Below, piece by piece: positions 1 through 64,000 of a DNA stretch of 64,000 nt. The DNA comes from Microglena sp. YARC (Eukaryota > Chlorophyta > Chlorophyceae > Chlamydomonadales > Chlamydomonadaceae). The DNA is taken from positions 19,438,925 through 19,502,924 of the forward strand of contig CM039466.1 of assembly GCA_022414725.1 (NCBI GenBank), written 5' to 3'. Positions within the stretch are counted from its first letter, which is position 1. Every line of letters begins with the position of its first letter. The position numbers were made by a program, and so were the translations under genes. The notes below the pieces were generated by a model. The model was not told the origin of the DNA and ran no database searches. It saw only the letters and a program-made list of their open reading frames with translations.

Positions 1-1143
1 TCACATGCAGCAAAACTGGTAAGGCTGGCCGACCCCCATCCAGGTGTGTGTTTGTGTGCGTGTGTTTGTGTGTGTGTACTTCACATGCAGCCAACTGGTA
101 AGGGCTGGCTGGACCCCATCCTTTAGGTGTGTACTCACTTCTTTCCTGCTATCTTCTCCCCCCACCCCCACCCACCCGCCCCCCCCTTCGCGTCCGCTTC
201 CTCATCCCACTCATGTCCCTCCCTCCCAATATCCCACACCCACCTCCACCCCACCACCCCTGGTGTCCCTTACCCTTACCCCCCACACATACGCACACTC
301 ATATCCCTTACCCGTTACCCCCCCACATGTCCCTTAACCCCCGCCCCCCCCCTTTACTCACGCCCGCTTGCCTTACCCCAACCATGCACCTTACCCTTAC
401 CCGCCCCCCACCCCGCACACACACACACTCACGTCCCTTACCCTGCCACCCCATGCCCTTACGCCTTACCCCCTACCCCGCTCATGCCCCTAAATCTTAT
501 CCCCACCTGCTCATACGCCCGTACCCTTCCATGCTTTCATGTACAAGAAACATGAAGTACAGTTTGTTGGAGCTTCTGCTCACATCCTCTCCCTCCAATA
601 CCTCCCTCACTCCACCCACCCACACCACCCCAACTGCTGGCTGCAAGAACATGAAGTACAAGTTTGTTGAGGCTTCTCTCACATCCTCTCCCTCCACTCC
701 CCTCACCCACCCACCCACACCCACTAGCTTGCTGCAGAACATGAGTAACAAGTTTGTTGAAGCTTCTGCTCACCATCTCTCGCCTCCACGCTCCCCTCAA
801 ACACTCACACACTCACACACATCTCTCGTCTCTTCTCATCTCTCGTCTCACACGACACACACAGTGACACACACGACTGCTTCTGCAGAACAGTGAGTAG
901 CAAGTTTGTCAATCTTCTGCTCACATTCTCTCCCTCCACCATCTCGCACATACACTCTCTCCACAACACACACACACACAAGCACGCACACACGCATACA
1001 CATCTCCCCCCCCCCCCCCCACCCCCCTTCACACACACACACACATACTCTCCCACCACCCTCCCTCCTACGACCTAACCATCCGCACGCGGACCACACC
1101 ACACACCCACACAACCAAACACCCCACACAACTGCTTATCCAG
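1..1143 (+). repeat. Pyrimidine/CA-rich tandem array carrying an exon-like unit (array A)
   Basis: The stretch is C/T- and CA-rich. It starts with two copies of an ~80-bp unit (near 1-50 and 81-130, sharing ACTGGTAAGG). From about 541 an exon-like motif recurs: acceptor-like CTGCAG or similar, then AACATGAAGTACAAGTTTGT and a Cys/Ser-codon-rich pyrimidine stretch. Copies lie near 541, 645, 733 and 886, and a fifth begins at 1144. In frame the motif reads NMKYKFVE. The spacers are ACACAC/CCCACC tracts. The long reading frames across this DNA come from the biased composition, so I do not call them genes. Confidence 0.7.
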
Positions 1144-1218
1144 AACATGGAGTACAAGTTTGTTGAGCTTCTGAGTTGTGGTTTCATCGCCTCCTCTGAG
1201 GAGGTTGTGAGGCAGCAG
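1144..1218 (+). CDS. 75-nt phase-0 internal exon of an unrecognised gene
   Basis: This is the best preserved copy of the exon seen in pieces on both sides. It is preceded by CTTATCCAG and followed by the donor GTGGGT. It holds exactly 25 codons, reading NMEYKFVELL then SCGFIASSEEVVRQQ, with no stop. Its 5' half (NMxYKFVE) is what array A repeats, and its 3' half (EEVVRQQ plus donor) is what array B repeats. It therefore looks like the parent exon from which both arrays grew. I do not recognise the family. The composition suggests an amphipathic helix, which is inference. It is probably part of one plus-strand gene with the exons at 5073 and 6393. Confidence 0.5.
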
Positions 1219-3962
1219 GTGGGTTGTAGCCTCCTCAACCTTTTTTGAATAGTGTGGTTACATTTGTACATTAAGATTACGAGTGAAGTTGCATTTAGTG
1301 AGTTACATTTTACATTTTTCAGAGTGTAGTTACATTCTTAACTTTTCGGCCGGTATTTCATATTAATATGGTATTCTTTTATGTATTGAGCTCTGACTTG
1401 GAATTCATCGCTCTAGATGAGATTGTGAGGCAGCAGGTGGGTTGTAGCTCCTGGGCTCAGTATTTAAATATTTAGTGTATCTATACTCACTCTCTCACCA
1501 CTCTCTCTCACACTCGCTCCTTGAAGCTTCTGGCTGTGGTTCATTCCTCCTATAAAGAGGTTGTGAGGTAGCAGGTGGGCATTGTAGCGCTCCTGGGCAG
1601 TACTTAACATTTTACGAGTGTATTTACATGTTTACATTCTAGAGTGTATTTACATGTTACATTCTAGAGTGTATTTACATATTACATTCCTAGAGTGGTT
1701 TACATGTTACCATTCCTAGAGTGTATTCACTTTTTTTTACATTTACGAGTGTATTCACTTTTTAACAATTTACGAGTGTATTCAACATTTTTACATTTAG
1801 AGCGTATTCATATTTTACATTCTAGAGAGTGTATTACATTTATTAGCAATTTTCTAGATGTACTTACATTTAATAAAAGAATCATTAAGTACATTTGAAT
1901 CCGAGTTGATTCGTTTAATGTACAAGGTATGAAGTTGAATATAATTGACATCACTATGTTTGCCTTCGCAATAATAAACAACTGGAGCAATAAAAACAGC
2001 TGTGAGGCTGCAGGTGAGTAGCCACCCATGGCTTTGAAGAGTGTAATTTATAGTTAAATGTACAAGTGTATGAAGTTGATAATTGAAATAAATATGTTTG
2101 CCTTCGCATAATGAACAACTGGGAGCAATAAAACAGGCTGTGAGGCCTGCGTGAGTAGCCCACCATGGCTTTTGAAGAAAGTGTATTTATAGTTTAATGT
2201 ACACAGATATGAAGTAGATATTGAATAATAGTTTGCCCTTCGCAATTTAATGAACACTGGAGCAAAAAACAGGCGTGAGGCTGCAAGTGACAGTAGCCAC
2301 ACCATGGGGCTTTTGAAGAGTGTATTTATAGTTTAATGTTAACAGGTGTATGAAGTTGATATTGATAGATATGTTTGCTTCGCAATTATGAACAACTGGG
2401 AGCAGATTAAACGGCTGTGAGGCAGCAGATGACTAGCCACCATGTTTTAAGAGTGTAATTTATTAGTTTAATGTACAAGTGTATGAAGTTGATATTTGAT
2501 AGATATGTTTGCTTCGCGTTAAGGCCTTATTTGGGAGGAGTAAAACAGATTGTGAGGTGCGGGAGATGGCCGTCCATGGCTTTGTAAAGAGTTTATTTAT
2601 AGTTTTAATGTGCCACGTTTATTAAGAAATTGATACCTGAGATGTTGAAATATACTGTTTGCCTTCTCGTCAAGGCCCTTACTGGGAGGAACAACATTAG
2701 GTTGTTGGGAGCAGCAGGTGGGTAGCCGGCCCATGGCTTTTAAATAGTGTATGTTTAGTTTAATGTGCACGTTATAAATTGATATTGATAGAATATGTTT
2801 GCCTTTTTGCATTACTGGGAGGAACAAGTCTATGCAGCCGTCGCGACGCGGAAAATTGGCGGAGTGTGTTGGCAACGGAACGAAAAGGTGGCAACGAACA
2901 TGGAGCTGACGCGAAAGCGAGTTAGTTCGCGACCAAGCATTGGATGACGTGTCAGGCTTCCAAGCAATTTTTTCGGTCGGACAGACGGTACAAATGGGTA
3001 AACATGGGGGCTCCCCGCCCCCTTAGAGGGGGGTCCGCCAATAAAAAAATAGGTTGTGAGGCGGCAGGTGAGTAGCCCCCATGGCTTTAAATAGTGTTTT
3101 ATAGTTTATATGTACAGTGTATGAATTGATATGATAGATATGTTTGCCTTCGTTGCCTTCCGCCGTTAAGCCTTATTTGGAGGAGTAAAAACAGATTGTG
3201 GAGGCGGCGGGAGAGTGGCCCCCATGGCTTTTAAATAGTGTATTTATAGTTTAAATGCACAAGCTCACTGGCGTACATTGATATATAATGGATTGCTTTA
3301 CAATAATGCCATTAAACAGGGAGGAATACAATAAATAGGTTGTGAGGCTGCTAGTGAGTTGGCCTCCATGGTTTTTAAAGAGGCGTATTCATAGTTTAAT
3401 GTAACAAGTGTAAAGGAAGTTGATCTTGATAGATTGTTTGCCTATGCAAGCAAAGGCCTTACTGGACAGGAATAATAAGAGGCTGTGAGTGGCCTGTGCA
3501 GTGAGGTGGCCACCAATGGCTTTAAAGAGTGTATTTATGGTTTAATTCAAGTGTATGAGTTGATATTGATACATTTATGTTTGCCTTCCTCCGCTAAGGC
3601 CTTACCTGGAAGGAATAATAAGAGGCTGTGAGTGGCCTGTGGCAGGTGTGTGGCCTCCATGGTTTTAAAGAGCGTATTCATAGTTTAATGTACAAGTGTA
3701 GGAAGTTGATAATTGATTATATATGTATTATATATACATACATATACATATTCATATGTTTGCCTTCTCGTTAAGGCCTTCCCGGAGGAACAACATAAAA
3801 GTTTGTGGGGCAAAAGCAGTGAGTAGCGCACCATGGCTTTTGAAGAGTGTATTGTAGTTTAATGTAAGCAAGTGTATGAAAGTTTCATATTGATATATAT
3901 GTTTGCCTTTGCGTTAAGGTTTACTGGGAGGAGTAAAAAACATGATTGTGAGGCAGCGGGTG
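1219..3962 (+). repeat. Tandem array of a 5' splice-site unit, ~135-150 bp period (array B)
   Basis: About 16 imperfect units. Each contains TTTGCCTTCG, GCGTTAAGGCCTTACTGGGA, a stretch ending TGTGAGGCAGCAG, then the donor-like GTGAGTAGCC, CCATGGCTTT and GAGTGTATTTATAGTTTAAT. Donor-like junctions occur near 1219, 1436, 1576, 2013, 2147, 2283, 2422, 2556, 2710, 3069, 3205, 3344, 3494, 3640, 3813 and 3958. The unit matches the 3' end of the exon at 1144-1218 (GTTGTGAGGCAGCAG) plus the first ~90 bases of the following intron. Units differ by many small indels. One dispersed repeat interrupts the array at 2835-3050. Confidence 0.8.
2835..3050 (+). mobile_element. Dispersed repeat Y, copy 1 (non-autonomous element)
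   Basis: This segment does not fit the surrounding array. It matches, in opposite orientation, 62800-63033. Shared blocks include GGTGGCAACG, GCGAGTTA, GATGACGTGTCAGGCTT (here) against GCTGACGTGTCAGGCTT, TTTCGGTC, and a G/C-rich terminal hairpin (GGGGGCTCCC, then CCCCCTT, then AGAGGGGG). No coding capacity is visible. The class is unknown; it may be a MITE or a SINE-like element. Confidence 0.65.
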
Positions 3963-4919
3963 GAGTGGGCCTCTAAACATTAAAACCCCCTACCCCAACC
4001 CTCCTTTTTCTCTCTGCTCTCCACTTTTCACGCTCGCGCACGCGATATCGTACAAGCGTGATAGGCTCTAAACCTGAACCACCCCTTAACCCCTAACCCC
4101 CAACCCCCCCTTCTCTCTTCTCCACTTTTCAGGTTTTTTGCTATCGCTTACAGCGGTGATAAAGGCCTATAAACACTAAAAACCTTAAACCCCTACCCCC
4201 AACCCCCCTTCTCTCTCTTCTCTCCACTTTTCAGGTGACTATCGCTTACACGTGATAAAGCCTATACACACTAAAAAAACCTTAACCCCTACCCCCACCC
4301 CGCCCACTATCTCTCTCTCGTCCACTTTTCAGGTTTGCTATCGCTTACAATGTGATGAAGTCTCTAAAACCCCTAAAAAACCCCTTAACCGCCCTACCCC
4401 CAAGCCCCCCCTTCTCTTTCTGCACTTTACAGGTGAGATATCGCTAGAGTGTGATGAAATCTCCAAACCCTAACCCTGACCTCCCCCCCCCCTCTCTCTC
4501 TCCACTTTAGGTGAGCTGACGCTAGAGTGTGATGAAGCCTCCAAACCCTAAACCGCTAAACCCTGACCCCCCCCTCTCTCTCCACACTTTTAGGGTGAAG
4601 CCATCGCTACACGCGTGATGGAAAGCCTCCAAACCTAAACCCTTAAAACCCTGAACGCCCCCCCTCTCTTCTCCTCCCACTTTAGGGTGAGCTATCGACT
4701 ACAAGCGTGATGAAGCCTCTAAAACCCTAAAACCCTGACCCTCCCCCTCTCTCTCCTCCACTTTAAGTGAGCTATCGCTACAGCGTGATGAAGACCTCCA
4801 ACCCTAAACTAAACCCTGATCCGCCCCTCTCTCATCTCCACTTTAAGGTGAGCCTAATCGCTACAGCGTGATGAAGCCTCTAAATCCTAAAACCCTAACC
4901 CTACCCCTCTCTCTCTCTT

Positions 4920-4954
<35 letters not shown>

Positions 4955-5400
4955 TCTCTCCACTTGTCACCAGGTTGAGCTGCCGTTAACAGCATGATGA
5001 AGTCTCTAATCCCTAAAACCCTGCCCCCTCCGCCCCAAACCCCACCCTCTCTCTCTTCTGCCACTTTTCAAGGTGAGCTAATCGCTACAAGCGTGATGAA
5101 GGCCAGGCTGATGCTGATGCAGGCAACCCCTTGGCCGACATCAACGCGCTTGTTTGAGGATAAAGCAACCCTGAGTCTAACGGCTGCAGCGTGATGAAGG
5201 ATCTAAAAACCCTAAAAACCGCTAGAACCCCTAAAAACTAATTGCCCTACCGCCTCCCCACCCGCCCCCCGCCAAAAAAAAAACTCCCTCCTCTCCAACT
5301 TTTCAAGGTGAGCTAACCCGCTACAGCGTGTGAAGGCCAGGCTGATGCTGATGGCAGGCACGTTCTGGCGGACATCATGCGCTTGTGAGGATAAAGAAAC
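3963..5400 (+). repeat. Tandem array of a 3' splice-site unit, ~80-100 bp period (array C)
   Basis: About 13 units. Each has a CT-rich tract ending in CCACTTTTCAG, then GTGAGCTATCGCTACAGCGT and GATGAAG, then CCTCTAAACCCTAAAACCCT and C-runs. The order (polypyrimidine, CAG, short coding-like block) is that of an intron acceptor plus the first ~27 bases of an exon. The block is followed by CCCTAAA-like spacer. Two units near the end (5073 and 5309) carry a longer exon-like portion. Junctions lie near 4035, 4134, 4234, 4333, 4431, 4509, 4594, 4687, 4769, 4850, 4974, 5071 and 5308. Confidence 0.75.
5073..5157 (+). CDS. Full-length copy of the array C exon
   Basis: After the acceptor-like TTTTCAAG the sequence extends past the short array block to about 5157. 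A second copy lies at 5309-5395. Read in one frame, with a single-base correction taken from comparing the two copies, it encodes GELSLQRDEGQADADAG followed by NALADINALVEDK, an acidic helical-looking segment. The alternative frame (VSYRYSVMK) is also open over the short block. Both copies contain indels, so the true frame is uncertain. I infer it to be an internal exon of the same plus-strand gene as 1144-1218. Family not recognised. Confidence 0.35.
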
Positions 5401-6450
5401 GCGCTAGTCTGCTTGCCTACAGCTTCAGAGGACCCCCCCTAGGATGCCTGGAGCTGTGCCCTCCCCTGGTTCTGGGGGAAAGCCCTTTAAATAGTAGCAT
5501 CGCATTTGCTGTACTTCCGAATTGTATCATCGCATGCGTTGCATTGATTTGTGTGATATCCCCCTTAAGATTCCTGCAGCTGCGCCCTCCCCTGGTTCTG
5601 GGGGCAAGCCCTTCAAATAGTATCATCACATGTGCCGTACTTTTAAAGAGTATTATCACATGTGTTGTACTTCCAAATAGTTATCCCTGCGTTTGCATTG
5701 ATTTGCGTGATTGCCCCCCTGGGAATGCCTGGAGTCTTGTGCCCCTCCCCTGGTTCCGGGGGCAAGCCCCTCCTAAATAGTATCATCACATTTGTTGTAC
5801 TTTTAATAGTACATCAATGTGTTGTACTTTGAATAGTATCATCAGACAAGTGGTGTACTTCCAAATAGTACCAATGGTATGCGTTGCATTGATTTGCATG
5901 ATTGCCCCATTCAGAATGCCTGGTGCTGTGCCCTCCCTTGTTCGGGGGCAAGCCCTTCAAATAGTATCATCATTAATGTGCTTGTACTTTTAAATAGTAT
6001 CATCACAAAGTGTTGTAACTTTCAAGTAGTAATCATACCCGGATGTGTTGCATTGATTTGCGTGATTTGCCCTTAGGATGCCCTGGTGCTGTGCCTCCCC
6101 TGGTCCGGGGAGCAAGCCTTTCAAAATAGTATCATCACATGTGCTGTACTTTAAATAGTATCATCACTGTGCTGTACTTTCCAAATAGTAACATCGCATG
6201 CGTTGCATTGATTTGCGTGATTTCTCCTAGGATGCCTAAGCTGTGCCCTGCCCCTGGTTCTAGGGAAAGCCCTATCATCAGTATGTGGCTGTACTTTTAA
6301 AATACCGGTAGTTAAATCAATCAACATGTGTTTGTACTTTCAAAATAGTATCATCGCATGTGTTGTATTGATTTGCGTGATTTGCCCCTTAGGATGCCTG
6401 GTGCTGTGTCTTCCCCTGGTTCCGGGGGCAAGCCCTTCAAATAAATAAAT
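5401..6450 (+). repeat. Tandem array of a terminal-exon unit, ~140-185 bp period (array D)
   Basis: Seven units begin near 5421, 5564, 5713, 5891, 6066, 6223 and 6386. Each has TTGATTTGCGTGATTTGCCC, an acceptor-like CTTAG, then GATGCCTGGAGCTGTGCCCT, GGTTCTGGGGGCAAGCCCTT, CAAATAG, then AT-rich blocks TATCATCACATGTGCTGTAC repeated two or three times. The layout is acceptor, short reading frame ending in a stop, and 3'-UTR-like sequence. Degenerate fragments (GCCTTCACATAGTATCATCA) continue to about 6870. Confidence 0.8.
6393..6444 (+). CDS. Candidate last exon of the array gene (final array D copy)
   Basis: After GCCCCTTAG the frame reads MPGAVSSPGSGGKPFK and stops at TAA (6442-6444). Most other array D copies keep the same PSPGSGGKPFK-stop reading with TAG. 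A short Gly/Pro/Ser-rich C terminus after an acceptor-like site is a reasonable last exon, and the following sequence is AT-rich like a 3' UTR. This is an inference from layout. The family is not recognised, and which of the seven copies would be used cannot be told. Confidence 0.35.
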
Positions 6451-6459
6451 ACATGATGT

Positions 6460-6670
6460 ACATTTTGACAAGGTGTGGATGGAGGGGAGGGGGGCAGGTG
6501 GTGACGTGGGAGGGGGGGGGCAAGGTATGTGGAGGTTGGAGGGGGGGGGCAGGTGGAGGGGAGGGGCAGTAGTGGAGGTAGGGGGAGGGGGAGGAGGTGG
6601 ATGGGGAGGGGAGCAGTAGGTGGAAGGTGGAGGGGGGCAGTAGGTGGGAGGAGGAGGGGGAGGGGAGCAG
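6460..6670. repeat. Purine (GGA/GGGG) tract
   Basis: A ~210-base G-rich tract of GGAGGGG, GTGGAGG and long G-runs on the plus strand. It has four-G clusters that could form G-quadruplexes. It lies directly after array D. The proline-rich minus-strand frames over it are compositional. Confidence 0.8.
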
Positions 6671-7730
6671 CCGTTTCATTGCACTGAAGCCAACCACCAA
6701 AGCCTTCACATAGATACACATGTGCTGTACATGTACTGTCATGAATTGGCGTGCCTGTTGAGGGAAAGCCTTCACATAGTATCATCAACGTGCTGATGTA
6801 CTGTCATTGGAATTGGCAGTTCCCTTGTCGGGAGGCAAGCCTTCAGAATAGTTATTACATGTGTTGTCTGTACCCGCCTTTTGATTGCGATGTGCTCCAC
6901 TTAAATCGAGGAAGATAGCGGATCACATATTATATTATGATACCGTTACATTAGCATTGCATTACATTACGTATTACATTGCATTACATTACTGTATAGA
7001 CAGGCCATGGGTGACCCAAGGCAGGCCGCTCCCACAACACCCCGGTGGTCTTCCAACCATCCCGTATCTGGTTTTTTTCAGCATGGATGCAGCCCCCCCC
7101 TATGCGGCACAACCCAGGGGGTCTTCTAAAATCCTCACAATCACTTGGGTTCAAGCGATAAAGCAACGTGGACGGAGAAATAATTGCGTACTGTGGCTGT
7201 ACCGCTCCGCTAACTTGTGTTGTGGAGAGTGAAAGAGTGAACTTCCTTGTTGAGGTGTGAGGTGCCCTTTTTGAATGCTGTACTGTTGTGGCCTTCGGCG
7301 AGGGGTTCCTTGTGTCAGTGTATGTTTTTTAAACATTAATTATACTAAACCCCCGGGAGCTGATCACCAAACCCCCCAGGACTGATCACTAACCCAGGAC
7401 ACATCGCACTCGCGTGTCTCCTCAAAAGCGCTGAGTATGTTTAATGTACGGCTATGTAAGCGTTTATAGGCTTTGGGCAGCGGAATGCTAGGAGAGATCC
7501 CCAAATACGTATTTGATCAACATAGAATGGCATATTTTAATGTTATATACTTTGTGGATTCAGGATTGGATCAGTGGTTTTTCTTACCCAGATGAGGTGA
7601 TGATTTATATCATCTTGTAGAATAAATCATTATTCAGTAGCACGATCAGGCCCCTGTCGGATTAAAACGATTGTTACGGGGTTCAGGTTTCATCACAATA
7701 CCTTTTTTGTTATCCCTTGCTCTATCAGCT
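6671..7730. other. No gene recognised; ATTAC-rich patch
   Basis: Decayed array D pieces run to ~6870. An ATTACATTGC-rich patch lies at 6945-6996, resembling the (ACATT)n tracts at 49.2 and 55.9 kb. From 7000 to 7730 there are only short frames with no recognisable domain. A GGGAGCTGATCACCAAACCC / AGGACTGATCACTAACCC direct pair is at 7353-7396. Confidence 0.4.
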
Positions 7731-7776
7731 GGGCAAGTCCCTTCAGCCAATTTGGCCTACCCCTGGACTGTTACAA
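7731..7776 (+). repeat. Dispersed motif R, copy 1
   Basis: GGGCAAGTCCCTTCAGCCAA then TTTGGCCTACCCCTGGACTG and TTACAA. Related copies lie at 43468-43503, 43890-43934, 51339-51550 (internally expanded) and, inverted, 61011-61056. Similar CCTGTCG...GTTACGGGGTTCA-type sequence lies ~80 bases upstream here and at some other copies, so the true element is longer than the motif. Confidence 0.6.
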
Positions 7777-8548
7777 GCATACATAATGTTTTACTGCGAT
7801 GTATGCGAGCAGCAAGTTGCTGTCTGAGCCATGTTACCGGATTCAATTTCTTGAAACTTACAGCAAGGGCTGGCAGAGAGTTGCCCAAGCAAAGCAGAGA
7901 TTCTATCAAAATATACTACCATTAATCTCTTACTATTCTTATTCATTACATGCACAGTACACAGAAATTGAAATTGTTACAGTGTGTGTATACGTTCGTC
8001 CGTTACTCGACAGGGACGTGAAGTTAGACACCATAGCGTAAGCCGGCGAGCTAGCTATAGTCACGTTGGGTGACACAGATGTAACTCCGCAACGATTCAT
8101 TATTTGTTCACATTCAAATTATCTTTGAGAATCATTTGTGTAGGGAATCAGGTTCGTACTTTCTATCTATTCCGGTATTCAGTAAAGCGCCGACAGCGCA
8201 TAAGTTGAGGTTTCACAAAACCTAAGGGATATCGCCTTCGGCAAACAGTAATCGTCGCCAGACTCGGATTCATGGACTCATTGTTAAGGATAAACGAATA
8301 GTGTCGCCGATACGCTGGCTTTTTTGTTTTTGTGTTGGTCGGCCCCCTATGGAGGACAGAACCTTATGCGATTACTTCGCAATCCTTCACATCTTCATTT
8401 GTCCAAACCGGTACATTCTGCCGGTTATATCTGCCTGACCTTGAATCCTTAGCCGGACTCCGTGTTCGATTCCGTCGGGCGGATTAACCTCGGAGGGCAC
8501 TTTTTCGCGTTACGTATCTCACGGGTTGCGGCGACTTAGAGGACGCGC
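7777..8548. other. Unannotated left flank of the retroelement block
   Basis: No gene, RNA or repeat recognised. The flank ends in GACGCGC directly before the LTR at 8549. The sequence right of the matching 3' LTR (38660) begins GACGCGG, consistent with a target-site duplication. Confidence 0.3.
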
Positions 8549-8892
8549 TGTAACGTACAGAACCCTTCACCGGGTACTCTGGCGGTCCAGCAACGCTACG
8601 GGATTACACCGTACCCGTTAAGCACGTTGACGAACGCACATGATACAGTACATACCCATGTACTGCCTTCCCTCTGCACAACGCACACGTTTGTGTAACA
8701 TAGAACACGGCTACTCAGAATGAACCCTTCTACTCCTACCACGAAGACGTTCTTCCAAGCTACTCGAGCATCCCCTACTTAGGTAACCATCTATGTTCTG
8801 CTAGTTCACCCATATCAACATTTACACGTAAACTTAATCACGCATCAGTTCCCTAGCACCTCTCAAGCTGCTAAGGAGTTCTGAGCTGTTAC
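8549..8892 (+). repeat. 5' LTR of the host Gypsy copy
   Basis: It starts TGTAACGTACAGAACCCTTC and ends GAGCTGTTAC, with the final A of the canonical GTTACA missing. It aligns end to end with 38312-38659. The two differ by many small indels, so this pair is visibly more diverged than the LTR pair of the inserted element. Confidence 0.88.
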
Positions 8893-8893
8893 C

Positions 8894-8916
8894 TGGTAGC
8901 GGAGCTGGTCGTTCCT
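8894..8916 (+). other. Primer-binding site, initiator-Met-tRNA type
   Basis: TGGTAGCGGAGCTGG directly follows the LTR, then TCGTTCC. The better preserved copies (27858-27881 and 36928-36951, minus strand) read TGGTAGCGGAGCTGGTTTCG then TTCC. Beginning with TGG (complement of tRNA CCA) and containing GGTTTCG, it resembles the 3' end of eukaryotic initiator Met-tRNA. The primer identity is inferred. Confidence 0.65.
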
Positions 8917-9668
8917 TTAGGGACCTACGCTATACTACGCACGCATACGCATTTTCCTATCGATACAACGCACCGCCAGAAGTCCTGGTCAACTTTTCTG
9001 GCAGTTTGGTTGATGCATCTTGTTTCCTGCTCTACACTGTGGCTCGCAAATACACGGCGACTGCTCGAGTTCTCGCAGTTGAGGTCCGGTAGGCTCGGAA
9101 ACACGCACTAAGGCCGCCTGCGACTGTCTGCATGGGCATCTTATTTACATAGCTTGCTGCCCCTGTCTGGCTCCGTGTCTCGGATTTCTTGCGTTCATGT
9201 CCTGTCCTTTTGTCTAGCTATCTATGATATATTCGCCGAGCAATCTCCCTCGCGATTGATCATAGTGCGCATCTGCTCCATTGACACCCTCGGCTGACTT
9301 GCTTAATGTAGGGTGGCTTCGCGAGCCTGTCCTGAGCCTCTCACGGTTTGACTGCATTTATTATTCCGTGCTATCCACCTGCTATTCTTGCCATCTGTGG
9401 CGCGCATTTCGAATTCGTCAGGATGTACTTCTGCTTGCTTTGTTGGTCCGTCCTCGCAGTGCTAAATATCCTATCGTTATTCTGGTCAACGCAAGCGTCA
9501 TTCACAGCTTTACGTTTGCAGGCATTATCAGTCTCTACGCCTCGTCAATTTTACCATACCCATTGGCAGGTGATATTTTGCCATCTTGAGTGCGATTAAT
9601 ACCCCTCTCTGCCACCACTGCATTCCCTTGTCCAGCCTACTGACTTTTAGCAATGTATGCTGTGCAGA
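8917..9668 (+). other. Untranslated leader of the host Gypsy copy
   Basis: It can be followed by eye against the reverse complement of 27119-27857: shared blocks include GGCCGCCTGCGAC, CATGTCCTGTCCTTTTG, GGCATTATCAG, GGCAGGTGA and CCAGCCTACTGACTT. Divergence is heavy. It ends at TGTGCAGATGGC, the position of the gag start (9669) in the intact copies. Confidence 0.65.
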
Positions 9669-10189
9669 TGGCCTGCGAATCAAAATTTACCTAGTACCGA
9701 CGCACGCTGATGCGTGCCGCTGCCCGGCCGGGCTGCGGTGATGCAGCCTACGGATATGTCAGTGGTGCGGGCGCAGACACTTGCGCGCCACGGCAGTTAT
9801 AGTTCAAATGCCGAACGCAGGACCTGGAGTCCGCCTCTGTCGACGCGCGGCCCTCTCGTTTCAGTGGAGCAAGCTGCAACCCTCTGTTCGCGGGCTCCAC
9901 TACTTATCCATTGTTAACGTGGGGTCTGCGGCACTCTGGTGCGGCGATCGGCGATCCCACCTCTGGCGCTCGCTAGGCAACGAACGCTGGTTCCGTTGGC
10001 GTCTGGCCGCCTTGCGCTGGCCGCTGAGTCTTGGACCTGATCGCTGGCGCCTTCAGACGCAGGGACGTGGCCTCTGGCGGTTGCCCTCCGTCGACGCCGC
10101 TTTGCTTGCAGCCTCCCGACGGTAGGCTGTCGCTGTCGGCGTGTCGCCTGTACGACGTCGCATTCCCGAGAGAAATTGGTACAAAGTCG
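9669..10189 (+). pseudogene. Presumed start of decayed gag (host copy)
   Basis: Its position after the leader and the ATG at 9669 correspond to the gag start of the younger element. Beyond the first codons I cannot align it convincingly to the intact gag. It stays GC-rich like gag. Assignment rests on position. Confidence 0.3.
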
Positions 10190-13043
10190 TCCTAACTGCT
10201 CAGGGATAGGAAGTACCCCCACTCTGCAGAATGGGCCCCACGTAGTGGGAACCAAACAAGACCCAAGCCTATTCCTGGGGAGCCTGGCACTGTCCTTCAC
10301 CACTGTTCTCAGGAGATAGGGAAATAAATAACCCCACTTTGCAGAAAACCCACAGTAGTGAGGACCATGGGAAGATGCTACTGTCTGATGCCAACATACT
10401 CTGAGCACCCACCTGGCCACTACTAATTATGTGTTTCTACCCTTTCCCAGCCCATGAGCACATGACTGGTGTTACTCAGCTCTGATTCAATTCATTCACC
10501 TCACGCTATAAACAAGCATTCACTCATCCCAGAATTCATACACTCTATTCTCCTCCAGTCCCAGTGTATCTTCCCAGAACATCCCCATCCACGTATGTTG
10601 CTCTTCCACAAGCACCTGCTGCTCATCCAAGCACAAAATGCGCTTGAATCCTAACCTCAAGGATGTCCAATATGCCCCATATAATTGTAGTGGATCCACA
10701 TTGCCACTCATTTCATTCCACAAAAATGGCATCCCATGCAACTCATTAAAGCATTCCCAGCTTGAATGACGACAAGATGGATGCCTACTCTTTCTTTGCG
10801 ATGCTCCCAGGCTACCCTATGCTCCCTTCTCCCAAGAGGACAAGGACAGGAAGATGGCTGCCCGCCCTACTTCCTAGTCTGGTCCTGGTCTGCCACAACA
10901 AGATGCAAGAGAGCGGGAGTCTATACCACATTGTATTCTACCCCCAAGCCTACACTGATCCAAACCAGACCAAGACAGCCCAGTTGAGCCCTCTCTCACC
11001 CTAACGCCATTGGGCTGTCCACCACTTTATGCCCGCAGGACAGAGCTAAGTGGATAGACGGTTCAAGGACTCTGCATCACCGCTCTTCCGCGCACAAACT
11101 TCAAGATGACTACTGCATCCATCTGATCTCGTCCTCTTCTCCTTCTCGTCATGGCGTGCGAATCGACGTCCTCGCATGTCCTCTCCATCGATTCAATCCT
11201 TCCAGCGTTTCTCGAGTCTTCCTTCCACTTCGCTCTCCTACCAGATGCCAGTGTCTGGGTTCCTCCTCCCTCTCCTACCACGTTCTCCTCATCGTTCCGG
11301 CATCGCCTGCGTTGAACTACCCCTCCCCTTCACCAAGCCGTTCGCGTGAGTGCTCTCTCCCAGCGCGTACCGGTCTTGGGGGGCGGGAAGGTGGAGTGAA
11401 GGAAGGAGCGCAGAGATCTGCTAAACTCTCTTCTTGCGTGTCGCACAGCCTAAGCTGGACTGCGAATCACTCTCGATGCACACGTCGTCCGTCCTAGAAA
11501 CACCAAGCCCAGTGGCCTTCACCTCGCACATCTTCAGAGTGGTAGGACAGTCGTCGGCCTCGATAAGCCACACCCATGTGTCATTCCTCTATCTCGTACG
11601 AGGCCTCAAGAGAGTAACAGGTCCTCTGTACTATGGGCCTCCGCACTCCGCGTAGATACGGCGTCCTTAGCTACTGTGCCTCTCGGCGCGCAGGAAAACC
11701 AAGGTCCACCCGACATTTGGAGTAGAGCCTTTCCAAAACGAAATGTTTCCTCAATGCTCAATGCTCATAGCAGTACCGACTAGACATACTGCTCGCGGGG
11801 CTCCAGCATGCGCTTATCCGAAGACTCAGACAGTCTACGACAAGTGTCATGACTCGAATAATCGGAGCAGTAGCACTCTCGAGATCCCTCTCCTAATATC
11901 ATAACGCAGCCTAGATTAATTGCTTATAATAACTGTTTCGACCAGAAGAGCTCGGCCTCATAGAGCGAGATCAGTGTTCCTTCGACGTAATCGTATCATC
12001 CAACGTATGACTGGAGCGCGAGTGTCTACTCTGGCTCATGCCAGGCAGGTCACTGAGAACTCGCTCGCCAAGTCGTCAGCACCAGTAGAGGCGCGCGAGC
12101 ATTGACGAGCGCTCTGCTCACTCCTAGAGCAGCAGCCACAGCTGCCTCTCAAGCCCAGTAGAAGAATTCTAACCAGCCGAACCGGCCAGCAGTAGTACGG
12201 ACGACTAGTAGATGAGGCACAAGCTTCGGCACCAGTAATGCGTAGTACATCGTCGTTGAGACACCGCAGGCCCCAGTAGGAAGACTAAACCTGCAGAGTT
12301 GACACAAATGCCATCTCTTGCCCTGTTCAGAGGACTCTTCACAACCCTGACCCCACTGGCTCACGGGATTCTCACAAGGTAGCACCTCCACCTCAGAACC
12401 GTTCCAGATGAATCGAACAATGCCACATTCTGCATCGTTATACTTGGAACACAGGGAGGGGTATACCCCCAGGGACTGATGGAATACTAGATCACTGGTC
12501 ACTGCTCTTGGTCCACTTCTCCTGCATAGTCAAGACTGCCAGGCTCGCCTTACACCTATCCACGACCTTAGTTGCAAGTGAGCCACAGTACCCTCTGAGA
12601 CGATCCGTATCAGACAAAATTTCTGCAGCGACCAAGATATGTCCTCCATACTACGCCATTGTCCCGACGACTCTCTTAGCCGATAATTATGTGACTGCCT
12701 CTATAAGCTAGCACCAATTCATATATAAGTATGACACGATGCTAGCAGTAAGTGAAGATAGAGATAATGGGACTCGCTCTCTCTCATGCACTGTCAGCGG
12801 CAGTCACCTGCCGGGATCAGGTTCTAAGTAACGATCCCGTACTGCAATGCAGCACACCCCAGGACGCTCAAGGAGTCCCCAGTCGGGGGAGGTTCTAGAA
12901 CAGATGAGAAGCCAGCCCATATCCTGATTACAGATTAGCATGGCCACACTCACGATACTTCCCCTTGGACATACACAGACCTCCACACTCTGTTTACAAC
13001 TAGCTGAAGACTCTCTCGACGCCATCGTTGTTAGGTGGTCCAC
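10190..13043 (-). other. Foreign-looking segment inside the host gag, possible minus-strand coding fragments
   Basis: Composition and word use change near 10190. Minus-strand frames that look protein-like, but that I do not recognise, lie at 12804-13043 (Cys-rich), 12149-12502 (with Trp, Cys and Glu, e.g. CGIVRFIWNGSEVEVLPCEN), 11420-11568 (open without a start; NDTWVWLIEADDC) and 10520-10741 (FWEDTLGLEENRVYEFWDE). None is linked to another by obvious splice sites. A short direct repeat (CCCCACTCTGCAGAA near 10217, CCCCACTTTGCAGAA near 10331) is present. It may be a decayed insertion or foreign sequence; no family can be named. Confidence 0.25.
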
Positions 13044-15529
13044 TCTGCCCTCATTACGTGCAAAGCGGACTTTTGGTTCTCTGTATCTGACCGCATCATA
13101 ACTGGCTCACAGAGACGATTTCGAGCTGTTACCAGATCATACCGTTGATTACACTTGAGATGTCGTTGCTCACTCTAGAGTAGCCACAGTCTGATAAAAT
13201 CTGGAAATTTAGGATGGTACTGTAGCCTAGTTTTAATTTGACTGTGGGACACCATCACTACGAGCGTCTCTAAGTATGCTTGGACTCGTGATATGGGGAC
13301 GATCCTTATCGTAGTGTTTGAACTGTCTTGCAAGATACCTCTATTCGCTGCGTTCCTTCCTATTAATTGACCAGGCCGAGCCTATGGCACACAGATTTAT
13401 TGCCTCACTCTTCCGTTAATGCTTCGTTTATCTTTCTCATCATGGTAATGATTTTATAAGCATTTTTTAAATTCCCTCCAGTGTTGCTTTCGGGCCCGTT
13501 CACTAACGGATCCCCCTGTTGGTGCAAGATATCGACGGTTGGGTCGGGTTCGGACACGCTAGGAGTGCGACGAGAACTCAACGATTGAGTCCGGACCGGG
13601 GGCTAGGGGATATAGTTGATCTAAACTTCTGAGCGGTCGGGTGCACGGCGGCTGACTATCCCGTCACACGAGCACTCGGAGATGCAGGGTTACAGTACTT
13701 GTCCGTTATGAGATATTTTCGGGATTAGTTGTGTTTTCCGGGACCAAGCGGCAAGGGGTGTTCCTCGAACTCTATACCGACTGAGCACCAAAGGTGGCGA
13801 CTCGCAGGCCAGCATACTGTCGCGTCCCTGCAGTGCGATCTACCTTCCATTAACATTCAACGGCACTGGAGTTTCGCAAGGTCCCCGAAGTCCTTGACGA
13901 CACCCTCAAGCTGACTAGATACTTATTCTATACGGGGCATGGAGCTCTGCTCGAGCGTGCGTGCTGTCTATCGCGCCCGCTAGAACGGAACGTTTTTGCA
14001 CGATGGAATCGATTGGTTCCACACGTAGCCTGCAAAGAGTTAGGGCGAGGCGAGACTCCAGGCACCCACGTCCATACCGGCAATTATGGTCATTACGCCA
14101 AAATGCGAAGTTGGAAGCAAAGGGGATGAATAACGAAGAGTTCATTTTACCCCCCCTCCGACTTCGTATCTTTCTTCGCCGGCCTCTCCCTGTCGAGTGA
14201 TACACTCTATCATTAATGATCCCTCAAGCTCGCGCGGAGGTTGCACTCTCTATTAACCGGACAATTGCCCAGTGCTTTCGGCCAACCAGTAGTGGTTCCG
14301 GCTGGCCCTTATACGGGGACAGAACGACAGGCCGGAGGCGGTAGACGATCGTAGCGGATCGCGCAGACGGACGCAGACCTTCAAGCTGAGTGATGCAGGT
14401 CGCAGGTTCCTCAGTTGTTGTTTTTTTTTTTCCAAGGTGCGGTCGACGTACGAGGCAGTCGCTCTTCGCTCCGATCCTAAGGAGCAGCAGCCAGTTCGAT
14501 GGGAACCGTCGGACCGCGTCGGAAACAGACAACCTGTTCGGTGGACAGTGTAGCAACGCCGTTGATTTCCACCCGTACTTACTTACGACGAAGGATGTAA
14601 AGCTATTCTCAATCTCACTGCACTCTGGCTTTACCGCAATATATCCAACCTCTGATTCTTTTCTTTTTCATAGCTGAGCACGGGAGAGCCTCCGACAGAA
14701 ATTCTGAATCGGTGCTCCGAATGGCGCCGATTAGAAGGTTAGCGCTCATAACAACACAGGTTAGGCCATGATGCGCGCTCGTTGAGTCGGACATTTGTCC
14801 AGCCGGCCGCTGATGTTAGGGATGAAACACAGAGCTGGTACGGTCAACACCTGCGGTATGCCCAATACATTAACGTCGGTCCTTCTGCCCAACTACTACA
14901 TAGACATTCAGTCCAGAGGACGGGGTGTTTCTGGGAACATTATTCCAATCAGTCCATAAGTACCTAGACACCACTGTCCGGGCCGAGCAGTTATAATATT
15001 TCGCCGCGAGCTTTATTGAGATGACCTCCGATACTCATATATTTGACGTCGGAAAATGGAGTGATTAGATGTTCAGTATCGTGGTGGCTTCACGCCGTAT
15101 TCCACTATTTGCAGGGGCTGGACGATTTCCCAGCCTAATACGCCTGGACGGGAGCATCCGGAGGGCAACAGAGGCGCGGGGTACACTGTACATCAGGTCA
15201 ACGCTCCGGATTCCCAGCATCGCAGGACACTAGGGGACCTTTCTTCCGACACAGCCATTCATGCTTATGCTTGCGGTTACGATCTAAGACCGAGACCTGA
15301 CGGAGTTACCCGTTCTCGTCGACAGAAAACAAAAGTGGACGCAGCGCCACGAGTAGCCCATTGATCGCGCCTCGAAGTTTAGTCGGGCATTCTAGGCTGG
15401 CCCGAGCCTTGGGAATATCCAGGCAAGAAGTGAGTAGGCCACGACGTACGCAGCATGAACGCAGCCCTGCAAGGCAGGAGCTAGATCGCAGGGACGCACG
15501 GTCCTTCGCTTGCACTGTTGTGATCACGC
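13044..15529. other. Random-like 2.5-kb stretch in the host element
   Basis: No repeats, codon bias or alignable homology to gag/pol are visible, although by position it should hold the end of gag and the start of pol. Base composition looks even and motif-free, apart from one T11 run at 14420. Homology to pol fades in gradually from about 15480. This fits a very low-quality consensus or extreme decay. Confidence 0.4.
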
Positions 15530-15985
15530 TCTCACGACGCGACCATGCAGCCGTATACTTTAGCCCGCACCTTGAGGGGGCATCCCAGATCCGGTGAACC
15601 GTCGATACTTAACTGGTGGTCGGATGGCATTGTGTATCCCAAAGTTCAGCGAAAAAGCAAAGCGTCTGCAGGACACGGTCAACGAAGTGCATCCTGTCGC
15701 TAATCACCGCACAACGAAATCCGATACACTTTCACCTGGCTCCTACGCGAGCCATGTCGGGATCGAAGGTCAATCCGCCGACAGCCCGATATGCTTTTCA
15801 ACACCCGAGTCTGGCGCGAAGCAATTTGCTCATTGCAATTTACGGCGCGCCGGGTTGCTAGGGAAAGGCGCAGGGTGCTGATCTCCGTGTTTTCACCATG
15901 CTACCTTGGGGAACACGAACGCGACGGAATTTCAATTGCGCTAACGACGGGGATTATTATCAGAAATCGTGGCTTGGCAGAATCG
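15530..15985 (+). pseudogene. Protease-region fragment a (host Gypsy pol)
   Basis: Homologous to the reverse complement of about 31640-32070 in the intact pol. Matching blocks include GTATACTTTAGCCC, GGTGGTCGG, ACGGTCAACGAAGTGCATCC, GATATGCTTTTCAACRCCCG and TTGCGCTAACGACGGG. The frame is destroyed and the DSGATG active-site motif is not readable. It lies upstream of the gag fragment, the reverse of the normal order. Confidence 0.7.
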
Positions 15986-16085
15986 CTCCTCTGCACCGCG
16001 ACCTATTATCGAGGAATCGCACGTCCGCTCTCTCACCCTGATACTAACGAAAGTGCTTGCGCCAAAAATACTGCGATTCCGCGCA

Positions 16086-16645
16086 GAATTATTACCAAGC
16101 CATCAAGTCGGAATTTCGCAATAGTCCCTGATCTCACCGATCGCGAGAAGTTAAAACTTCTTTCCAGCAACTCGCACTGATGGAGGACTTGTTCCGCTAT
16201 CTGCAATTGGACGAGGCGAGAAGAGTCCGTCGTGTCGCTCCGTCGGCAAGTCTTGACGGACAAGCGCGATTCGCCTCAGAGGGGAGGTTCCGCTAACCCT
16301 CATAAGTCGATAGCTCCGTTCAAGAGGCCCGCGAATACTAGTTACCGGGTAAGGACTTTACATTCAATCGCGTCCAATTTACAACCCACCCCCGTCCGAG
16401 TCTGACACTGATTCTTTCTCTTTCGCAAGGCTAAAGACCAACAAACGACGGCGGGGAGATGAACTCTGCGCGGCCAAGAGACCCAAACGGGAGGCCAACG
16501 GTAGTCGCAACCCGGCCGCTGGCCGAGGAGGTGGAGGACGTAGTGCGACGCAACCTACGCACACCGCCAAGCTGGAGGGATCGCTACAAAGTCGCAGGTC
16601 CTCAGTTTGCAAGGTGCTGCTCGCACGCTCGAGAACGCCACGCTC
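16086..16645 (+). pseudogene. Gag C-terminal fragment (host copy), out of order
   Basis: It matches the gag C-terminal half of the younger element: ATTACCAAGCCATCAAGTCG, TTCCGCTATCTGCAATTGGA, GGTAAGGACTTTACATTCAA and the CGCAACCCGGCCGCTGGCCG segment that encodes the RGG-rich tail. Frameshifts are present. It sits between the two halves of the protease region, so the copy has been locally duplicated or rearranged and then deleted. Confidence 0.75.
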
Positions 16646-17500
16646 CCTTTCCACGTCCAACGATATGTTGGCAAAAGCGGTTGTCCATGTCGTCGACAAA
16701 CTTCCTGGAGGATTGGATTTAATCCTCGGATCCGACTGCATGCACGACAAAAGGGCCGTCCTCGACTACGATCGCATGACAATGTCGCTCAAACGGTACG
16801 GCTGCTGTTTCACCCCTATTAACGGGCAGCGGGACGGAACGGCTCATTCCTTCTTCACCATGGCTCTATCGGGCAAGTCAACCGATGACCCAGTCATTAC
16901 GGGTCGCAAAGCAGCAAAATTTTTAAAGGCTGGCGCTAACCACGTCATGGTCAACGTCCGTGAATCGCGAGCAGACTTACCGGCGTCAAATGTCACAGCC
17001 GATGAAAGAGCAATATTGACCAACGCTCATCTCGGCCAGCGGTCTGCGCGCCCTCATATGGAAGTATTTCAAAGTCTTCAACAATTTGCCGATGGGGACT
17101 CCTAACCATCGCGTCATACCTCACGTCTGGTTATTACCAAATACGAATATCGGACGAGGACGCGCCAAAAACTGCGTCCACTACCCCGATGGGTCAGATC
17201 GAATTTATAGTCCTTGGAATAGGATTGGCGAACGCGCCTGCCGCGTTCCAAGCAGTCTGACGCATCGTTACTTGGTACAGGCGCGGTGCTCTTACAAGAT
17301 AAACGCCGGCCACAATCTGCTCACGTACTTCGTAGCAAGGCGGTCCTTTCGCGACGCATGGCATGAGGACCTTGCACCCTTTAGCTATACTGGGGAGTAT
17401 CGTGCTGGTTGCAATGTTATGGCTGACCCGGTCAGTCGCACCCCCAAACTCTCCGCCCCGCCGACTTCGCGGTCGCGCACCAGCTGTTGGTGTTCGTTCT
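16646..17500 (+). pseudogene. Protease b, RT and RNase H remnants (host copy)
   Basis: From CTCCCTTTCCACGTCCAACG the frame follows the intact pol (YVGK, VVDKLPGGLDLILGSD, the linker to VMVNVRESRADLPASNV). It jumps at ~17040 to FNNLPMGTPNHRVIPHV, at ~17127 to the RT block SGYYQIRISDEDAP, and at ~17275 to the RNase H end (HNLLTYF, RAGCNVMADPVSR). The RT catalytic YLDD segment and the RNase H core are deleted. The fragments are in different frames. Confidence 0.8.
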
Positions 17501-18415
17501 CTCTCTTGGTCAGCGAATGCCGTCCTCGATCAAAGAAGCTACGCCCTGTTGCGGTCGGTCCCACAGTCATTGATATCCTACCTTCCCCCCTCCAACGGTC
17601 TTGCCCGCACCTTCGGTTCCGGTCAAGGACACGCGACGACGCAGACGCCCAATGCCCTAGGCGTCGACTCCCTCCTCTTTCTCCATCATGGATCGAATTT
17701 TGGCTGGAAACAAAACGGACCCACACTTCACGCCGGGCTGCAAGCGCCTCTGTGATAAATTTTCCAGAAACGGGTACTGGTTCAAGAAAACCAAGTACGG
17801 TCGCTAATTTTATGTGTCCCACTTGACGTGGCACTTCGCCTGGATATTATCCGCGAAGCTCACGATCCGGTTTACATGGGCCATTGCGGTCGCACCGAAA
17901 CGTTGGAACTGGTCACACGCACTTTTACATGGGCCAAAGTCACGGCAGACGTGACTTGCCTTCGTCCAGCAGTGCCATCAGTGCCAAACGAACAAGCCCG
18001 GCAACGCTAGGCCGAACGGTACCATGGTTCCCGTGGATATTCCTGAAAAATTCTGGGAGTGCGTCTCCACGGACCTTATTACGGCGCTTCCGCCAGCATC
18101 GTCTGGCCATGATGCCATCGCGGTGTTCGTCGACAAGCTGTCGAAGATGGTTCATGTCGAACCTTGTCATACTGCGATAAACGCAGAGGAATTCGCTTCC
18201 CTATACCTAAATCGTGTCATCCGATATCATGGTATCCCGAAGAAACTCCTCAGTGATCGCAATGCGCGATTCACAGGCCATTCGGCGTGGCTCTCCATCG
18301 ATTGATGGGCACGCGACAAGCGTTTTTGACTGCGTTTCATCCTCAAACTGACGGTCAAGCGGAACGAATGAACCGAGTCATCGAGGACATGCTTTGCCAC
18401 TACGTAGGGCCGTAC
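17501..18415 (+). pseudogene. Integrase N-terminal and core part (host copy), cut by the nested insertion
   Basis: It contains the HHCC zinc-binding region (REAHDPVYMGHCGRTETLEL, then a CHKC-equivalent region broken by an indel) and the core around STDLITALPP, VFVDKLSKMVHVEPCHT and RYHGIPKKLLSDR. The last stretch, MNRVIEDM...YVGPY, carries the third acidic residue of the D,D-35-E triad. The frame breaks at 18305. At 18411-18415 (CGTAC) the coding sequence stops at the LTR of the inserted element and resumes at 28228. Confidence 0.85.
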
Positions 18416-18760
18416 CGTAACAGCTCAGGATGCACTCAGCAGCCTGGGGAGTTAAGCTAGGGGAACAGCCTATGTGATGTATGTTTATGTGTAGTCGATA
18501 TGCGTAAGCTAGCAGAACAGTAGGGTGTTACCTAAGTATGGGATGTAGAGTTGATCGGGAAGAACGTCTTCGTGAAGGAGTAGAAGGGTTCGTCCCGAGT
18601 AGCTCGTGTCTATGTACGCAACGTGTGCGTTGTGAGAGATGAGGCAGTACATGGGTATGGTACTGTATCATGTGCGTTCGTCACGTGGCTTACGGGTAAG
18701 GTGTACCCGTATGCCTTGCTGGAAGGCCAGAGTACCCGTGAAGGGTTCTGTACCGTTACA
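18416..18760 (-). repeat. 3' LTR of the nested element
   Basis: Terminal inverted dinucleotides belong to TGTAAC...GTTACA, although the first plus-strand base is C instead of T. It is preceded by target duplication CGTAC and followed by the polypurine tract. It differs from 27883-28227 at four sites. Confidence 0.93.
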
Positions 18761-18795
18761 CTCCCCCCCTCCAGAAGAGATGCGGACCCCGCATC
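18761..18795 (-). promoter_or_regulatory. Polypurine tract and adjacent hairpin
   Basis: CTCCCCCCCTCC (plus strand, 18761-18772) is the complement of a GGAGGGGGGGAG polypurine tract next to the 3' LTR, the usual plus-strand primer of LTR elements. Next to it GATGCGG-ACC-CCGCATC (18779-18795) is a perfect 7-bp hairpin. The host copy has the same pair at 38275-38311. Confidence 0.8.
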
Positions 18796-18867
18796 TGATC
18801 GTAAGGAAGTGGGATGTGAAATACCAGTCGTAGTCGTATGTGCCGTGCTCAAAATATACTTGATGAA

Positions 18868-19551
18868 TCAAGTTGGTTTCGGAGAGAACCATTTAACATC
18901 CCTTTTGAGTACTCCGGGAAAGATAACTTTATAAATAAGCAATCTAACCGCCGTGTCGTATGCGTCGAGTGCGATGGGTTGGTGATGGGCCCGTTTTTTC
19001 GACGTACGTCGGGACATAACGGGCGTAACACGTGATTTCCATGCATCGACGACGTGAGGCGCACTTTTCTTGACCACTTTGGCGAGTTCCCAAGTGTCTT
19101 GCTCAATACCGAAGTCTTGCCATCGGGCCAAGTATTCGAGACGCCGTTTGCTGGAAGTGCCTATGACACGCGATTTCTCGCGCATGATGCATTGGATATT
19201 CCAAATCGGAGCGCCGTCGGAGTCAAACTCCAGCGGTTGTCCAACATGGACAAAGCCATCGGAGCGCCAATGCTTTATCAAACCCACGTGAAACACGGGG
19301 TGGATACGCATCATCTTGGGCAAAGCCAAGCGGCACGCCGTGACTTGCCGGACGACTCCGGTGACCTCGTCGCGTGGACCAATGCATTCCGTAATCGTAT
19401 AGGGGCGAACAAAACGAGGCGTACATTTTGGTTTACCCGTTGCTTTGAACTTCATATTGCGGGTGACAAGAAACTTTATCCCAAGGTTGAAGAAAACCTC
19501 CGTACGTCGCTTATCGTAATGGGCTTTCTGCCGATCTTGAGCGGCTTGCAT
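18868..19551 (-). pseudogene. Integrase C-terminal domain with chromodomain (nested copy)
   Basis: A 227-codon minus-strand frame starts inside integrase (MQAAQDRQKAHYDKRR) and runs through the GPY-like block (FVRPYTITECIGPRD), LPKMMRIHPVFHVGLIKHW, and a chromodomain (RRLEYLARWQDFGIEQDTWE) to a Lys/Arg-rich tail. Chromodomains of chromoviruses bind modified histones and steer integration; that role is known for the family and not shown here. It is separated by frameshifts from the integrase core upstream (19552-20600). The longer tail beyond the host copy's stop (DAWK) reflects loss of the stop codon. Confidence 0.85.
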
Positions 19552-20600
19552 GCATGCCTTGCATTGATCTTGTCGTTCAATGTGATCGGCCCACCAATTG
19601 TTGGCAGCCGGACATTTCGATTCGACCTCCGCTTTAAGCGGCGTCGTAGGGTCGTAACCAAGGTACGCCCGAAATGGGGTGTTCTGAATGGACTATTGGT
19701 AGGAATTGTTTATTGCAAATTCCACCAGCGCCAAGGACTTATCCCAATCGTCGTGGTATGGCCCCACGTAGTGGCGAATCATGTCCTCGATGACTCGGTT
19801 CATGCGTTCCGTCTGACCGTCAGTTTGAGGATGAAACGCAGTCGAAAACGCTTGTCGCGTGCCCATTAATCGATGGAGAGCCACGCGAAATGCCGGTGAA
19901 TTGCGCATCGCGATCACTCAGGAGTTTCTTTGGGATACCATGATTAGCGGATGACACGATTCAGGTATAGGGAAGCGAATTCCTCTGCGTTTTATCGTAG
20001 TATGACAAGGTTCGACATGAACCATTTTTTGACAGTTTGTCGACGAATACCGCGATGGTATCATGGCCAGAAGACGTAGGGAGAGCGCCGTGATGAGGTC
20101 CGTGGAGACACACTCCCAGAATTTCTCAGGAATTTCCACGGGAACCATGGTACCGTTAGCTTTGCGTTTCCGGGCTTGTTCGTTTGGCACTTATGGCATT
20201 GTTGGACGAAGGCAGTAACATCTGCCGTGACTTTGGCCCAAGTAAAAGTGCGGGTGACCAACTCCCAATGTCTTGGTTCGACCGCAATGGCCCATGTACA
20301 TAGGGTCGTGAGCTTCGCGGATAATGTCCAGGCGAAGGGCTGCGTCAAGGGGACACACAAAAACTCGCGTCCGTACTTGTTCTTCTTGAACCAGTAACCG
20401 TTTCCTGGAAAACTTTATCGCGGAGGCGCTTGCAGCCCGGCGTGAAGTTCGAGTCTCGTTTGTATCCAGCCAAAATTCGATCCATGATGGACGAAGAGGA
20501 GGGAGTCGACGCAGCGGGCGTATGCCGACTGCGCGTCGTCGCGTTTCCTTGACCGGAACCCGAAGTATGGGGAGGACAGTCGGTGGGCGGGGAAGGATAT
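19552..20600 (-). pseudogene. Integrase zinc finger and core (nested copy), frameshifted
   Basis: Pieces in several frames: 19693-19917 (FSTAFHPQTDGQTERMNRVI, with the catalytic Glu region), 19918-20190 (STDLITAL with the first Asp; HVEPCHTTI), and 20191-20600 (HDPMYMGHCGRTKT and the Cys pair of the zinc finger). At least three one-base indels relative to 28985-29734 break it, e.g. an extra T in TTTTATCGTAG and extra Ts at about 20029. Confidence 0.85.
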
Positions 20601-21712
20601 CCACGACCGCGGGACCGACTGCAATAGGGCGCTGCTTTCTCGATCGAGGCCTGCATTCGCTGACCAAGAGAGAGAAAACTAACAGCTGGTGCGGCAACCG
20701 CGACGTCGGCGGGGGCAGAGAGGTTAGGATTGCGACTGACCGGGTCTGCCATATTATTGCGACCCGCGCGATTATTCCAAGTATAGCTGAAGGGCGCCAG
20801 GTCTCCTGCCATCGGCCCATTGCGTCGTGAAAGGACCGCCTTGGTGTCAAAATACGTGAGCGGATTGTGTCAGTGACCAATGTCATGTGGGAACCTTCGA
20901 GGTAGTATCGCCACTCGGTCAACGCGTGAACGATTGCTAGCATCTCTTGTTCCGTCGTAGTATAGTTCAGCTCCGCTGGGATATACTTCCTTGCTGGCGA
21001 AGGCGATGGGGGTGTTTATCTTGCAAGAGCACCGCGCCGGTACCGAGCAAAGATGCGTCGGTAATGACTTCGAAAGGTTTGCTGAAATCCGGCAGCGCGA
21101 GGACTGGAGCGGATAGCAAAGCTTCTTTGAGGCCTTTGAATGAGACGAGATGTTCTTCTTTGAACAAGGAGCCTAGTTCACCCTTGATGTTAGACAAGGT
21201 TTGAAGCAGGGCAGCGAGAGACAATAGCCTTGGATAAATTTGCGAAAATAATTGCACAAACCGAGGAATGAGCCATCTTTTTCGCCGTTTTCGGAGTAGG
21301 CCAGTCACGGACTGTGCTAACCTTGCGTGGATCAACTTTAATTCCGTCGCGTCCAATGTAATGACCCAGGAATTTAACTTCCGTTTTGTTGAAGGAACAT
21401 TTGGAGAGTTTCGCGTAGAATTCGTTGTCCTGGAGGACCTTGAGAACCGTGGCCAAGTTGGCTAAGTGCTCCGCCGGAGTGCGTCCGTAAACCAAGATAT
21501 CGTCTAAGTAGACCACGACGAACTCGTGCAAGTAGGGGCGCGAATATTTGGTTCATGACCGCTTGGAATGTGGCCGGCGCGTTTGCCAAACCCATCCCAA
21601 GGACTTTAAATTCAAACTGACCCATTGGGGTAGTGAACGCAGTCTTCGGCGCGTCCTCGTCCGAAATTCGTATTTGGTAATAACCAGACGTGAGGTCTAG
21701 GGAACTGAACAA
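20601..21712 (-). pseudogene. Reverse transcriptase palm to RNase H (nested copy), frameshifted
   Basis: Frames at 21374-21712 (SSLDLTSGYYQIRI, AFTTPMGQFEFKVLGMGLAN), 21190-21531 (VVVYLDDILVYG with the YxDD motif, then thumb), 20967-21356 (connection, [13 protein letters not shown] of RNase H) and 20345-20943 (EWRYYLEGSHMTLVTD, RAGRNNMADPVSRNPN) together cover what is one frame in 29746-32586. The breaks are single-base insertions or deletions. Confidence 0.88.
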
Positions 21713-21740
21713 AGTAGCTCCACCTAGACGATTAATGGTC

Positions 21741-23519
21741 TCATCGATACGGGGAAGGGATACCTATTTTTAATCGTGATGTTGTTGAGTGCTCGCCAAT
21801 CGCAAACAACACGGTATCCCGTTCACCCGGTTTCGCTATGATCATAATTGGCGCACCGTACGGGGACGAGCTCGGGGCGATGAATCCTTGCTGCAACAGG
21901 TCGGAGACGTATTCCTCACATAGTAAAGTCTCGGCTGGACTCATGCGACGATTTCTGCGATATGGTGCGTAAGCATTGTCTTGCGTTTTGATGACGTGAG
22001 GTATAACTCGATGGTTAGGAGTCCCCATAGGCAAATTGTTGAAGACTTTGCGATACTGCCATAGGAGAGCGCGCAGGTCGTTGGCCGAGATGAGTGTTTT
22101 ATCATCGTGGTCCCGTATGTTGTCGCGGATCCAATTTTCGAAATCCATGCTTGCCACCGGGGGACCAGGTAAAGGCCCGTCGGAAGGCAATAATTTCGTC
22201 AGCAATTTCGCCTGTTCATCGGCAGTTACGTTAGACGCCGGTAAATCCGCTCGGGATTCGCGGACATTGACCATGACATGGTTAGCGCCAGCTTTCAAAA
22301 GCTTTGCTGCCTTGCGAGTAATGACTGGGTCGTCAGTCGACTTGCCCGAAAGTGCCATAGTGAAGAAGGAATGAGCCGTTTCGTCCCGCTGCCTGTTTAT
22401 AGGTGTCAAACAGCAGCCGTACCGTTTGAGCGACAATGTCATGCGATCGTAGTCTAGGACGGCCTTTTTGTCGCGCATCCAGTCGGATCCGAGGATTAGG
22501 TCTAATCCTCCGGGAAGTTTGTCAACGACATGGGCGAACACTTTGCCAACATATCGTTGTATGTGTATAGGGAGCAAGACCGTCCCGCGGATTTTGATAA
22601 TCCCGTCGTTAGCGGCAAGTGAATTCCGTCGTGTTCGTTTTCCAAGGGCGGATGTGCAAACCGAGATCCTCAGCCGTTTGCTTTTCCATAAGACAACCTG
22701 TCGCGCCGGAGTCTGCCAATGTGAGTAATTGCTTCGCTCCTGATCGGGCGTTGAATAGCATATCGGGGCAGCAGCGGAGTTGACTTCGTATACCCGATTG
22801 GCTCGCGTCATGAGCACGGGGGAAGAATTCGTATTTCGTTGCGCGTGATTGCGCCGGATGCACTTCGTTGACCGTCTGGCAGCGATTTGTTTTACGCGAA
22901 CTTTGGGATCCAATGCCTCCGACCACCAGTGTTTTTTTCGACGGGTTTCAACCGGACTGGGGATGCCCTCCTCAGGTGCGGGGCCAAAGTATACTGCCTT
23001 GGTCACGTCGTTGATCGCATGCCAATCCTTTTTGATTTGGACGGCCCGTTCGGAGTCGGGGGGGTCATACCATACTTGGATGGCGACCTTATTCGAAGGT
23101 GACCCCTTGGGGCGGGGTTTCATATGGTGATCGCACGATTGATACTCCTTGAACAACTCCATACCTTGTAGGAGACTGGAGACATGTTTATCGTTACTTG
23201 CGTTTTTCGGGAGGATGAACATACCGGATGTGTCGAAGGGTGCATCGTTTTTGCATTCCCAATAGTGTTCTAACACCGACACGACGTCTTCCGGAATGGG
23301 GTGAGCGTATATGAACTCGTTTGCGATGGAGACACACATGCCAAACTCCGTAGAGAACTTCAGTGGACAAGGGGACGACAAGGTATTAGTAGAAGTTACA
23401 TCAATGGTTGGGGTTAAGCCCAAGTTAGAAAACAGTTCCTCTTGAACTTGTAACAAGAGCTCAAGTGGCTCGACTACTACTACTTTATCGCCGCTAAGTA
23501 CACGATCTAGGGTTGTCAA
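21741..23519 (-). pseudogene. Pol N-terminal part with protease (nested copy)
   Basis: 592 codons, MTTLDRVLSGDKVVVVEPLE to the RT fingers. A one-base loss in a G-run near 22767 shifts the frame, and an extra base near 22612 restores it. The ~50 codons between, including the DSGATG protease active site present in the sister copy, are therefore read out of frame. A further indel near 21830 ends the frame early. Confidence 0.85.
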
Positions 23520-23537
23520 TACCTGACCGGCCGATTC

Positions 23538-26500
23538 CTATTCCCAAATCGGGATGGGACCGTTGCCATCAAGGGCCCAGTCGAGACACGTAGTCTCATT
23601 GAGGGCCGGCCAGTTAGGCAAGTCCCGCGTGCGGCAGCGTCCGTCAGCATTCAGCGACCGCACACATGTCCTCATGTAGCGGAAGCAGAAGAAGCAGCGA
23701 GCACCATTCTGAAGCCAGATGGTCTGCCCGACGCTGACCGATTTGTTCATATGCATGGCGTTCTGGGGGTCTTGACCCGAAAAGTCAGGGGTCCGCGGCC
23801 CGCTAGGCTGTGAACGGCCCCGACCAGCACCCTGTCCGTATCCTCCGCGACCACCACGGCCCGCGCCGCGGCTAATAGAGCCTTTCCCGAACGTGCGATC
23901 AGCACCTTGCAAACTGAGGACCTGCGGCCTTGGCGATCCACCCAGCTTGCCGTTGTGCGCCGGCTGCGTCGCACTACGTCCTCCACCACCTCGGCCACCG
24001 GCCGGGTTGCGACTACTGTTTGGCGCCAGCTTGGGCTCTTGGCTGGGCGAGAGTTCATCTCCCCGCCGTCGTCGGTGGCTACTCCCTGCGAAGAGAAAGA
24101 ATCAGGGTCAGAATCGGAGGGGGGTGAGTTGGTAAGCTGGACGCGATTGAATGCAAGGTCCTTACCCGGGTATTTAGTATCCGCGGGGCGCTTGAATGGG
24201 TACCTCGACTTTTGGTTAGCGTAACCTCCCCTCTGATGTCGATCGTGCTTGTCCGTCAAGGACTTGCCACGAGCGGCGACAATCTTCCTCGCTTCGTCCA
24301 ATTGCAGATAGCGGAACAAATCCTCCATTGTTTCGAACACAGTACGTACCCGACTCGCGCCGAGAGTGTGCACCGGCGCGGAGTTCATCGGAGAGTACCG
24401 TGCGAAACAAGTTTAACTTTTCGCGCTAGGTGAGCTCGGGGACTTTGCGAAATTCAGACTTGATGGCGTGGTAATAATTTTTTCAAGGAGCGCTTATCTT
24501 GGCGGAAGCCACCTTCGTGTAGTTTGGTGAGAGCGACGTGTGATTCCGTTAATAGCTCGGGCAGGAGGAGCGCCTCCGCCCATGCGACGATTCCCATGAA
24601 ATCTAACCCGTCCAACTCATCGCTAGCCATGCCTCGTCGTAAGTGATGCGGAGTTGGCCCGTAAAAGCGCCCGACAGGTGTGGAACAATGCGCTCGAACG
24701 AACCAAGGTACCCGTCGGAGAACTGGAGCTCCATGATCGTGACCATATTGAATACCCATCGGCGCAACTGAGCTCTAGTGCATCTGTCCGACAGTTTGTG
24801 TTCAATGAGGCGTAGTTCCTTTCTCATTTCGGTAACACGCTTGGCGAACCCAGTGTCGTGATCAGAGTGACGAGTGGCGCGGTTATCGGGAGGAGGGGTG
24901 ATTGGCGGTAGCGAGACGGGGCTCACCTGGCGGGCCTGCCGGGGCCAGGTGTGTGCCCTCGCGAATCTGTCGCGTCGGAGAAGGGGCGTCTGCGGGCAGC
25001 GTAGCTGCGCGCTTTGCACGAGGGCGAACAGCGGCCGGGGAAGCCACCGTAGGTACTGCGGGCGTTGTTGGGTGCTCGGGCTGCGTAGCCCGAGGAGCGC
25101 GATTAGAGGTCGGGTCGACAGGTGGAACTTGGAGGGGCGAACCTGGGGAATCGGCTAAGTAGTGGCCCGATGACGAGTGGTCGGAGACCGAAAAAGGGGC
25201 CGTCGGGTGGTGAGTGCGCGGCGGTAGGTGCTGGTCGGCGGGGAAGGGGTAGCGCCCCCCGCGGGATCGAACCGCGTTGCATTTTGCCAGTATGGCCACC
25301 CGAAGGGGCATAGACGTCGGGGAGGCGAAAGGGTTCTGGCTGAAACGCCGGGGCTACCTGAGCGACAGCTAGTTTATCAAACAACCCTGAATTCCCCGCA
25401 ACCCGCACCTGCCTGTCAGGTGCACGAGGCAGCGTCTCATCCATCTTGTCGTCATTGGCCTCCGCCGCCGGGTAGTGGGCCTTCAGCTTAGTGCCCTTGA
25501 GGGCGGCGTCCTTGTCGGCAATGTCTTTGATGTTCAAAGGCATCATTTCCATCCACTTTTGCTTTCGCATCTTGGACGCCGTGTACAAACGGGTCATGCT
25601 GTCGCGGAGATCAATCGACCGCTTGCAGCGTATCCACGATGTTCTCAGGATCGCATTCAAGGAGGAGGCTGTCAGCGTACGCGTTCATATGCACCGCCAA
25701 CTTGGCGTCGGCATACGGCGCTACAGGGTGGTCAGCGGAGTGGTAATGGATAAGACCGTCCGACTTCGCAGCCTTGGCAAAGGTGGGCGACGCCTTGATC
25801 TCGCGGCCGCGCAGAAACGCCAGCTTGCGCGCAGCGATGGCCTCCTGAGCGGCAGTGTCGTCCGCGCGAGCGGCCTGAGGAAGCGCATGCTTGCGCCCCA
25901 CAGTCCTGCCGTTCCCACACCCAACGTCGCGGGCACCGCTGGAAGAACCGCCAGGGTCCTCAGTGTCCATCGGCACAGTCTCGTTGCGCGCCACAGTAGC
26001 TTGGCTCGCCGCGATCATGGCCATGACATCAGCCATGGTAATGGCGGCGGGAGATGCAGCCGCGGGAGCAGTCATTGGGCGCTTGCCATAGGCGACGTTC
26101 TCGCGGGTCAGCTGCGCGACGACCTCAGTCAAGCGAGCGTTTTCCGCGAGAGCGGGGGCGAGCGCTGCATGGGGGGACAAACGTGGGGAGTTAGGCAATG
26201 GCGTCGGCAGATTGTGAAACAGTGTGCGACTCACGGGCAAAACATTGGGATGTGTAACCAATCGGGAAGGTGAGTCCTCAATATGGTCAAATGGATTGCA
26301 AATCGAGAAAGGCAGGTTTGTCCTATATTCGTCAGGCGTCAGACTGCGCTCACCTGCTTGAGATCGAGCAAGGTCGCCTTTAGCAGCCTTGAGCTCGGAC
26401 TCCTTAGTCGATAGCTCGATGCACAACAAATCCATGGCGGACCTTGAGGTCGCCGTGGCTTCAGTGAAAGCGGCCTGGAGGTCGGACATCCCTTGCAACT

Positions 26501-27118
26501 CTGAGCCAGAGCCTTGCCGAGTAAGTAGTGGTTTGTTCAACAGCTCTTGCCTCTCGGTAGGATCACCATTGGCCAATGCGGCCTCGGTAGCCGCGCTGGA
26601 GACGGCGAGGCGCTGCGTGAGGTCAGCGACTTCGGCGTCCTTAGGGGCTATCTTCGCCACAAACTGCTTGGTAAGGGCCGAGTTGGCGATGGAGGCCTGG
26701 TAGAGCTGCGCGCGGAGTTGTCCAATTTGCTCCGCCGCGATCAGGTGGTCACCCATGTGCTGATGACGCCTGCGCTCCGCGCCCGCTTCATAGCGAGCGC
26801 TGAGCTCCTCGAGGGAAGGCTCAGCCAGCGGCGTCGGCGTCGGCGTCGTCGTCGGGGCCATGCCCGCGCGCGAAGGCGAGGCAGCGGGCGGGGCACCCGA
26901 GGGTGCCGCCAGACCATTGAGGCCGTCAACCAGCGGTTGCAGCGTACCCACTGACACAGAGGGCCGCGCTTCGGCGGATGCGGACTCATCCAGCGTAGCA
27001 CCGAGCTCAGTGTCGGGCTTAGTGTCAGAAGACCCATCCCTTCGGGATTGGTGTCGACCACTGACATCGTAGGCTGGTCAGCCGCGTCGTCGGTTACCTT
27101 GGTGGATTTGTGGGATGC
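23538..27118 (-). pseudogene. Gag (nested copy), frameshifted
   Basis: Frames 25611-26957, 25103-25660, 24603-25019, 24454-24759, 23747-24388 and 23538-23912 follow in order and match the single gag frame at 33482-36187 plus its C-terminal continuation. Breaks include an extra A at ~25612 (ATCAATCGACC here, ATCATCGACC in the sister), a lost C at 26491 and a lost C near 27035. Confidence 0.85.
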
Positions 27119-27882
27119 CATTCTGCACAGGCAACAGAACAAGTCAGTAGGCTGGACAGGAATGAGTGGTGGGCGAGAGAGGGAGAATTACTCGCAACTT
27201 CAGGATGTCAAAATTCACCTGCCACAGGGACTACTAAATTTTGCGAGCGTAACGAGCTGATAATGCCTCAAGCGTAACTGTATATGACGCGTCCGTCCAG
27301 AATACGATGAGGGATAAAAGCACTGTAAAGGCACGAATCACAGGGAAACCAGGAAGGACAATCGACAAACCGAATTGCGCGACAGGATGAGCAAACGTGC
27401 AGGCGGAAAGCAACGAAGATGATGCAGCAAGCAGGAAGAGTCGCAGGGCAGGCTCGTGAAGTACGCTAATTAAAGCAAGTACGGCCTAGGTGGCCAAAGG
27501 AGCCAATGCTACCCAATAGATCAAACCCCGCTCCAGATGCTCGGGAAAGGAGCTTTAGAAGCTATGACCAAAAGGACAGGACGTGAATGCAAGAATCGAG
27601 AGCGTAGGCCATACAGGGGTCGGCAGGCTAGGAAAAGATGCCATGCAAGACAGGTCGCAGGCGGCCTAGGGCGTGTCGAGCCTGACAGGACAGTTAACTG
27701 CGAGAGCCTAACAGGCGCTACGTGTACTCGAAGCTTACAGGTAAGAGCAGGAACAGCGAACCGAAAATGCCAGAAAGCCGACAGAACGTCCTGGCGGGTG
27801 CGATTAAGTCGAAGAAAAATTCGTATGCGTGCGTATGTGTATGCGTGAGGTCCCTAAGGAACGAAACCAGCTCCGCTACCAG
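27119..27882 (-). other. Leader and primer-binding site (nested copy)
   Basis: About 760 bases between the gag start (MASHKST) and the 5' LTR. The PBS (27858-27881) is separated from the LTR by one base. No long ORF in sense orientation. Nearly identical to 36188-36952. Confidence 0.8.
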
Positions 27883-28227
27883 TGTAACAGCTCTGGATGC
27901 ACTCAGCAGCCTGGGGAGTTAAGCTAGGGGAACAGCCTATGTGATGTATGTTTATGTGTAGTCGATATGCGTAAGCTAGCAGAACAGTAGGGTGTTATCT
28001 AAGTATGGGATGTAAAGTTGATCGGGAAGAACGTCTTCGTGAAGGAGTAGAAGGGTTCGTCCCGAGTAGCTCGTGTCTATGTACGCAACGTGTGCGTTGT
28101 GAGAGATGAGGCAGTACATGGGTATGGTACTGTATCATGTGCGTTCGTCACGTGGCTTACGGGTAAGGTGTACCCGTATGCCTTGCTGGAAGGCCAGAGT
28201 ACCCGTGAAGGGTTCTGTACCGTTACA
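27883..28227 (-). repeat. 5' LTR of the nested element
   Basis: TGTAACAGCTC...CCGTTACA on the plus strand, 345 bp. It is followed by the second CGTAC target duplication (28228-28232), and then the host integrase resumes with CACGACGATTGGG. Confidence 0.95.
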
Positions 28228-28980
28228 CGTACCACGACGATTGGGATAAGTCCTTGGCACTAGTAGAATTTGCAATCAACAATTCCTACCAAGAGTCCAT
28301 TCAAAACACCCCTTTCGGGCGTACCTTGGCTACGACCCTACGACGCCACTCATGGCGGAAGTCGAATCGAAATGTCCGGCTGCCAACAATTGGTGGGCCG
28401 ATCACATTGAACGACAAGCTCAATGCAAGGCATGCATGCCAGCCGCTCAAGATCGGCAGAAAGCCCATTATGATAAAAGACGAACGGAGGTTTTCTTCAA
28501 CCTTGGTGATTAAGTTCTCTTGTCCAGCCGCAATATGAGGTTCAAGGCAACGGGTCAACCAAAATTTACGCCTCGTTTTGTTGGCCCTTATACGATTACG
28601 GAATGCATTGGTCCACGCGACGAGCAAACTGGAGACGACTGGAGTCGTCCGGCAAGTCACGGCGTGCCACTTGGCTTTGCCCAAGATGATGCGCATCCGC
28701 CCCGTGTTTCACGTGGGTTTGATCAAGCATTGGCACTCCGATGGCGTTGTCCATGTTGGACAACCGCTTGAGTTCGACTCCGACGGCGCTCCGATTTGGA
28801 ATATCCAATGCATCATGCGCGAAAAGTCGCGTGTCATAGGCACATCCAGCAAACGACGTCTCGAATACTTGGTCCGATGGCAAGACTTCGGTATTGAGCA
28901 AGACACTTGGGAACTCGCCAAGGCGGTCAAGAAAAGTGCCCCTCACATCGTCGATGCATGGAAATGACGTGTTACGCCCG
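28228..28980 (+). pseudogene. Host integrase C-terminus and chromodomain, first copy
   Basis: It continues the host frame interrupted at 18415: YHDDWDKSLALVEFAINNSY, the GPY-like block, and the chromodomain EYLVRWQDFGIEQDTWE, ending ...HIVDAWK-stop (28967). Internal frameshifts exist (e.g. between 28300 and 28520). At about 28980 (GTTACGCCCGG) the host sequence stops and minus-strand integrase sequence begins. In the second copy (38049 onward) the host instead runs on to its polypurine tract and LTR. Confidence 0.88.
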
Positions 28981-28984
28981 GGAT

Positions 28985-29734
28985 ATCACTCAGGAGTTTC
29001 TTTGGGATACCATGATAGCGGATGACACGATTCAGGTATAGGGAAGCGAATTCCTCTGCGTTTATCGTAGTATGACAAGGTTCGACATGAACCATTTTTG
29101 ACAGTTTGTCGACGAATACCGCGATGGTATCATGGCCAGAAGACGTAGGCGGGAGCGCCGTGATGAGGTCCGTGGAGACACACTCCCAGAATTTCTCAGG
29201 AATTTCCACGGGAACCATGGTACCGTTAGGCTTTGCGTTTCCGGGCTTGTTCGTTTGGCACTTATGGCATTGTTGGACGAAGGCAGTAACATCTGCCGTG
29301 ACTTTGGCCCAAGTAAAAGTGCGGGTGACCAACTCCAATGTCTTGGTTCGACCGCAATGGCCCATGTACATAGGGTCGTGAGCTTCGCGGATAATGTCCA
29401 GGCGAAGGGCTGCGTCAAGGGGGACACACAAAAACTCGCGTCCGTACTTGTTCTTCTTGAACCAGTAACCGTTCCTGGAAAACTTATTGCGGAGGCGCTT
29501 GCAGCCCGGCGTGAAGTTCGAGTCTCGTTTGTATCCAGCCAAAATTCGATCCATGATGGACGAAGAGGAGGGAGTCGACGCAGCGGGCGTATGCCGACTG
29601 CGTCGTCGCGTTTCCTTGACCGGAACCGAAGGTATGGGGAGGACAGTCGGTGGGCGGGGAAGGATATCCACGACCGCGGGACCGACTGCAATAGGGCGCT
29701 GCTTTCTCGATCGAGGCCTGCATTCGCTGACCAA
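28985..29734 (-). CDS. Integrase, N-terminal and core part (second tandem copy), truncated
   Basis: This is an open frame from pol continuing through the zinc finger (HDPMYMGHCGRTKT, QCHKC) and the core with the first Asp (STDLITALPP) and the second (KKLLSD). It then ends at the duplication junction near 28981, so the third catalytic residue and the chromodomain are missing. Integrase cuts target DNA and joins the element's ends. This copy cannot encode a whole one. It follows the RT/RNase H frame with a one-base shift at ~29750. Confidence 0.85.
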
Positions 29735-29745
29735 GAGAGAGAAAA

Positions 29746-32586
29746 CTAACAGCTGGTGCGCAACCGCGACGTCGGCGGGGCAGAGAGGTTAGGATTGCGA
29801 CTGACCGGGTCTGCCATATTATTGCGACCCGCGCGATATTCCCAAGTATAGCTGAAGGGCGCCAGGTCCTCCTGCCATCGGCCCATGCGTCGTGAAAGGA
29901 CCGCCTTGGTGTCAAAATACGTGAGCGGATTGTGGTCAGTGACCAATGTCATGTGGGAACCTTCGAGGTAGTATCGCCACTCGGTCAACGCGTGAACGAT
30001 TGCTAGCATCTCTTGTTCCGTCGTAGTATAGTTCAGCTCCGCTGGGATATACTTCTTGCTGGCGAAGGCGATGGGGTGTTTATCTTGCAAGAGCACCGCG
30101 CCGGTACCGAGCAAAGATGCGTCGGTAATGACTTCGAAAGGTTTGCTGAAATCCGGCAGCGCGAGGACTGGAGCGGATAGCAAAGCTTCCTTGAGGCCTT
30201 TGAATGAGACGAGATGTTCTTCTTTGAACAAGGAGCCTAGTTCACCCTTGATGTTAGACAAGGTTTGAAGCAGGGCAGCGAGAGACAAATAGCCTTGGAT
30301 AAATTTGCGAAAATAATTGCACAAACCGAGGAATGAGCCGATCTTTTTCGCCGTTTTCGGAGTAGGCCAGTCACGGACTGTGCTAACCTTGCGTGGATCA
30401 ACTTTAATTCCGTCGCGTCCAATGTAATGACCCAGGAATTTAACTTCCGTTTTGTTGAAGGAACATTTGGAGAGTTTCGCGTAGAATTCGTTGTCCTGGA
30501 GGACCTTGAGAACCGTGGCCAAGTTGGCTAAGTGCTCCGCCGGAGTGTGTCCGTAAACCAAGATATCGTCTAAGTAGACCACGACGAACTCGTGCAAGTA
30601 GGGCGCGAATATTTGGTTCATGACCGCTTGGAATGTGGCCGGCGCGTTTGCCAAACCCATCCCAAGGACTTTAAATTCAAACTGACCCATTGGGGTAGTG
30701 AACGCAGTCTTCGGCGCGTCCTCGTCCGAAATTCGTATTTGGTAATAACCAGACGTGAGGTCTAGGGAACTGAACAAAGTAGCTCCACCTAGACGATTAA
30801 TGGTCTCATCGATACGGGGAAGGGGATACCTATTTTTAATCGTGATGTTGTTGAGTGCTCGCCAATCGCAAACAACACGGTATCCCGTTCCACCCGGTTT
30901 CGCTATGATCATAATTGGCGCACCGTACGGGGACGAGCTCGGGGCGATGAATCCTTGCTGCAACAGGTCGGAGACGTATTCCTCACATAGTAAAGTCTCG
31001 GCTGGACTCATGCGACGATTTCTGCGATATGGTGCGTAAGCATTGTCTTGCGTTTTGATGACGTGAGGTATAACTCGATGGTTAGGAGTCCCCATAGGCA
31101 AATTGTTGAAGACTTTGCGATACTGCCATAGGAGAGCGCGCAGGTCGTTGGCCGAGATGAGTGTTTTATCATCGTGGTCCCGTATGTTGTCGCGGATCCA
31201 ATTTTCGAAATCCATGCTTGCCACCGGGGGACCAGGTAAAGGCCCGTCGGAAGGCAATAATTCCGTCAGCAATTTCGCCCGTTCATCGGCAGTTACGTTA
31301 GACGCCGGTAAATCCGCTCGGGATTCGCGGACATTGACCATGACATAGTTAGCGCCAGCTTTCAAAAGCTTTGCTGCCTTGCGAGTAATGACTGGGTCGT
31401 CAGTCGACTTGCCCGAAAGTGCCATAGTGAAGAAGGAATGAGCCGTTTCGTCCCGCTGCCTGTTTATAGGTGTCAAACAGCAGCCGTACCGTTTGAGCGA
31501 CAATGTCATGCGATCGTAGTCTAGGACGGCCTTTTTGTCGCGCATCCAGTCGGATCCGAGGATTAGGTCTAATCCTCCGGGAAGTTTGTCAACGACATGG
31601 GCGAATACTTTGCCAACATATCGTTGTATGTGTATAGGGAGCGAGACCGTCCCGCGGATTTTGATAATCCCGTCGTTAGCGCAAGTGAATCCGTCGTGTT
31701 CGTTTTCCCAAGGGCGGATGTGCAAACCGAGATCCTCAGCCGTTTGCTTTTCCATAAGACAACCTGTCGCGCCGGAGTCTGCCAATGTGAGTAATTGCTT
31801 CGCTCCTGATCGGGCGTTGAATAGCATATCGGGGGCAGCAGCGGAGTTGACTTCGTATACCCGATTGGCTCGCGTCATGAGCACGGGGGAAGAATTCGTA
31901 TTTCGTTGCGCGTGATTGCGCCGGATGCACTTCGTTGACCGTCTGGCAGCGATTTGTTTTACGCGAACTTTGGGATCCAATGCCTCCGACCACCAGTGTT
32001 TTTTTCGACGGGTTTCAACCGGACTGGGGATGCCCTCCTCAGGTGCGGGGCCAAAGTATACTGCCTTGGTCACGTCGTTGATCGCATGCCAATCCTTTTT
32101 GATTTGGACGGCCCGTTCGGAGTCGGGGGGGTCATACCATACTTGGATGGCGACCTTATTCGAAGGTGACCCCTTGGGGCGGGGTTTCATATGGTGATCG
32201 CACGATTGATACTCCTTGAACAACTCCATACCTTGTAGGAGACTGGAGACATGTTTATCGTTACTTGCGTTTTTCGGGAGGATGAACATACCGGATGTGT
32301 CGAAGGGTGCATCGTTTTTGCATTCCCAATAGTGTTCTAACACCGACACGACGTCTTCCGGAATGGGGTGAGCGTATATGAACTCGTTTGCGATGGAGAC
32401 ACACATGCCAAACTCCGTAGAGAACTTCAGTGGACAAGGGGACGACAAGGTATTAGTAGAAGTTACATCAATGGTTGGGGTTAAGCCCAAGTTAGAAAAC
32501 AGTTCCTCTTGAACTTGTAACAAGAGCTCAAGTGGCTCGACTACTACTACTTTATCGCCGCTAAGTACACGATCTAGGGTTGTCAA
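29746..32586 (-). CDS. pol: Pol: protease, reverse transcriptase, RNase H
   Basis: 946 codons, the best preserved pol in the window. In order: an N-terminal region without a known domain (1-240); aspartic protease with DSGATG at ~270-275 and the ILGSD block near 344-348; RT fingers (RVVCDWRALN ~570), palm (SSLDLTSGYYQIRI ~606) and catalytic YLDD ~671-674; thumb/connection; RNase H with TDAS (~821), EQEML (~857) and TDHNP (~883), the expected acidic residues; then MADPVSRNPN. It makes cDNA from the element's RNA. The Met start at 32586 lies 16 codons after the gag stop near 32605, so pol may be reached by reinitiation or readthrough. It is shifted by one base relative to integrase at ~29740; whether that is real or error is open. 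Confidence 0.93.
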   Translation of the reverse strand: MTTLDRVLSGDKVVVVEPLELLLQVQEELFSNLGLTPTIDVTSTNTLSSPCPLKFSTEFGMCVSIANEFIYAHPIPEDVVSVLEHYWECKNDAPFDTSGMFILPKNASNDKHVSSLLQGMELFKEYQSCDHHMKPRPKGSPSNKVAIQVWYDPPDSERAVQIKKDWHAINDVTKAVYFGPAPEEGIPSPVETRRKKHWWSEALDPKVRVKQIAARRSTKCIRRNHAQRNTNSSPVLMTRANRVYEVNSAAAPDMLFNARSGAKQLLTLADSGATGCLMEKQTAEDLGLHIRPWENEHDGFTCANDGIIKIRGTVSLPIHIQRYVGKVFAHVVDKLPGGLDLILGSDWMRDKKAVLDYDRMTLSLKRYGCCLTPINRQRDETAHSFFTMALSGKSTDDPVITRKAAKLLKAGANYVMVNVRESRADLPASNVTADERAKLLTELLPSDGPLPGPPVASMDFENWIRDNIRDHDDKTLISANDLRALLWQYRKVFNNLPMGTPNHRVIPHVIKTQDNAYAPYRRNRRMSPAETLLCEEYVSDLLQQGFIAPSSSPYGAPIMIIAKPGGTGYRVVCDWRALNNITIKNRYPLPRIDETINRLGGATLFSSLDLTSGYYQIRISDEDAPKTAFTTPMGQFEFKVLGMGLANAPATFQAVMNQIFAPYLHEFVVVYLDDILVYGHTPAEHLANLATVLKVLQDNEFYAKLSKCSFNKTEVKFLGHYIGRDGIKVDPRKVSTVRDWPTPKTAKKIGSFLGLCNYFRKFIQGYLSLAALLQTLSNIKGELGSLFKEEHLVSFKGLKEALLSAPVLALPDFSKPFEVITDASLLGTGAVLLQDKHPIAFASKKYIPAELNYTTTEQEMLAIVHALTEWRYYLEGSHMTLVTDHNPLTYFDTKAVLSRRMGRWQEDLAPFSYTWEYRAGRNNMADPVSRNPNLSAPPTSRLRTSC

Positions 32587-32604
32587 TACCTGACCGGCCG
32601 ATTC

Positions 32605-33457
32605 CTATTCCCAAATCGGGATGGGACCGTTGCCATCAAGGGCCCAGTCGAGACACGTAGTCTCATTGAGGGCCGGCCAGTTAGGCAAGTCCCGCGTGCG
32701 GCAGCGTCCGTCAGCATTCAGCGACCGCACACATGTCCTCATGTAGCGGAAGCAGAAGAAGCAGCGAGCACCATTCTGAAGCCAGATGGTCTGCCCGACG
32801 CTGACCGATTTGTTCATATGCATGGCGTTCTGGGGGTCTTGACCCGAAAAGTCAGGGGTCCGCGGCCCGCTAGGCTGTGAACGGCCCCGACCAGCACCCT
32901 GTCCGTATCCTCCGCGACCACCACGGCCCGCGCCGCGGCTAATAGAGCCTTTCCCGAACGTGCGATCAGCACCTTTGCAAACTGAGGACCTGCGGCCTTG
33001 GCGATCCACCCAGCTTGCCGTTGTGCGCCGGCTGCGTCGCACTACGTCCTCCACCACCTCGGCCACCGGCCGGGTTGCGACTACTGTTTGGCGCCAGCTT
33101 GGGGCTCTTGGCTGGGCGAGAGTTCATCTCCCCGCCGTCGTCGGTGGCTACTCCCTGCGAAGAGAAAGAATCAGGGTCAGAATCGGAGGGGGGTGAGTTG
33201 GTAAGCTGGACGCGATTGAATGCAAGGTCCTTACCCGGGTATTTAGTATCCGCGGGGCGCTTGAATAGGTACCTCGACTTTTGGTTAGCGTAACCTCCCC
33301 TCTGATGTCGATCGTGCTTGTCCGTCAAGGACTTGCCACGAGCGCCGACAATCTTCCTCGCTTCGTCCAATTGCAGATAGCGGAACAAATCCTCCATTGT
33401 TTCGAACACAGTACGTACCCGACTCGCGCCGAGAGTGTGCACCGGCGCGGAGTTCAT
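32605..33457 (-). CDS. gag: Gag C-terminal region, RGG-rich, in two overlapping frames
   Basis: Frame 32966-33457 (MNSAPVHTLGASRVRTVFET ... Ser/Asp-rich, then NPAGGRGGGGRS) and frame 32605-33066 (GRGGRGGYGQGAGRGR, then CFFCFRYMRTC with further Cys downstream) overlap. A single-base shift near 33000 would join them. The RGG-type glycine-arginine stretch is a likely RNA-binding tail. The classical CCHC zinc knuckle is not seen; the only Cys cluster is CFFC...C...C. It ends with a stop at ~32605, just ahead of pol. Confidence 0.7.
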
Positions 33458-33481
33458 CGGAGAGTACCGTGCGAAACAAGT

Positions 33482-36187
33482 TTAACTTTTCGCGCTAGGT
33501 GAGCTCGGGGACTTTGCGAAATTCAGACTTGATGGCGTGGTAATAAATTTTTTCAAGGAGCGCTTATCTTGGCGGAAGCCACCTTCGTGTAGTTTGGTGA
33601 GAGCGACGTGTGATTCCGTTAATAGCTCGGGCAGGAGGAGCGCCTCCGCCCATGCGACGATTCCCATGAAATCTAACCCGTCCAACTCATCGCTAGCCCA
33701 TGCCTCGTCGTAAGTGATGCGGAGTTGGCCCGTAAAAGCGCCCGACAGGTGTGGAACAATGCGCTCGAACGAACCAAGGTACCCGTCGGAGAACTGGAGC
33801 TCCATGATCGTGACCATATTGAATACCCATCGGCGCAACTGAGCTCTAGTGCATCTGTCCGACAGTTTGTGTTCAATGAGGCGTAGTTCCTTTCTCATTT
33901 CGGTAACACGCTTGGCGAACCCAGTGTCGTGATCAGAGTGACGAGTGGCGCGGTTATCGGGAGGAGGGGTGATTGGCGGTAGCGAGACGGGCTCACCTGG
34001 CGGGCCTGCCGGGGCCAGGTGTGTGCCCTCGCGAATCTGTCGCGTCGGAGAAGGGGCGTCTGCGGGCAGCGTAGCTGCGCGCTTTGCACGAGGGCGAACA
34101 GCGGCCGGGGAAGCCACCGTAGGTACTGCGGGCGTTGTTGGGTGCTCGGGCTGCGTAGCCCGAGGAGCGCGATTAGAGGTCGGGTCGACAGGTGGAACTT
34201 GGAGGGGCGAACCTGGGGAATCGGCTAAGTAGTGGCCCGATGACGAGTGGTCGGAGACCGAAAAGGGGCCGTCGGGTGGTGAGTGCGCGGCGGTAGGTGC
34301 TGTCGGCGGGGAAGGGGTAGCGCCCCCCCGCGGGATCGAACCGCGTTGCATTTTGCCAGTATGGCCACCCGAAGGGGCATAGACGTCGGGGAAGCGAAAG
34401 GGTTCTGGCTGAAACGCCGGGGCTACCTGAGCGACAGCTAGTTTATCAAACAACCCTGAATTCCCCGCAACCCGCACCTGCCTGTCAGGTGCACGAGGCA
34501 GCGTCTCATCCATCTTGTCGTCATTGGCCTCCGCCGCCGGGTAGTGGGCCTTCAGCTTAGTGCCCTTGAGGGCGGCGTCCTTGTCGGCAATGTCTTTGAT
34601 GTTCAAAGGCATCATTTCCATCCACTTTTGCTTTCGCATCTTGGACGCCGTGTACAAACGGGTCATGCTGTCGCGGAGATCATCGACCGCTTGCAGCGTA
34701 TCCACGATGTTCTCAGGATCGCATTCAAGGAGGAGGCTGTCAGCGTACGCGTTCATATGCACCGCCAACTTGGCGTCGGCATACGGCGCTACAGGGTGGT
34801 CAGCGGAGTGGTAATGGATAAGACCGTCCGACTTCGCAGCCTTGGCAAAGGTGGGCGACGCCTTGATCTCGCGGCCGCGCAGAAACGCCAGCTTGCGCGC
34901 AGCGATGGCCTCCTGAGCGGCAGTGTCGTCCGCGCGAGCGGCCTGAGGAAGCGCATGCTTGCGCCCCACAGTCCTGCCGTTCCCACACCCAACGTCGCGG
35001 GCACCGCTGGAAGAACCGCCAGGGTCCTCAGTGTCCATCGGCACAGTCTCGTTGCGCGCCACAGTAGCTTGGCTCGCCGCGATCATGGCCATGACATCAG
35101 CCATGGTAATGGCGGCGGGAGATGCAGCCGCGGGAGCAGTCATTGGGCGCTTGCCATAGGCGACGTTCTCGCGGGTCAGCTGCGCGACGACCTCAGTCAA
35201 GCGAGCGTTTTCCGCGAGAGCGGGGGCGAGCGCTGCATGGGGGGACAAACGTGGGGAGTTAGGCAATGGCGTCGGCAGATTGTGAAACAGTGTGCGACTC
35301 ACGGGCAAAACATTGGGATGTGTAACCAATCGGGAAGGTGAGTCCTCAATATGGTCAAATGGATTGCAAATCGAGAAAGGCAAGTTTGTCCTATATTCGT
35401 CAGGCGTCAGACTGCGCTCACCTGCTTGAGATCGAGCAAGGTCGCCTTTAGCAGCCTTGAGCTCGGACTCCTTAGTCGATAGCTCGATGCACAACAAATC
35501 CATGGCGGACCTTGAGGTCGCCGTGGCTTCAGTGAAAGCGGCCTGGAGGTCGGACATCCCCTTGCAACTCTGAGCCAGAGCCTTGCCGAGTAAGTAGTGG
35601 TTGTTCAACAGCTCTTGCCTCTCGGTAGGATCACCATTGGCCAATGCGGCCTCGGTAGCCGCGCTGGAGACGGCGAGGCGCTGCGTGAGGTCAGCGACTT
35701 CGGCGTCCTTAGGGGCTATCTTCGCCACAAACTGCTTGGTAAGGGCCGAGTTGGCGATGGAGGCCTGGTAGAGCTGCGCGCGGAGTTGTCCAATTTGCTC
35801 CGCCGCGATCAGGTGGTCACCCATGTGCTGATGACGCCTGCGCTCCGCGCCCGCTTCATAGCGAGCGCTGAGCTCCTCGAGGGAAGGCTCAGCCAGCGGC
35901 GTCGGCGTCGGCGTCGTCGTCGGGGCCATGCCCGCGCGCGAAGGCGAGGCAGCGGGCGGGGCACCCGAGGGTGCCGCCAGACCATTGAGGCCGTCAACCA
36001 GCGGTTGCAGCGTACCCACTGACACAGAGGGCCGCGCTTCGGCGGATGCGGACTCATCCAGCGTAGCACCGAGCTCAGTGTCGGGCTTAGTGTCAGAAGA
36101 CCCCATCCCTTCGGGATTGGTGTCGACCACTGACATCGTAGGCTGGTCAGCCGCGTCGTCGGTTACCTTGGTGGATTTGTGGGATGC
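33482..36187 (-). CDS. gag: Gag polyprotein, N-terminal and central part
   Basis: An open frame of ~900 codons. I prefer the start MASHKSTKVT at 36187; the frame is open upstream to 36211. The N-terminus is acidic, followed by an Ala/Pro/Thr-rich linker, a predicted coiled-coil region rich in Ala, Glu and Gln (about residues 100-230), a Pro-rich middle (~600-720), and a capsid-like helical block near the C-terminus (RVTEMRKELRLIEHKLSDRC, WVFNMVTIMELQFSDGYLGS, DFMGIVAWAEALLLPELLTE). The frame ends at 33482; the next gag segment continues in another frame. Gag forms the particle that packages element RNA. It is long for a Ty3/Gypsy gag. Confidence 0.85.
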   Translation of the reverse strand, partial: ASHKSTKVTDDAADQPTMSVVDTNPEGMGSSDTKPDTELGATLDESASAEARPSVSVGTLQPLVDGLNGLAAPSGAPPAASPSRAGMAPTTTPTPTPLAEPSLEELSARYEAGAERRRHQHMGDHLIAAEQIGQLRAQLYQASIANSALTKQFVAKIAPKDAEVADLTQRLAVSSAATEAALANGDPTERQELLNNHYLLGKALAQSCKGMSDLQAAFTEATATSRSAMDLLCIELSTKESELKAAKGDLARSQAGERSLTPDEYRTNLPFSICNPFDHIEDSPSRLVTHPNVLPVSRTLFHNLPTPLPNSPRLSPHAALAPALAENARLTEVVAQLTRENVAYGKRPMTAPAAASPAAITMADVMAMIAASQATVARNETVPMDTEDPGGSSSGARDVGCGNGRTVGRKHALPQAARADDTAAQEAIAARKLAFLRGREIKASPTFAKAAKSDGLIHYHSADHPVAPYADAKLAVHMNAYADSLLLECDPENIVDTLQAVDDLRDSMTRLYTASKMRKQKWMEMMPLNIKDIADKDAALKGTKLKAHYPAAEANDDKMDETLPRAPDRQVRVAGNSGLFDKLAVAQVAPAFQPEPFRFPDVYAPSGGHTGKMQRGSIPRGGATPSPPTAPTAAHSPPDGPFSVSDHSSSGHYLADSPGSPLQVPPVDPTSNRAPRATQPEHPTTPAVPTVASPAAVRPRAKRAATLPADAPSPTRQIREGTHLAPAGPPGEPVSLPPITPPPDNRATRHSDHDTGFAKRVTEMRKELRLIEHKLSDRCTRAQLRRWVFNMVTIMELQFSDGYLGSFERIVPHLSGAFTGQLRITYDEAWASDELDGLDFMGIVAWAEALLLPELLTESHVALTKLHEGGFRQDKRSLKKFITTPSSLNFAKSPSSPSAKS

Positions 36188-36952
36188 CATTCTGCACAGG
36201 CAACAGAACAAGTTAGTAGGCTGGACAGGAATGAGTGGTGGGCGAGAGAGGGAGAATTACTCGCAACTTCAGGATGTCAAAATTCACCTGCCACAGGGAC
36301 TACTAAATTTTGCGAGCGTAACGAGCTGATAATGCCTCAAGCGTAACTGTATATGACGCGTCCGTCCAGAATACGATGAGGGATAAAAGCACTGTAAAGG
36401 CACGAATCACAGGGAAACCAGGAAGGACAATCGACAAACCGAATTGCGCGACAGGATGAGCAAACGTGCAGGCGGAAAGCAACGAAGATGATGCAGCAAG
36501 CAGGAAGAGTCGCAGGGCAGGCTCGTGAAGTACGCTAATTAAAGCAAGTACGGCCTAGGTGGCCAAAGGAGCCAATGCTACCCAATAGATCAAACCCCGC
36601 TCCAGATGCTCGGGAAAGGAGCTTTAGAAGCTATGACCAAAAGGACAGGACGTGAATGCAAGAATCGAGAGCGTAGGCCATACAGGGGTCGGCAGGCTAG
36701 GAAAAGATGCCCATGCAAGACAGGTCGCAGGCGGCCTAGGGCGTGTCGAGCCTGACAGGACAGTTAACTGCGAGAGCCTAACAGGCGCTACGTGTACTCG
36801 AAGCTTACAGGTAAGAGCAGGAACAGCGAACCGAAAATGCCAGAAAGCCGACAGAACGTCCTGGCGGGTGCGATTAAGTCGAAGAAAAATTCGTATGCGT
36901 GCGTATGTGTATGCGTGAGGTCCCTAAGGAACGAAACCAGCTCCGCTACCAG
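36188..36952 (-). other. Leader and primer-binding site (second tandem copy)
   Basis: Same as 27119-27882 apart from isolated changes (e.g. T for C near 36214, one extra C at ~36710). PBS complement at 36928-36951, one base from the LTR. Confidence 0.8.
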
Positions 36953-37297
36953 TGTAACAGCTCTGGATGCACTCAGCAGCCTGGGGAGTTAAGCTAGGGG
37001 AACAGCCTATGTGATGTATGTTTATGTGTAGTCGATATGCGTAAGCTAGCAGAACAGTAGGGTGTTATCTAAGTATGGGATGTAAAGTTGATCGGGAAGA
37101 ACGTCTTCGTGAAGGAGTAGAAGGGTTCGTCCCGAGTAGCTCGTGTCTATGTACGCAACGTGTGCGTTGTGAGAGATGAGGCAGTACATGGGTATGGTAC
37201 TGTATCATGTGCGTTCGTCACGTGGCTTACGGGTAAGGTGTACCCGTATGCCTTGCTGGAAGGCCAGAGTACCCGTGAAGGGTTCTGTACCGTTACA
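36953..37297 (-). repeat. 5' LTR, second tandem copy
   Basis: Apparently identical to 27883-28227 and again followed by CGTAC (37298-37302) and host integrase. This copy has no partner LTR of its own, because the tandem unit starts inside integrase. Confidence 0.93.
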
Positions 37298-38037
37298 CGT
37301 ACCACGACGATTGGGATAAGTCCTTGGCACTAGTAGAATTTGCAATCAACAATTCCTACCAAGAGTCCATTCAAAACACCCCTTTCGGGCGTACCTTGGC
37401 TACGACCCTACGACGCCACTCATGGCGGAAGTCGAATCGAAATGTCCGGCTGCCAACAATTGGTGGGCCGATCACATTGAACGACAAGCTCAATGCAAGG
37501 CATGCATGCCAGCCGCTCAAGATCGGCAGAAAGCCCATTATGATAAAAGACGAACGGAGGTTTTCTTCAACCTTGGTGATTAAGTTCTCTTGTCCAGCCG
37601 CAATATGAGGTTCAAGGCAACGGGTCAACCAAAATTTACGCCTCGTTTTGTTGGCCCTTATACGATTACGGAATGCATTGGTCCACGCGACGAGCAAACT
37701 GGAGACGACTGGAGTCGTCCGGCAAGTCACGGCGTGCCACTTGGCTTTGCCCAAGATGATGCGCATCCGCCCCGTGTTTCACGTGGGTTTGATCAAGCAT
37801 TGGCACTCCGATGGCGTTGTCCATGTTGGACAACCGCTTGAGTTCGACTCCGACGGCGCTCCGATTTGGAATATCCAATGCATCATGCGCGAAAAGTCGC
37901 GTGTCATAGGCACATCCAGCAAACGACGTCTCGAATACTTGGTCCGATGGCAAGACTTCGGTATTGAGCAAGACACTTGGGAACTCGCCAAGGCGGTCAA
38001 GAAAAGTGCCCCTCACATCGTCGATGCATGGAAATGA
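37298..38037 (+). pseudogene. Host integrase C-terminus and chromodomain, second copy
   Basis: By eye identical to 28228-28967. Chromodomain RRLEYLVRWQDFGIEQDTWE near 37927-37985, ending DAWK-stop at 38037. Unlike the first copy it continues into the genuine host 3' region (TATGTCCCGACGTACGTC...) and LTR. Confidence 0.88.
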
Positions 38038-38274
38038 CGTGTTACGCCCGGTATGTCCCGACGTACGTCAAAAATACGGGCCCATCACCCACCCATCGCA
38101 CTCGACGCATACGACACGGCGGTCAGATTGCTTTATTCATAAAGCTATCTTTCCCGGAGTACTCAAAAGGGATGTTAAATGGTTCTCTCCGAAACCAACT
38201 TGATTCATCAAGTATATTTTGAGCACGGCACATACGACTACGACTGGTATTCACATCCCACTTCCTTACGATCA

Positions 38275-38311
38275 GATGCGGGGTCCGCATCTCTTCTGGA
38301 GGGGGGGGGAG
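38275..38311 (+). promoter_or_regulatory. Hairpin and polypurine tract of the host copy
   Basis: GATGCGG-GGT-CCGCATC (38275-38291) and then GGAGGGGGGGGGAG directly before TGTAAC of the LTR. Same arrangement as 18761-18795 in reverse. Confidence 0.8.
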
Positions 38312-38659
38312 TGTAACGGTACAGAACCCTTCACGGGTACTCCGGCCGTCCAGCAAGGCATACGGGTACACCGTACCCGTAAGCCACGTGACGAACGCAC
38401 ATGATACAGTACCATACCCATGTACTGCCTCATCTCTCACAACGCACACGTTGCGTACATAGACACGAGCTACTCGGAATGAACCCTTCTACTCCTACCA
38501 CGAAGACGTTCTTTCCAAGCTACTCGACATCCCCTACTTAGGTAACCATCTACTTGTTCTGCTAGTTCACCCATATCAACATACACGTAAACTCACATCA
38601 CGCATCACGTTCCCTAGCCTAACCTCTCAAGCTGCTAAGGAGCATCCTGAGCTGTTACA
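38312..38659 (+). repeat. 3' LTR of the host Gypsy copy
   Basis: TGTAACGGTACAGAACCCTT ... GAGCTGTTACA, 348 bp. It partners 8549-8892. Right flank GACGCGG. Related to, but clearly different from, the LTRs of the nested copy (indels and substitutions throughout the second half). Confidence 0.92.
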
Positions 38660-39160
38660 GACGCGGCGTTTTCATTTCTCGTTTCCCTCCTGTCCTGCGG
38701 ACTCAATCTAGGGACCTGGAGCATTTCTGCGATTTCCCCTTGAAGAATTCGCTTCTTCGTGACTCGCGTAGCTCATTGCATCAGCGCATTGTGCTAGACA
38801 AGGAAATCTGCTCTTTCGCACTAGTTCCTGCAGGTTGCGAAGTAGCAACTGTAGCCTCGGGAGTTGCTGCACCTGCCTCCATGGAACTTCGGGAAGTCAG
38901 TGAGCTAATAAGTTCATTAGCCTTACAGGCCACCAAGTTGAATAATAATGCCATGCCATGCTACATTGATTCTTGACCCCCCAATATTAAATTGTACGGG
39001 TAAGTAAGCAACTGCGTGTGCATCTATCACCAAGGAGGCTGCCACTGCCACTGCTGCTTGACGAACATTACCCCCCCTGGTACGGGTCTAAAGTAGGGAC
39101 TGAGCAACCTCTTTTCCCAGGGTGTACGCGAGCAACATCTCCGAGCAACCTCGAGCAAAC
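38660..39160 (+). other. Flank with one unrecognised short frame
   Basis: A plus-strand frame open from before 38740 to a stop at 38974-38976 (…LDKEICSFALVPAGCEVATV, MELREVSELISSLALQATKL) looks mildly protein-like. It has no clear start and no recognised domain. It could be an exon piece or part of another element. GAGCAACCTC-type repeats start at ~39130. Confidence 0.25.
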
Positions 39161-39235
39161 CCCTAAACCCTAAACCCTAAACCCTAAACCCTAAGCGCTA
39201 AACCCTAAACCCTAAACCCTAAACCCTAAACCTCT
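39161..39235 (+). repeat. Interstitial plant-type telomere tract (CCCTAAA)n
   Basis: About ten heptamers with one variant (CTAAGCG), flanked on both sides by GAGCAACCTC / TTCGAGCAAC repeats. DNA continues on both sides, so it is internal. Confidence 0.93.
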
Positions 39236-39599
39236 TCGAGCAACCTCTTCCGTTCGAGCAACTTCTTCGAGCAACTTCTCCCAATCCAAGGCCACGCCAT
39301 TTTCTCTAATTTCTCTTCTCTCTTTCCTTCCTTTTTTCCTGTTAGAGTGTGTACTTTCCATCTCACGGCACCCGGCCAGTTTAACAAATAAATATCGCGT
39401 GCGATTCTTGGTGCGGCACCGTCGAGTTAGGCATCAAGCCACGCCGATGTGCGTTCTGTCTCTTTCTTTCTTTCTTTCTCTCTAACATGAGCAAGGCTCT
39501 GAAAAAGGCTCGCTTCACCCTGCGAGGGACATTGGTCGCGGACATACAGCTCGAGGGGTTCGATGCTCCTGTAGCTGGAAATGAGGCTTAGAATAAGAA

Positions 39600-39619
39600 G
39601 GAGCTCCATGCAATTCAGA

Positions 39620-39651
<32 letters not shown>

Positions 39652-40012
39652 GTGTGCATTGCTTGAGACCTTCAGGGGTGAGTGTGTGTGTGTGTGCATG
39701 CATGACATGAGACCTTCAGGGGTGAGTGTGTGTGTGTGCATGCATGGCATGAGACCTTCAGGGGTCAGTGTGTGTGTGTGCATGCATGGCATGAGACCTT
39801 CAGGGGTCAGCGTGTGTGTGCATGCATGACATGAGTTCTTCAGGGGTGAGTGTGTGTGTGTGCATTGTATGAAACCTTCAGGGGTCAGTGTGTGCGTGTG
39901 TGTGTGTGTGTGTGCATGGCATGAGACCTTCAGGTGTGTGTGTGTGTGTGCGTGTGTGTGCGTGTGTGTGCATGGCATGAGACCTTCAAGTGTGTGCGTG
40001 TGCGTGTGTATT

Positions 40013-40050
<38 letters not shown>

Positions 40051-40080
40051 TGCGTGCGTGCGTGCGTGCGTGCGTGTTTG
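39600..40080. repeat. TG-rich minisatellite
   Basis: Eight units of GCATGCATGGCATGAGACCT + TCAGGGGTGAG + (TG)n, period ~40-58, near 39664, 39711, 39753, 39796, 39835, 39870, 39926 and 39980, grading into pure (TG)n and (TGCG)n. CAG-rich sequence follows at 40081-40180. Frames over it on both strands are compositional. Confidence 0.9.
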
Positions 40081-40895
40081 CAGAAGCAGAAGCAGAAGTA
40101 GCAGTGTCACCGAGACAGGTACTAGCATCTGCAGCACCAGCAGTAGCTGCAGCAGCAGTAGCAGCAACACCAAGACCAGGAGCAGGTGCCTTCCCTGTGG
40201 CGCATGTATTTTATCCCAAGAGATTTGTTAACACCGAGTAGAGTGTGCGCTATACATTGCCAAGCATGATATCAAGAACAAAGGAATAAAGTAGAAGGAA
40301 GCTGAAATATGGAGTTTGCGCCTTTCCGCAAAGCAATTAGGGCAGTGCCCATAAGATACATTGGGAGCATGGGGCAGCGCATGGTCTTGAGGATTTTGGG
40401 CCTGTTCCATGTGTCTTCTGCACGCGACAATGGACTGGAAGGAGACAGTGGCATGGGTGTGGAGTTTGGTGCAGAGCTTAAGGGCGGCTACTTAGGAGAT
40501 ACCTAAGCGGGTGAGGTTGGAGAGTGCATTGATAGGTATAGTCCCTGTGGTACCCAATGTAACAAATGAGTATATAAATTTATATCCCTGATCTTTCAGA
40601 GCCTGTGCTAGGGTCTTGTGTTGATTCCCCTTTTTCGCATATTTAACCAAATGATTGGTGTCAGAGCAATAGCCGACTTCAACTGTGTGGATGGGGGGAC
40701 ATGAGGTGGGATTGGAGCATGTTTATTGATCCGGGGTCAAGAGGAGGTCTGGTCTGAGTTTGTCCCAGGTGGTTTGGGCCTTGTTCGGAGGGTTCAGCCA
40801 CAAGGGCGGCCTGTTCCCCAGTACCTCACTAGGGAGGTCCTCCAGTTTGCCAGCGTCCATATACATAAGTTTCCCTCCCTGTTCCCCTTCAGCCA

Positions 40896-41229
40896 CTACT
40901 TTTTGTATTCATTGTACTGCAAGGTTGTGCCGATTAATAAACATCCCAGCAAAGGTTGAGTGCTTGCAGCCCGCCAGCATGTGACTTGCCTCATCTTGGC
41001 ATGTGTGACAAATGGGGTAGGTTTCTGATGAGGGTGGGTGGGGGTTGCTACCATATGGCATTTTCCATTGGTAAGCCAGCTTCTTGTTCCATAGGCGGCC
41101 CCACCTAGCCTTATGGATTTGAATCTTCTGCCACCAGGGGACGGATGCCTGCTGCCAGAAGTAGTGGCTAGCATGTGGGAGGTGCTCAGGGGATGCTATG
41201 GTCCACAGTGAGGCGTATATGCCATGCAT
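40896..41229 (-). pseudogene. LINE C-terminal zinc-knuckle segment
   Basis: Contains CHTCQDEASHMLAGC (C-x2-C-x5-H-x4-C), followed by KHSTFAGMFINRHNLAV, a pattern found after RT/RNase H in non-LTR elements. It is preceded by a Trp/Lys-rich stretch (RWGRLWNKKLAYQWKMPYG). Probably nucleic-acid binding. In a different frame from the RNase H above. Confidence 0.7.
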
Positions 41230-41298
41230 GTTGGTCCTCCCTGTGTGGATTTTGGTGGGGGGGGGTAGCCTTGACCCCCCTGGTGAGGTTGGGTGTTC

Positions 41299-41768
41299 CT
41301 ATCCTTGGGGGCAGGGTGCCGTCAGCTGCCACCAGATGCAGGACAGATGGCCAGATATGGACATATGGTCCATGTGAGCCACCTCGCCTATATTGTTAGG
41401 GACAGAGATATTTTTAGGGAAGTGGGCGGCTTTCTTGGCCAGCTTATCTGCCTCCTGATTGCCATGGATACCTGCATGGGACCTCACCTTGGCCAGATAA
41501 TATATATGGTGCCACTAAGGACTCTGGCCAGGAGGTGTTTTCCAATGGCCTCATGGAGTTGCTTGTGGGTACATTCCTCGACAGAGTGGAGGTTATGGAT
41601 AAGTCTCCGAATGAGATGGAGACTACAAAGGCTATCAGTGTAGATGGTGACGGAGGTTGTTGTGGGTGTTCGTGCTAGGGCCTGGTGGATAGCGCATAGT
41701 TCTTCTCTATTGTTGGTTCTGGTGATGTCAATACCCCCTAGTTTGATTGTAAAGCTTTGGCCCGACAA
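41299..41768 (-). pseudogene. LINE RNase H domain
   Basis: Frame 41484-41768 has TNNREELCAIHQAL (catalytic Glu) and VTIYTDSLCSLHLIRRL (catalytic Asp). Frame 41299-41487 continues with RSHAGIHGNQEADKLAKKAA (His loop and last Asp). The two overlap by a one-base shift. This is RNase HI-type, as in LINE clades that carry it. The upstream frame (41728-42429) supplies the start of the domain. Confidence 0.85.
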
Positions 41769-41923
41769 TGGAGAGTATACCGCAGCCCCGAGGAGGGCCG
41801 GGTCTTAGGGCTGGGGGATCTGGCTGCCATCGGTGTATAGCTGCTGGCCTACATGGGGGTGTTTTGGTGGTTGCAGGGGTAAGGTGTTGGGGAGGGGGGT
41901 GGGGGAGGGGGAGGGAAAGGGGG

Positions 41924-41924
41924 A

Positions 41925-41962
<38 letters not shown>
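41924..41962 (+). repeat. Poly-G run in the LINE
   Basis: A nearly pure G run of about 35 bases, reading as poly-Pro on the minus strand. Length is probably unreliable. Confidence 0.8.
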
Positions 41963-41964
<2 letters not shown>

Positions 41965-42330
41965 TCCAAGGGGCCTGTAGGATGAGTCGTAGAGCCTTGG
42001 GTGGTGGGGGGAAGGAGAGGGGGGCAGGCTGATGGCAGGGTTGGGGATGAGTTGGATGCTTTTGTGGGAGGGGTGCAGGCAGTGCATAGCCTCTTTCCAT
42101 GCTTGGGTTAAGGGGGTGGCCGGGCCGGGGTGGCCCAGGGGGTTGGCGATGAGGAGGAGTTGGTGCCCCTTTGTCCTTGCAATGGTGGAGGTGATTTCCC
42201 CCCCAGCCCAGATGGACGGTTGGTGTATACTGGGGGCCCCGGCTGGGATGGTATCTAGTACCTGGACCCAGGGATGGGTGGCGTGTGTTTCGTAGGCTGT
42301 GTGCTTTGTGTGTGGGACCAAGAGGAGGGT

Positions 42331-42379
42331 GCAGCCCAAACTCACTTCATCGGGCTGGGATGAAGTGAGTTTGGGCTGC
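42331..42379. repeat. Perfect 21-bp inverted repeat with 7-base loop
   Basis: Arms 42331-42351 and 42359-42379 are exact reverse complements (GCAGCCCAAACTCACTTCAT+C and its complement). The loop is GGGCTGG. It lies where two LINE frames meet. Confidence 0.95.
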
Positions 42380-43403
42380 CTTGGCACTGGGGAGTGCCCA
42401 TCTGACTGCCTTCTGGGCTTCCTTGGCATCCTGCAGGGAGTGTATCACTGATGCTCCTGTCCATGGGTGAGAGTATGGGTCTGGGCTTGCCCCGAATAGG
42501 TGGACATGAGGGTGGGGGAAGGAGCAGTGGAGGAGATATGGGTGGCATAAGAGTTGCCCTGTTGACCTGTCTGTTTGGACCCCCAACAACGTGAGGGCTT
42601 GAAGGAGGGTGGGGTGAGGAGCGGTTGGGGTGGGGGTCTTGAGACGGTGGAATAGGCTGGCTAGGTCTCCAGCAAAGGACCCTTGGGAGTGTGAGCGCAC
42701 CAGGCTGGACATGGTTGCTTGGGCGGTGTTGTTTTGGTGTTGGAGTCTCTTTGTCGAGGAGGTGGGGAGGTGACCAACGCAATTGCTAGAGGGGGAGTAC
42801 AGGTATGTGGTGTTGGGGTGGATGGGTGGAGCTCCATTGGGTTGGGCATGGGGGAGGAGGCCTGTTTGGATATGATATTGTCCAGGGGCTGGGATGTCCA
42901 AGTCAGGATGCCTGTCCAGGGGATCTATATGGATGAGTCGCATGAGAGTGCGGTACCCCTGGGCATATGGCGCACACACACTTTGGCCCTCTTGCGTAAC
43001 TTCTGACAGCAGATCCGTAACGCAACAACGATCGTGAGAAGTTGCCTTTGTTTATCAATGATTGAATGAATATATTAAATCAAACATATATTGATAATAA
43101 TGCTTTGATTTGATTTGACTATGTTACTGCGGAAAATGGCGAGCAGCCTTGTAGGCTGGAGCAATATAACCAAGTTCGAATTCACGTACCGCAACAACAT
43201 TTGTATTTGTGCCCTTCACTTAGAATTCCCTCTTGACACATTGGTATTCCAGTAGCTAGGGGGCCAGGACATGTAATCATCGATCGTTTGGGGTTCAGTT
43301 TATAAGTGCGTATTCGTTATAGCACCTTCTGCCATGGTTGGGAAATGGTTAGTTGTTTCCCCCTAGTAATTAATTTCACTGCCGAAGACAACGCCAAATT
43401 GCG

Positions 43404-43733
43404 CCAAATTGCTGGCTGGAGCTTTGTAAGCAAAGTCAATTTCAATACATGGTTGGGAAATTCAATTGGGCCTATTTGGTAAACCCCCTAGACTGTAACA
43501 ACATACATCCAATCACCATGATATATTTCAGTACATATTGAAGTCAAAAAAAGCTATATTTAGGGTCGACGATTGAACCACTCGTTTTATACAACCGTAA
43601 TAGACTCCCAAGACTTCGTTTTGGCAATATAAATAATGAACTCAGACGTCCATCATCAATCATCCTCCTGGGCAGTGCTCATAGGTCGTGGTAGATCTTG
43701 AACGTGATTACATGGCTCCAGCCAGCAATTTGG
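43404..43733. mobile_element. Possible MITE bounded by 19-bp inverted repeats
   Basis: CCAAATTGCTGGCTGGAGC at 43404-43422 and its exact complement at 43715-43733 enclose ~290 bases without coding capacity. A related GGCTGGAGCAATAT motif lies at 43155. No target duplication was identified, so the class is open. Dispersed motif R copy 2 (43468-43503) lies inside. Confidence 0.45.
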
Positions 43734-43889
43734 CTGCTCGGCGGCCTACGCAGTTCGAAGGACTGGTAGCTTGGAAATTAGGGTCTCCGTCGTTTATTTG
43801 CGATTTGTTTGGGACTTCATACAAGGCTGTTCATATTCAGCCCCTTCTGATAATAGATAATGATTAATGAATCTTGTTTTTCGAGATTT

Positions 43890-43934
43890 GGCAAGTCCCT
43901 AAAGCCTATTTGGCTACACCTGGACTTCAACAAC
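43890..43934 (+). repeat. Dispersed motif R, copy 3
   Basis: GGCAAGTCCCTAAAGCCTAT, TTGGCTACACCTGGACTTCA, ACAAC. The upstream sequence GGGTCTCCGTCGTTTATTTG (43783) matches GGGCCTCCGTCGGT...CGTTTATTTGG upstream of the copy at 51339, so the two share at least ~130 bp. Confidence 0.65.
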
Positions 43935-43954
43935 AACACTCAGACTTTCTCCCT

Positions 43955-43957
<3 letters not shown>

Positions 43958-44039
<82 letters not shown>

Positions 44040-44045
44040 CCCCCC
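43958..44045 (+). repeat. (CT)n microsatellite
   Basis: About 80 bases of CT repeats ending in a C-run. It is followed at 44117-44165 by TGAGGTTGAGGGGGCCAGCC then GTTTGCTTGC, a block repeated at 57368-57400. Confidence 0.95.
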
Positions 44046-44257
44046 CTCTTTATTGACAGGTGTTACACAACTGGTTTGAGGTCTAGCCGAATAAATAAAG
44101 AAATAAAGATATATAATGCATTATTACAAAGGGTGAGGTTGAGGGGGCCAGCCCGTTTGCTTGCACTGGGGAAAATCATTTAAGGTAAAGCCAAATAGTA
44201 ATTCAAGATACCTTAATCCAGACAGATCCAGAACTAACTATAAAAGTTTCTGACCTC

Positions 44258-45425
44258 AACATCATGCAAACTATAGGGGCTAACTCAACAAAAAGCGAAC
44301 TGAATGAGCTACTTCAACATCATGCAACCTATGGGGCTACCTCAGCACCATGCAACCTACAGGGTCTACCTCAACATCATACAACCTATAGGGGATACCT
44401 CAACATCATGCAACCTATAGGGGCTACCTCAACATCATGCAACCTTTAGGAGCTACCTAAACATCATGCAACCTCAAGGGGCTACCTCAATATCGAGCAA
44501 CCTATAGGGGCTACTTCAACATCATGCAACCTAAAGGAGCTACCTCAACATCATGCAACCTGAATGAGCTACCTCAACATCATGCAACCTATAGGGGCAA
44601 CCTCAACATCGAGCAACCTATAGGGGCTACATCAACATCATGCAACCTTTAGGAGCTACCTAAACATCATGCAACCTCAAGGGGCTACCTCAACATCGAG
44701 CAACCTATAGGGGCTACTTCAACATCATGCAACCTAAAGGAGCTACCTCAACATCATGCAACCTATAGGGGATACCTCAACATCATGCAACCTGTAGGGG
44801 ATGCCTCAACATCATGCAACCTCAAGGGGCTACCTCAACATCATGCAACCTATAGGGGCTACTCCAACATCATGCAACCTATAGGGGCTACCTCAACACC
44901 ATGCAACTTCAAGGGGCTACCTCAACATCATGCAACCTGAAAGGGCTGCCTCAACATCTTGCAACCTATAGGGGCTACCTCAACACCATGCAACCTATAG
45001 GAGCTACCTCAACCCCATGCAACCTCAATGGGCTACCTCAACACCATGCAACCTTTAGAGGCTACCTCAACATCATACAACCTCAAGGGGCTACCTCATC
45101 ATGCATACTACCTCATCCTGCATGCAACCTCATCATCCTGCAGACTCAGGGGGCTACCTTATAAATATGCAACCTCAAGGGGCTACCTCATCTTTCTTAC
45201 ATCATCATGCATGCATCCTGAAAGGGCTACTTCATCTTGTATACAACCCCATCATCATGCAACCTAGAAGGGCTACTTCATCTTACATGCAACCTCATCA
45301 AGCATGCAACCTTCTCATCATGCACCCTGAAAGAGCTACCTCATCTTGCATGCAACCTCATCACCATGCAATATAAAAGGGCTACTTCATCTTGTGTGCA
45401 ACCTCATCAAGCATCAAACTCATCA
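44258..45425 (+). repeat. 29-bp minisatellite, ~40 copies
   Basis: Unit ATCATGCAACCTATAGGGGC + TACCTCAAC, regular from 44258 to ~45090, then longer and degenerate with inserted CCTCATCATGCATG segments to 45425. Spelling variants (CTATAGG, CTTTAGGA, CTCAAGG, CTAAAGG, CTGAATG) recur in blocks, suggesting multi-unit duplications. Its frames are open but compositional. Confidence 0.93.
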
Positions 45426-45947
45426 TGCAGCTCAGTACTTTTAGAAGTACAGTGCTCTCATCGAAGTTCCACCCTCCAACATAATAAGCGCAGGAAACGA
45501 AAGAAGGCGCGGGATGAAGGGTCGCGACATAGTAACGAAGTTGGGCACCCTCCCTAAAGCCTCATCGAAGTTGTATCGCTTCTTAGTAGGTCTGGCATCG
45601 AAGTAGCTAGGTCTGGCATCGAAGTACCGGTAGCTAGGTCTGGCATTGGAATAGGTAGGTCTGGCATCGAAGTAGGTATAACATCGAATTAGAAGCGAAG
45701 GGGCAGTTGGGGTTGCTTCGCCCGACCGAGGTAGCTAAAGTTGTGCACTCAAGATCAGTGTAAAGTCGAGAAGTTGCTTCGATTACAAAGAGGTTGCTCG
45801 CAGCATAAAGAAGTAGCTCGTTGAAGTAGCAGATGTTGGTGCTTGCTAGCCTGGAAAAAAAATCCCCCTGCGGGGCATCACACTTTCAGTCCCTACGGGA
45901 CTGCTGAAGATCACTCTTCAGTCCCTATTAAGTTGCGGTTTAGCCCG

Positions 45948-45984
<37 letters not shown>

Positions 45985-46539
45985 GGGCCGACCTCCAGGG
46001 GACCCGCCAGGGCACCCTTCTATTTTATTTTTAGGGTTCGAGATGGTGTGTAGGATGCATGTAGCGTGCTTCGGTAGGCAATGGGTTTACCGTGTGATGT
46101 GTGCGTTGTTGGCTTGACTAGTGCAGTGAGCCCTTCAGGGCTAAATGGTTCCTGAACCAGTGTAATCGGTGTAACGGTGTAACCGTCGAGTCTCTCTTAC
46201 ATTGAGGGCAGTAAATAAAAAATATCACGAACTCACAACCTGGGTTGTTCAAAAAGTTACGTTGCGCATGTCAAACAAATTGAAGATTTAAACATCCAAG
46301 AATTGTCACAATGACAAGGACGTGCCCAGTGGGATTGAGGGAACCGGATCGTAAGTATGCGCTGCTCGAGCCAACATCACATCTAGACACCAGTTACTGT
46401 GCCGGTCGACGACCCTACGGACGAGCCCAAGCGCATGTCAAACTGATATGCTGGTAGGTCGGTTGCTCGGTTACATTGCGAACGTAGATTTCGGCTCGTG
46501 AAATATAGAAAAGGGCACCCGCGGGTGCACCCGTTAGCA
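45426..46539. other. No gene; short repeats and homopolymers
   Basis: GCATCGAAGTAGCTAGGTCT-type ~22-bp repeats at 45565-45690. Hairpins CAGTCCC-TAC-GGGACTG and CTGAAGA-TCA-TCTTCAG-like near 45887-45925. A C-run of about 30 bases at 45950-45982 running into GGGGG. A GC-rich palindrome GGGCACCCGCGGGTGCACCC at 46513. No coding region recognised. Confidence 0.5.
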
Positions 46540-46665
46540 TCACGAGTTCTCCGTCATTTGATAAGCAGTTGCATCTCATATCTCACGAGTTCTCCGTCAT
46601 TTGATAAGCAGTTGCATCTCCGTTCGCATCACGAGTCCTCCGTCATTTGATAAGCAGTTGCGTTG
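46540..46665 (+). repeat. 44/45-bp tandem repeat, three copies
   Basis: CACGAGTTCTCCGTCATTTG ATAAGCAGTTGCATCTC, near 46540, 46584 and 46628. It lies ~150 bases upstream of the gene at 46812. Confidence 0.9.
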
Positions 46666-46811
46666 CAAACCCTGGTGTCACTCAACCCTAAACCCTAAAA
46701 TAATTGCGTTGAAAAGGAAAAAAACTGCGCTGCGAAAAATAACTGAACGCTTACCGGTATTTGTTTATCGTCTTCGCCTTCAAAAAAACAAATCCCATCC
46801 ACTTATCCAAG

Positions 46812-47230
46812 ATGTCGTATGATTCCAGCATCGCCACTTACCTGTCTCCGCAGGCGCGCGGCATTCCATGCCGTGATCTCAAGGCCAGGGCTCCAGAGAT
46901 AGCCAATTACATGGGCTATCACAGTGGCGGGATCCAGAAGTACTCCATGGCAGCTGAAGGGATGCGCAGGGAAGCTCGCACCTGTGGAGGAGGAGTGCCC
47001 TCCATGGCGAACGGGGGCGTGTCAGCCTCGTTGCAAAGCATCGAAGCTACAGGTATATAAATCCCTCCAGATAATCAAATACGTCTAATCTCTCTCAATT
47101 CCTTGCAGGAAGATCTATTGCACCATACCCCAAACAACAATACTTAAAGGGTTACAAAGTTACATTCGACGCTGGGGGGCTAGCAATGAAACCAGGGTAC
47201 TTCAAATGGCCAAATTTGCCAGCGCTTTAG
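46812..47230 (+). CDS. Small two-exon gene of unknown function, exon 2 invaded by a MITE
   Basis: Exon 1 is 46812-47052 (80 codons + 1 base) and starts MSYDSSIATYLSPQARGIPC. A 56-base intron runs 47053-47108 (GTATAT...TTCCTTGCAG). Exon 2 starts at 47109, keeps the frame (GRSIAPYPKQQYLKGYKVTF), and as the sequence stands stops at TAG 47228-47230, giving 120 residues. The Met is the first after a CA-rich 5' stretch. Exon 1 has Cys, Arg and Gly-rich stretches (MRREARTCGGGVPSMANGG) and no transmembrane segment or signal peptide that I can see. The last 11 codons lie in the transposon at 47193-47425; without it the frame would end KPSMMI-stop (113 residues). Clean frame, splice sites and codon phase make it a credible gene. 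Family not recognised. Confidence 0.65.
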
Positions 47231-47425
47231 CGCACTTCAAAACAAAAAAACTGCGCTTTGTAGTGGAAAAAGCGCAAAAATTGCTCGCTGCGCCCACAGG
47301 GGGGTGCAATAAATTGCGCTTAAAGCGCAGAGGGGGTCAAAAAGTCAGCGCTCAAAAGCGCGCGCTTTGAAAGCGCAAAAGCGCGCGCTTTGAAAGCGCA
47401 AAAGCGCGCTCTTTGAATTACCCTG
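47193..47425. mobile_element. hAT-like MITE, 233 bp
   Basis: Terminal inverted repeats CAGGGTACTTCAAA (47193-47206) and TTTGAATTACCCTG (47412-47425) match at 13 of 14 positions. The element is flanked by the exact 8-bp duplication AATGAAAC (47185-47192, 47426-47433). CAGGG ends and 8-bp target duplications are the marks of hAT elements. The inside is built of palindromic AAAGCGCGCGCTTT and TTTGAAAGCGC units in near-tandem array, with no transposase. Confidence 0.9.
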
Positions 47426-47433
47426 AATGAAAC

Positions 47434-48035
47434 CCTCCATGATGATATGACTAGCTTGATTACGGTACTTGAGGATGGGCAAAGTTCCTGAAGCGTAATA
47501 GGCTACCTCCTAGAGGCCTGGACTGAAACAAACAGGCACAGGAAATATTGTGTTGTTGTTTTTTGAATGGATTTTCACCCGAGGATCATGGTTTTATTTT
47601 TGAGCGTGAGGAAAAGAAGCAGTGCTGCTTGCGTCGGATGTTGGATGTTGCGAACAAAATATCAATCGGGACGAAAATTTCCAGTTTTTCACTTCAAGAA
47701 AACCAGCGGTCTGAGAAAAATTCCAGTTGCACCAGGGGGGCGTCGTATCGTCACATGGGAATTGCCGAATTAGGAATATGGTCCACAAGACCGTAACACA
47801 GAATCATATGGAGCTTGTCACCGTAGCGCAGGGTTGCTCAGAACATTACGTTCCACTTTTGAAACTCAGATTTAGGAGGGTATGATAAGTTGCAAATAAA
47901 ATAACTCGACACCCTGCTCGACATTAAATCAAATTTAAATTTAATTAAAATAAATTCAATTCAAAACTCTGATATTTTCATTCGGGACGCGCCTCCAGGC
48001 GCCCTTAATTTAGAAGGGTCTGATAAGTTGCAAAC
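47434..48035. other. No gene recognised; small dispersed repeats
   Basis: AT-rich, with a direct pair GGGTATGATAAGTTGCAAA (47878) / GGGTCTGATAAGTTGCAAA (48017). TTCATTCGGGACGCGCCTCC AGGCGCCC at 47976-48004 recurs at 49588-49616. The frame 47548-47796 has no recognisable domain. Confidence 0.4.
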
Positions 48036-48118
48036 GTGGATATTGGCACATGATGGATATTGGCACATGATGGATATTGGCACATGATGGATATTGGCAC
48101 ATGATGGATATTGGCACA
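48036..48118 (+). repeat. 17-bp tandem repeat, five copies
   Basis: TGGATATTGGCACATGA repeated. It abuts the LINE 3' fragment. Confidence 0.95.
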
Positions 48119-48537
48119 TTCCCTTTACATCCGCCTTACATAAGCAGGATCAGATTCGTTCTATAGCACAGTTTAGAATGGGTTCCCATTGGCTGAACAC
48201 AGAAAGAATGAGGGTGGTGGATAGAGCACACATCCCTCGCTCGATGAGACACTGTCAAATGTGTGGGTTCCAAAAACCTGAGGATGAAATGCATATGTTT
48301 GAGTGCCCTTTTTATAATGATATTCGCCTCCGCTACCAGAAGCTGTTTACAGATATTTATAGGCATGTCCATGAGGATACCGACTTAACCGTATGGAATG
48401 TGGAATTCTGCGATTCCACATTCAGAACCTTTATGAATGGAAATGGCACTAAGTCTTTTTGGAGCAACCTAGCCGACTATCTTTCTACTTGTAGAAGAGC
48501 AAGACAGGAAGCCCTGGACTGCTTAGTGGCACCATAA
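48094..48537 (+). CDS. LINE reverse transcriptase C-terminus with zinc knuckle, partial
   Basis: 147 codons; the first ~10 come from the repeat array, so the real sequence starts near 48124. Contains IAQFRMGSHWLNTERMR and CQMCGFQKPEDEMHMFECP (C-x2-C-x9-H-x3-C), then a helical tail ending DCLVAP-stop. This arrangement (LRxGSH..L..ER, zinc knuckle, CPxY) is that of the region after the RT domain in non-LTR elements and related zf-RVT proteins. RT itself is missing. Probably a dead fragment. Confidence 0.75.
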   Translation: MAHDGYWHIPFTSALHKQDQIRSIAQFRMGSHWLNTERMRVVDRAHIPRSMRHCQMCGFQKPEDEMHMFECPFYNDIRLRYQKLFTDIYRHVHEDTDLTVWNVEFCDSTFRTFMNGNGTKSFWSNLADYLSTCRRARQEALDCLVAP

Positions 48538-48830
48538 TTTATCATCCCTTTTTTTCTTCTTCTTGTGACTTCTCATTTGTTAGCTTCTTACCTCCGCCAC
48601 TGTAAGTGGTTGAGATCTGGGTCCGGCTCTAAGGGGTTTAATACCTACGCCACCAAAACGGTGGTTGGGAGTTTGGTTTGTTTGTCCTCGACACACCCCT
48701 GATGTAATGGGGTTTTTTGCTTTGTGGGTGCTTTTTCTTTTTGTTTAAAGCACAGAGTCTCATACACCCTCGCGGTGTCAAGTAGACTTTAACATGCAAT
48801 GTAATGTAATGTAATGTAATGTAATGAGAC
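48111..48830 (+). mobile_element. 5'-truncated LINE with pentanucleotide tail
   Basis: The C-terminal coding part (48124-48537) is followed by ~260 bases of 3' UTR (T-rich block, CCACCAAAACGGTGG hairpin) and a tail of (TAATG)n at 48797-48827. A short-repeat tail in place of poly(A) is known for some LINE groups. The 5' end lies at the 17-bp repeat array. Confidence 0.75.
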
Positions 48831-50057
48831 GTGAATATGGCTCATGCAACGTAGAATTTAAAAACAGTTACGTCTCAAGACTTACCGGTATAATTTGAAG
48901 TACCCTTGAACAACCCTGGTTGTGCACCTGATATATTGCCCCCGTTTTCGCGCCATTGCTTAGCTGTTAAATGTTTATCTTATTGCCTTATTGGGAGCAG
49001 AATTTTCGTCAAAAATTCAAAGCGAAACATGAAAGCATCACAAAGAACGAAACATTCCCATAGGCCACTTGTGCTATAGTTAGCCAACGGACCTTACCTC
49101 AGGGCCGTGCGTGGGGTGGGCAGGGGCAAGCCACGCCACCTGTCGTTGGCCGAAAATCGCAAAAATCATCCAGACCCCTCACCTGATTGGTCTCATTTTT
49201 CTTGCATCAAATTATTACAAATAAAGCCAATCTACATATGCATTTCATTACATTACATTACATTACATTACATTACATTACATTACATTACATTACATTA
49301 CAGGAACGTTCAATACTGCTTAAAAGTCAACAACCCTTCAAAAACTATATTTTTCGTCACTTTATAGTCAACAAAGCTGCAACATCCATCGATTCAATGA
49401 AATTCAATTACATAAAATATAATTAAATGTAATCCGATTCGAATTGATAAAATTGAAAGCAATTTAATGCATTCAAATCACGTTGATTCCATTAAATTGA
49501 AAGGAATAAAATCGAATTAAAATAACACATCATGAATTAAATTAAATTGTAATCAGTTAACATCAATTGAATTCAGACTTATAGATTCATTTCATTCGGG
49601 ACGCGCCTCCATGCGCCCTTAATTCAAAACGTTTAACTGTAAGGTTTATGTACTACATTCTTTGAAAGAAACAGGTCATTTCCCAATTCACTATAACTGG
49701 TTGAAATCGGTGATTAAATTCTGGAACTTCATTGTTAAATACTGTGATTTTAACTAAGGGTAATCACAGGTAATCATCGATGTAATCATCATCATATATG
49801 CAGGGATGGTGAAAGTGGATGCTGAGAGATCGCTTTCGGATGCTCTTACCGGACTCGGAATGAAGACTGTGGATGGGTCTTCCAACAGAATTCGTCTTCT
49901 AAATTGAAGCATATCAATGCGCCTACTCTTGTATAGAAGTGGCGACGCCATTCGAACTGAACCCTCGATGTCGCTGGCTTGTGTCGGTAGACCCACCTCG
50001 CTCATGGGTGAAATTCCTTTGGCAACTATTAAAGAGTTGCCAACATGCCACCCTTTA
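48831..50057. other. AT-rich stretch without genes; (ACATT)n tract
   Basis: Includes a pure (ATTAC)n run at 49239-49302 (reverse complement of the LINE tail pentamer), an AATT-rich block at 49380-49560, and the dispersed TTCATTCGGGACGCGCCTCC block at 49588-49616. A minus-strand frame at 49754-50005 is unrecognised. Confidence 0.5.
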
Positions 50058-50725
50058 CACTGAGCCTGATTGATTGAAGCAAGACATGCTTACCATCCTA
50101 TACAATGCGTCTCCTAGATGGAAGGGATGCATGCTGCTATCCTGTACATTAGTGAGCCTGGTTGATGGAAGCAAGACATGCAAGCTATTATACTTCACAT
50201 TATTGAGCCTGATTGATTGAAACAAGACCCGCTTACCATCCTGTTCAATGCATTTCATTTGTTGAAGCGAGGCGTGCTGCTATCATGCACATTATTGAGC
50301 CTGGTTAATTGAAGCACGACATGCTTACCATCCTGTACAATGCGTCTCCTAGATAGAAGGGAGGCAAGCTGTTATACTGTACATTATTGAGCATGGTTGA
50401 TTGAAGCAAGGCATGCTTACCATCCTGTACAACGCGTCTCCTTTCCTAGATATAAGGGAGGCATGCTACTATTATGTACATTACTGAAGTATTGAACCTG
50501 GTTGGTTGAAGCAAGATTTGATTCCCATCCTGTACAATGCATCCAATTTGTTGAAGCGAGGCATGCTACTATCATGTACATTATTGAAATATTGAGCCTG
50601 ATTTGTCGAAGCAAGACATGCATACCATCCTGTGCAATGCATCTCATTTGTTGAAGCGAGGCATGCCGCTATCCTTTATATTATTGAGCCTGGTTGATTT
50701 AAGCAAGACATGCTTACCTATTAAT
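50058..50725 (+). repeat. ~92-bp tandem array, eight units of two subtypes
   Basis: Unit: GAGCCTGGTTGATTGAAGCA AGACATGCTTACCATCCTGT ACAATGC..., then either TCTCCTAGATAGAAGGGAGG or TCTCATTTGTTGAAGCGAGG, then CATGCTACTATCATGTACAT TATT. Starts near 50062, 50153, 50205, 50298, 50390, 50495, 50594 and 50686; the second unit is short. The array ends at the SINE tail at 50726. Confidence 0.9.
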
Positions 50726-50757
50726 ACTACGCCACCAGGCGTTATCATTACTAAATA
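50726..50757 (+). mobile_element. SINE tail fragment (family of 63122-63324)
   Basis: TTAATACTACGCCACCAGGCGTTATCATTA matches the 3' end of the SINE (TTAATACCACGCC...CACCAGGCGTTATCAGTA) in sense orientation. The head and body are absent. Confidence 0.65.
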
Positions 50758-51335
50758 ACGTTGAACACTGTCATTGCTGATGTTGTTGTCGCTGTTACAG
50801 TCTTTGTAAGGTGTGAGTATAAAGGGTTACACGACTTCACTCGAGGCTGCTTATACCACTCCTGGTCATTTTGAAGATCATATCATAACAGCCAAGACCG
50901 AGGATTGTTGCTGTCGCTATTGCAGTCTTTGTAAGTTTCAAGTTGAAAGTTTTACACGACTTAACTCTAGGCTGCTTCTCTGCTTCAGCAGCAGTAACAT
51001 CGTCGCAGTCATGGTACATGACTAGGGTATGGGCAGAGTTTAGGTGCGAAATTCACGACAAAACTCGACTTTTACACGACTTAACTCGAAGCTACTTCTG
51101 TAGCAGTAGTAACATCGTTGCAGTCATGGTATAGGTGCAAAGAAACTCACTAGTCGTAGAATTAAACAGGGCAGGACAAAACAGGACTAGGGTATAGGTG
51201 CAACGAACCTCACAAGTCGCAGAAATAATTATCACCATAGCACAAACTCAGGGCCTCCGTCGGTAAAACCATCGTTTATTTGGGGTTCACTTCGTCCGTG
51301 TTTTTTTCGTTCTAGACCCTCCTGATATCATGGTT
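50758..51335 (+). repeat. Degenerate ~115-130-bp repeats
   Basis: Three or four related units with GTTGCTGTCGCTATTGCAGT CTTTGTAAG, TTTTACACGACTTAACTC, GGCTGCTTCT and AGCAGTAACATCGT(C/T)GCAGTC, near 50775, 50900 and 51060. No gene recognised. The last ~100 bases (CAGGGCCTCCGTCGG...) belong to the element carrying dispersed motif R. Confidence 0.6.
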
Positions 51336-51338
51336 AGG

Positions 51339-51550
51339 CAAGTCGCCTATTTGGCTACTCGCCTATGTGGCTACTCGCCTATTTGGCTACTCGCCTATGT
51401 GGCTACTCGCCTATTTGGCTACTCGCCTATTTGGCTACTCGCCTATTTGGCTACTCGCCTATGTGGCTACTCGCCTATTTGGCTACTCGCCTATTTGGCT
51501 ACTCGCCTATGTGGCTACTCGCCTATTTGGCTACTCCTGGACTGCAACAA
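51339..51550 (+). repeat. Dispersed motif R, copy 4, with internal 16-bp expansion
   Basis: The motif GGCAAGTC...CCTATTTGGCTAC...TCCTGGACTGCAACAAC is split by 12 copies of GCCTATTTGGCTACTC (variant GCCTATGTGGCTACTC), starting every 16 bases from 51345. Three units equal 48 bases, so all frames stay open and read as repeats. The ORFs here are artefacts. Confidence 0.92.
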
Positions 51551-51666
51551 CCTAATAAAAAGAAGGACATACAAACACAACGCGAAAACAAAATAAAAAG
51601 ACATACACACGCAGAGGGACATACACAACTATTTGGTTGTCGTACATATATCTATATATACACATA

Positions 51667-54600
51667 TTAGGTTGGCCCAATTTTAAACCCGTCCACCACA
51701 GAGTGGACTGCATCACTGGTGGCATTTGTGATCTTGTCAGTGTCAAGGCCCCCTGCCAAGGGGGCTGGAGCTGGAGTAGCAGCATCTTCGGCTGGCTTGG
51801 TCTCCTCTGTGTCCCCAGAGAATCCAGCAGTAACACCAGCAGCCACGGCATCACCCACCTGCAATCACAGAGTCCCGATTTGTTTTTTCAGGGCTTAAAG
51901 TACAGGTCAAAATCCTTCGGAAATCAGTGGTGGTGTGTGTGATATTGGCAGTGTCAGTAGTACCTGGGAGCTAGAGTTGCAGCGCTTTTGGCTGCCTTGG
52001 CTTCCCCCTTGTCTCCTTAGACTCCAGCAGTAACGCCAGCAGCCACGGCACCACCCATCTGCAATCACTCAGTCAAGATTCGTTTTTTCAGGGTTAAAAG
52101 TACATATCAAAATCCTTCAGAAATGAGTGGTGGTGTGTGTGATATTGACGGTGTCAGTAGCCCCTGGAGCTGGAGTAGCAGCGCCTTCGGCTGGCTTGGC
52201 CTCCTCCGTGTCCCCAGAGACTCCAGCAGTAATGCCAGCAGCCACGGCACCACCCACCTGCAATCACAGTCACGATTTGTTTTTTCAGGGTTTAAAGTAC
52301 AGGTCAAAATCCTTCGGAAATCAGTGGTGGTGAGTGTGATATTGGCAGTGCCAGTAACCCCTGGGAGCTGGAGTGGTGGAATAGCAGCGCTTTCGGCTGG
52401 CTTGGCCTCCCCCTTGTCTTCACAGACTCCAGTAGTCATATTAGCAGCCACGGCACAACCCAACTGCAATCCAACATACAACCAAGGTGGTTAAAGGTGG
52501 TTTGGGTTGGTTTGGGGCTTGACCTCTCCCTTGATTCCAGAGGCTCCAACATACAACCAAGGTGGTTAAAGGTGGTTTGGATTGGGCTGGGGCTTGAACT
52601 CTCCCTTGTGACCAGATACTCCAACATATAAATATACAGCCAAGTTGAAGCACCACCCACCGCATCAGCAGTTGCACCCAGTTGCTGGCTTGGCCTCCCC
52701 CTTGTTTCCACAAACTCCAGTAGTTTTGACAGCAGCCACGTCACCAGCCGCCTGCAACCCATAGGTGGAAGAGGGTGGATACATGTGGTTTGGTTTTGTT
52801 TGGTTTGGTTTGGTTTGGTTAGGTTTGGTATGGTTTGCTTTGGTATGGTTTGCTTTGTTATGGTTAGGTTTGGGTTGGGACTTGACCTCCCCCTTGTCGC
52901 CAGATACTCCTGCGAAGTAACACACAAATGTTTGTCACATACTCCTGCGGAGTAACACACAAATGTTTGTCACATACTCCTGCGAAGTAACACACAAATG
53001 TTTGTCACATACTCCTGCAAAGTAACACACAAATGTTTGTCACATACTCCTGCGAAGTAACACACAAATGTTTGTCACATACTCCTGCGAAGTAACACAC
53101 AATGTTTGTCAGAATAATGCTTGGATATTTGTCTGACAAACATTTGTATGACACACATTTGTTTGAAAAATTTGTCATACGCATGTTTAAACGTTATCCT
53201 GACAAACATGTGTACAAAATACATTTGTCAGAATAACGTTTGTCAGAATAAGAGTATTTCAATATGTCAATATGTGCGAGACCGCAAGAGGCGTTAATCC
53301 CACACGTGCTCATGGCACCGTATTCGGTCTTCACAAACAATTTAGTGCATGCGTATATTATGCATGCAAATTAGTGCATGCGTATATATCAGGGTACTAA
53401 CAGGGTAGGACAATGGCCTCCCTGGAAATTGCTGTGAAAAAGGAACTCTGATTTTAGAGCTCCGGTACACGTTTTGGGCCATTTTTTTAAACCGCACTTT
53501 TTTTTTCTTCCCTTCTTTTTTTTCCTTTTCGGCCGCACTTATGGTTTTAAAACTTCCGGTTCACTTTAGGTGGTCATTTTGGGGCCTCTGTGTTACAAAA
53601 TTTCGTATTTGGGTTCTGTTTATATAAATATAAATATAAGACACATAGCAGATTGGAATCATCATTCGTTGCAAGATGTGATATTCTAGAACTTGGAGCC
53701 TGCAAACCCTACAACATTTAAAAGTAAAGCTGAGCTCCTGGATGTTGGAAGTTGAGGGAGACGAAGTTCCAACTGTTGATAAGCTGCTAGGCTCGAGTTA
53801 CTATGTCAGCTACACAGCTACTCAGCTAAGTCAGCTACTAAGCTGAGTCGGACACCGGAACTCGAGATCGAATTTCGGTCGGTCTGGCCGGGACTCGTGC
53901 TCAAAACTGGTTGGTGCAAACCGGACAGGCTTCTCAGAAAGTTGCTGCGAAAACGGAACTCAGATTTTTGAGCTCCGGTAAACCGACCAGGAAAACCCCC
54001 AATACCGGAGAACCGACCAGTTTGTTCCACCCTGGGTACTAAATGTATCCTGGTCCCAAAATGATAATATGTAGTACCCTGGTATAACGCAGCGTAATCA
54101 GTGAAATTTTGTGTAGATGGATAAAATAATTCCACACATGCACCAAGCACCGTTTTCGGTCTCCACAAAAAATAGTGCATGGGTAGACATCAGCCTAATC
54201 AATGAAATTCTGTGTAGATGGATAAAATAATTCCACACATGCACCAAGCACCGTATTCGGTCTCCACAAAAAATAGTGCATGGGTAGACATCAGCCTAAT
54301 CAGTGAAATTTTGTGTAGATGGATAAAATAATTCCACGCATGCACGAAGCACCGTATTCGGTCTCCACAAAAAAAGAGTGCATGCGTAAACATCAGCCCA
54401 ATCAATGCAATTCTGTGTAGAGATAGAAAACACACGTGTGGTATATTTACTGGAGCGCAATTCATCATGCACCAAGTAATGTGTTTGGTCTCCACAAACA
54501 ATTTAGTGCATGTGTATATTGTGCATGCATATTAGTGAATGAAATTAGTGCATGCGTATATTGCGCAAGCAAATTAGTGCGTGCAATTAGTGCATGCATA

Positions 54601-57011
54601 TGCACGCATGCACTAAATCAGTGCATGCATATGCAATGCATGAAAACAAATTCATGCAAATTAGTGCATGCATATGCAATCACTGCATGCATATATATCA
54701 GGGGACTACATATATCCTGGGCCTAAAACGACAAATGTAGTAAACTGGTATCTATTAGCCTAATCTGGCCTAATCAATGAAATTCTGTGTAGATGCGTGT
54801 AGATGGATAAAAAAATTCCACACATGCACCAGGAATCGTATTCGGTCTCCACAAACAAATTAGTGCATGCATATATTGTGCATGCAAATTAGTGCACGCA
54901 TATGCAATTACTGAATGCATATGCAAATTAGTGAGTGCGTATGCAAATTAGTGAATGCATATGCAATATCCCCCAGCACCACCATCACCATCACCACCAC
55001 GACATTGAGAACTCATTTCGCTGTGTATTTGTGATGAGTGTAGAACGTGAAGCACAAGATCGACAACCACTATCGCATCAACATGCTGATGGACAACCTG
55101 CCTCAGGGTACTACCAACCCCCCTCCCGCTTCTTGATCTTGATAGGGATCTTAAAATATAAAATGGTACTACATATAAAATATAAAATGTCATATAAAAT
55201 GGTACTACATATAAACATATATCCTGGGCCTAAAATGACAAAATGCAGTAACCTGGTATCTATCAGCTTAATCAATGAAATTCTGTGTGTGTACGTGTGT
55301 GTGTGTGTGTGTGTAGGTGAGGGGGGGTGGGTGTGGGGGGGGGGGTGAGGGTGCTGGTTTGTGTGTGTGTGTGTGTGTGTGTACACAGAATTTAATTGAT
55401 TAGGCTTATACATACCAGGGTACTGCATTTTGACATTTTTTTACATAGATAGATAAAACCAGGTAAATCGTATTTTGAATCATCTTTTAAACCACCTCTT
55501 ATCATCGAATCACGATTCGTTTTTTAGTGTTAAAACTGATGGGCACGTAGTTATGCGATTCTTACAAAAAAAAAGTATCATGGAATGTATTGTATTATAC
55601 AACTATTCGCAACACAAACTAGTTTGCAACTATTCAAACTAGTATGCAACTATTCAAACTAGTTTGCAACTATTCAAACTAGTATGCAACTATTCAAACT
55701 AGTATGCAACTATTCAAACTAGTTTGCAACTATTCAAACTAGTATGCAACTATTCAAACTAGTATGCAACTATTCAAACTAGTTTGCAACTATTCAAACT
55801 AGTATGCAACTATTCAAACTAGTATGCAACTATTCAAACTAGTATGAGCTATTCGCAACACAATGATTCCTCTGCGTAAACTACTTGGTGTGCAATCCAG
55901 AGGTGAAAATGATACGTTGTTACATTACATGACATCTATGATACGTTGTTACATTACATTACACATATGATACGGTGTTACATTACATTAAATAAAATTA
56001 TGTAACATTGCATTACATTATAGTATAGTGTATTACATTACATTACATTACATTGCATTACATCTATGATATGGTGTTACATTGCATTAAATTACATTAA
56101 ATTACATTGCATTGCATTACATTATAGTATAGTGTACTACATTACATTGCATTACATCTATGATACGGTGTTACATAATATTACATTAATTGACACGCAA
56201 TGCTCTGCACCCTAACGTGTAGCCCCCCTTGTCAAGAGCCATTACTTGATGTGCAAACCACCATCACCCGACAACAACCCACCACCCAGCAACACACACC
56301 CACCACCCAACAACACCAACACACCACCCAACAGCACCCACCCACCACCCAACAATAATCACCAAAAAAACAACAACACCCACCCAACATCCAACAAGAC
56401 TCACCCAACAACCAAAAACACCCACCCAACAACCAACAACACCCACCCAACAACCAACAACACCCACCAACCCAACAACACCCACCCAACATCCAACAAG
56501 ACACACCCAACAACCAACAACACCCACCCAACAACCAACAACACCCACACAACAACCAACAACACCCACACAACACCCACCCAACAACCAATGACACCCA
56601 CCCAAAACCCAACACCCACCCAACAACCAATGACACACACCTAACACCCAACACCCAACAACACCCACCCAACAACCAATGACACACACCTAACACCCAA
56701 CACCCAACAACACCCACCCAACAACCAACAACACCCACCCACCACCCAACAAAACCCACCCACCCAACAACACCCACTCCCCACCCAACCCCATCCACCA
56801 CCCAACAATACCCACTCCCACCCACCGCAGCCGCAGTTGCACCCAGGCCAGCCGTCTCCATGCCACCCTCAGCTGGCGTGTCGGCGCCAGCTAGCTTGCC
56901 AGCGTCAGCTGTTTTTTCCACGTTAGCTACGTCAGCGACGGCACCTTCCTGGGAGCCCGGATTTACGGTAGTCATATCCGTCCCTGCTGGCTTATCAAAG
57001 CAGTTACCCAT
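51667..57011 (-). CDS. Gene for a small protein with an N-terminal acylation signal (two-exon minimal model)
   Basis: Exon 1, 57011-56826, is exactly 62 codons and starts MGNCFDKPAGTDMTTVNPGS. MGNC is a strong N-myristoylation (Gly2) plus palmitoylation (Cys4) signal, so the product probably sits on a membrane face. It ends ...ATAAA, followed by donor GTGGGT. The last exon, 51858-51667, follows GTGATTGCAG, is 64 codons including the stop, and reads VGDAVAAGVTAGFSGDTEET... to FKIGPT. Both boundaries are phase 0; the joined product would be 125 residues, acidic, Ala/Thr/Gly-rich, with no further domain recognised. Between them lie tandem copies of the last exon (51859-52760) and a minisatellite. 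Middle copies could be alternative exons, but most carry stops or lack donors. Homology between the exon 1 tail and these copies suggests a common origin. Confidence 0.55.
51859..52760 (-). repeat. Tandemly duplicated exon units of the acylated-protein gene
   Basis: Units of ~195-205 bp starting (minus strand) near 52058, 52258, 52466 and 52761. Each has an intron end ...AAAAAACAAATC...GTGATTGCAG, then GTGGGTGGTGCCGTGGCTGC-like coding sequence: GGAVAAGVTAGVxGDKGEAK, GGAVAAGITAGVSGDTEEAK, GCAVAANMTTGVCEDKGEAK, AAGDVAAVKTTGVCGNKGEA. The unit at 52058 has TAA within it and the one at 52258 ends ...THF-stop. Variation is mainly at synonymous or conservative positions. Confidence 0.8.
52478..52902. 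repeat. 75-bp duplication and (GGTTT)n tract
   Basis: AACATACAACCAAGGTGGTT AAAGGTGGTTTGG... at 52478 and 52549, then exon-like sequence, then a GGTTT-rich tract at 52785-52870. Part of the gene's intron in the model above. Confidence 0.8.
52903..53108 (+). repeat. 35-bp tandem repeat, six copies
   Basis: CATACTCCTGCGAAGTAACA CACAAATGTTTGTCA, head to tail without spacers, starting near 52903, 52938, 52973, 53008, 53043 and 53078. Followed by inverted ACAAACATTTGT / TTTGTCAGAATAACG pieces to ~53260. Confidence 0.95.
53109..54080. other. Intronic sequence without recognised genes
   Basis: Contains a direct pair GGAACTC(T/A)GATTTT...GAGCTCCGGTA at ~53441 and ~53950, a T-rich block at 53490-53530, and the first unit (53275-53400) of the repeat described next. 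Confidence 0.4.
54081..54965 (+). repeat. ~105-bp tandem repeat and ATGCAT-rich tract
   Basis: Units CAATGAAATTCTGTGTAGAT GGATAAAATAATTCCACACA TGCACCAAGCACCGTATTCG GTCTCCACAAA...AGTGCATG at 54090, 54200, 54300, 54405 and 54775, with a diverged unit at 53275. Between them is a dense run of ATTAGTGCATGCATATGC palindromic words (54500-54680, 54860-54965). A partial inverted piece lies at 55382-55430. Confidence 0.85.
55280..55383 (+). repeat. TG / G-rich microsatellites
   Basis: (GT)n, a G-run block GAGGGGGGGTGGGTGTGGGG, then (GT)n again, flanked by inverted copies of GAAATTCTGTGTGTGTAC / GTACACAGAATTT. Confidence 0.9.
55606..55858 (+). repeat. 20-bp minisatellite with 60-bp higher-order period
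   Basis: Unit GCAACTATTCAAACTAGTxT, about 12 copies. The variable base gives the order TTT,TAT,TTT,TAT,TAT,TTT,TAT,TAT,TTT,TAT,TAT,TAT, so a three-unit (60-bp) block has been copied. Confidence 0.95.
55900..56200 (+). repeat. ACATT-rich tract
   Basis: Imperfect (TTACA)n with interspersed CATCTATGATACGGTGT (four times) and ATTATAGTATAGTGTA (twice). The pentamer is the reverse complement of the LINE tail at 48797. Confidence 0.85.
56262..56825 (+). repeat. CCAACAACA-type minisatellite in the intron
   Basis: ACCCACCCAACAACCAACAA C-type units of 21-42 bases, with insertions of CAATGACACACACCTAACAC. It begins right after the donor of exon 1. The 305-codon minus-strand frame reading exon 1 into this tract is a read-through of the intron. 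Confidence 0.9.
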
Positions 57012-57345
57012 TTGAAAAGCCGTGTAGGAAAGACTCGGCCCTGCGGTGCGAGAGAATAAATACATAAATAAATGCATAACTAAATGCATACATACAAACA
57101 TACATACACACATACATGCATAAATATATATAAATAAATAGTATGCCATATTACGAGGCTTGAGGTTGAGGGGCTAGCTTATCAAAGCAGTTACCCATTT
57201 GAAAAGCCGTGTAGGAAAGACTTGGTCCTGCGAAAAAGAATAAATAAATAAATAAATGCATAACTAAATGCATACATACATACATACATACATACATACA
57301 TGCATAAATATATATATATATATATATATATACAAATAAATAAAT
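57012..57345 (-). repeat. Duplicated 5' end of the acylated-protein gene, with ATAA/ACAT microsatellites
   Basis: 57176-57330 repeats 56990-57130: GCTTATCAAAGCAGTTACCC ATTTGAAAAGCCGTGTAGGA AAGACT, i.e. the first seven codons and the 5' leader, then (AAAT)n and (ACAT)n. The duplicate carries its own ATG, but the frame is not continued beyond the copied codons. Confidence 0.8.
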
Positions 57346-57367
57346 ATTACACCTTATTTTGAGGCTT

Positions 57368-57662
57368 GAGGTTGAGGGGGGCAGCTAGTTTGCTTGCTCT
57401 GTGGCCAACGACCAAGCGGTGCAACGGAGGAGACAAGGGTTTTCATTTTACGGTTGGGGATTCAGGTTGAAGGGCTGAATTTCAGGGTTTAGGGCTAGGG
57501 GTTAAGGGTTTAATGTTTAGGGCTGGGGTCAGGGTTCAGGGTTGGGGGAGTGGGAGTTCAGGGTTGAGGGCTGGAGGGTCAGGGTTACGGTGCGGTTACG
57601 GTGCGGTCGCGGTGCAGTTACGGTGCGGTTGCCGTGCGGTAACGGTGCGGTTGCGGTGCGGC
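57368..57662 (+). repeat. Dispersed block, degenerate TTTAGGG tract and TTACGGTGCGG repeat
   Basis: TGAGGTTGAGGGGGGCAGCT AGTTTGCTTGC (57368) matches 44132-44163. From 57485 to 57590 is a degenerate (TTTAGGG)n-like tract, and from 57594 an 11/12-bp repeat TTACGGTGCGG, about six to eight copies. Confidence 0.8.
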
Positions 57663-58125
57663 ACAAGATGATGCTCAGCAACTGGTTATAGTTTGAGCTG
57701 GGATGTTTTCCCCGCTAAATATAGCAATCGCTACTTTGACACCGTTTTGGCCCAAAGTATCGCTATAAACAAGTATTTAAAAAGTGTTTGTTTTGCTTTT
57801 TGACCTAAATGTCCTTCAAATGCTATATAAGCTATAAACACGCTGTCCCTTGAGGAGGCCTCATACCAAAGCTAATAAAAAACCACTTTCAGATATGAAA
57901 ACAATGATCCCATAATTCGAGAAGTGTCTTCAACAGAGGCTAGTAACGGCGGAGTAGGAATCTGCCTTTGATCGCACATTAACATTAAAGTTAAACTGCA
58001 TTGTCAAGGACATGCCATTGTTTGTCCAAGACAAGCCCGCTCCGCAACATCCGGAAGGTTTCTTCCAACAAAGCCATAAATAATAATGGCAATATTGCAG
58101 CAAGAAAGAAAGATTGCAGCAAGCA
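57663..58125. other. No gene recognised
   Basis: Unique-looking sequence with short frames only. Confidence 0.4.
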
Positions 58126-59155
58126 AGCATTATACACAGAAGGTACATACAGACAAATGATAGCACTCAACGTCCAAGCACAAATGGTAGCACGCAAGGT
58201 CACAGCACGCAAAGAAAACTACAGACAAGTGATAGCACGCAAGGTCACAGCACGCAAAGAAAACTACAGACAAGTGATACCACGCAAGGTCACAGCACGC
58301 AAAAAACCCTACAGACAAGTGATACCACGCAACATGATAGTACGCAATGGTACATACAGACAAGTGATAGCACGCAACATGATAGTACGCAACGGTACAT
58401 ACAGACAAGTCATAGCACACAACATGATAGTACGCAATGGTACATACAGACAAGTCATAGCACACAACATGATAGTACGCAATGGTACATACAGACAAGT
58501 CATAGCACACAACATGATAGTACGCAATGGTACATACAGACAAGTGATAGCACTCAACGTCAAAGCACAAGTGAGCATTCAACGTGATAACACGCAACGG
58601 TGCATACAGACAAGTGATAGCATTCAACGTGATAGCACGCAACGGTACATACAGACAAGTGATAGCATGCAACGTGATAGCACGCAACGGTGCATACATA
58701 CAAGTGATAGCACTCAACGTGAAAGCACAAGTGATGGCATTCAACGTGATAGCATGCAACGGTACCTACAGACAAGTGATAGCATGCAACATGATAGCAC
58801 GCAACGGTACATACAGACAAGTGATAGCATGGAACGTGATAGCACTCAACGGTACATACAGACAAGTGATAGCATTCAACGTGATAGCACGCAACGGTGC
58901 ATACATACAAGTGATAGCACTCAACGTGAAAGCACAAGTGATGGCATTCAACGTGATAGCATGCAACGGTACCTACAGACAAGTGATAGCATGCAACATG
59001 ATAGCACGCAACGGTACATACAGACAAGTGATAGCATGGAACGTGATAGCACTCAACGGTACATACAGACAAGTGATAGCATTCAACGTGATAGCACGCA
59101 ACGGTACATACAGACAAGTGATCGCATGCAACATGAGCTAGTTACATATACATTA
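58126..59155 (+). repeat. 45-bp minisatellite, ~21 units with a larger internal duplication
   Basis: Unit GATAGCACGCAACGGTACAT ACAGACAAGTGATAGCACTC AACGT. The ~270-bp stretch at 58620-58850 is repeated at 58870-59100, including the unusual AAAGCACAAGTGATGGCATT block. Because 45 is divisible by three, all three forward frames are open (one gives 385 codons); I read these as artefacts. Confidence 0.93.
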
Positions 59156-59347
59156 TAGCGGGCAGCTCCCTTTCCCCATGCGAGGGCCAAAACCGAAGGT
59201 AGCTAGTGCGGCTTATAGCTGACAAGACAGGCACTCAAATACAGCTGGCAGCTTTGGGCTTGCCCCAGTCACTGGGTAATGGAGCTGGTTGGAAGCTGTT
59301 AAAAGTAGGCAAAGTAGAAACAGTGCCTCTCTAACGCAACACCTAAG

Positions 59348-59545
59348 TAATGATAACGCCTGGAGGGGCGTGGTATTAAGAGAGCCCGTCTTACGGCGGT
59401 AGGGGACGGGCTGCTACTTTACCTGGACAAAGCTACCATGGCGGTTGACAGCTACTGCGAACACTAAAGCGCACACGTAGGGATTCGAACCCGGCACCTT
59501 CTTCGTTCAAGGAGCTCAACCATTGAGCCATTCGTCGAAACGAGG
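59348..59545 (-). mobile_element. tRNA-headed SINE, copy 1
   Basis: On the minus strand the head (59541-59472) has an A box TGGCTCAATGG and a perfect B box GGTTCGAATCC. The body (…CCATGGTAGCTTTGTCCAGG…) and the tail (CTCTTAATACCACGCCCCTC CAGGCGTTATCA) match the SINE at 63122-63324. The head differs from that copy, so different tRNA-like heads share one body. Confidence 0.8.
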
Positions 59546-59594
59546 ATTGCGAGTTGTGTAAGCTCATGGCAGTGGTAGGTATGGGCTCTGGTGG

Positions 59595-59752
59595 TGTTGA
59601 TGTGTGGGAGGGGAATCCGCATGCACTGGGATTGATGGTGTGTGGGAGGGGAATCCGCATGCACTGGGATTGATGGTGTGTGGGAGGGGAATCCGCATGC
59701 ACTGGGATTGATGGTGTGTGGGAGGGGAATCCGCATGCACCGGGATTGATTG
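59595..59752 (+). repeat. 38-bp tandem repeat, four copies
   Basis: GTGTGTGGGAGGGGAATCCG CATGCACTGGGATTGATG repeated head to tail. Confidence 0.95.
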
Positions 59753-60164
59753 TGTGTGTCCATGTGTTGTGTGGGGGCTAGGGGGTAGGTGTCTGTCCTG
59801 GGTTTGGTGACTGAGGGAATTGATGAAACGCAATGGGCATAGAGGCAAGTGATAACAGACAGATTAAGCATGCAGACAACTGAATGGACTCAACATCCAA
59901 GTCAAAAATATCATTAGTCTGCTGTTCGAGCCCTGGCCGGGCTCACACAATTTCAGACTTGCCGCCTTGAAAGAGGTAGAGAACTTCCCTCCGTGCTGTC
60001 GCACGGCAGTCCCAGCTCAGGCGCAGAGGGTCGACGAAACCAAATAAACCCAACATGGTAGCCATTCGCCAGTTTGTACACATGCATGCAAACGGGAGGG
60101 TTCCCTCAATCTCACGTCCTGTGGTAGCTCGTACTAATTTTCAAATTTTGATATCCTCAATGGT
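59753..60164. other. Possible further pol III-type element, no gene
   Basis: GTTCGAGCCCTGGCCGGGCT (59931) resembles a degenerate B box followed by hairpin-forming sequence and GTGCTGTCGCACGGCAGTCC. No A box found. Otherwise nothing recognised. Confidence 0.25.
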
Positions 60165-60915
60165 AAGGGTGGTCATTTAACACGCAAGTTACGTTCAGAC
60201 AAGGGATATCACGTAACTTGCATTGAGTGGAGTTTTGGCGGGCAATGGGCATGTGGACAATTGTTCACATAAAATAGGAGTGCAGACAATTGAATGAACT
60301 CGATTGAATGGTGGTCATTCATCACACACAAGTAACATTCAGACAGGCGATACATCACGCAATGTGCATTGAGGGGAGTTTTAAAACGCGACGGGCATGG
60401 GGACATTTGGTCACTAAAAATAGGCATGCAGACAGGTGAATATATTCAATTGAATGGTGGTCATTTATCACACACAAGTTACATTAAGACCGGTAACATA
60501 TCGTTCAACGTGCATTGAGTGGAGTTTTGGCGGGCAATGGGCATGTGGACAATAAGTCACACAATATAGGCATGCAGACAATTGAATGAACTCGATTGAA
60601 TGGTTGTCATGAATCACACACAAGTTACATTCAGACAGGCGATATCACACAACGCTCAATGAGGGGAGTTTTGGGCATGGGGACAATTGGTTACTTAATG
60701 TAGGCATGCAGACAAGTGAATGTATACGATTAAATGGTTGTCATGAATCGCACACAAGTAAAGTTCAGACAGGCGATATCACACGACGCTCATAGAGGGG
60801 AGTTTGGGCTCGCGACGGGCATGGGGACAATTGGTCACTCAAAATTGGCATGCAGACAGGTGAATGTACTCGATTACATGGTAATGGTGGCAACTGATCA
60901 TAATAACTACGGGCC
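60165..60915 (+). repeat. ~140-bp tandem array, five units
   Basis: Units start GGTGGTCAT or GGTTGTCATG near 60168, 60310, 60457, 60602 and 60735. Each contains CACACACAAGTTACATTCAG ACAGGCGATATCACACAACG, GAGGGGAGTTTT, GGGCATGGGGACAATTGGTC AC, AGGCATGCAGACA and TGAATG(T/A)ACTCGATTGAAT. The ACAGACAAGTGATAG words resemble the 45-bp minisatellite at 58.1-59.2 kb. Confidence 0.88.
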
Positions 60916-61010
60916 ATAACACGTGTGCAGGGTGGAAAACTCGGGACACGGACTGCTGTGTGTGTATCCCATGACTCTTGTACATGCAGAGTGTTGCTAT
61001 GTTAGGTATG

Positions 61011-61056
61011 TTGTTACAGTCCAGGGGTAGGCGAAATAGGCTACAGGGACTTCCCC
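61011..61056 (-). repeat. Dispersed motif R, copy 5 (inverted)
   Basis: Reverse complement reads GGGGAAGTCCCTGTAGCCTA TTTCGCCTACCCCTGGACTG TAACAA, the closest to a consensus of the five copies. Confidence 0.7.
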
Positions 61057-61307
61057 AATGCTATGTTAACTACGTTGCAGACAGTCAGACTATGTCACAC
61101 GTGCTGCAGACAGTCGTATGTTGCAGACAGTCGGACGCCTAGAAGGTGTAAAGGGTGAAACTTTTAAACCTAGTATCTGGGACCCCGTATGTTATGTAAG
61201 TATCATGACGTTACAAATCTTACGCATGCAAGTTGGGGTCGCCGCGGGACTGGCGAATATAGTATAAATTATAACGGGGGACGACGGAAACGACGTTTTC
61301 GCCGTTG

Positions 61308-62067
61308 ATGCTGTTTTCTGCGACCTACCACACATGCAATCGTGTTGGACAAGGTTACGTGGCTGGGGCCATGTGCAGAGAGCTAGAGGCTGAAAGAGAA
61401 AGTTTGCAGGACAGACTTCAGGGCGTAGCTCGAGTCAAGGCAAAGTTGATGGGGAAGTTTTGTTTGGCTGGGAGACTTTTTACACCGTCCGATTACCTGG
61501 TGGCATGCGATCGTGCGTTGGCCAGGGCGGGGGAAATATTCTTCCTGCCTGGCCTGGGCCGCGAACGCGGACGCTGGTGAGCAATTTCGACGGGTGGTAG
61601 TGGACAACTGCATTAGGGGCGGGAATGGAGGAAAGGCGAGAAAGCTTGGACCAAAGAAGGCGCCAAACTTTAAGGAGGGGCGGGTGGTTTCGGTCACAGT
61701 CATCAAAAACTCGCAACCCGTTTTTCTTCTGTTTTTTGTGTTTTTTCGCCCGTCATCAGCAGTCACTGCTAGAGACATGCAAGCGATTCTCGCGAAATTG
61801 TGGCATCTTCAAAGCATTCGAGGGCGGTGTGACTTCGGCAACCTGGATGGCTCCAAGGTCCAATTGGGTCGCAGGATTCAACAGTTAACAAACCTATGCA
61901 GATCAAGCCCACCCTTTTGCTCGAGTCAATTACACGCAAGTACAAGCATCAGCTGTATTTATTTCTTGCCTGACAAATGGCGCGTTCAACAGGCGGATGA
62001 GACGATTAATACCACGCTCAAGTTTTCCCCTCCGCCGTCGCGAGAGGCAAGTCAAGTCCTAACATAA
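61308..62067 (+). other. Hypothetical coding region
   Basis: Frame 61308-61580 (MLFSATYHTCNRVGQGYVAG, CRELEAERESLQDRLQGVAR; 90 codons) ends at a stop that overlaps a donor-like CTGGTGAGC (61574). Another frame runs from 61513 to 62067 and includes VVSVTVIKNSQPV and a Phe-rich stretch over a T-run that looks like an intron pyrimidine tract ending ...CATCAGCAG (61762). It may be an exon-intron-exon unit, but I could not find a continuous spliced frame. No domain recognised. Confidence 0.3.
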
Positions 62068-62447
62068 ATGATCAAACGCAAGTATTTCCAACGCTTCGAC
62101 TCAGGTCGCGATGCTACCGCCGAGGAGGGCGGGTAGTCTTCAAGCTGGGCCGAAGTAACCATGTTCAAGATCAAGTTCGAGCCGTCGGCACATGAAGTAA
62201 CAGCAGGCTGGCGCCCGACAGCAGAAGTCGTTTCATCCATGGTACCTACAACGGCGAATACTAGCAGGAAGCAAGTGTAAGGCGCAGTGTTCACCTTAAC
62301 TGTTGACCAAAATAGTTGCGCTGGCAGGTAGCTGGTAGCAGTGGTAGGAGGACCTTCACTTGGAGGCGGGAGATTCGATTTCAAACGAACGATGCAGAGG
62401 TGGTTGACAAGGACACTGGCAGGACAGGATGGAGCGGCGACGTTCAA
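62052..62447 (-). other. Hypothetical minus-strand frame
   Basis: 131 codons. From a good-context Met (…GGTACCATGGATG, 62241) it reads MDETTSAVGRQPAVTSCADG...RWKYLRLIIYVRT-stop (~63 codons). It resembles the beginning of a small protein or of a retroelement gag in general character, but no motif supports a name. Confidence 0.3.
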
Positions 62448-62799
62448 GGATAAGATATCAGCAATAATGGTCAGTCCAGGTCAGTCTCTGGATATTTTGA
62501 GGGTTTCACGTGTCAAACGCAGACTGGACCATCGCCTCTGCACACGGGGGACACGCGGACTGGACCTGGCTTCCGGAGATTGTCCCTTTGATAACGTTGG
62601 AAACGTTTGGCTCTGTTGGTTTTGAAGTCTGTTACCGGGTGTTACGCCTCAAAACGTAGATTTTGAAATCTCCTTAGACAACCCTCACCTGGTTGCAACC
62701 CGAACTTGGACTTGGTAACATGGCTTCAGCCATTGATTGAGGCTGCCTGCTGTCAGGCATTAAGGCAACATTCAAAGCATATATTGATTTAAAGGATTT

Positions 62800-63033
62800 T
62801 TGGCTGAGCCCCCTCTTCAAGGGGGCGGGAGCCCCCAGGGGCCAGGGCCTGTGAGGGCTGAGGGTTATCCATTTGTCACTGAGGGGGTTATCCCTCTGAT
62901 TTGTCCGTCCGACCGCGACAGCGGCCGCGACCGTCTGCGTCTGACCGAAATGAAGCCTGACACGTCAGCCAACGGTCTCGTAAATAACTCGCTTCCGTTG
63001 CCACCTGTCGCTGTTGCTCCGTCGCGAAGACCT
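62800..63033 (-). mobile_element. Dispersed repeat Y, copy 2
   Basis: Inverted relative to 2835-3050. It begins (plus strand) with TTTGGCTGAGCCCCCTCTTC and the G/C hairpin GCCCCC-TCTTCAA-GGGGGC, and passes through ATTTGTCCGTCCGACCG, AAGCCTGACACGTCAGC, TAACTCGC and CGTTGCCACC. Longer than copy 1 by small insertions (e.g. GGGTTATCC duplications). Confidence 0.65.
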
Positions 63034-63121
63034 CTCCGTCAAATGTTATATAACGTCGCTTGCGACGCTCCATAGAACTTGTCACCCTAGACTAGGAGGC
63101 AGTGAGGCGGTATCCTGTATC

Positions 63122-63324
63122 AGTACTGATAACGCCTGGTGGGGCGTGGTATTAAGGGAGCCCGTTATACGCGGGTGGGGAGCGGTCTCCTACCTCAACT
63201 GGACAAGCTACCATCGCGGTTGACGACGACCTGCAACGCCAAGAGCGACCGAAGGGGGAGTCGAACCCCCGACTGTTCGTTCCTTAGCATTCTGGACTAC
63301 CACTAGACCATTGTAATCGCTAAA
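63122..63324 (-). mobile_element. tRNA-headed SINE, copy 2, with target-site duplication
   Basis: Flanked by GAGGC(G/T)GTATCCTGTATC (63104-63121 and 63325-63342), an 18-bp duplication with one mismatch. The minus-strand head (63318-63246) has A box TGGTCTAGTGG, B box GGTTCGACTCC and a perfect 5-bp T-arm stem (GGGGG-TTCGACT-CCCCC). A ~120-bp body and the tail CTTAATACCACGCCCCACCA GGCGTTATCAGT are shared with 59348-59545. The acceptor stem and anticodon arm do not fold as a normal tRNA, so I do not call a tRNA gene. Confidence 0.88.
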
Positions 63325-63526
63325 GAGGCTGTATCCTGTATCCATAATCCACCACTAGTCGAATCATACAATCATAGGTTCTTTTTGTAGACCCGCCTCT
63401 GAAGACCTGGGGGGTCATCTGTCCAAGTTTGCAGGATAGCGCTGGAAGTCAAGATTGGCAAGCGGTCTGGCATGCCCTGACATTCCAGCGGGTGCCTACT
63501 TCGTATAAATCTATCTGCCGTTCGAT

Positions 63527-63591
63527 TCTAGACTACCCCATACACTCACTAGACATCTGGCGCTTGATGTTTAGTGAGTGTGTAGTCTAGA
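63527..63591. repeat. Long hairpin
   Basis: Arms TCTAGACTAC...CACTCACTAGACATC and GATGTTTAGTGAGTGTGTAG TCTAGA pair almost completely, with a five-base bulge and one mismatch, around loop TGGCGCTT. Confidence 0.9.
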
Positions 63592-63810
63592 ACAGACTAT
63601 CTGACTATTACACTTTCTTTCTAAATCCCCGTGGGCGCTGTTTTGTGTACGGGTTCCCACTTCCTGGGGTGAAAATCCTTTCAATAAAAAGTGGTAACCT
63701 GAGGCAAGAGCTCACGATCTTCATTTCATTGCACATCAAATGGTGGTATTCAAATAATGAAGAATCAAGATGATATCTTCATGGTTGGGCCAAGGTAGCC
63801 ATTGAACTGT

Positions 63811-63852
63811 GTCGAGGATTAATGGACGCCTGCGCCTCCGTTAATCCTCGAC
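63811..63852. repeat. Hairpin upstream of the right-end gene
   Basis: GTCGAGGATTAA (63811-63822) and TTAATCCTCGAC (63841-63852) are perfect complements around ~18 bases that can extend the stem (TGGACGC / GCCTCC). It lies ~50 bases before the ATG at 63903. Confidence 0.85.
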
Positions 63853-63902
63853 TCCTCGGATAAGTTGAGCAGTGCGCGAATTGTATTTGCACGGTATCGA
63901 CG

Positions 63903-64000
63903 ATGTCGAGCAATTATTCTGGCAGTTCGTACGGCGTTGCCACTTACAGCGGTTCTTCATGGAATTCGTCCAACATCGTCACATCCGATTCCTCGAACAG
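63903..64000 (+). CDS. Start of a Ser/Asn/Tyr-rich protein gene, cut by the window end
   Basis: ATG at 63903 opens a frame that stays open to the last base: MSSNYSGSSYGVATYSGSSW NSSNIVTSDSSN. The low-complexity Ser/Gly/Tyr start gives no family. The first Met after a unique-looking upstream region and the absence of stops make it plausible, but 32 codons are too few to be sure. Confidence 0.4.
   Translation, partial: MSSNYSGSSYGVATYSGSSWNSSNIVTSDSSN

Follow-up and report, generated by a model that had tools for sequence, protein, structure and literature searches.

The locus considered here raises the question of why the exon ends of one gene should each lie in a tandem array of its own, and whether splice junctions themselves are the preferred sites of amplification. 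The window, by which we mean the whole analysed stretch of 64,000 nucleotides of the green alga Microglena sp. YARC (C5:19438925-19502924), belongs to a genome assembly of 568 Mb in 2390 contigs, C1-C6 of which range from 18.6 to 194.9 Mb. Its location in the interior of a 46-Mb scaffold ruled out that it might be the end of a sequence, although an N gap is close by. A preliminary description had noticed four successive arrays at its left end, repeating exon parts in gene order. This order was reproduced by edit-distance search and TRF, and the assignment of the arrays to one gene is supported by an exon chain that aligns with SAS6-like homologues. Only the tail of a fifth array, Z, had been visible to that description. 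The features are listed below, negative positions being those to the left of the window.

-2787 to -1788: scaffold gap of 1000 N, left of the window
-1778 to 132, plus strand: array Z, 79-bp unit in 24 copies, 3′ end of exon n-2 (MQPTGKA..LDPIQ) with donor GTGTGTG
542 to 918, plus strand: array A, intron 3′ end (acceptor) with the 5′ part of exon n-1, 4 copies
1144 to 1218, plus strand: exon n-1, complete, 75 nt, phase 0, SAS6-like NMEYKFVELLSCGFIASSEEVVRQQ, placed by homologue alignment
1419 to 3967, plus strand: array B, 3′ part of exon n-1 with donor (CAG/GTGGGT or GTGAGT), units of about 140 bp, about 11 copies
4122 to 5158, plus strand: array C, acceptor with the 5′ part of terminal exon n, units of about 80-100 bp, 11 copies
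about 5306 to 5494, plus strand: terminal exon n, SAS6-like VSYRYSVMKARLMLM...LQLQRTPPRMPGAVPSPGSGGKPFK followed by a stop, placed by homologue tblastn
5564 to 6443, plus strand: array D, last codons of the terminal exon, stop and 3′-UTR, 6 copies, without a splice acceptor

The tandem arrays at this gene are real, and every exon end lies in its own one: repeats of acceptor and exon 5′ part precede the true exon, and repeats of exon 3′ part and donor follow it. Copy numbers of all five arrays were obtained by edit-distance search, in which none of the ten shuffled queries per array matched in the case of Z, A, C and D. With B, four of its ten shuffled queries produced one match each, so that one of its 11 copies may be due to chance. 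Unit lengths differ from array to array, as was originally noted, with TRF periods of about 90-99 bp for A, 138-143 bp for B, 80-100 bp for C and 160-191 bp for D. Array Z enters the window with its right end only (1-132), and the full exon n-2 lies outside. Its match to the end of the preceding exon of homologues (...MQPTGE(A)RLDFIQ/NMEYK) was read by eye, and its copies are one base short relative to the homologue frame. Scanning of the window against Rfam at gathering scores gave no matches.

By homology a SAS6-like gene (PF16531) is predicted to have its 3′ end at the left end of the window. The complete exon between arrays A and B, already recognized in the preliminary description, is real and aligns with SAS6-like proteins. 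Joined over the intron to the terminal exon it aligns through the junction to PDB 9y9z, a SAS-6 N-terminal-domain protein (E=1.9e-6, residues 1-49, a single one-residue gap past the junction). A large database search with the joined chain gave 78 homologous proteins. PF16531 was found in 75 of them, all with E<=1.1e-6, and the remaining three (E from 4e-3 to 2e-2) had no Pfam family. Identity to 12 aligned homologues was 50-69%, Chlamydomonas sp. UWO 241 being the nearest of the 12 (69%), and according to this alignment the exons join in frame. For the peptide alone no Pfam family scored; exons further upstream are outside the window and may lie in the gap or beyond it. A genome search with the same peptide returned four matches at E<=1, all at this locus, and no unamplified paralogue was found.

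The right part of the array succession requires another reading than that proposed initially. Arrays C and D had been assigned to separate exons, whereas both flank one terminal exon, traced by homologue tblastn from ...VKARLMLM... to ...LQLQRTPPRMPGAVPSPGSGGKPF; an intron between them was ruled out, as the homologues run through. The last codons, stop and 3′-UTR ascribed to array D stand, but its supposed acceptor CCTAGGATG encodes PPRMPG and must be coding, because the homologue tblastn runs the terminal exon through it. The segment 5061-5158 is only the last copy of array C, longer than the others yet still truncated, and the true exon start was counted separately at 5296. The true exon end, at 5438-5494, is likewise outside the six copies of array D. 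Frame changes within 5306-5494 fit indel errors and were ascribed to sequence error.

Such errors make it necessary to consider whether noisy long reads, mis-assembled at a contig end, could have invented the arrays. Apart from the nearby gap, this artefact would be in line with the indel-rich divergence of the region: in self-comparison, paired repeats within 549-6441 have 0.36-1.55 indel events for each substitution, while most pairs to the right of 16.6 kb show 0.00-0.20. Higher values were obtained there for a 9-kb pair (1.95) and for some arrays that are rich in CA/GT or very similar (0.29-0.47). At the SAS6-like exons gap openings per substitution reach 0.40 against 0.08-0.10 in the kinesin, Cpn60/TCP1 and CAX copies described below. 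Given the indel-rich divergence and the 1000-N gap, roughly the left 16 kb appears to be a low-quality consensus, which would inflate the divergence of copies. However, an assembler is blind to exon polarity, and identical architecture is present in clean sequence on several scaffolds. Sequence error thus accounts for raggedness in part, and perhaps for copy numbers, but not for the arrays themselves, and their origin as an assembly or sequencing artefact is very improbable.

Between the segment 8549-8892, taken as an LTR, and 38312-38658 there are 13 substitutions and 19 gap openings, while the pair 27883-28228 / 38659-38311 has 38 substitutions and 5 gap openings. At 44253-45102 a 29-bp unit is present in 29 copies that differ almost only by substitutions, which contrasts with the indel-rich arrays at 1-7000. 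Two adjacent 9.07-kb copies (19913-28981 and 28985-38051) have an identity of 99.34%, their alignment showing 20 substitutions beside 39 gap openings, and bear an LTR-retrotransposon with RVT_1 and RNase H at 29746-32604. Their differences are mostly indels, and the pair is either a recent tandem duplication or an assembly duplication. A chromo/Tf2-1-SH3 piece (18868-19692) is located just to the left of this pair, and about 10 units of the plant-type telomere-like motif CCCTAAA form an interstitial tract at 39161-39232.

The same architecture was found in a neighbouring gene. On the minus strand left of the gap lies a gene for a CAX-type cation/proton exchanger (homology match with E=1.4e-6; PF01699; EukProt gene24768-10410_t), in good sequence with 0.096 gap openings per substitution. 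Its five tested exons gave 18 local alignments of exon 5′ parts upstream and 32 of exon 3′ parts downstream, numbers in which short units can be counted twice, together with two internal pieces on matching sides and no wrong-side or whole-exon copies. One array of 108-bp units in about 40 copies consists, as judged by eye, of exon end and donor. The EukProt model lacks the second half of a CAX exon (EHSVAIIFAIKNKLEVTMGIVMG, window positions -13400 to -13558, minus strand); perhaps the arrays misled it. A CAX peptide also gave many weak matches to PsbL chains (E 0.0064 and above), which were taken as chance. Within the window, an array of 42-56 bp at 39634-40077, whose unit contains ...GAGACCTTCAGGGGTGAGTGTGTG and resembles an exon end with a donor, could be the exon-edge array of some further gene.

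To see the generality of this pattern we sampled 26 conserved exons from family searches of the genome: 10 of 128 kinesin matches (ranks 2-11, rank 1 being left out for an internal stop), 12 of 64 for Cpn60/TCP1 (the best ones after omission of two near-full-length single-frame matches and six with internal stops) and 4 of 23 for P-ATPase. Copies were searched within 1500 bp on either side of each exon at E<=1e-5. They were found at 17 of the 26 exons (8/10 kinesin, 6/12 Cpn60/TCP1 and 3/4 P-ATPase), and at the other nine there were none within this distance. The 73 copies, which are local alignments and can include double counts of one unit in short-unit arrays, comprised 42 of exon 5′ parts upstream, 29 of exon 3′ parts downstream and 2 internal pieces downstream. 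No upstream copy of a 3′ part, no downstream copy of a 5′ part and no whole-exon copy was registered among them. Kinesin copies span the exon boundary, placed by hand, with intronic sequence on one side. Overlapping pairs of kinesin matches had the expected polarity in 10 of 12 cases, the other two, which pair partial copies with each other, being set aside. The two omitted Cpn60/TCP1 matches (C6:13962293-13963762 and C5:11283081-11284901) are nearly full length in one open frame, their relatives in the genome having many exons, and may be intronless genes or foreign DNA. The window contains, in addition, a two-exon gene similar to Ifi-6-16/ISG12 (PF06140; 46812-47052 and 49804-49907), whose spliced 114-aa product is identical to EukProt gene24842-10496_t; neither of its exons has local copies within 1500 bp.

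Polarity of this kind is a property of exons, not of repeats in this genome as such. Local copies were found for 66 of 139 random pseudo-exons, and their 1722 copies fell into the allowed classes in 30% and into wrong-side or whole classes in 60% of cases. Upstream there were 266 copies of 5′ parts, 233 of 3′ parts, 273 whole and 89 internal, and downstream 233, 247, 297 and 84, respectively. In a set of 240 pseudo-exons 126 had local copies. Copies in allowed classes only were characteristic of 16 of the 17 copy-bearing exons and of 11 of the 126 copy-bearing random ones (p=3e-13). When flanks of kinesin exons were shuffled, 50 exon tests yielded five downstream matches of 3′ parts and five internal ones, and a few downstream calls may therefore be low-complexity matches. 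Comparison of exons with the flanks of other loci was discarded, since paralogy of the exons produced 51 matches in 90 pairs; shuffled flanks and random pseudo-exons took its place.

The preliminary description had regarded amplification as centred on splice junctions. A process tied to splicing or transcription, such as R-loops or re-insertion of lariats or cDNA, would then duplicate junctions repeatedly, and the succession of amplified junctions in the SAS6-like and CAX genes looks like its trace. Yet exon edges lie inside local copies about as often as random points do (25/52 against 184/480, Fisher p=0.18; 20/44 with p=0.42 for a set of 22 exons alone). The 5′ edges alone (14/26 against 95/240) point towards targeting, though not significantly (p=0.21; p=0.67 for 3′ edges). 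The random background was drawn from 12 loci that differ widely in TRF coverage (2% to 81%) and is imprecise, so that a moderate excess at exon edges may still exist. Similar arrays, however, abound in random DNA, and array D is situated at a stop codon and 3′-UTR, where there is no splice junction. Based on the similar frequency of repeats at edges and at random points, local repeats are common in this genome and exons impose polarity on them; amplification targeted to junctions is distinctly unlikely.

Rows of look-alike sites often accompany the true splice sites. In the kinesin copies, with boundaries placed by hand, 23 of 27 acceptors still have their AG and 7 of 11 donors their GT, an uncertain boundary at one locus (L020) accounting for two of the four AG losses. 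Mean identity of these copies is 0.895 in the exonic and 0.840 in the intronic part. The abundance of intact decoys, together with the reading of array C as about TTTTCAG/GTGAGC, a sequence built like a recursive splice site, might indicate arrays selected to control the choice of splice sites or intron removal. But retention of both dinucleotides is near the expectation from overall identity (84-90%), GTGAGC in array C is nothing more than the first coding letters of the terminal exon, and local repeats are about equally common at random points. A functional role of this kind is extremely improbable, and the decoys, as far as these small numbers allow a look, seem neither purged nor specially kept. 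We infer correct splicing past them: the true exon would be recognized by exon definition, since decoy acceptors are not followed by a donor at exon distance, nor decoy donors preceded by such an acceptor.

Most probably, then, the arrays come from pervasive tandem duplication on a local scale, of which selection would have left only those events that do not change the mRNA. Arrays, their polarity, the absence of whole-exon copies from the sample, many intact decoy dinucleotides and a high repeat background are direct observations. Short segments of about 60-200 bp would often be duplicated in tandem in this genome. If one breakpoint is intronic and the other exonic, mRNA can stay unchanged provided that the innermost splice site is used, the true site probably being chosen by exon definition. 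Copies of intron end and exon start would accumulate upstream of the intact exon, and copies of exon end and intron start downstream. In the last exon the first stop codon would be used, extra copies turning into 3′-UTR. Duplications of a whole exon or on the wrong side would alter mRNA and then be removed, and the surviving arrays may expand by slippage or unequal exchange. The bolder proposition, in which mirages (as such arrays are called in lancelets) are a general gene feature here and junctions are preferred amplification sites or decoys act in splicing or seed introns and exons, is unlikely.

If the sampled rate holds, about half of the exon edges in this 568-Mb genome adjoin look-alike splice sites, sometimes dozens of them. 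This would provide a natural test of how the spliceosome chooses its sites (exon definition) and of arrays as a source of new introns and exons. Gene predictors may be misled by exon-edge arrays, and tandem copies of exon edges may make up part of intron growth in large algal genomes.

Known systems share some of these traits. Ordinary minisatellites and local tandem duplications have similar unit sizes and are abundant in random DNA of the alga, but the arrays at sampled exons are strictly polar and none contains a whole exon. According to the Rogers model, introns are reportedly gained by tandem duplication across AG/GT proto-splice sites, the duplicated exon piece making the new intron. The alga likewise has exon sequence duplicated in tandem together with splice signals; its junctions, however, have each their own array and unit, and a new intron is not implied. 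In Haematococcus short tandem repeats in complex patterns were reported, exon boundaries being unmentioned in the accessible part of that article (PMC7617258). Boundary arrays in an alga were not mentioned in the titles and abstract openings of the literature searched, mostly outside subscription journals. A precedent for the process that the preliminary description could not name is given by lancelet "mirages", which PMC3087553, where the Rogers model is also cited, describes for the globin genes BflGb6 (intron end with exon 5′ part) and BflGb9 (exon 3′ boundary) and for Adh3. Adh3 data and globin RT-PCR in that article suggest normal splicing, and PMC3902484 adds PGBD5 and troponin C to the lancelet examples. 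Both organisms have tandem copies of intron end with exon 5′ part or of the exon 3′ boundary, either boundary being affected; lancelet units are likewise of 10-160 bp and many copies keep AG/GT. In the alga, units of arrays Z, A, B and C and kinesin copies span an exon-intron boundary, and the kinesin copies often retain AG/GT. What sets the alga apart is the presence of arrays beside 17 of the 26 exons sampled, with copy numbers that reach dozens at a junction, and an array of stop codon and 3′-UTR. The arrays of the alga are thus a further case of the mirage structure, in which the lineage, the scale, the stop-codon version and the evidence against junction targeting are new.
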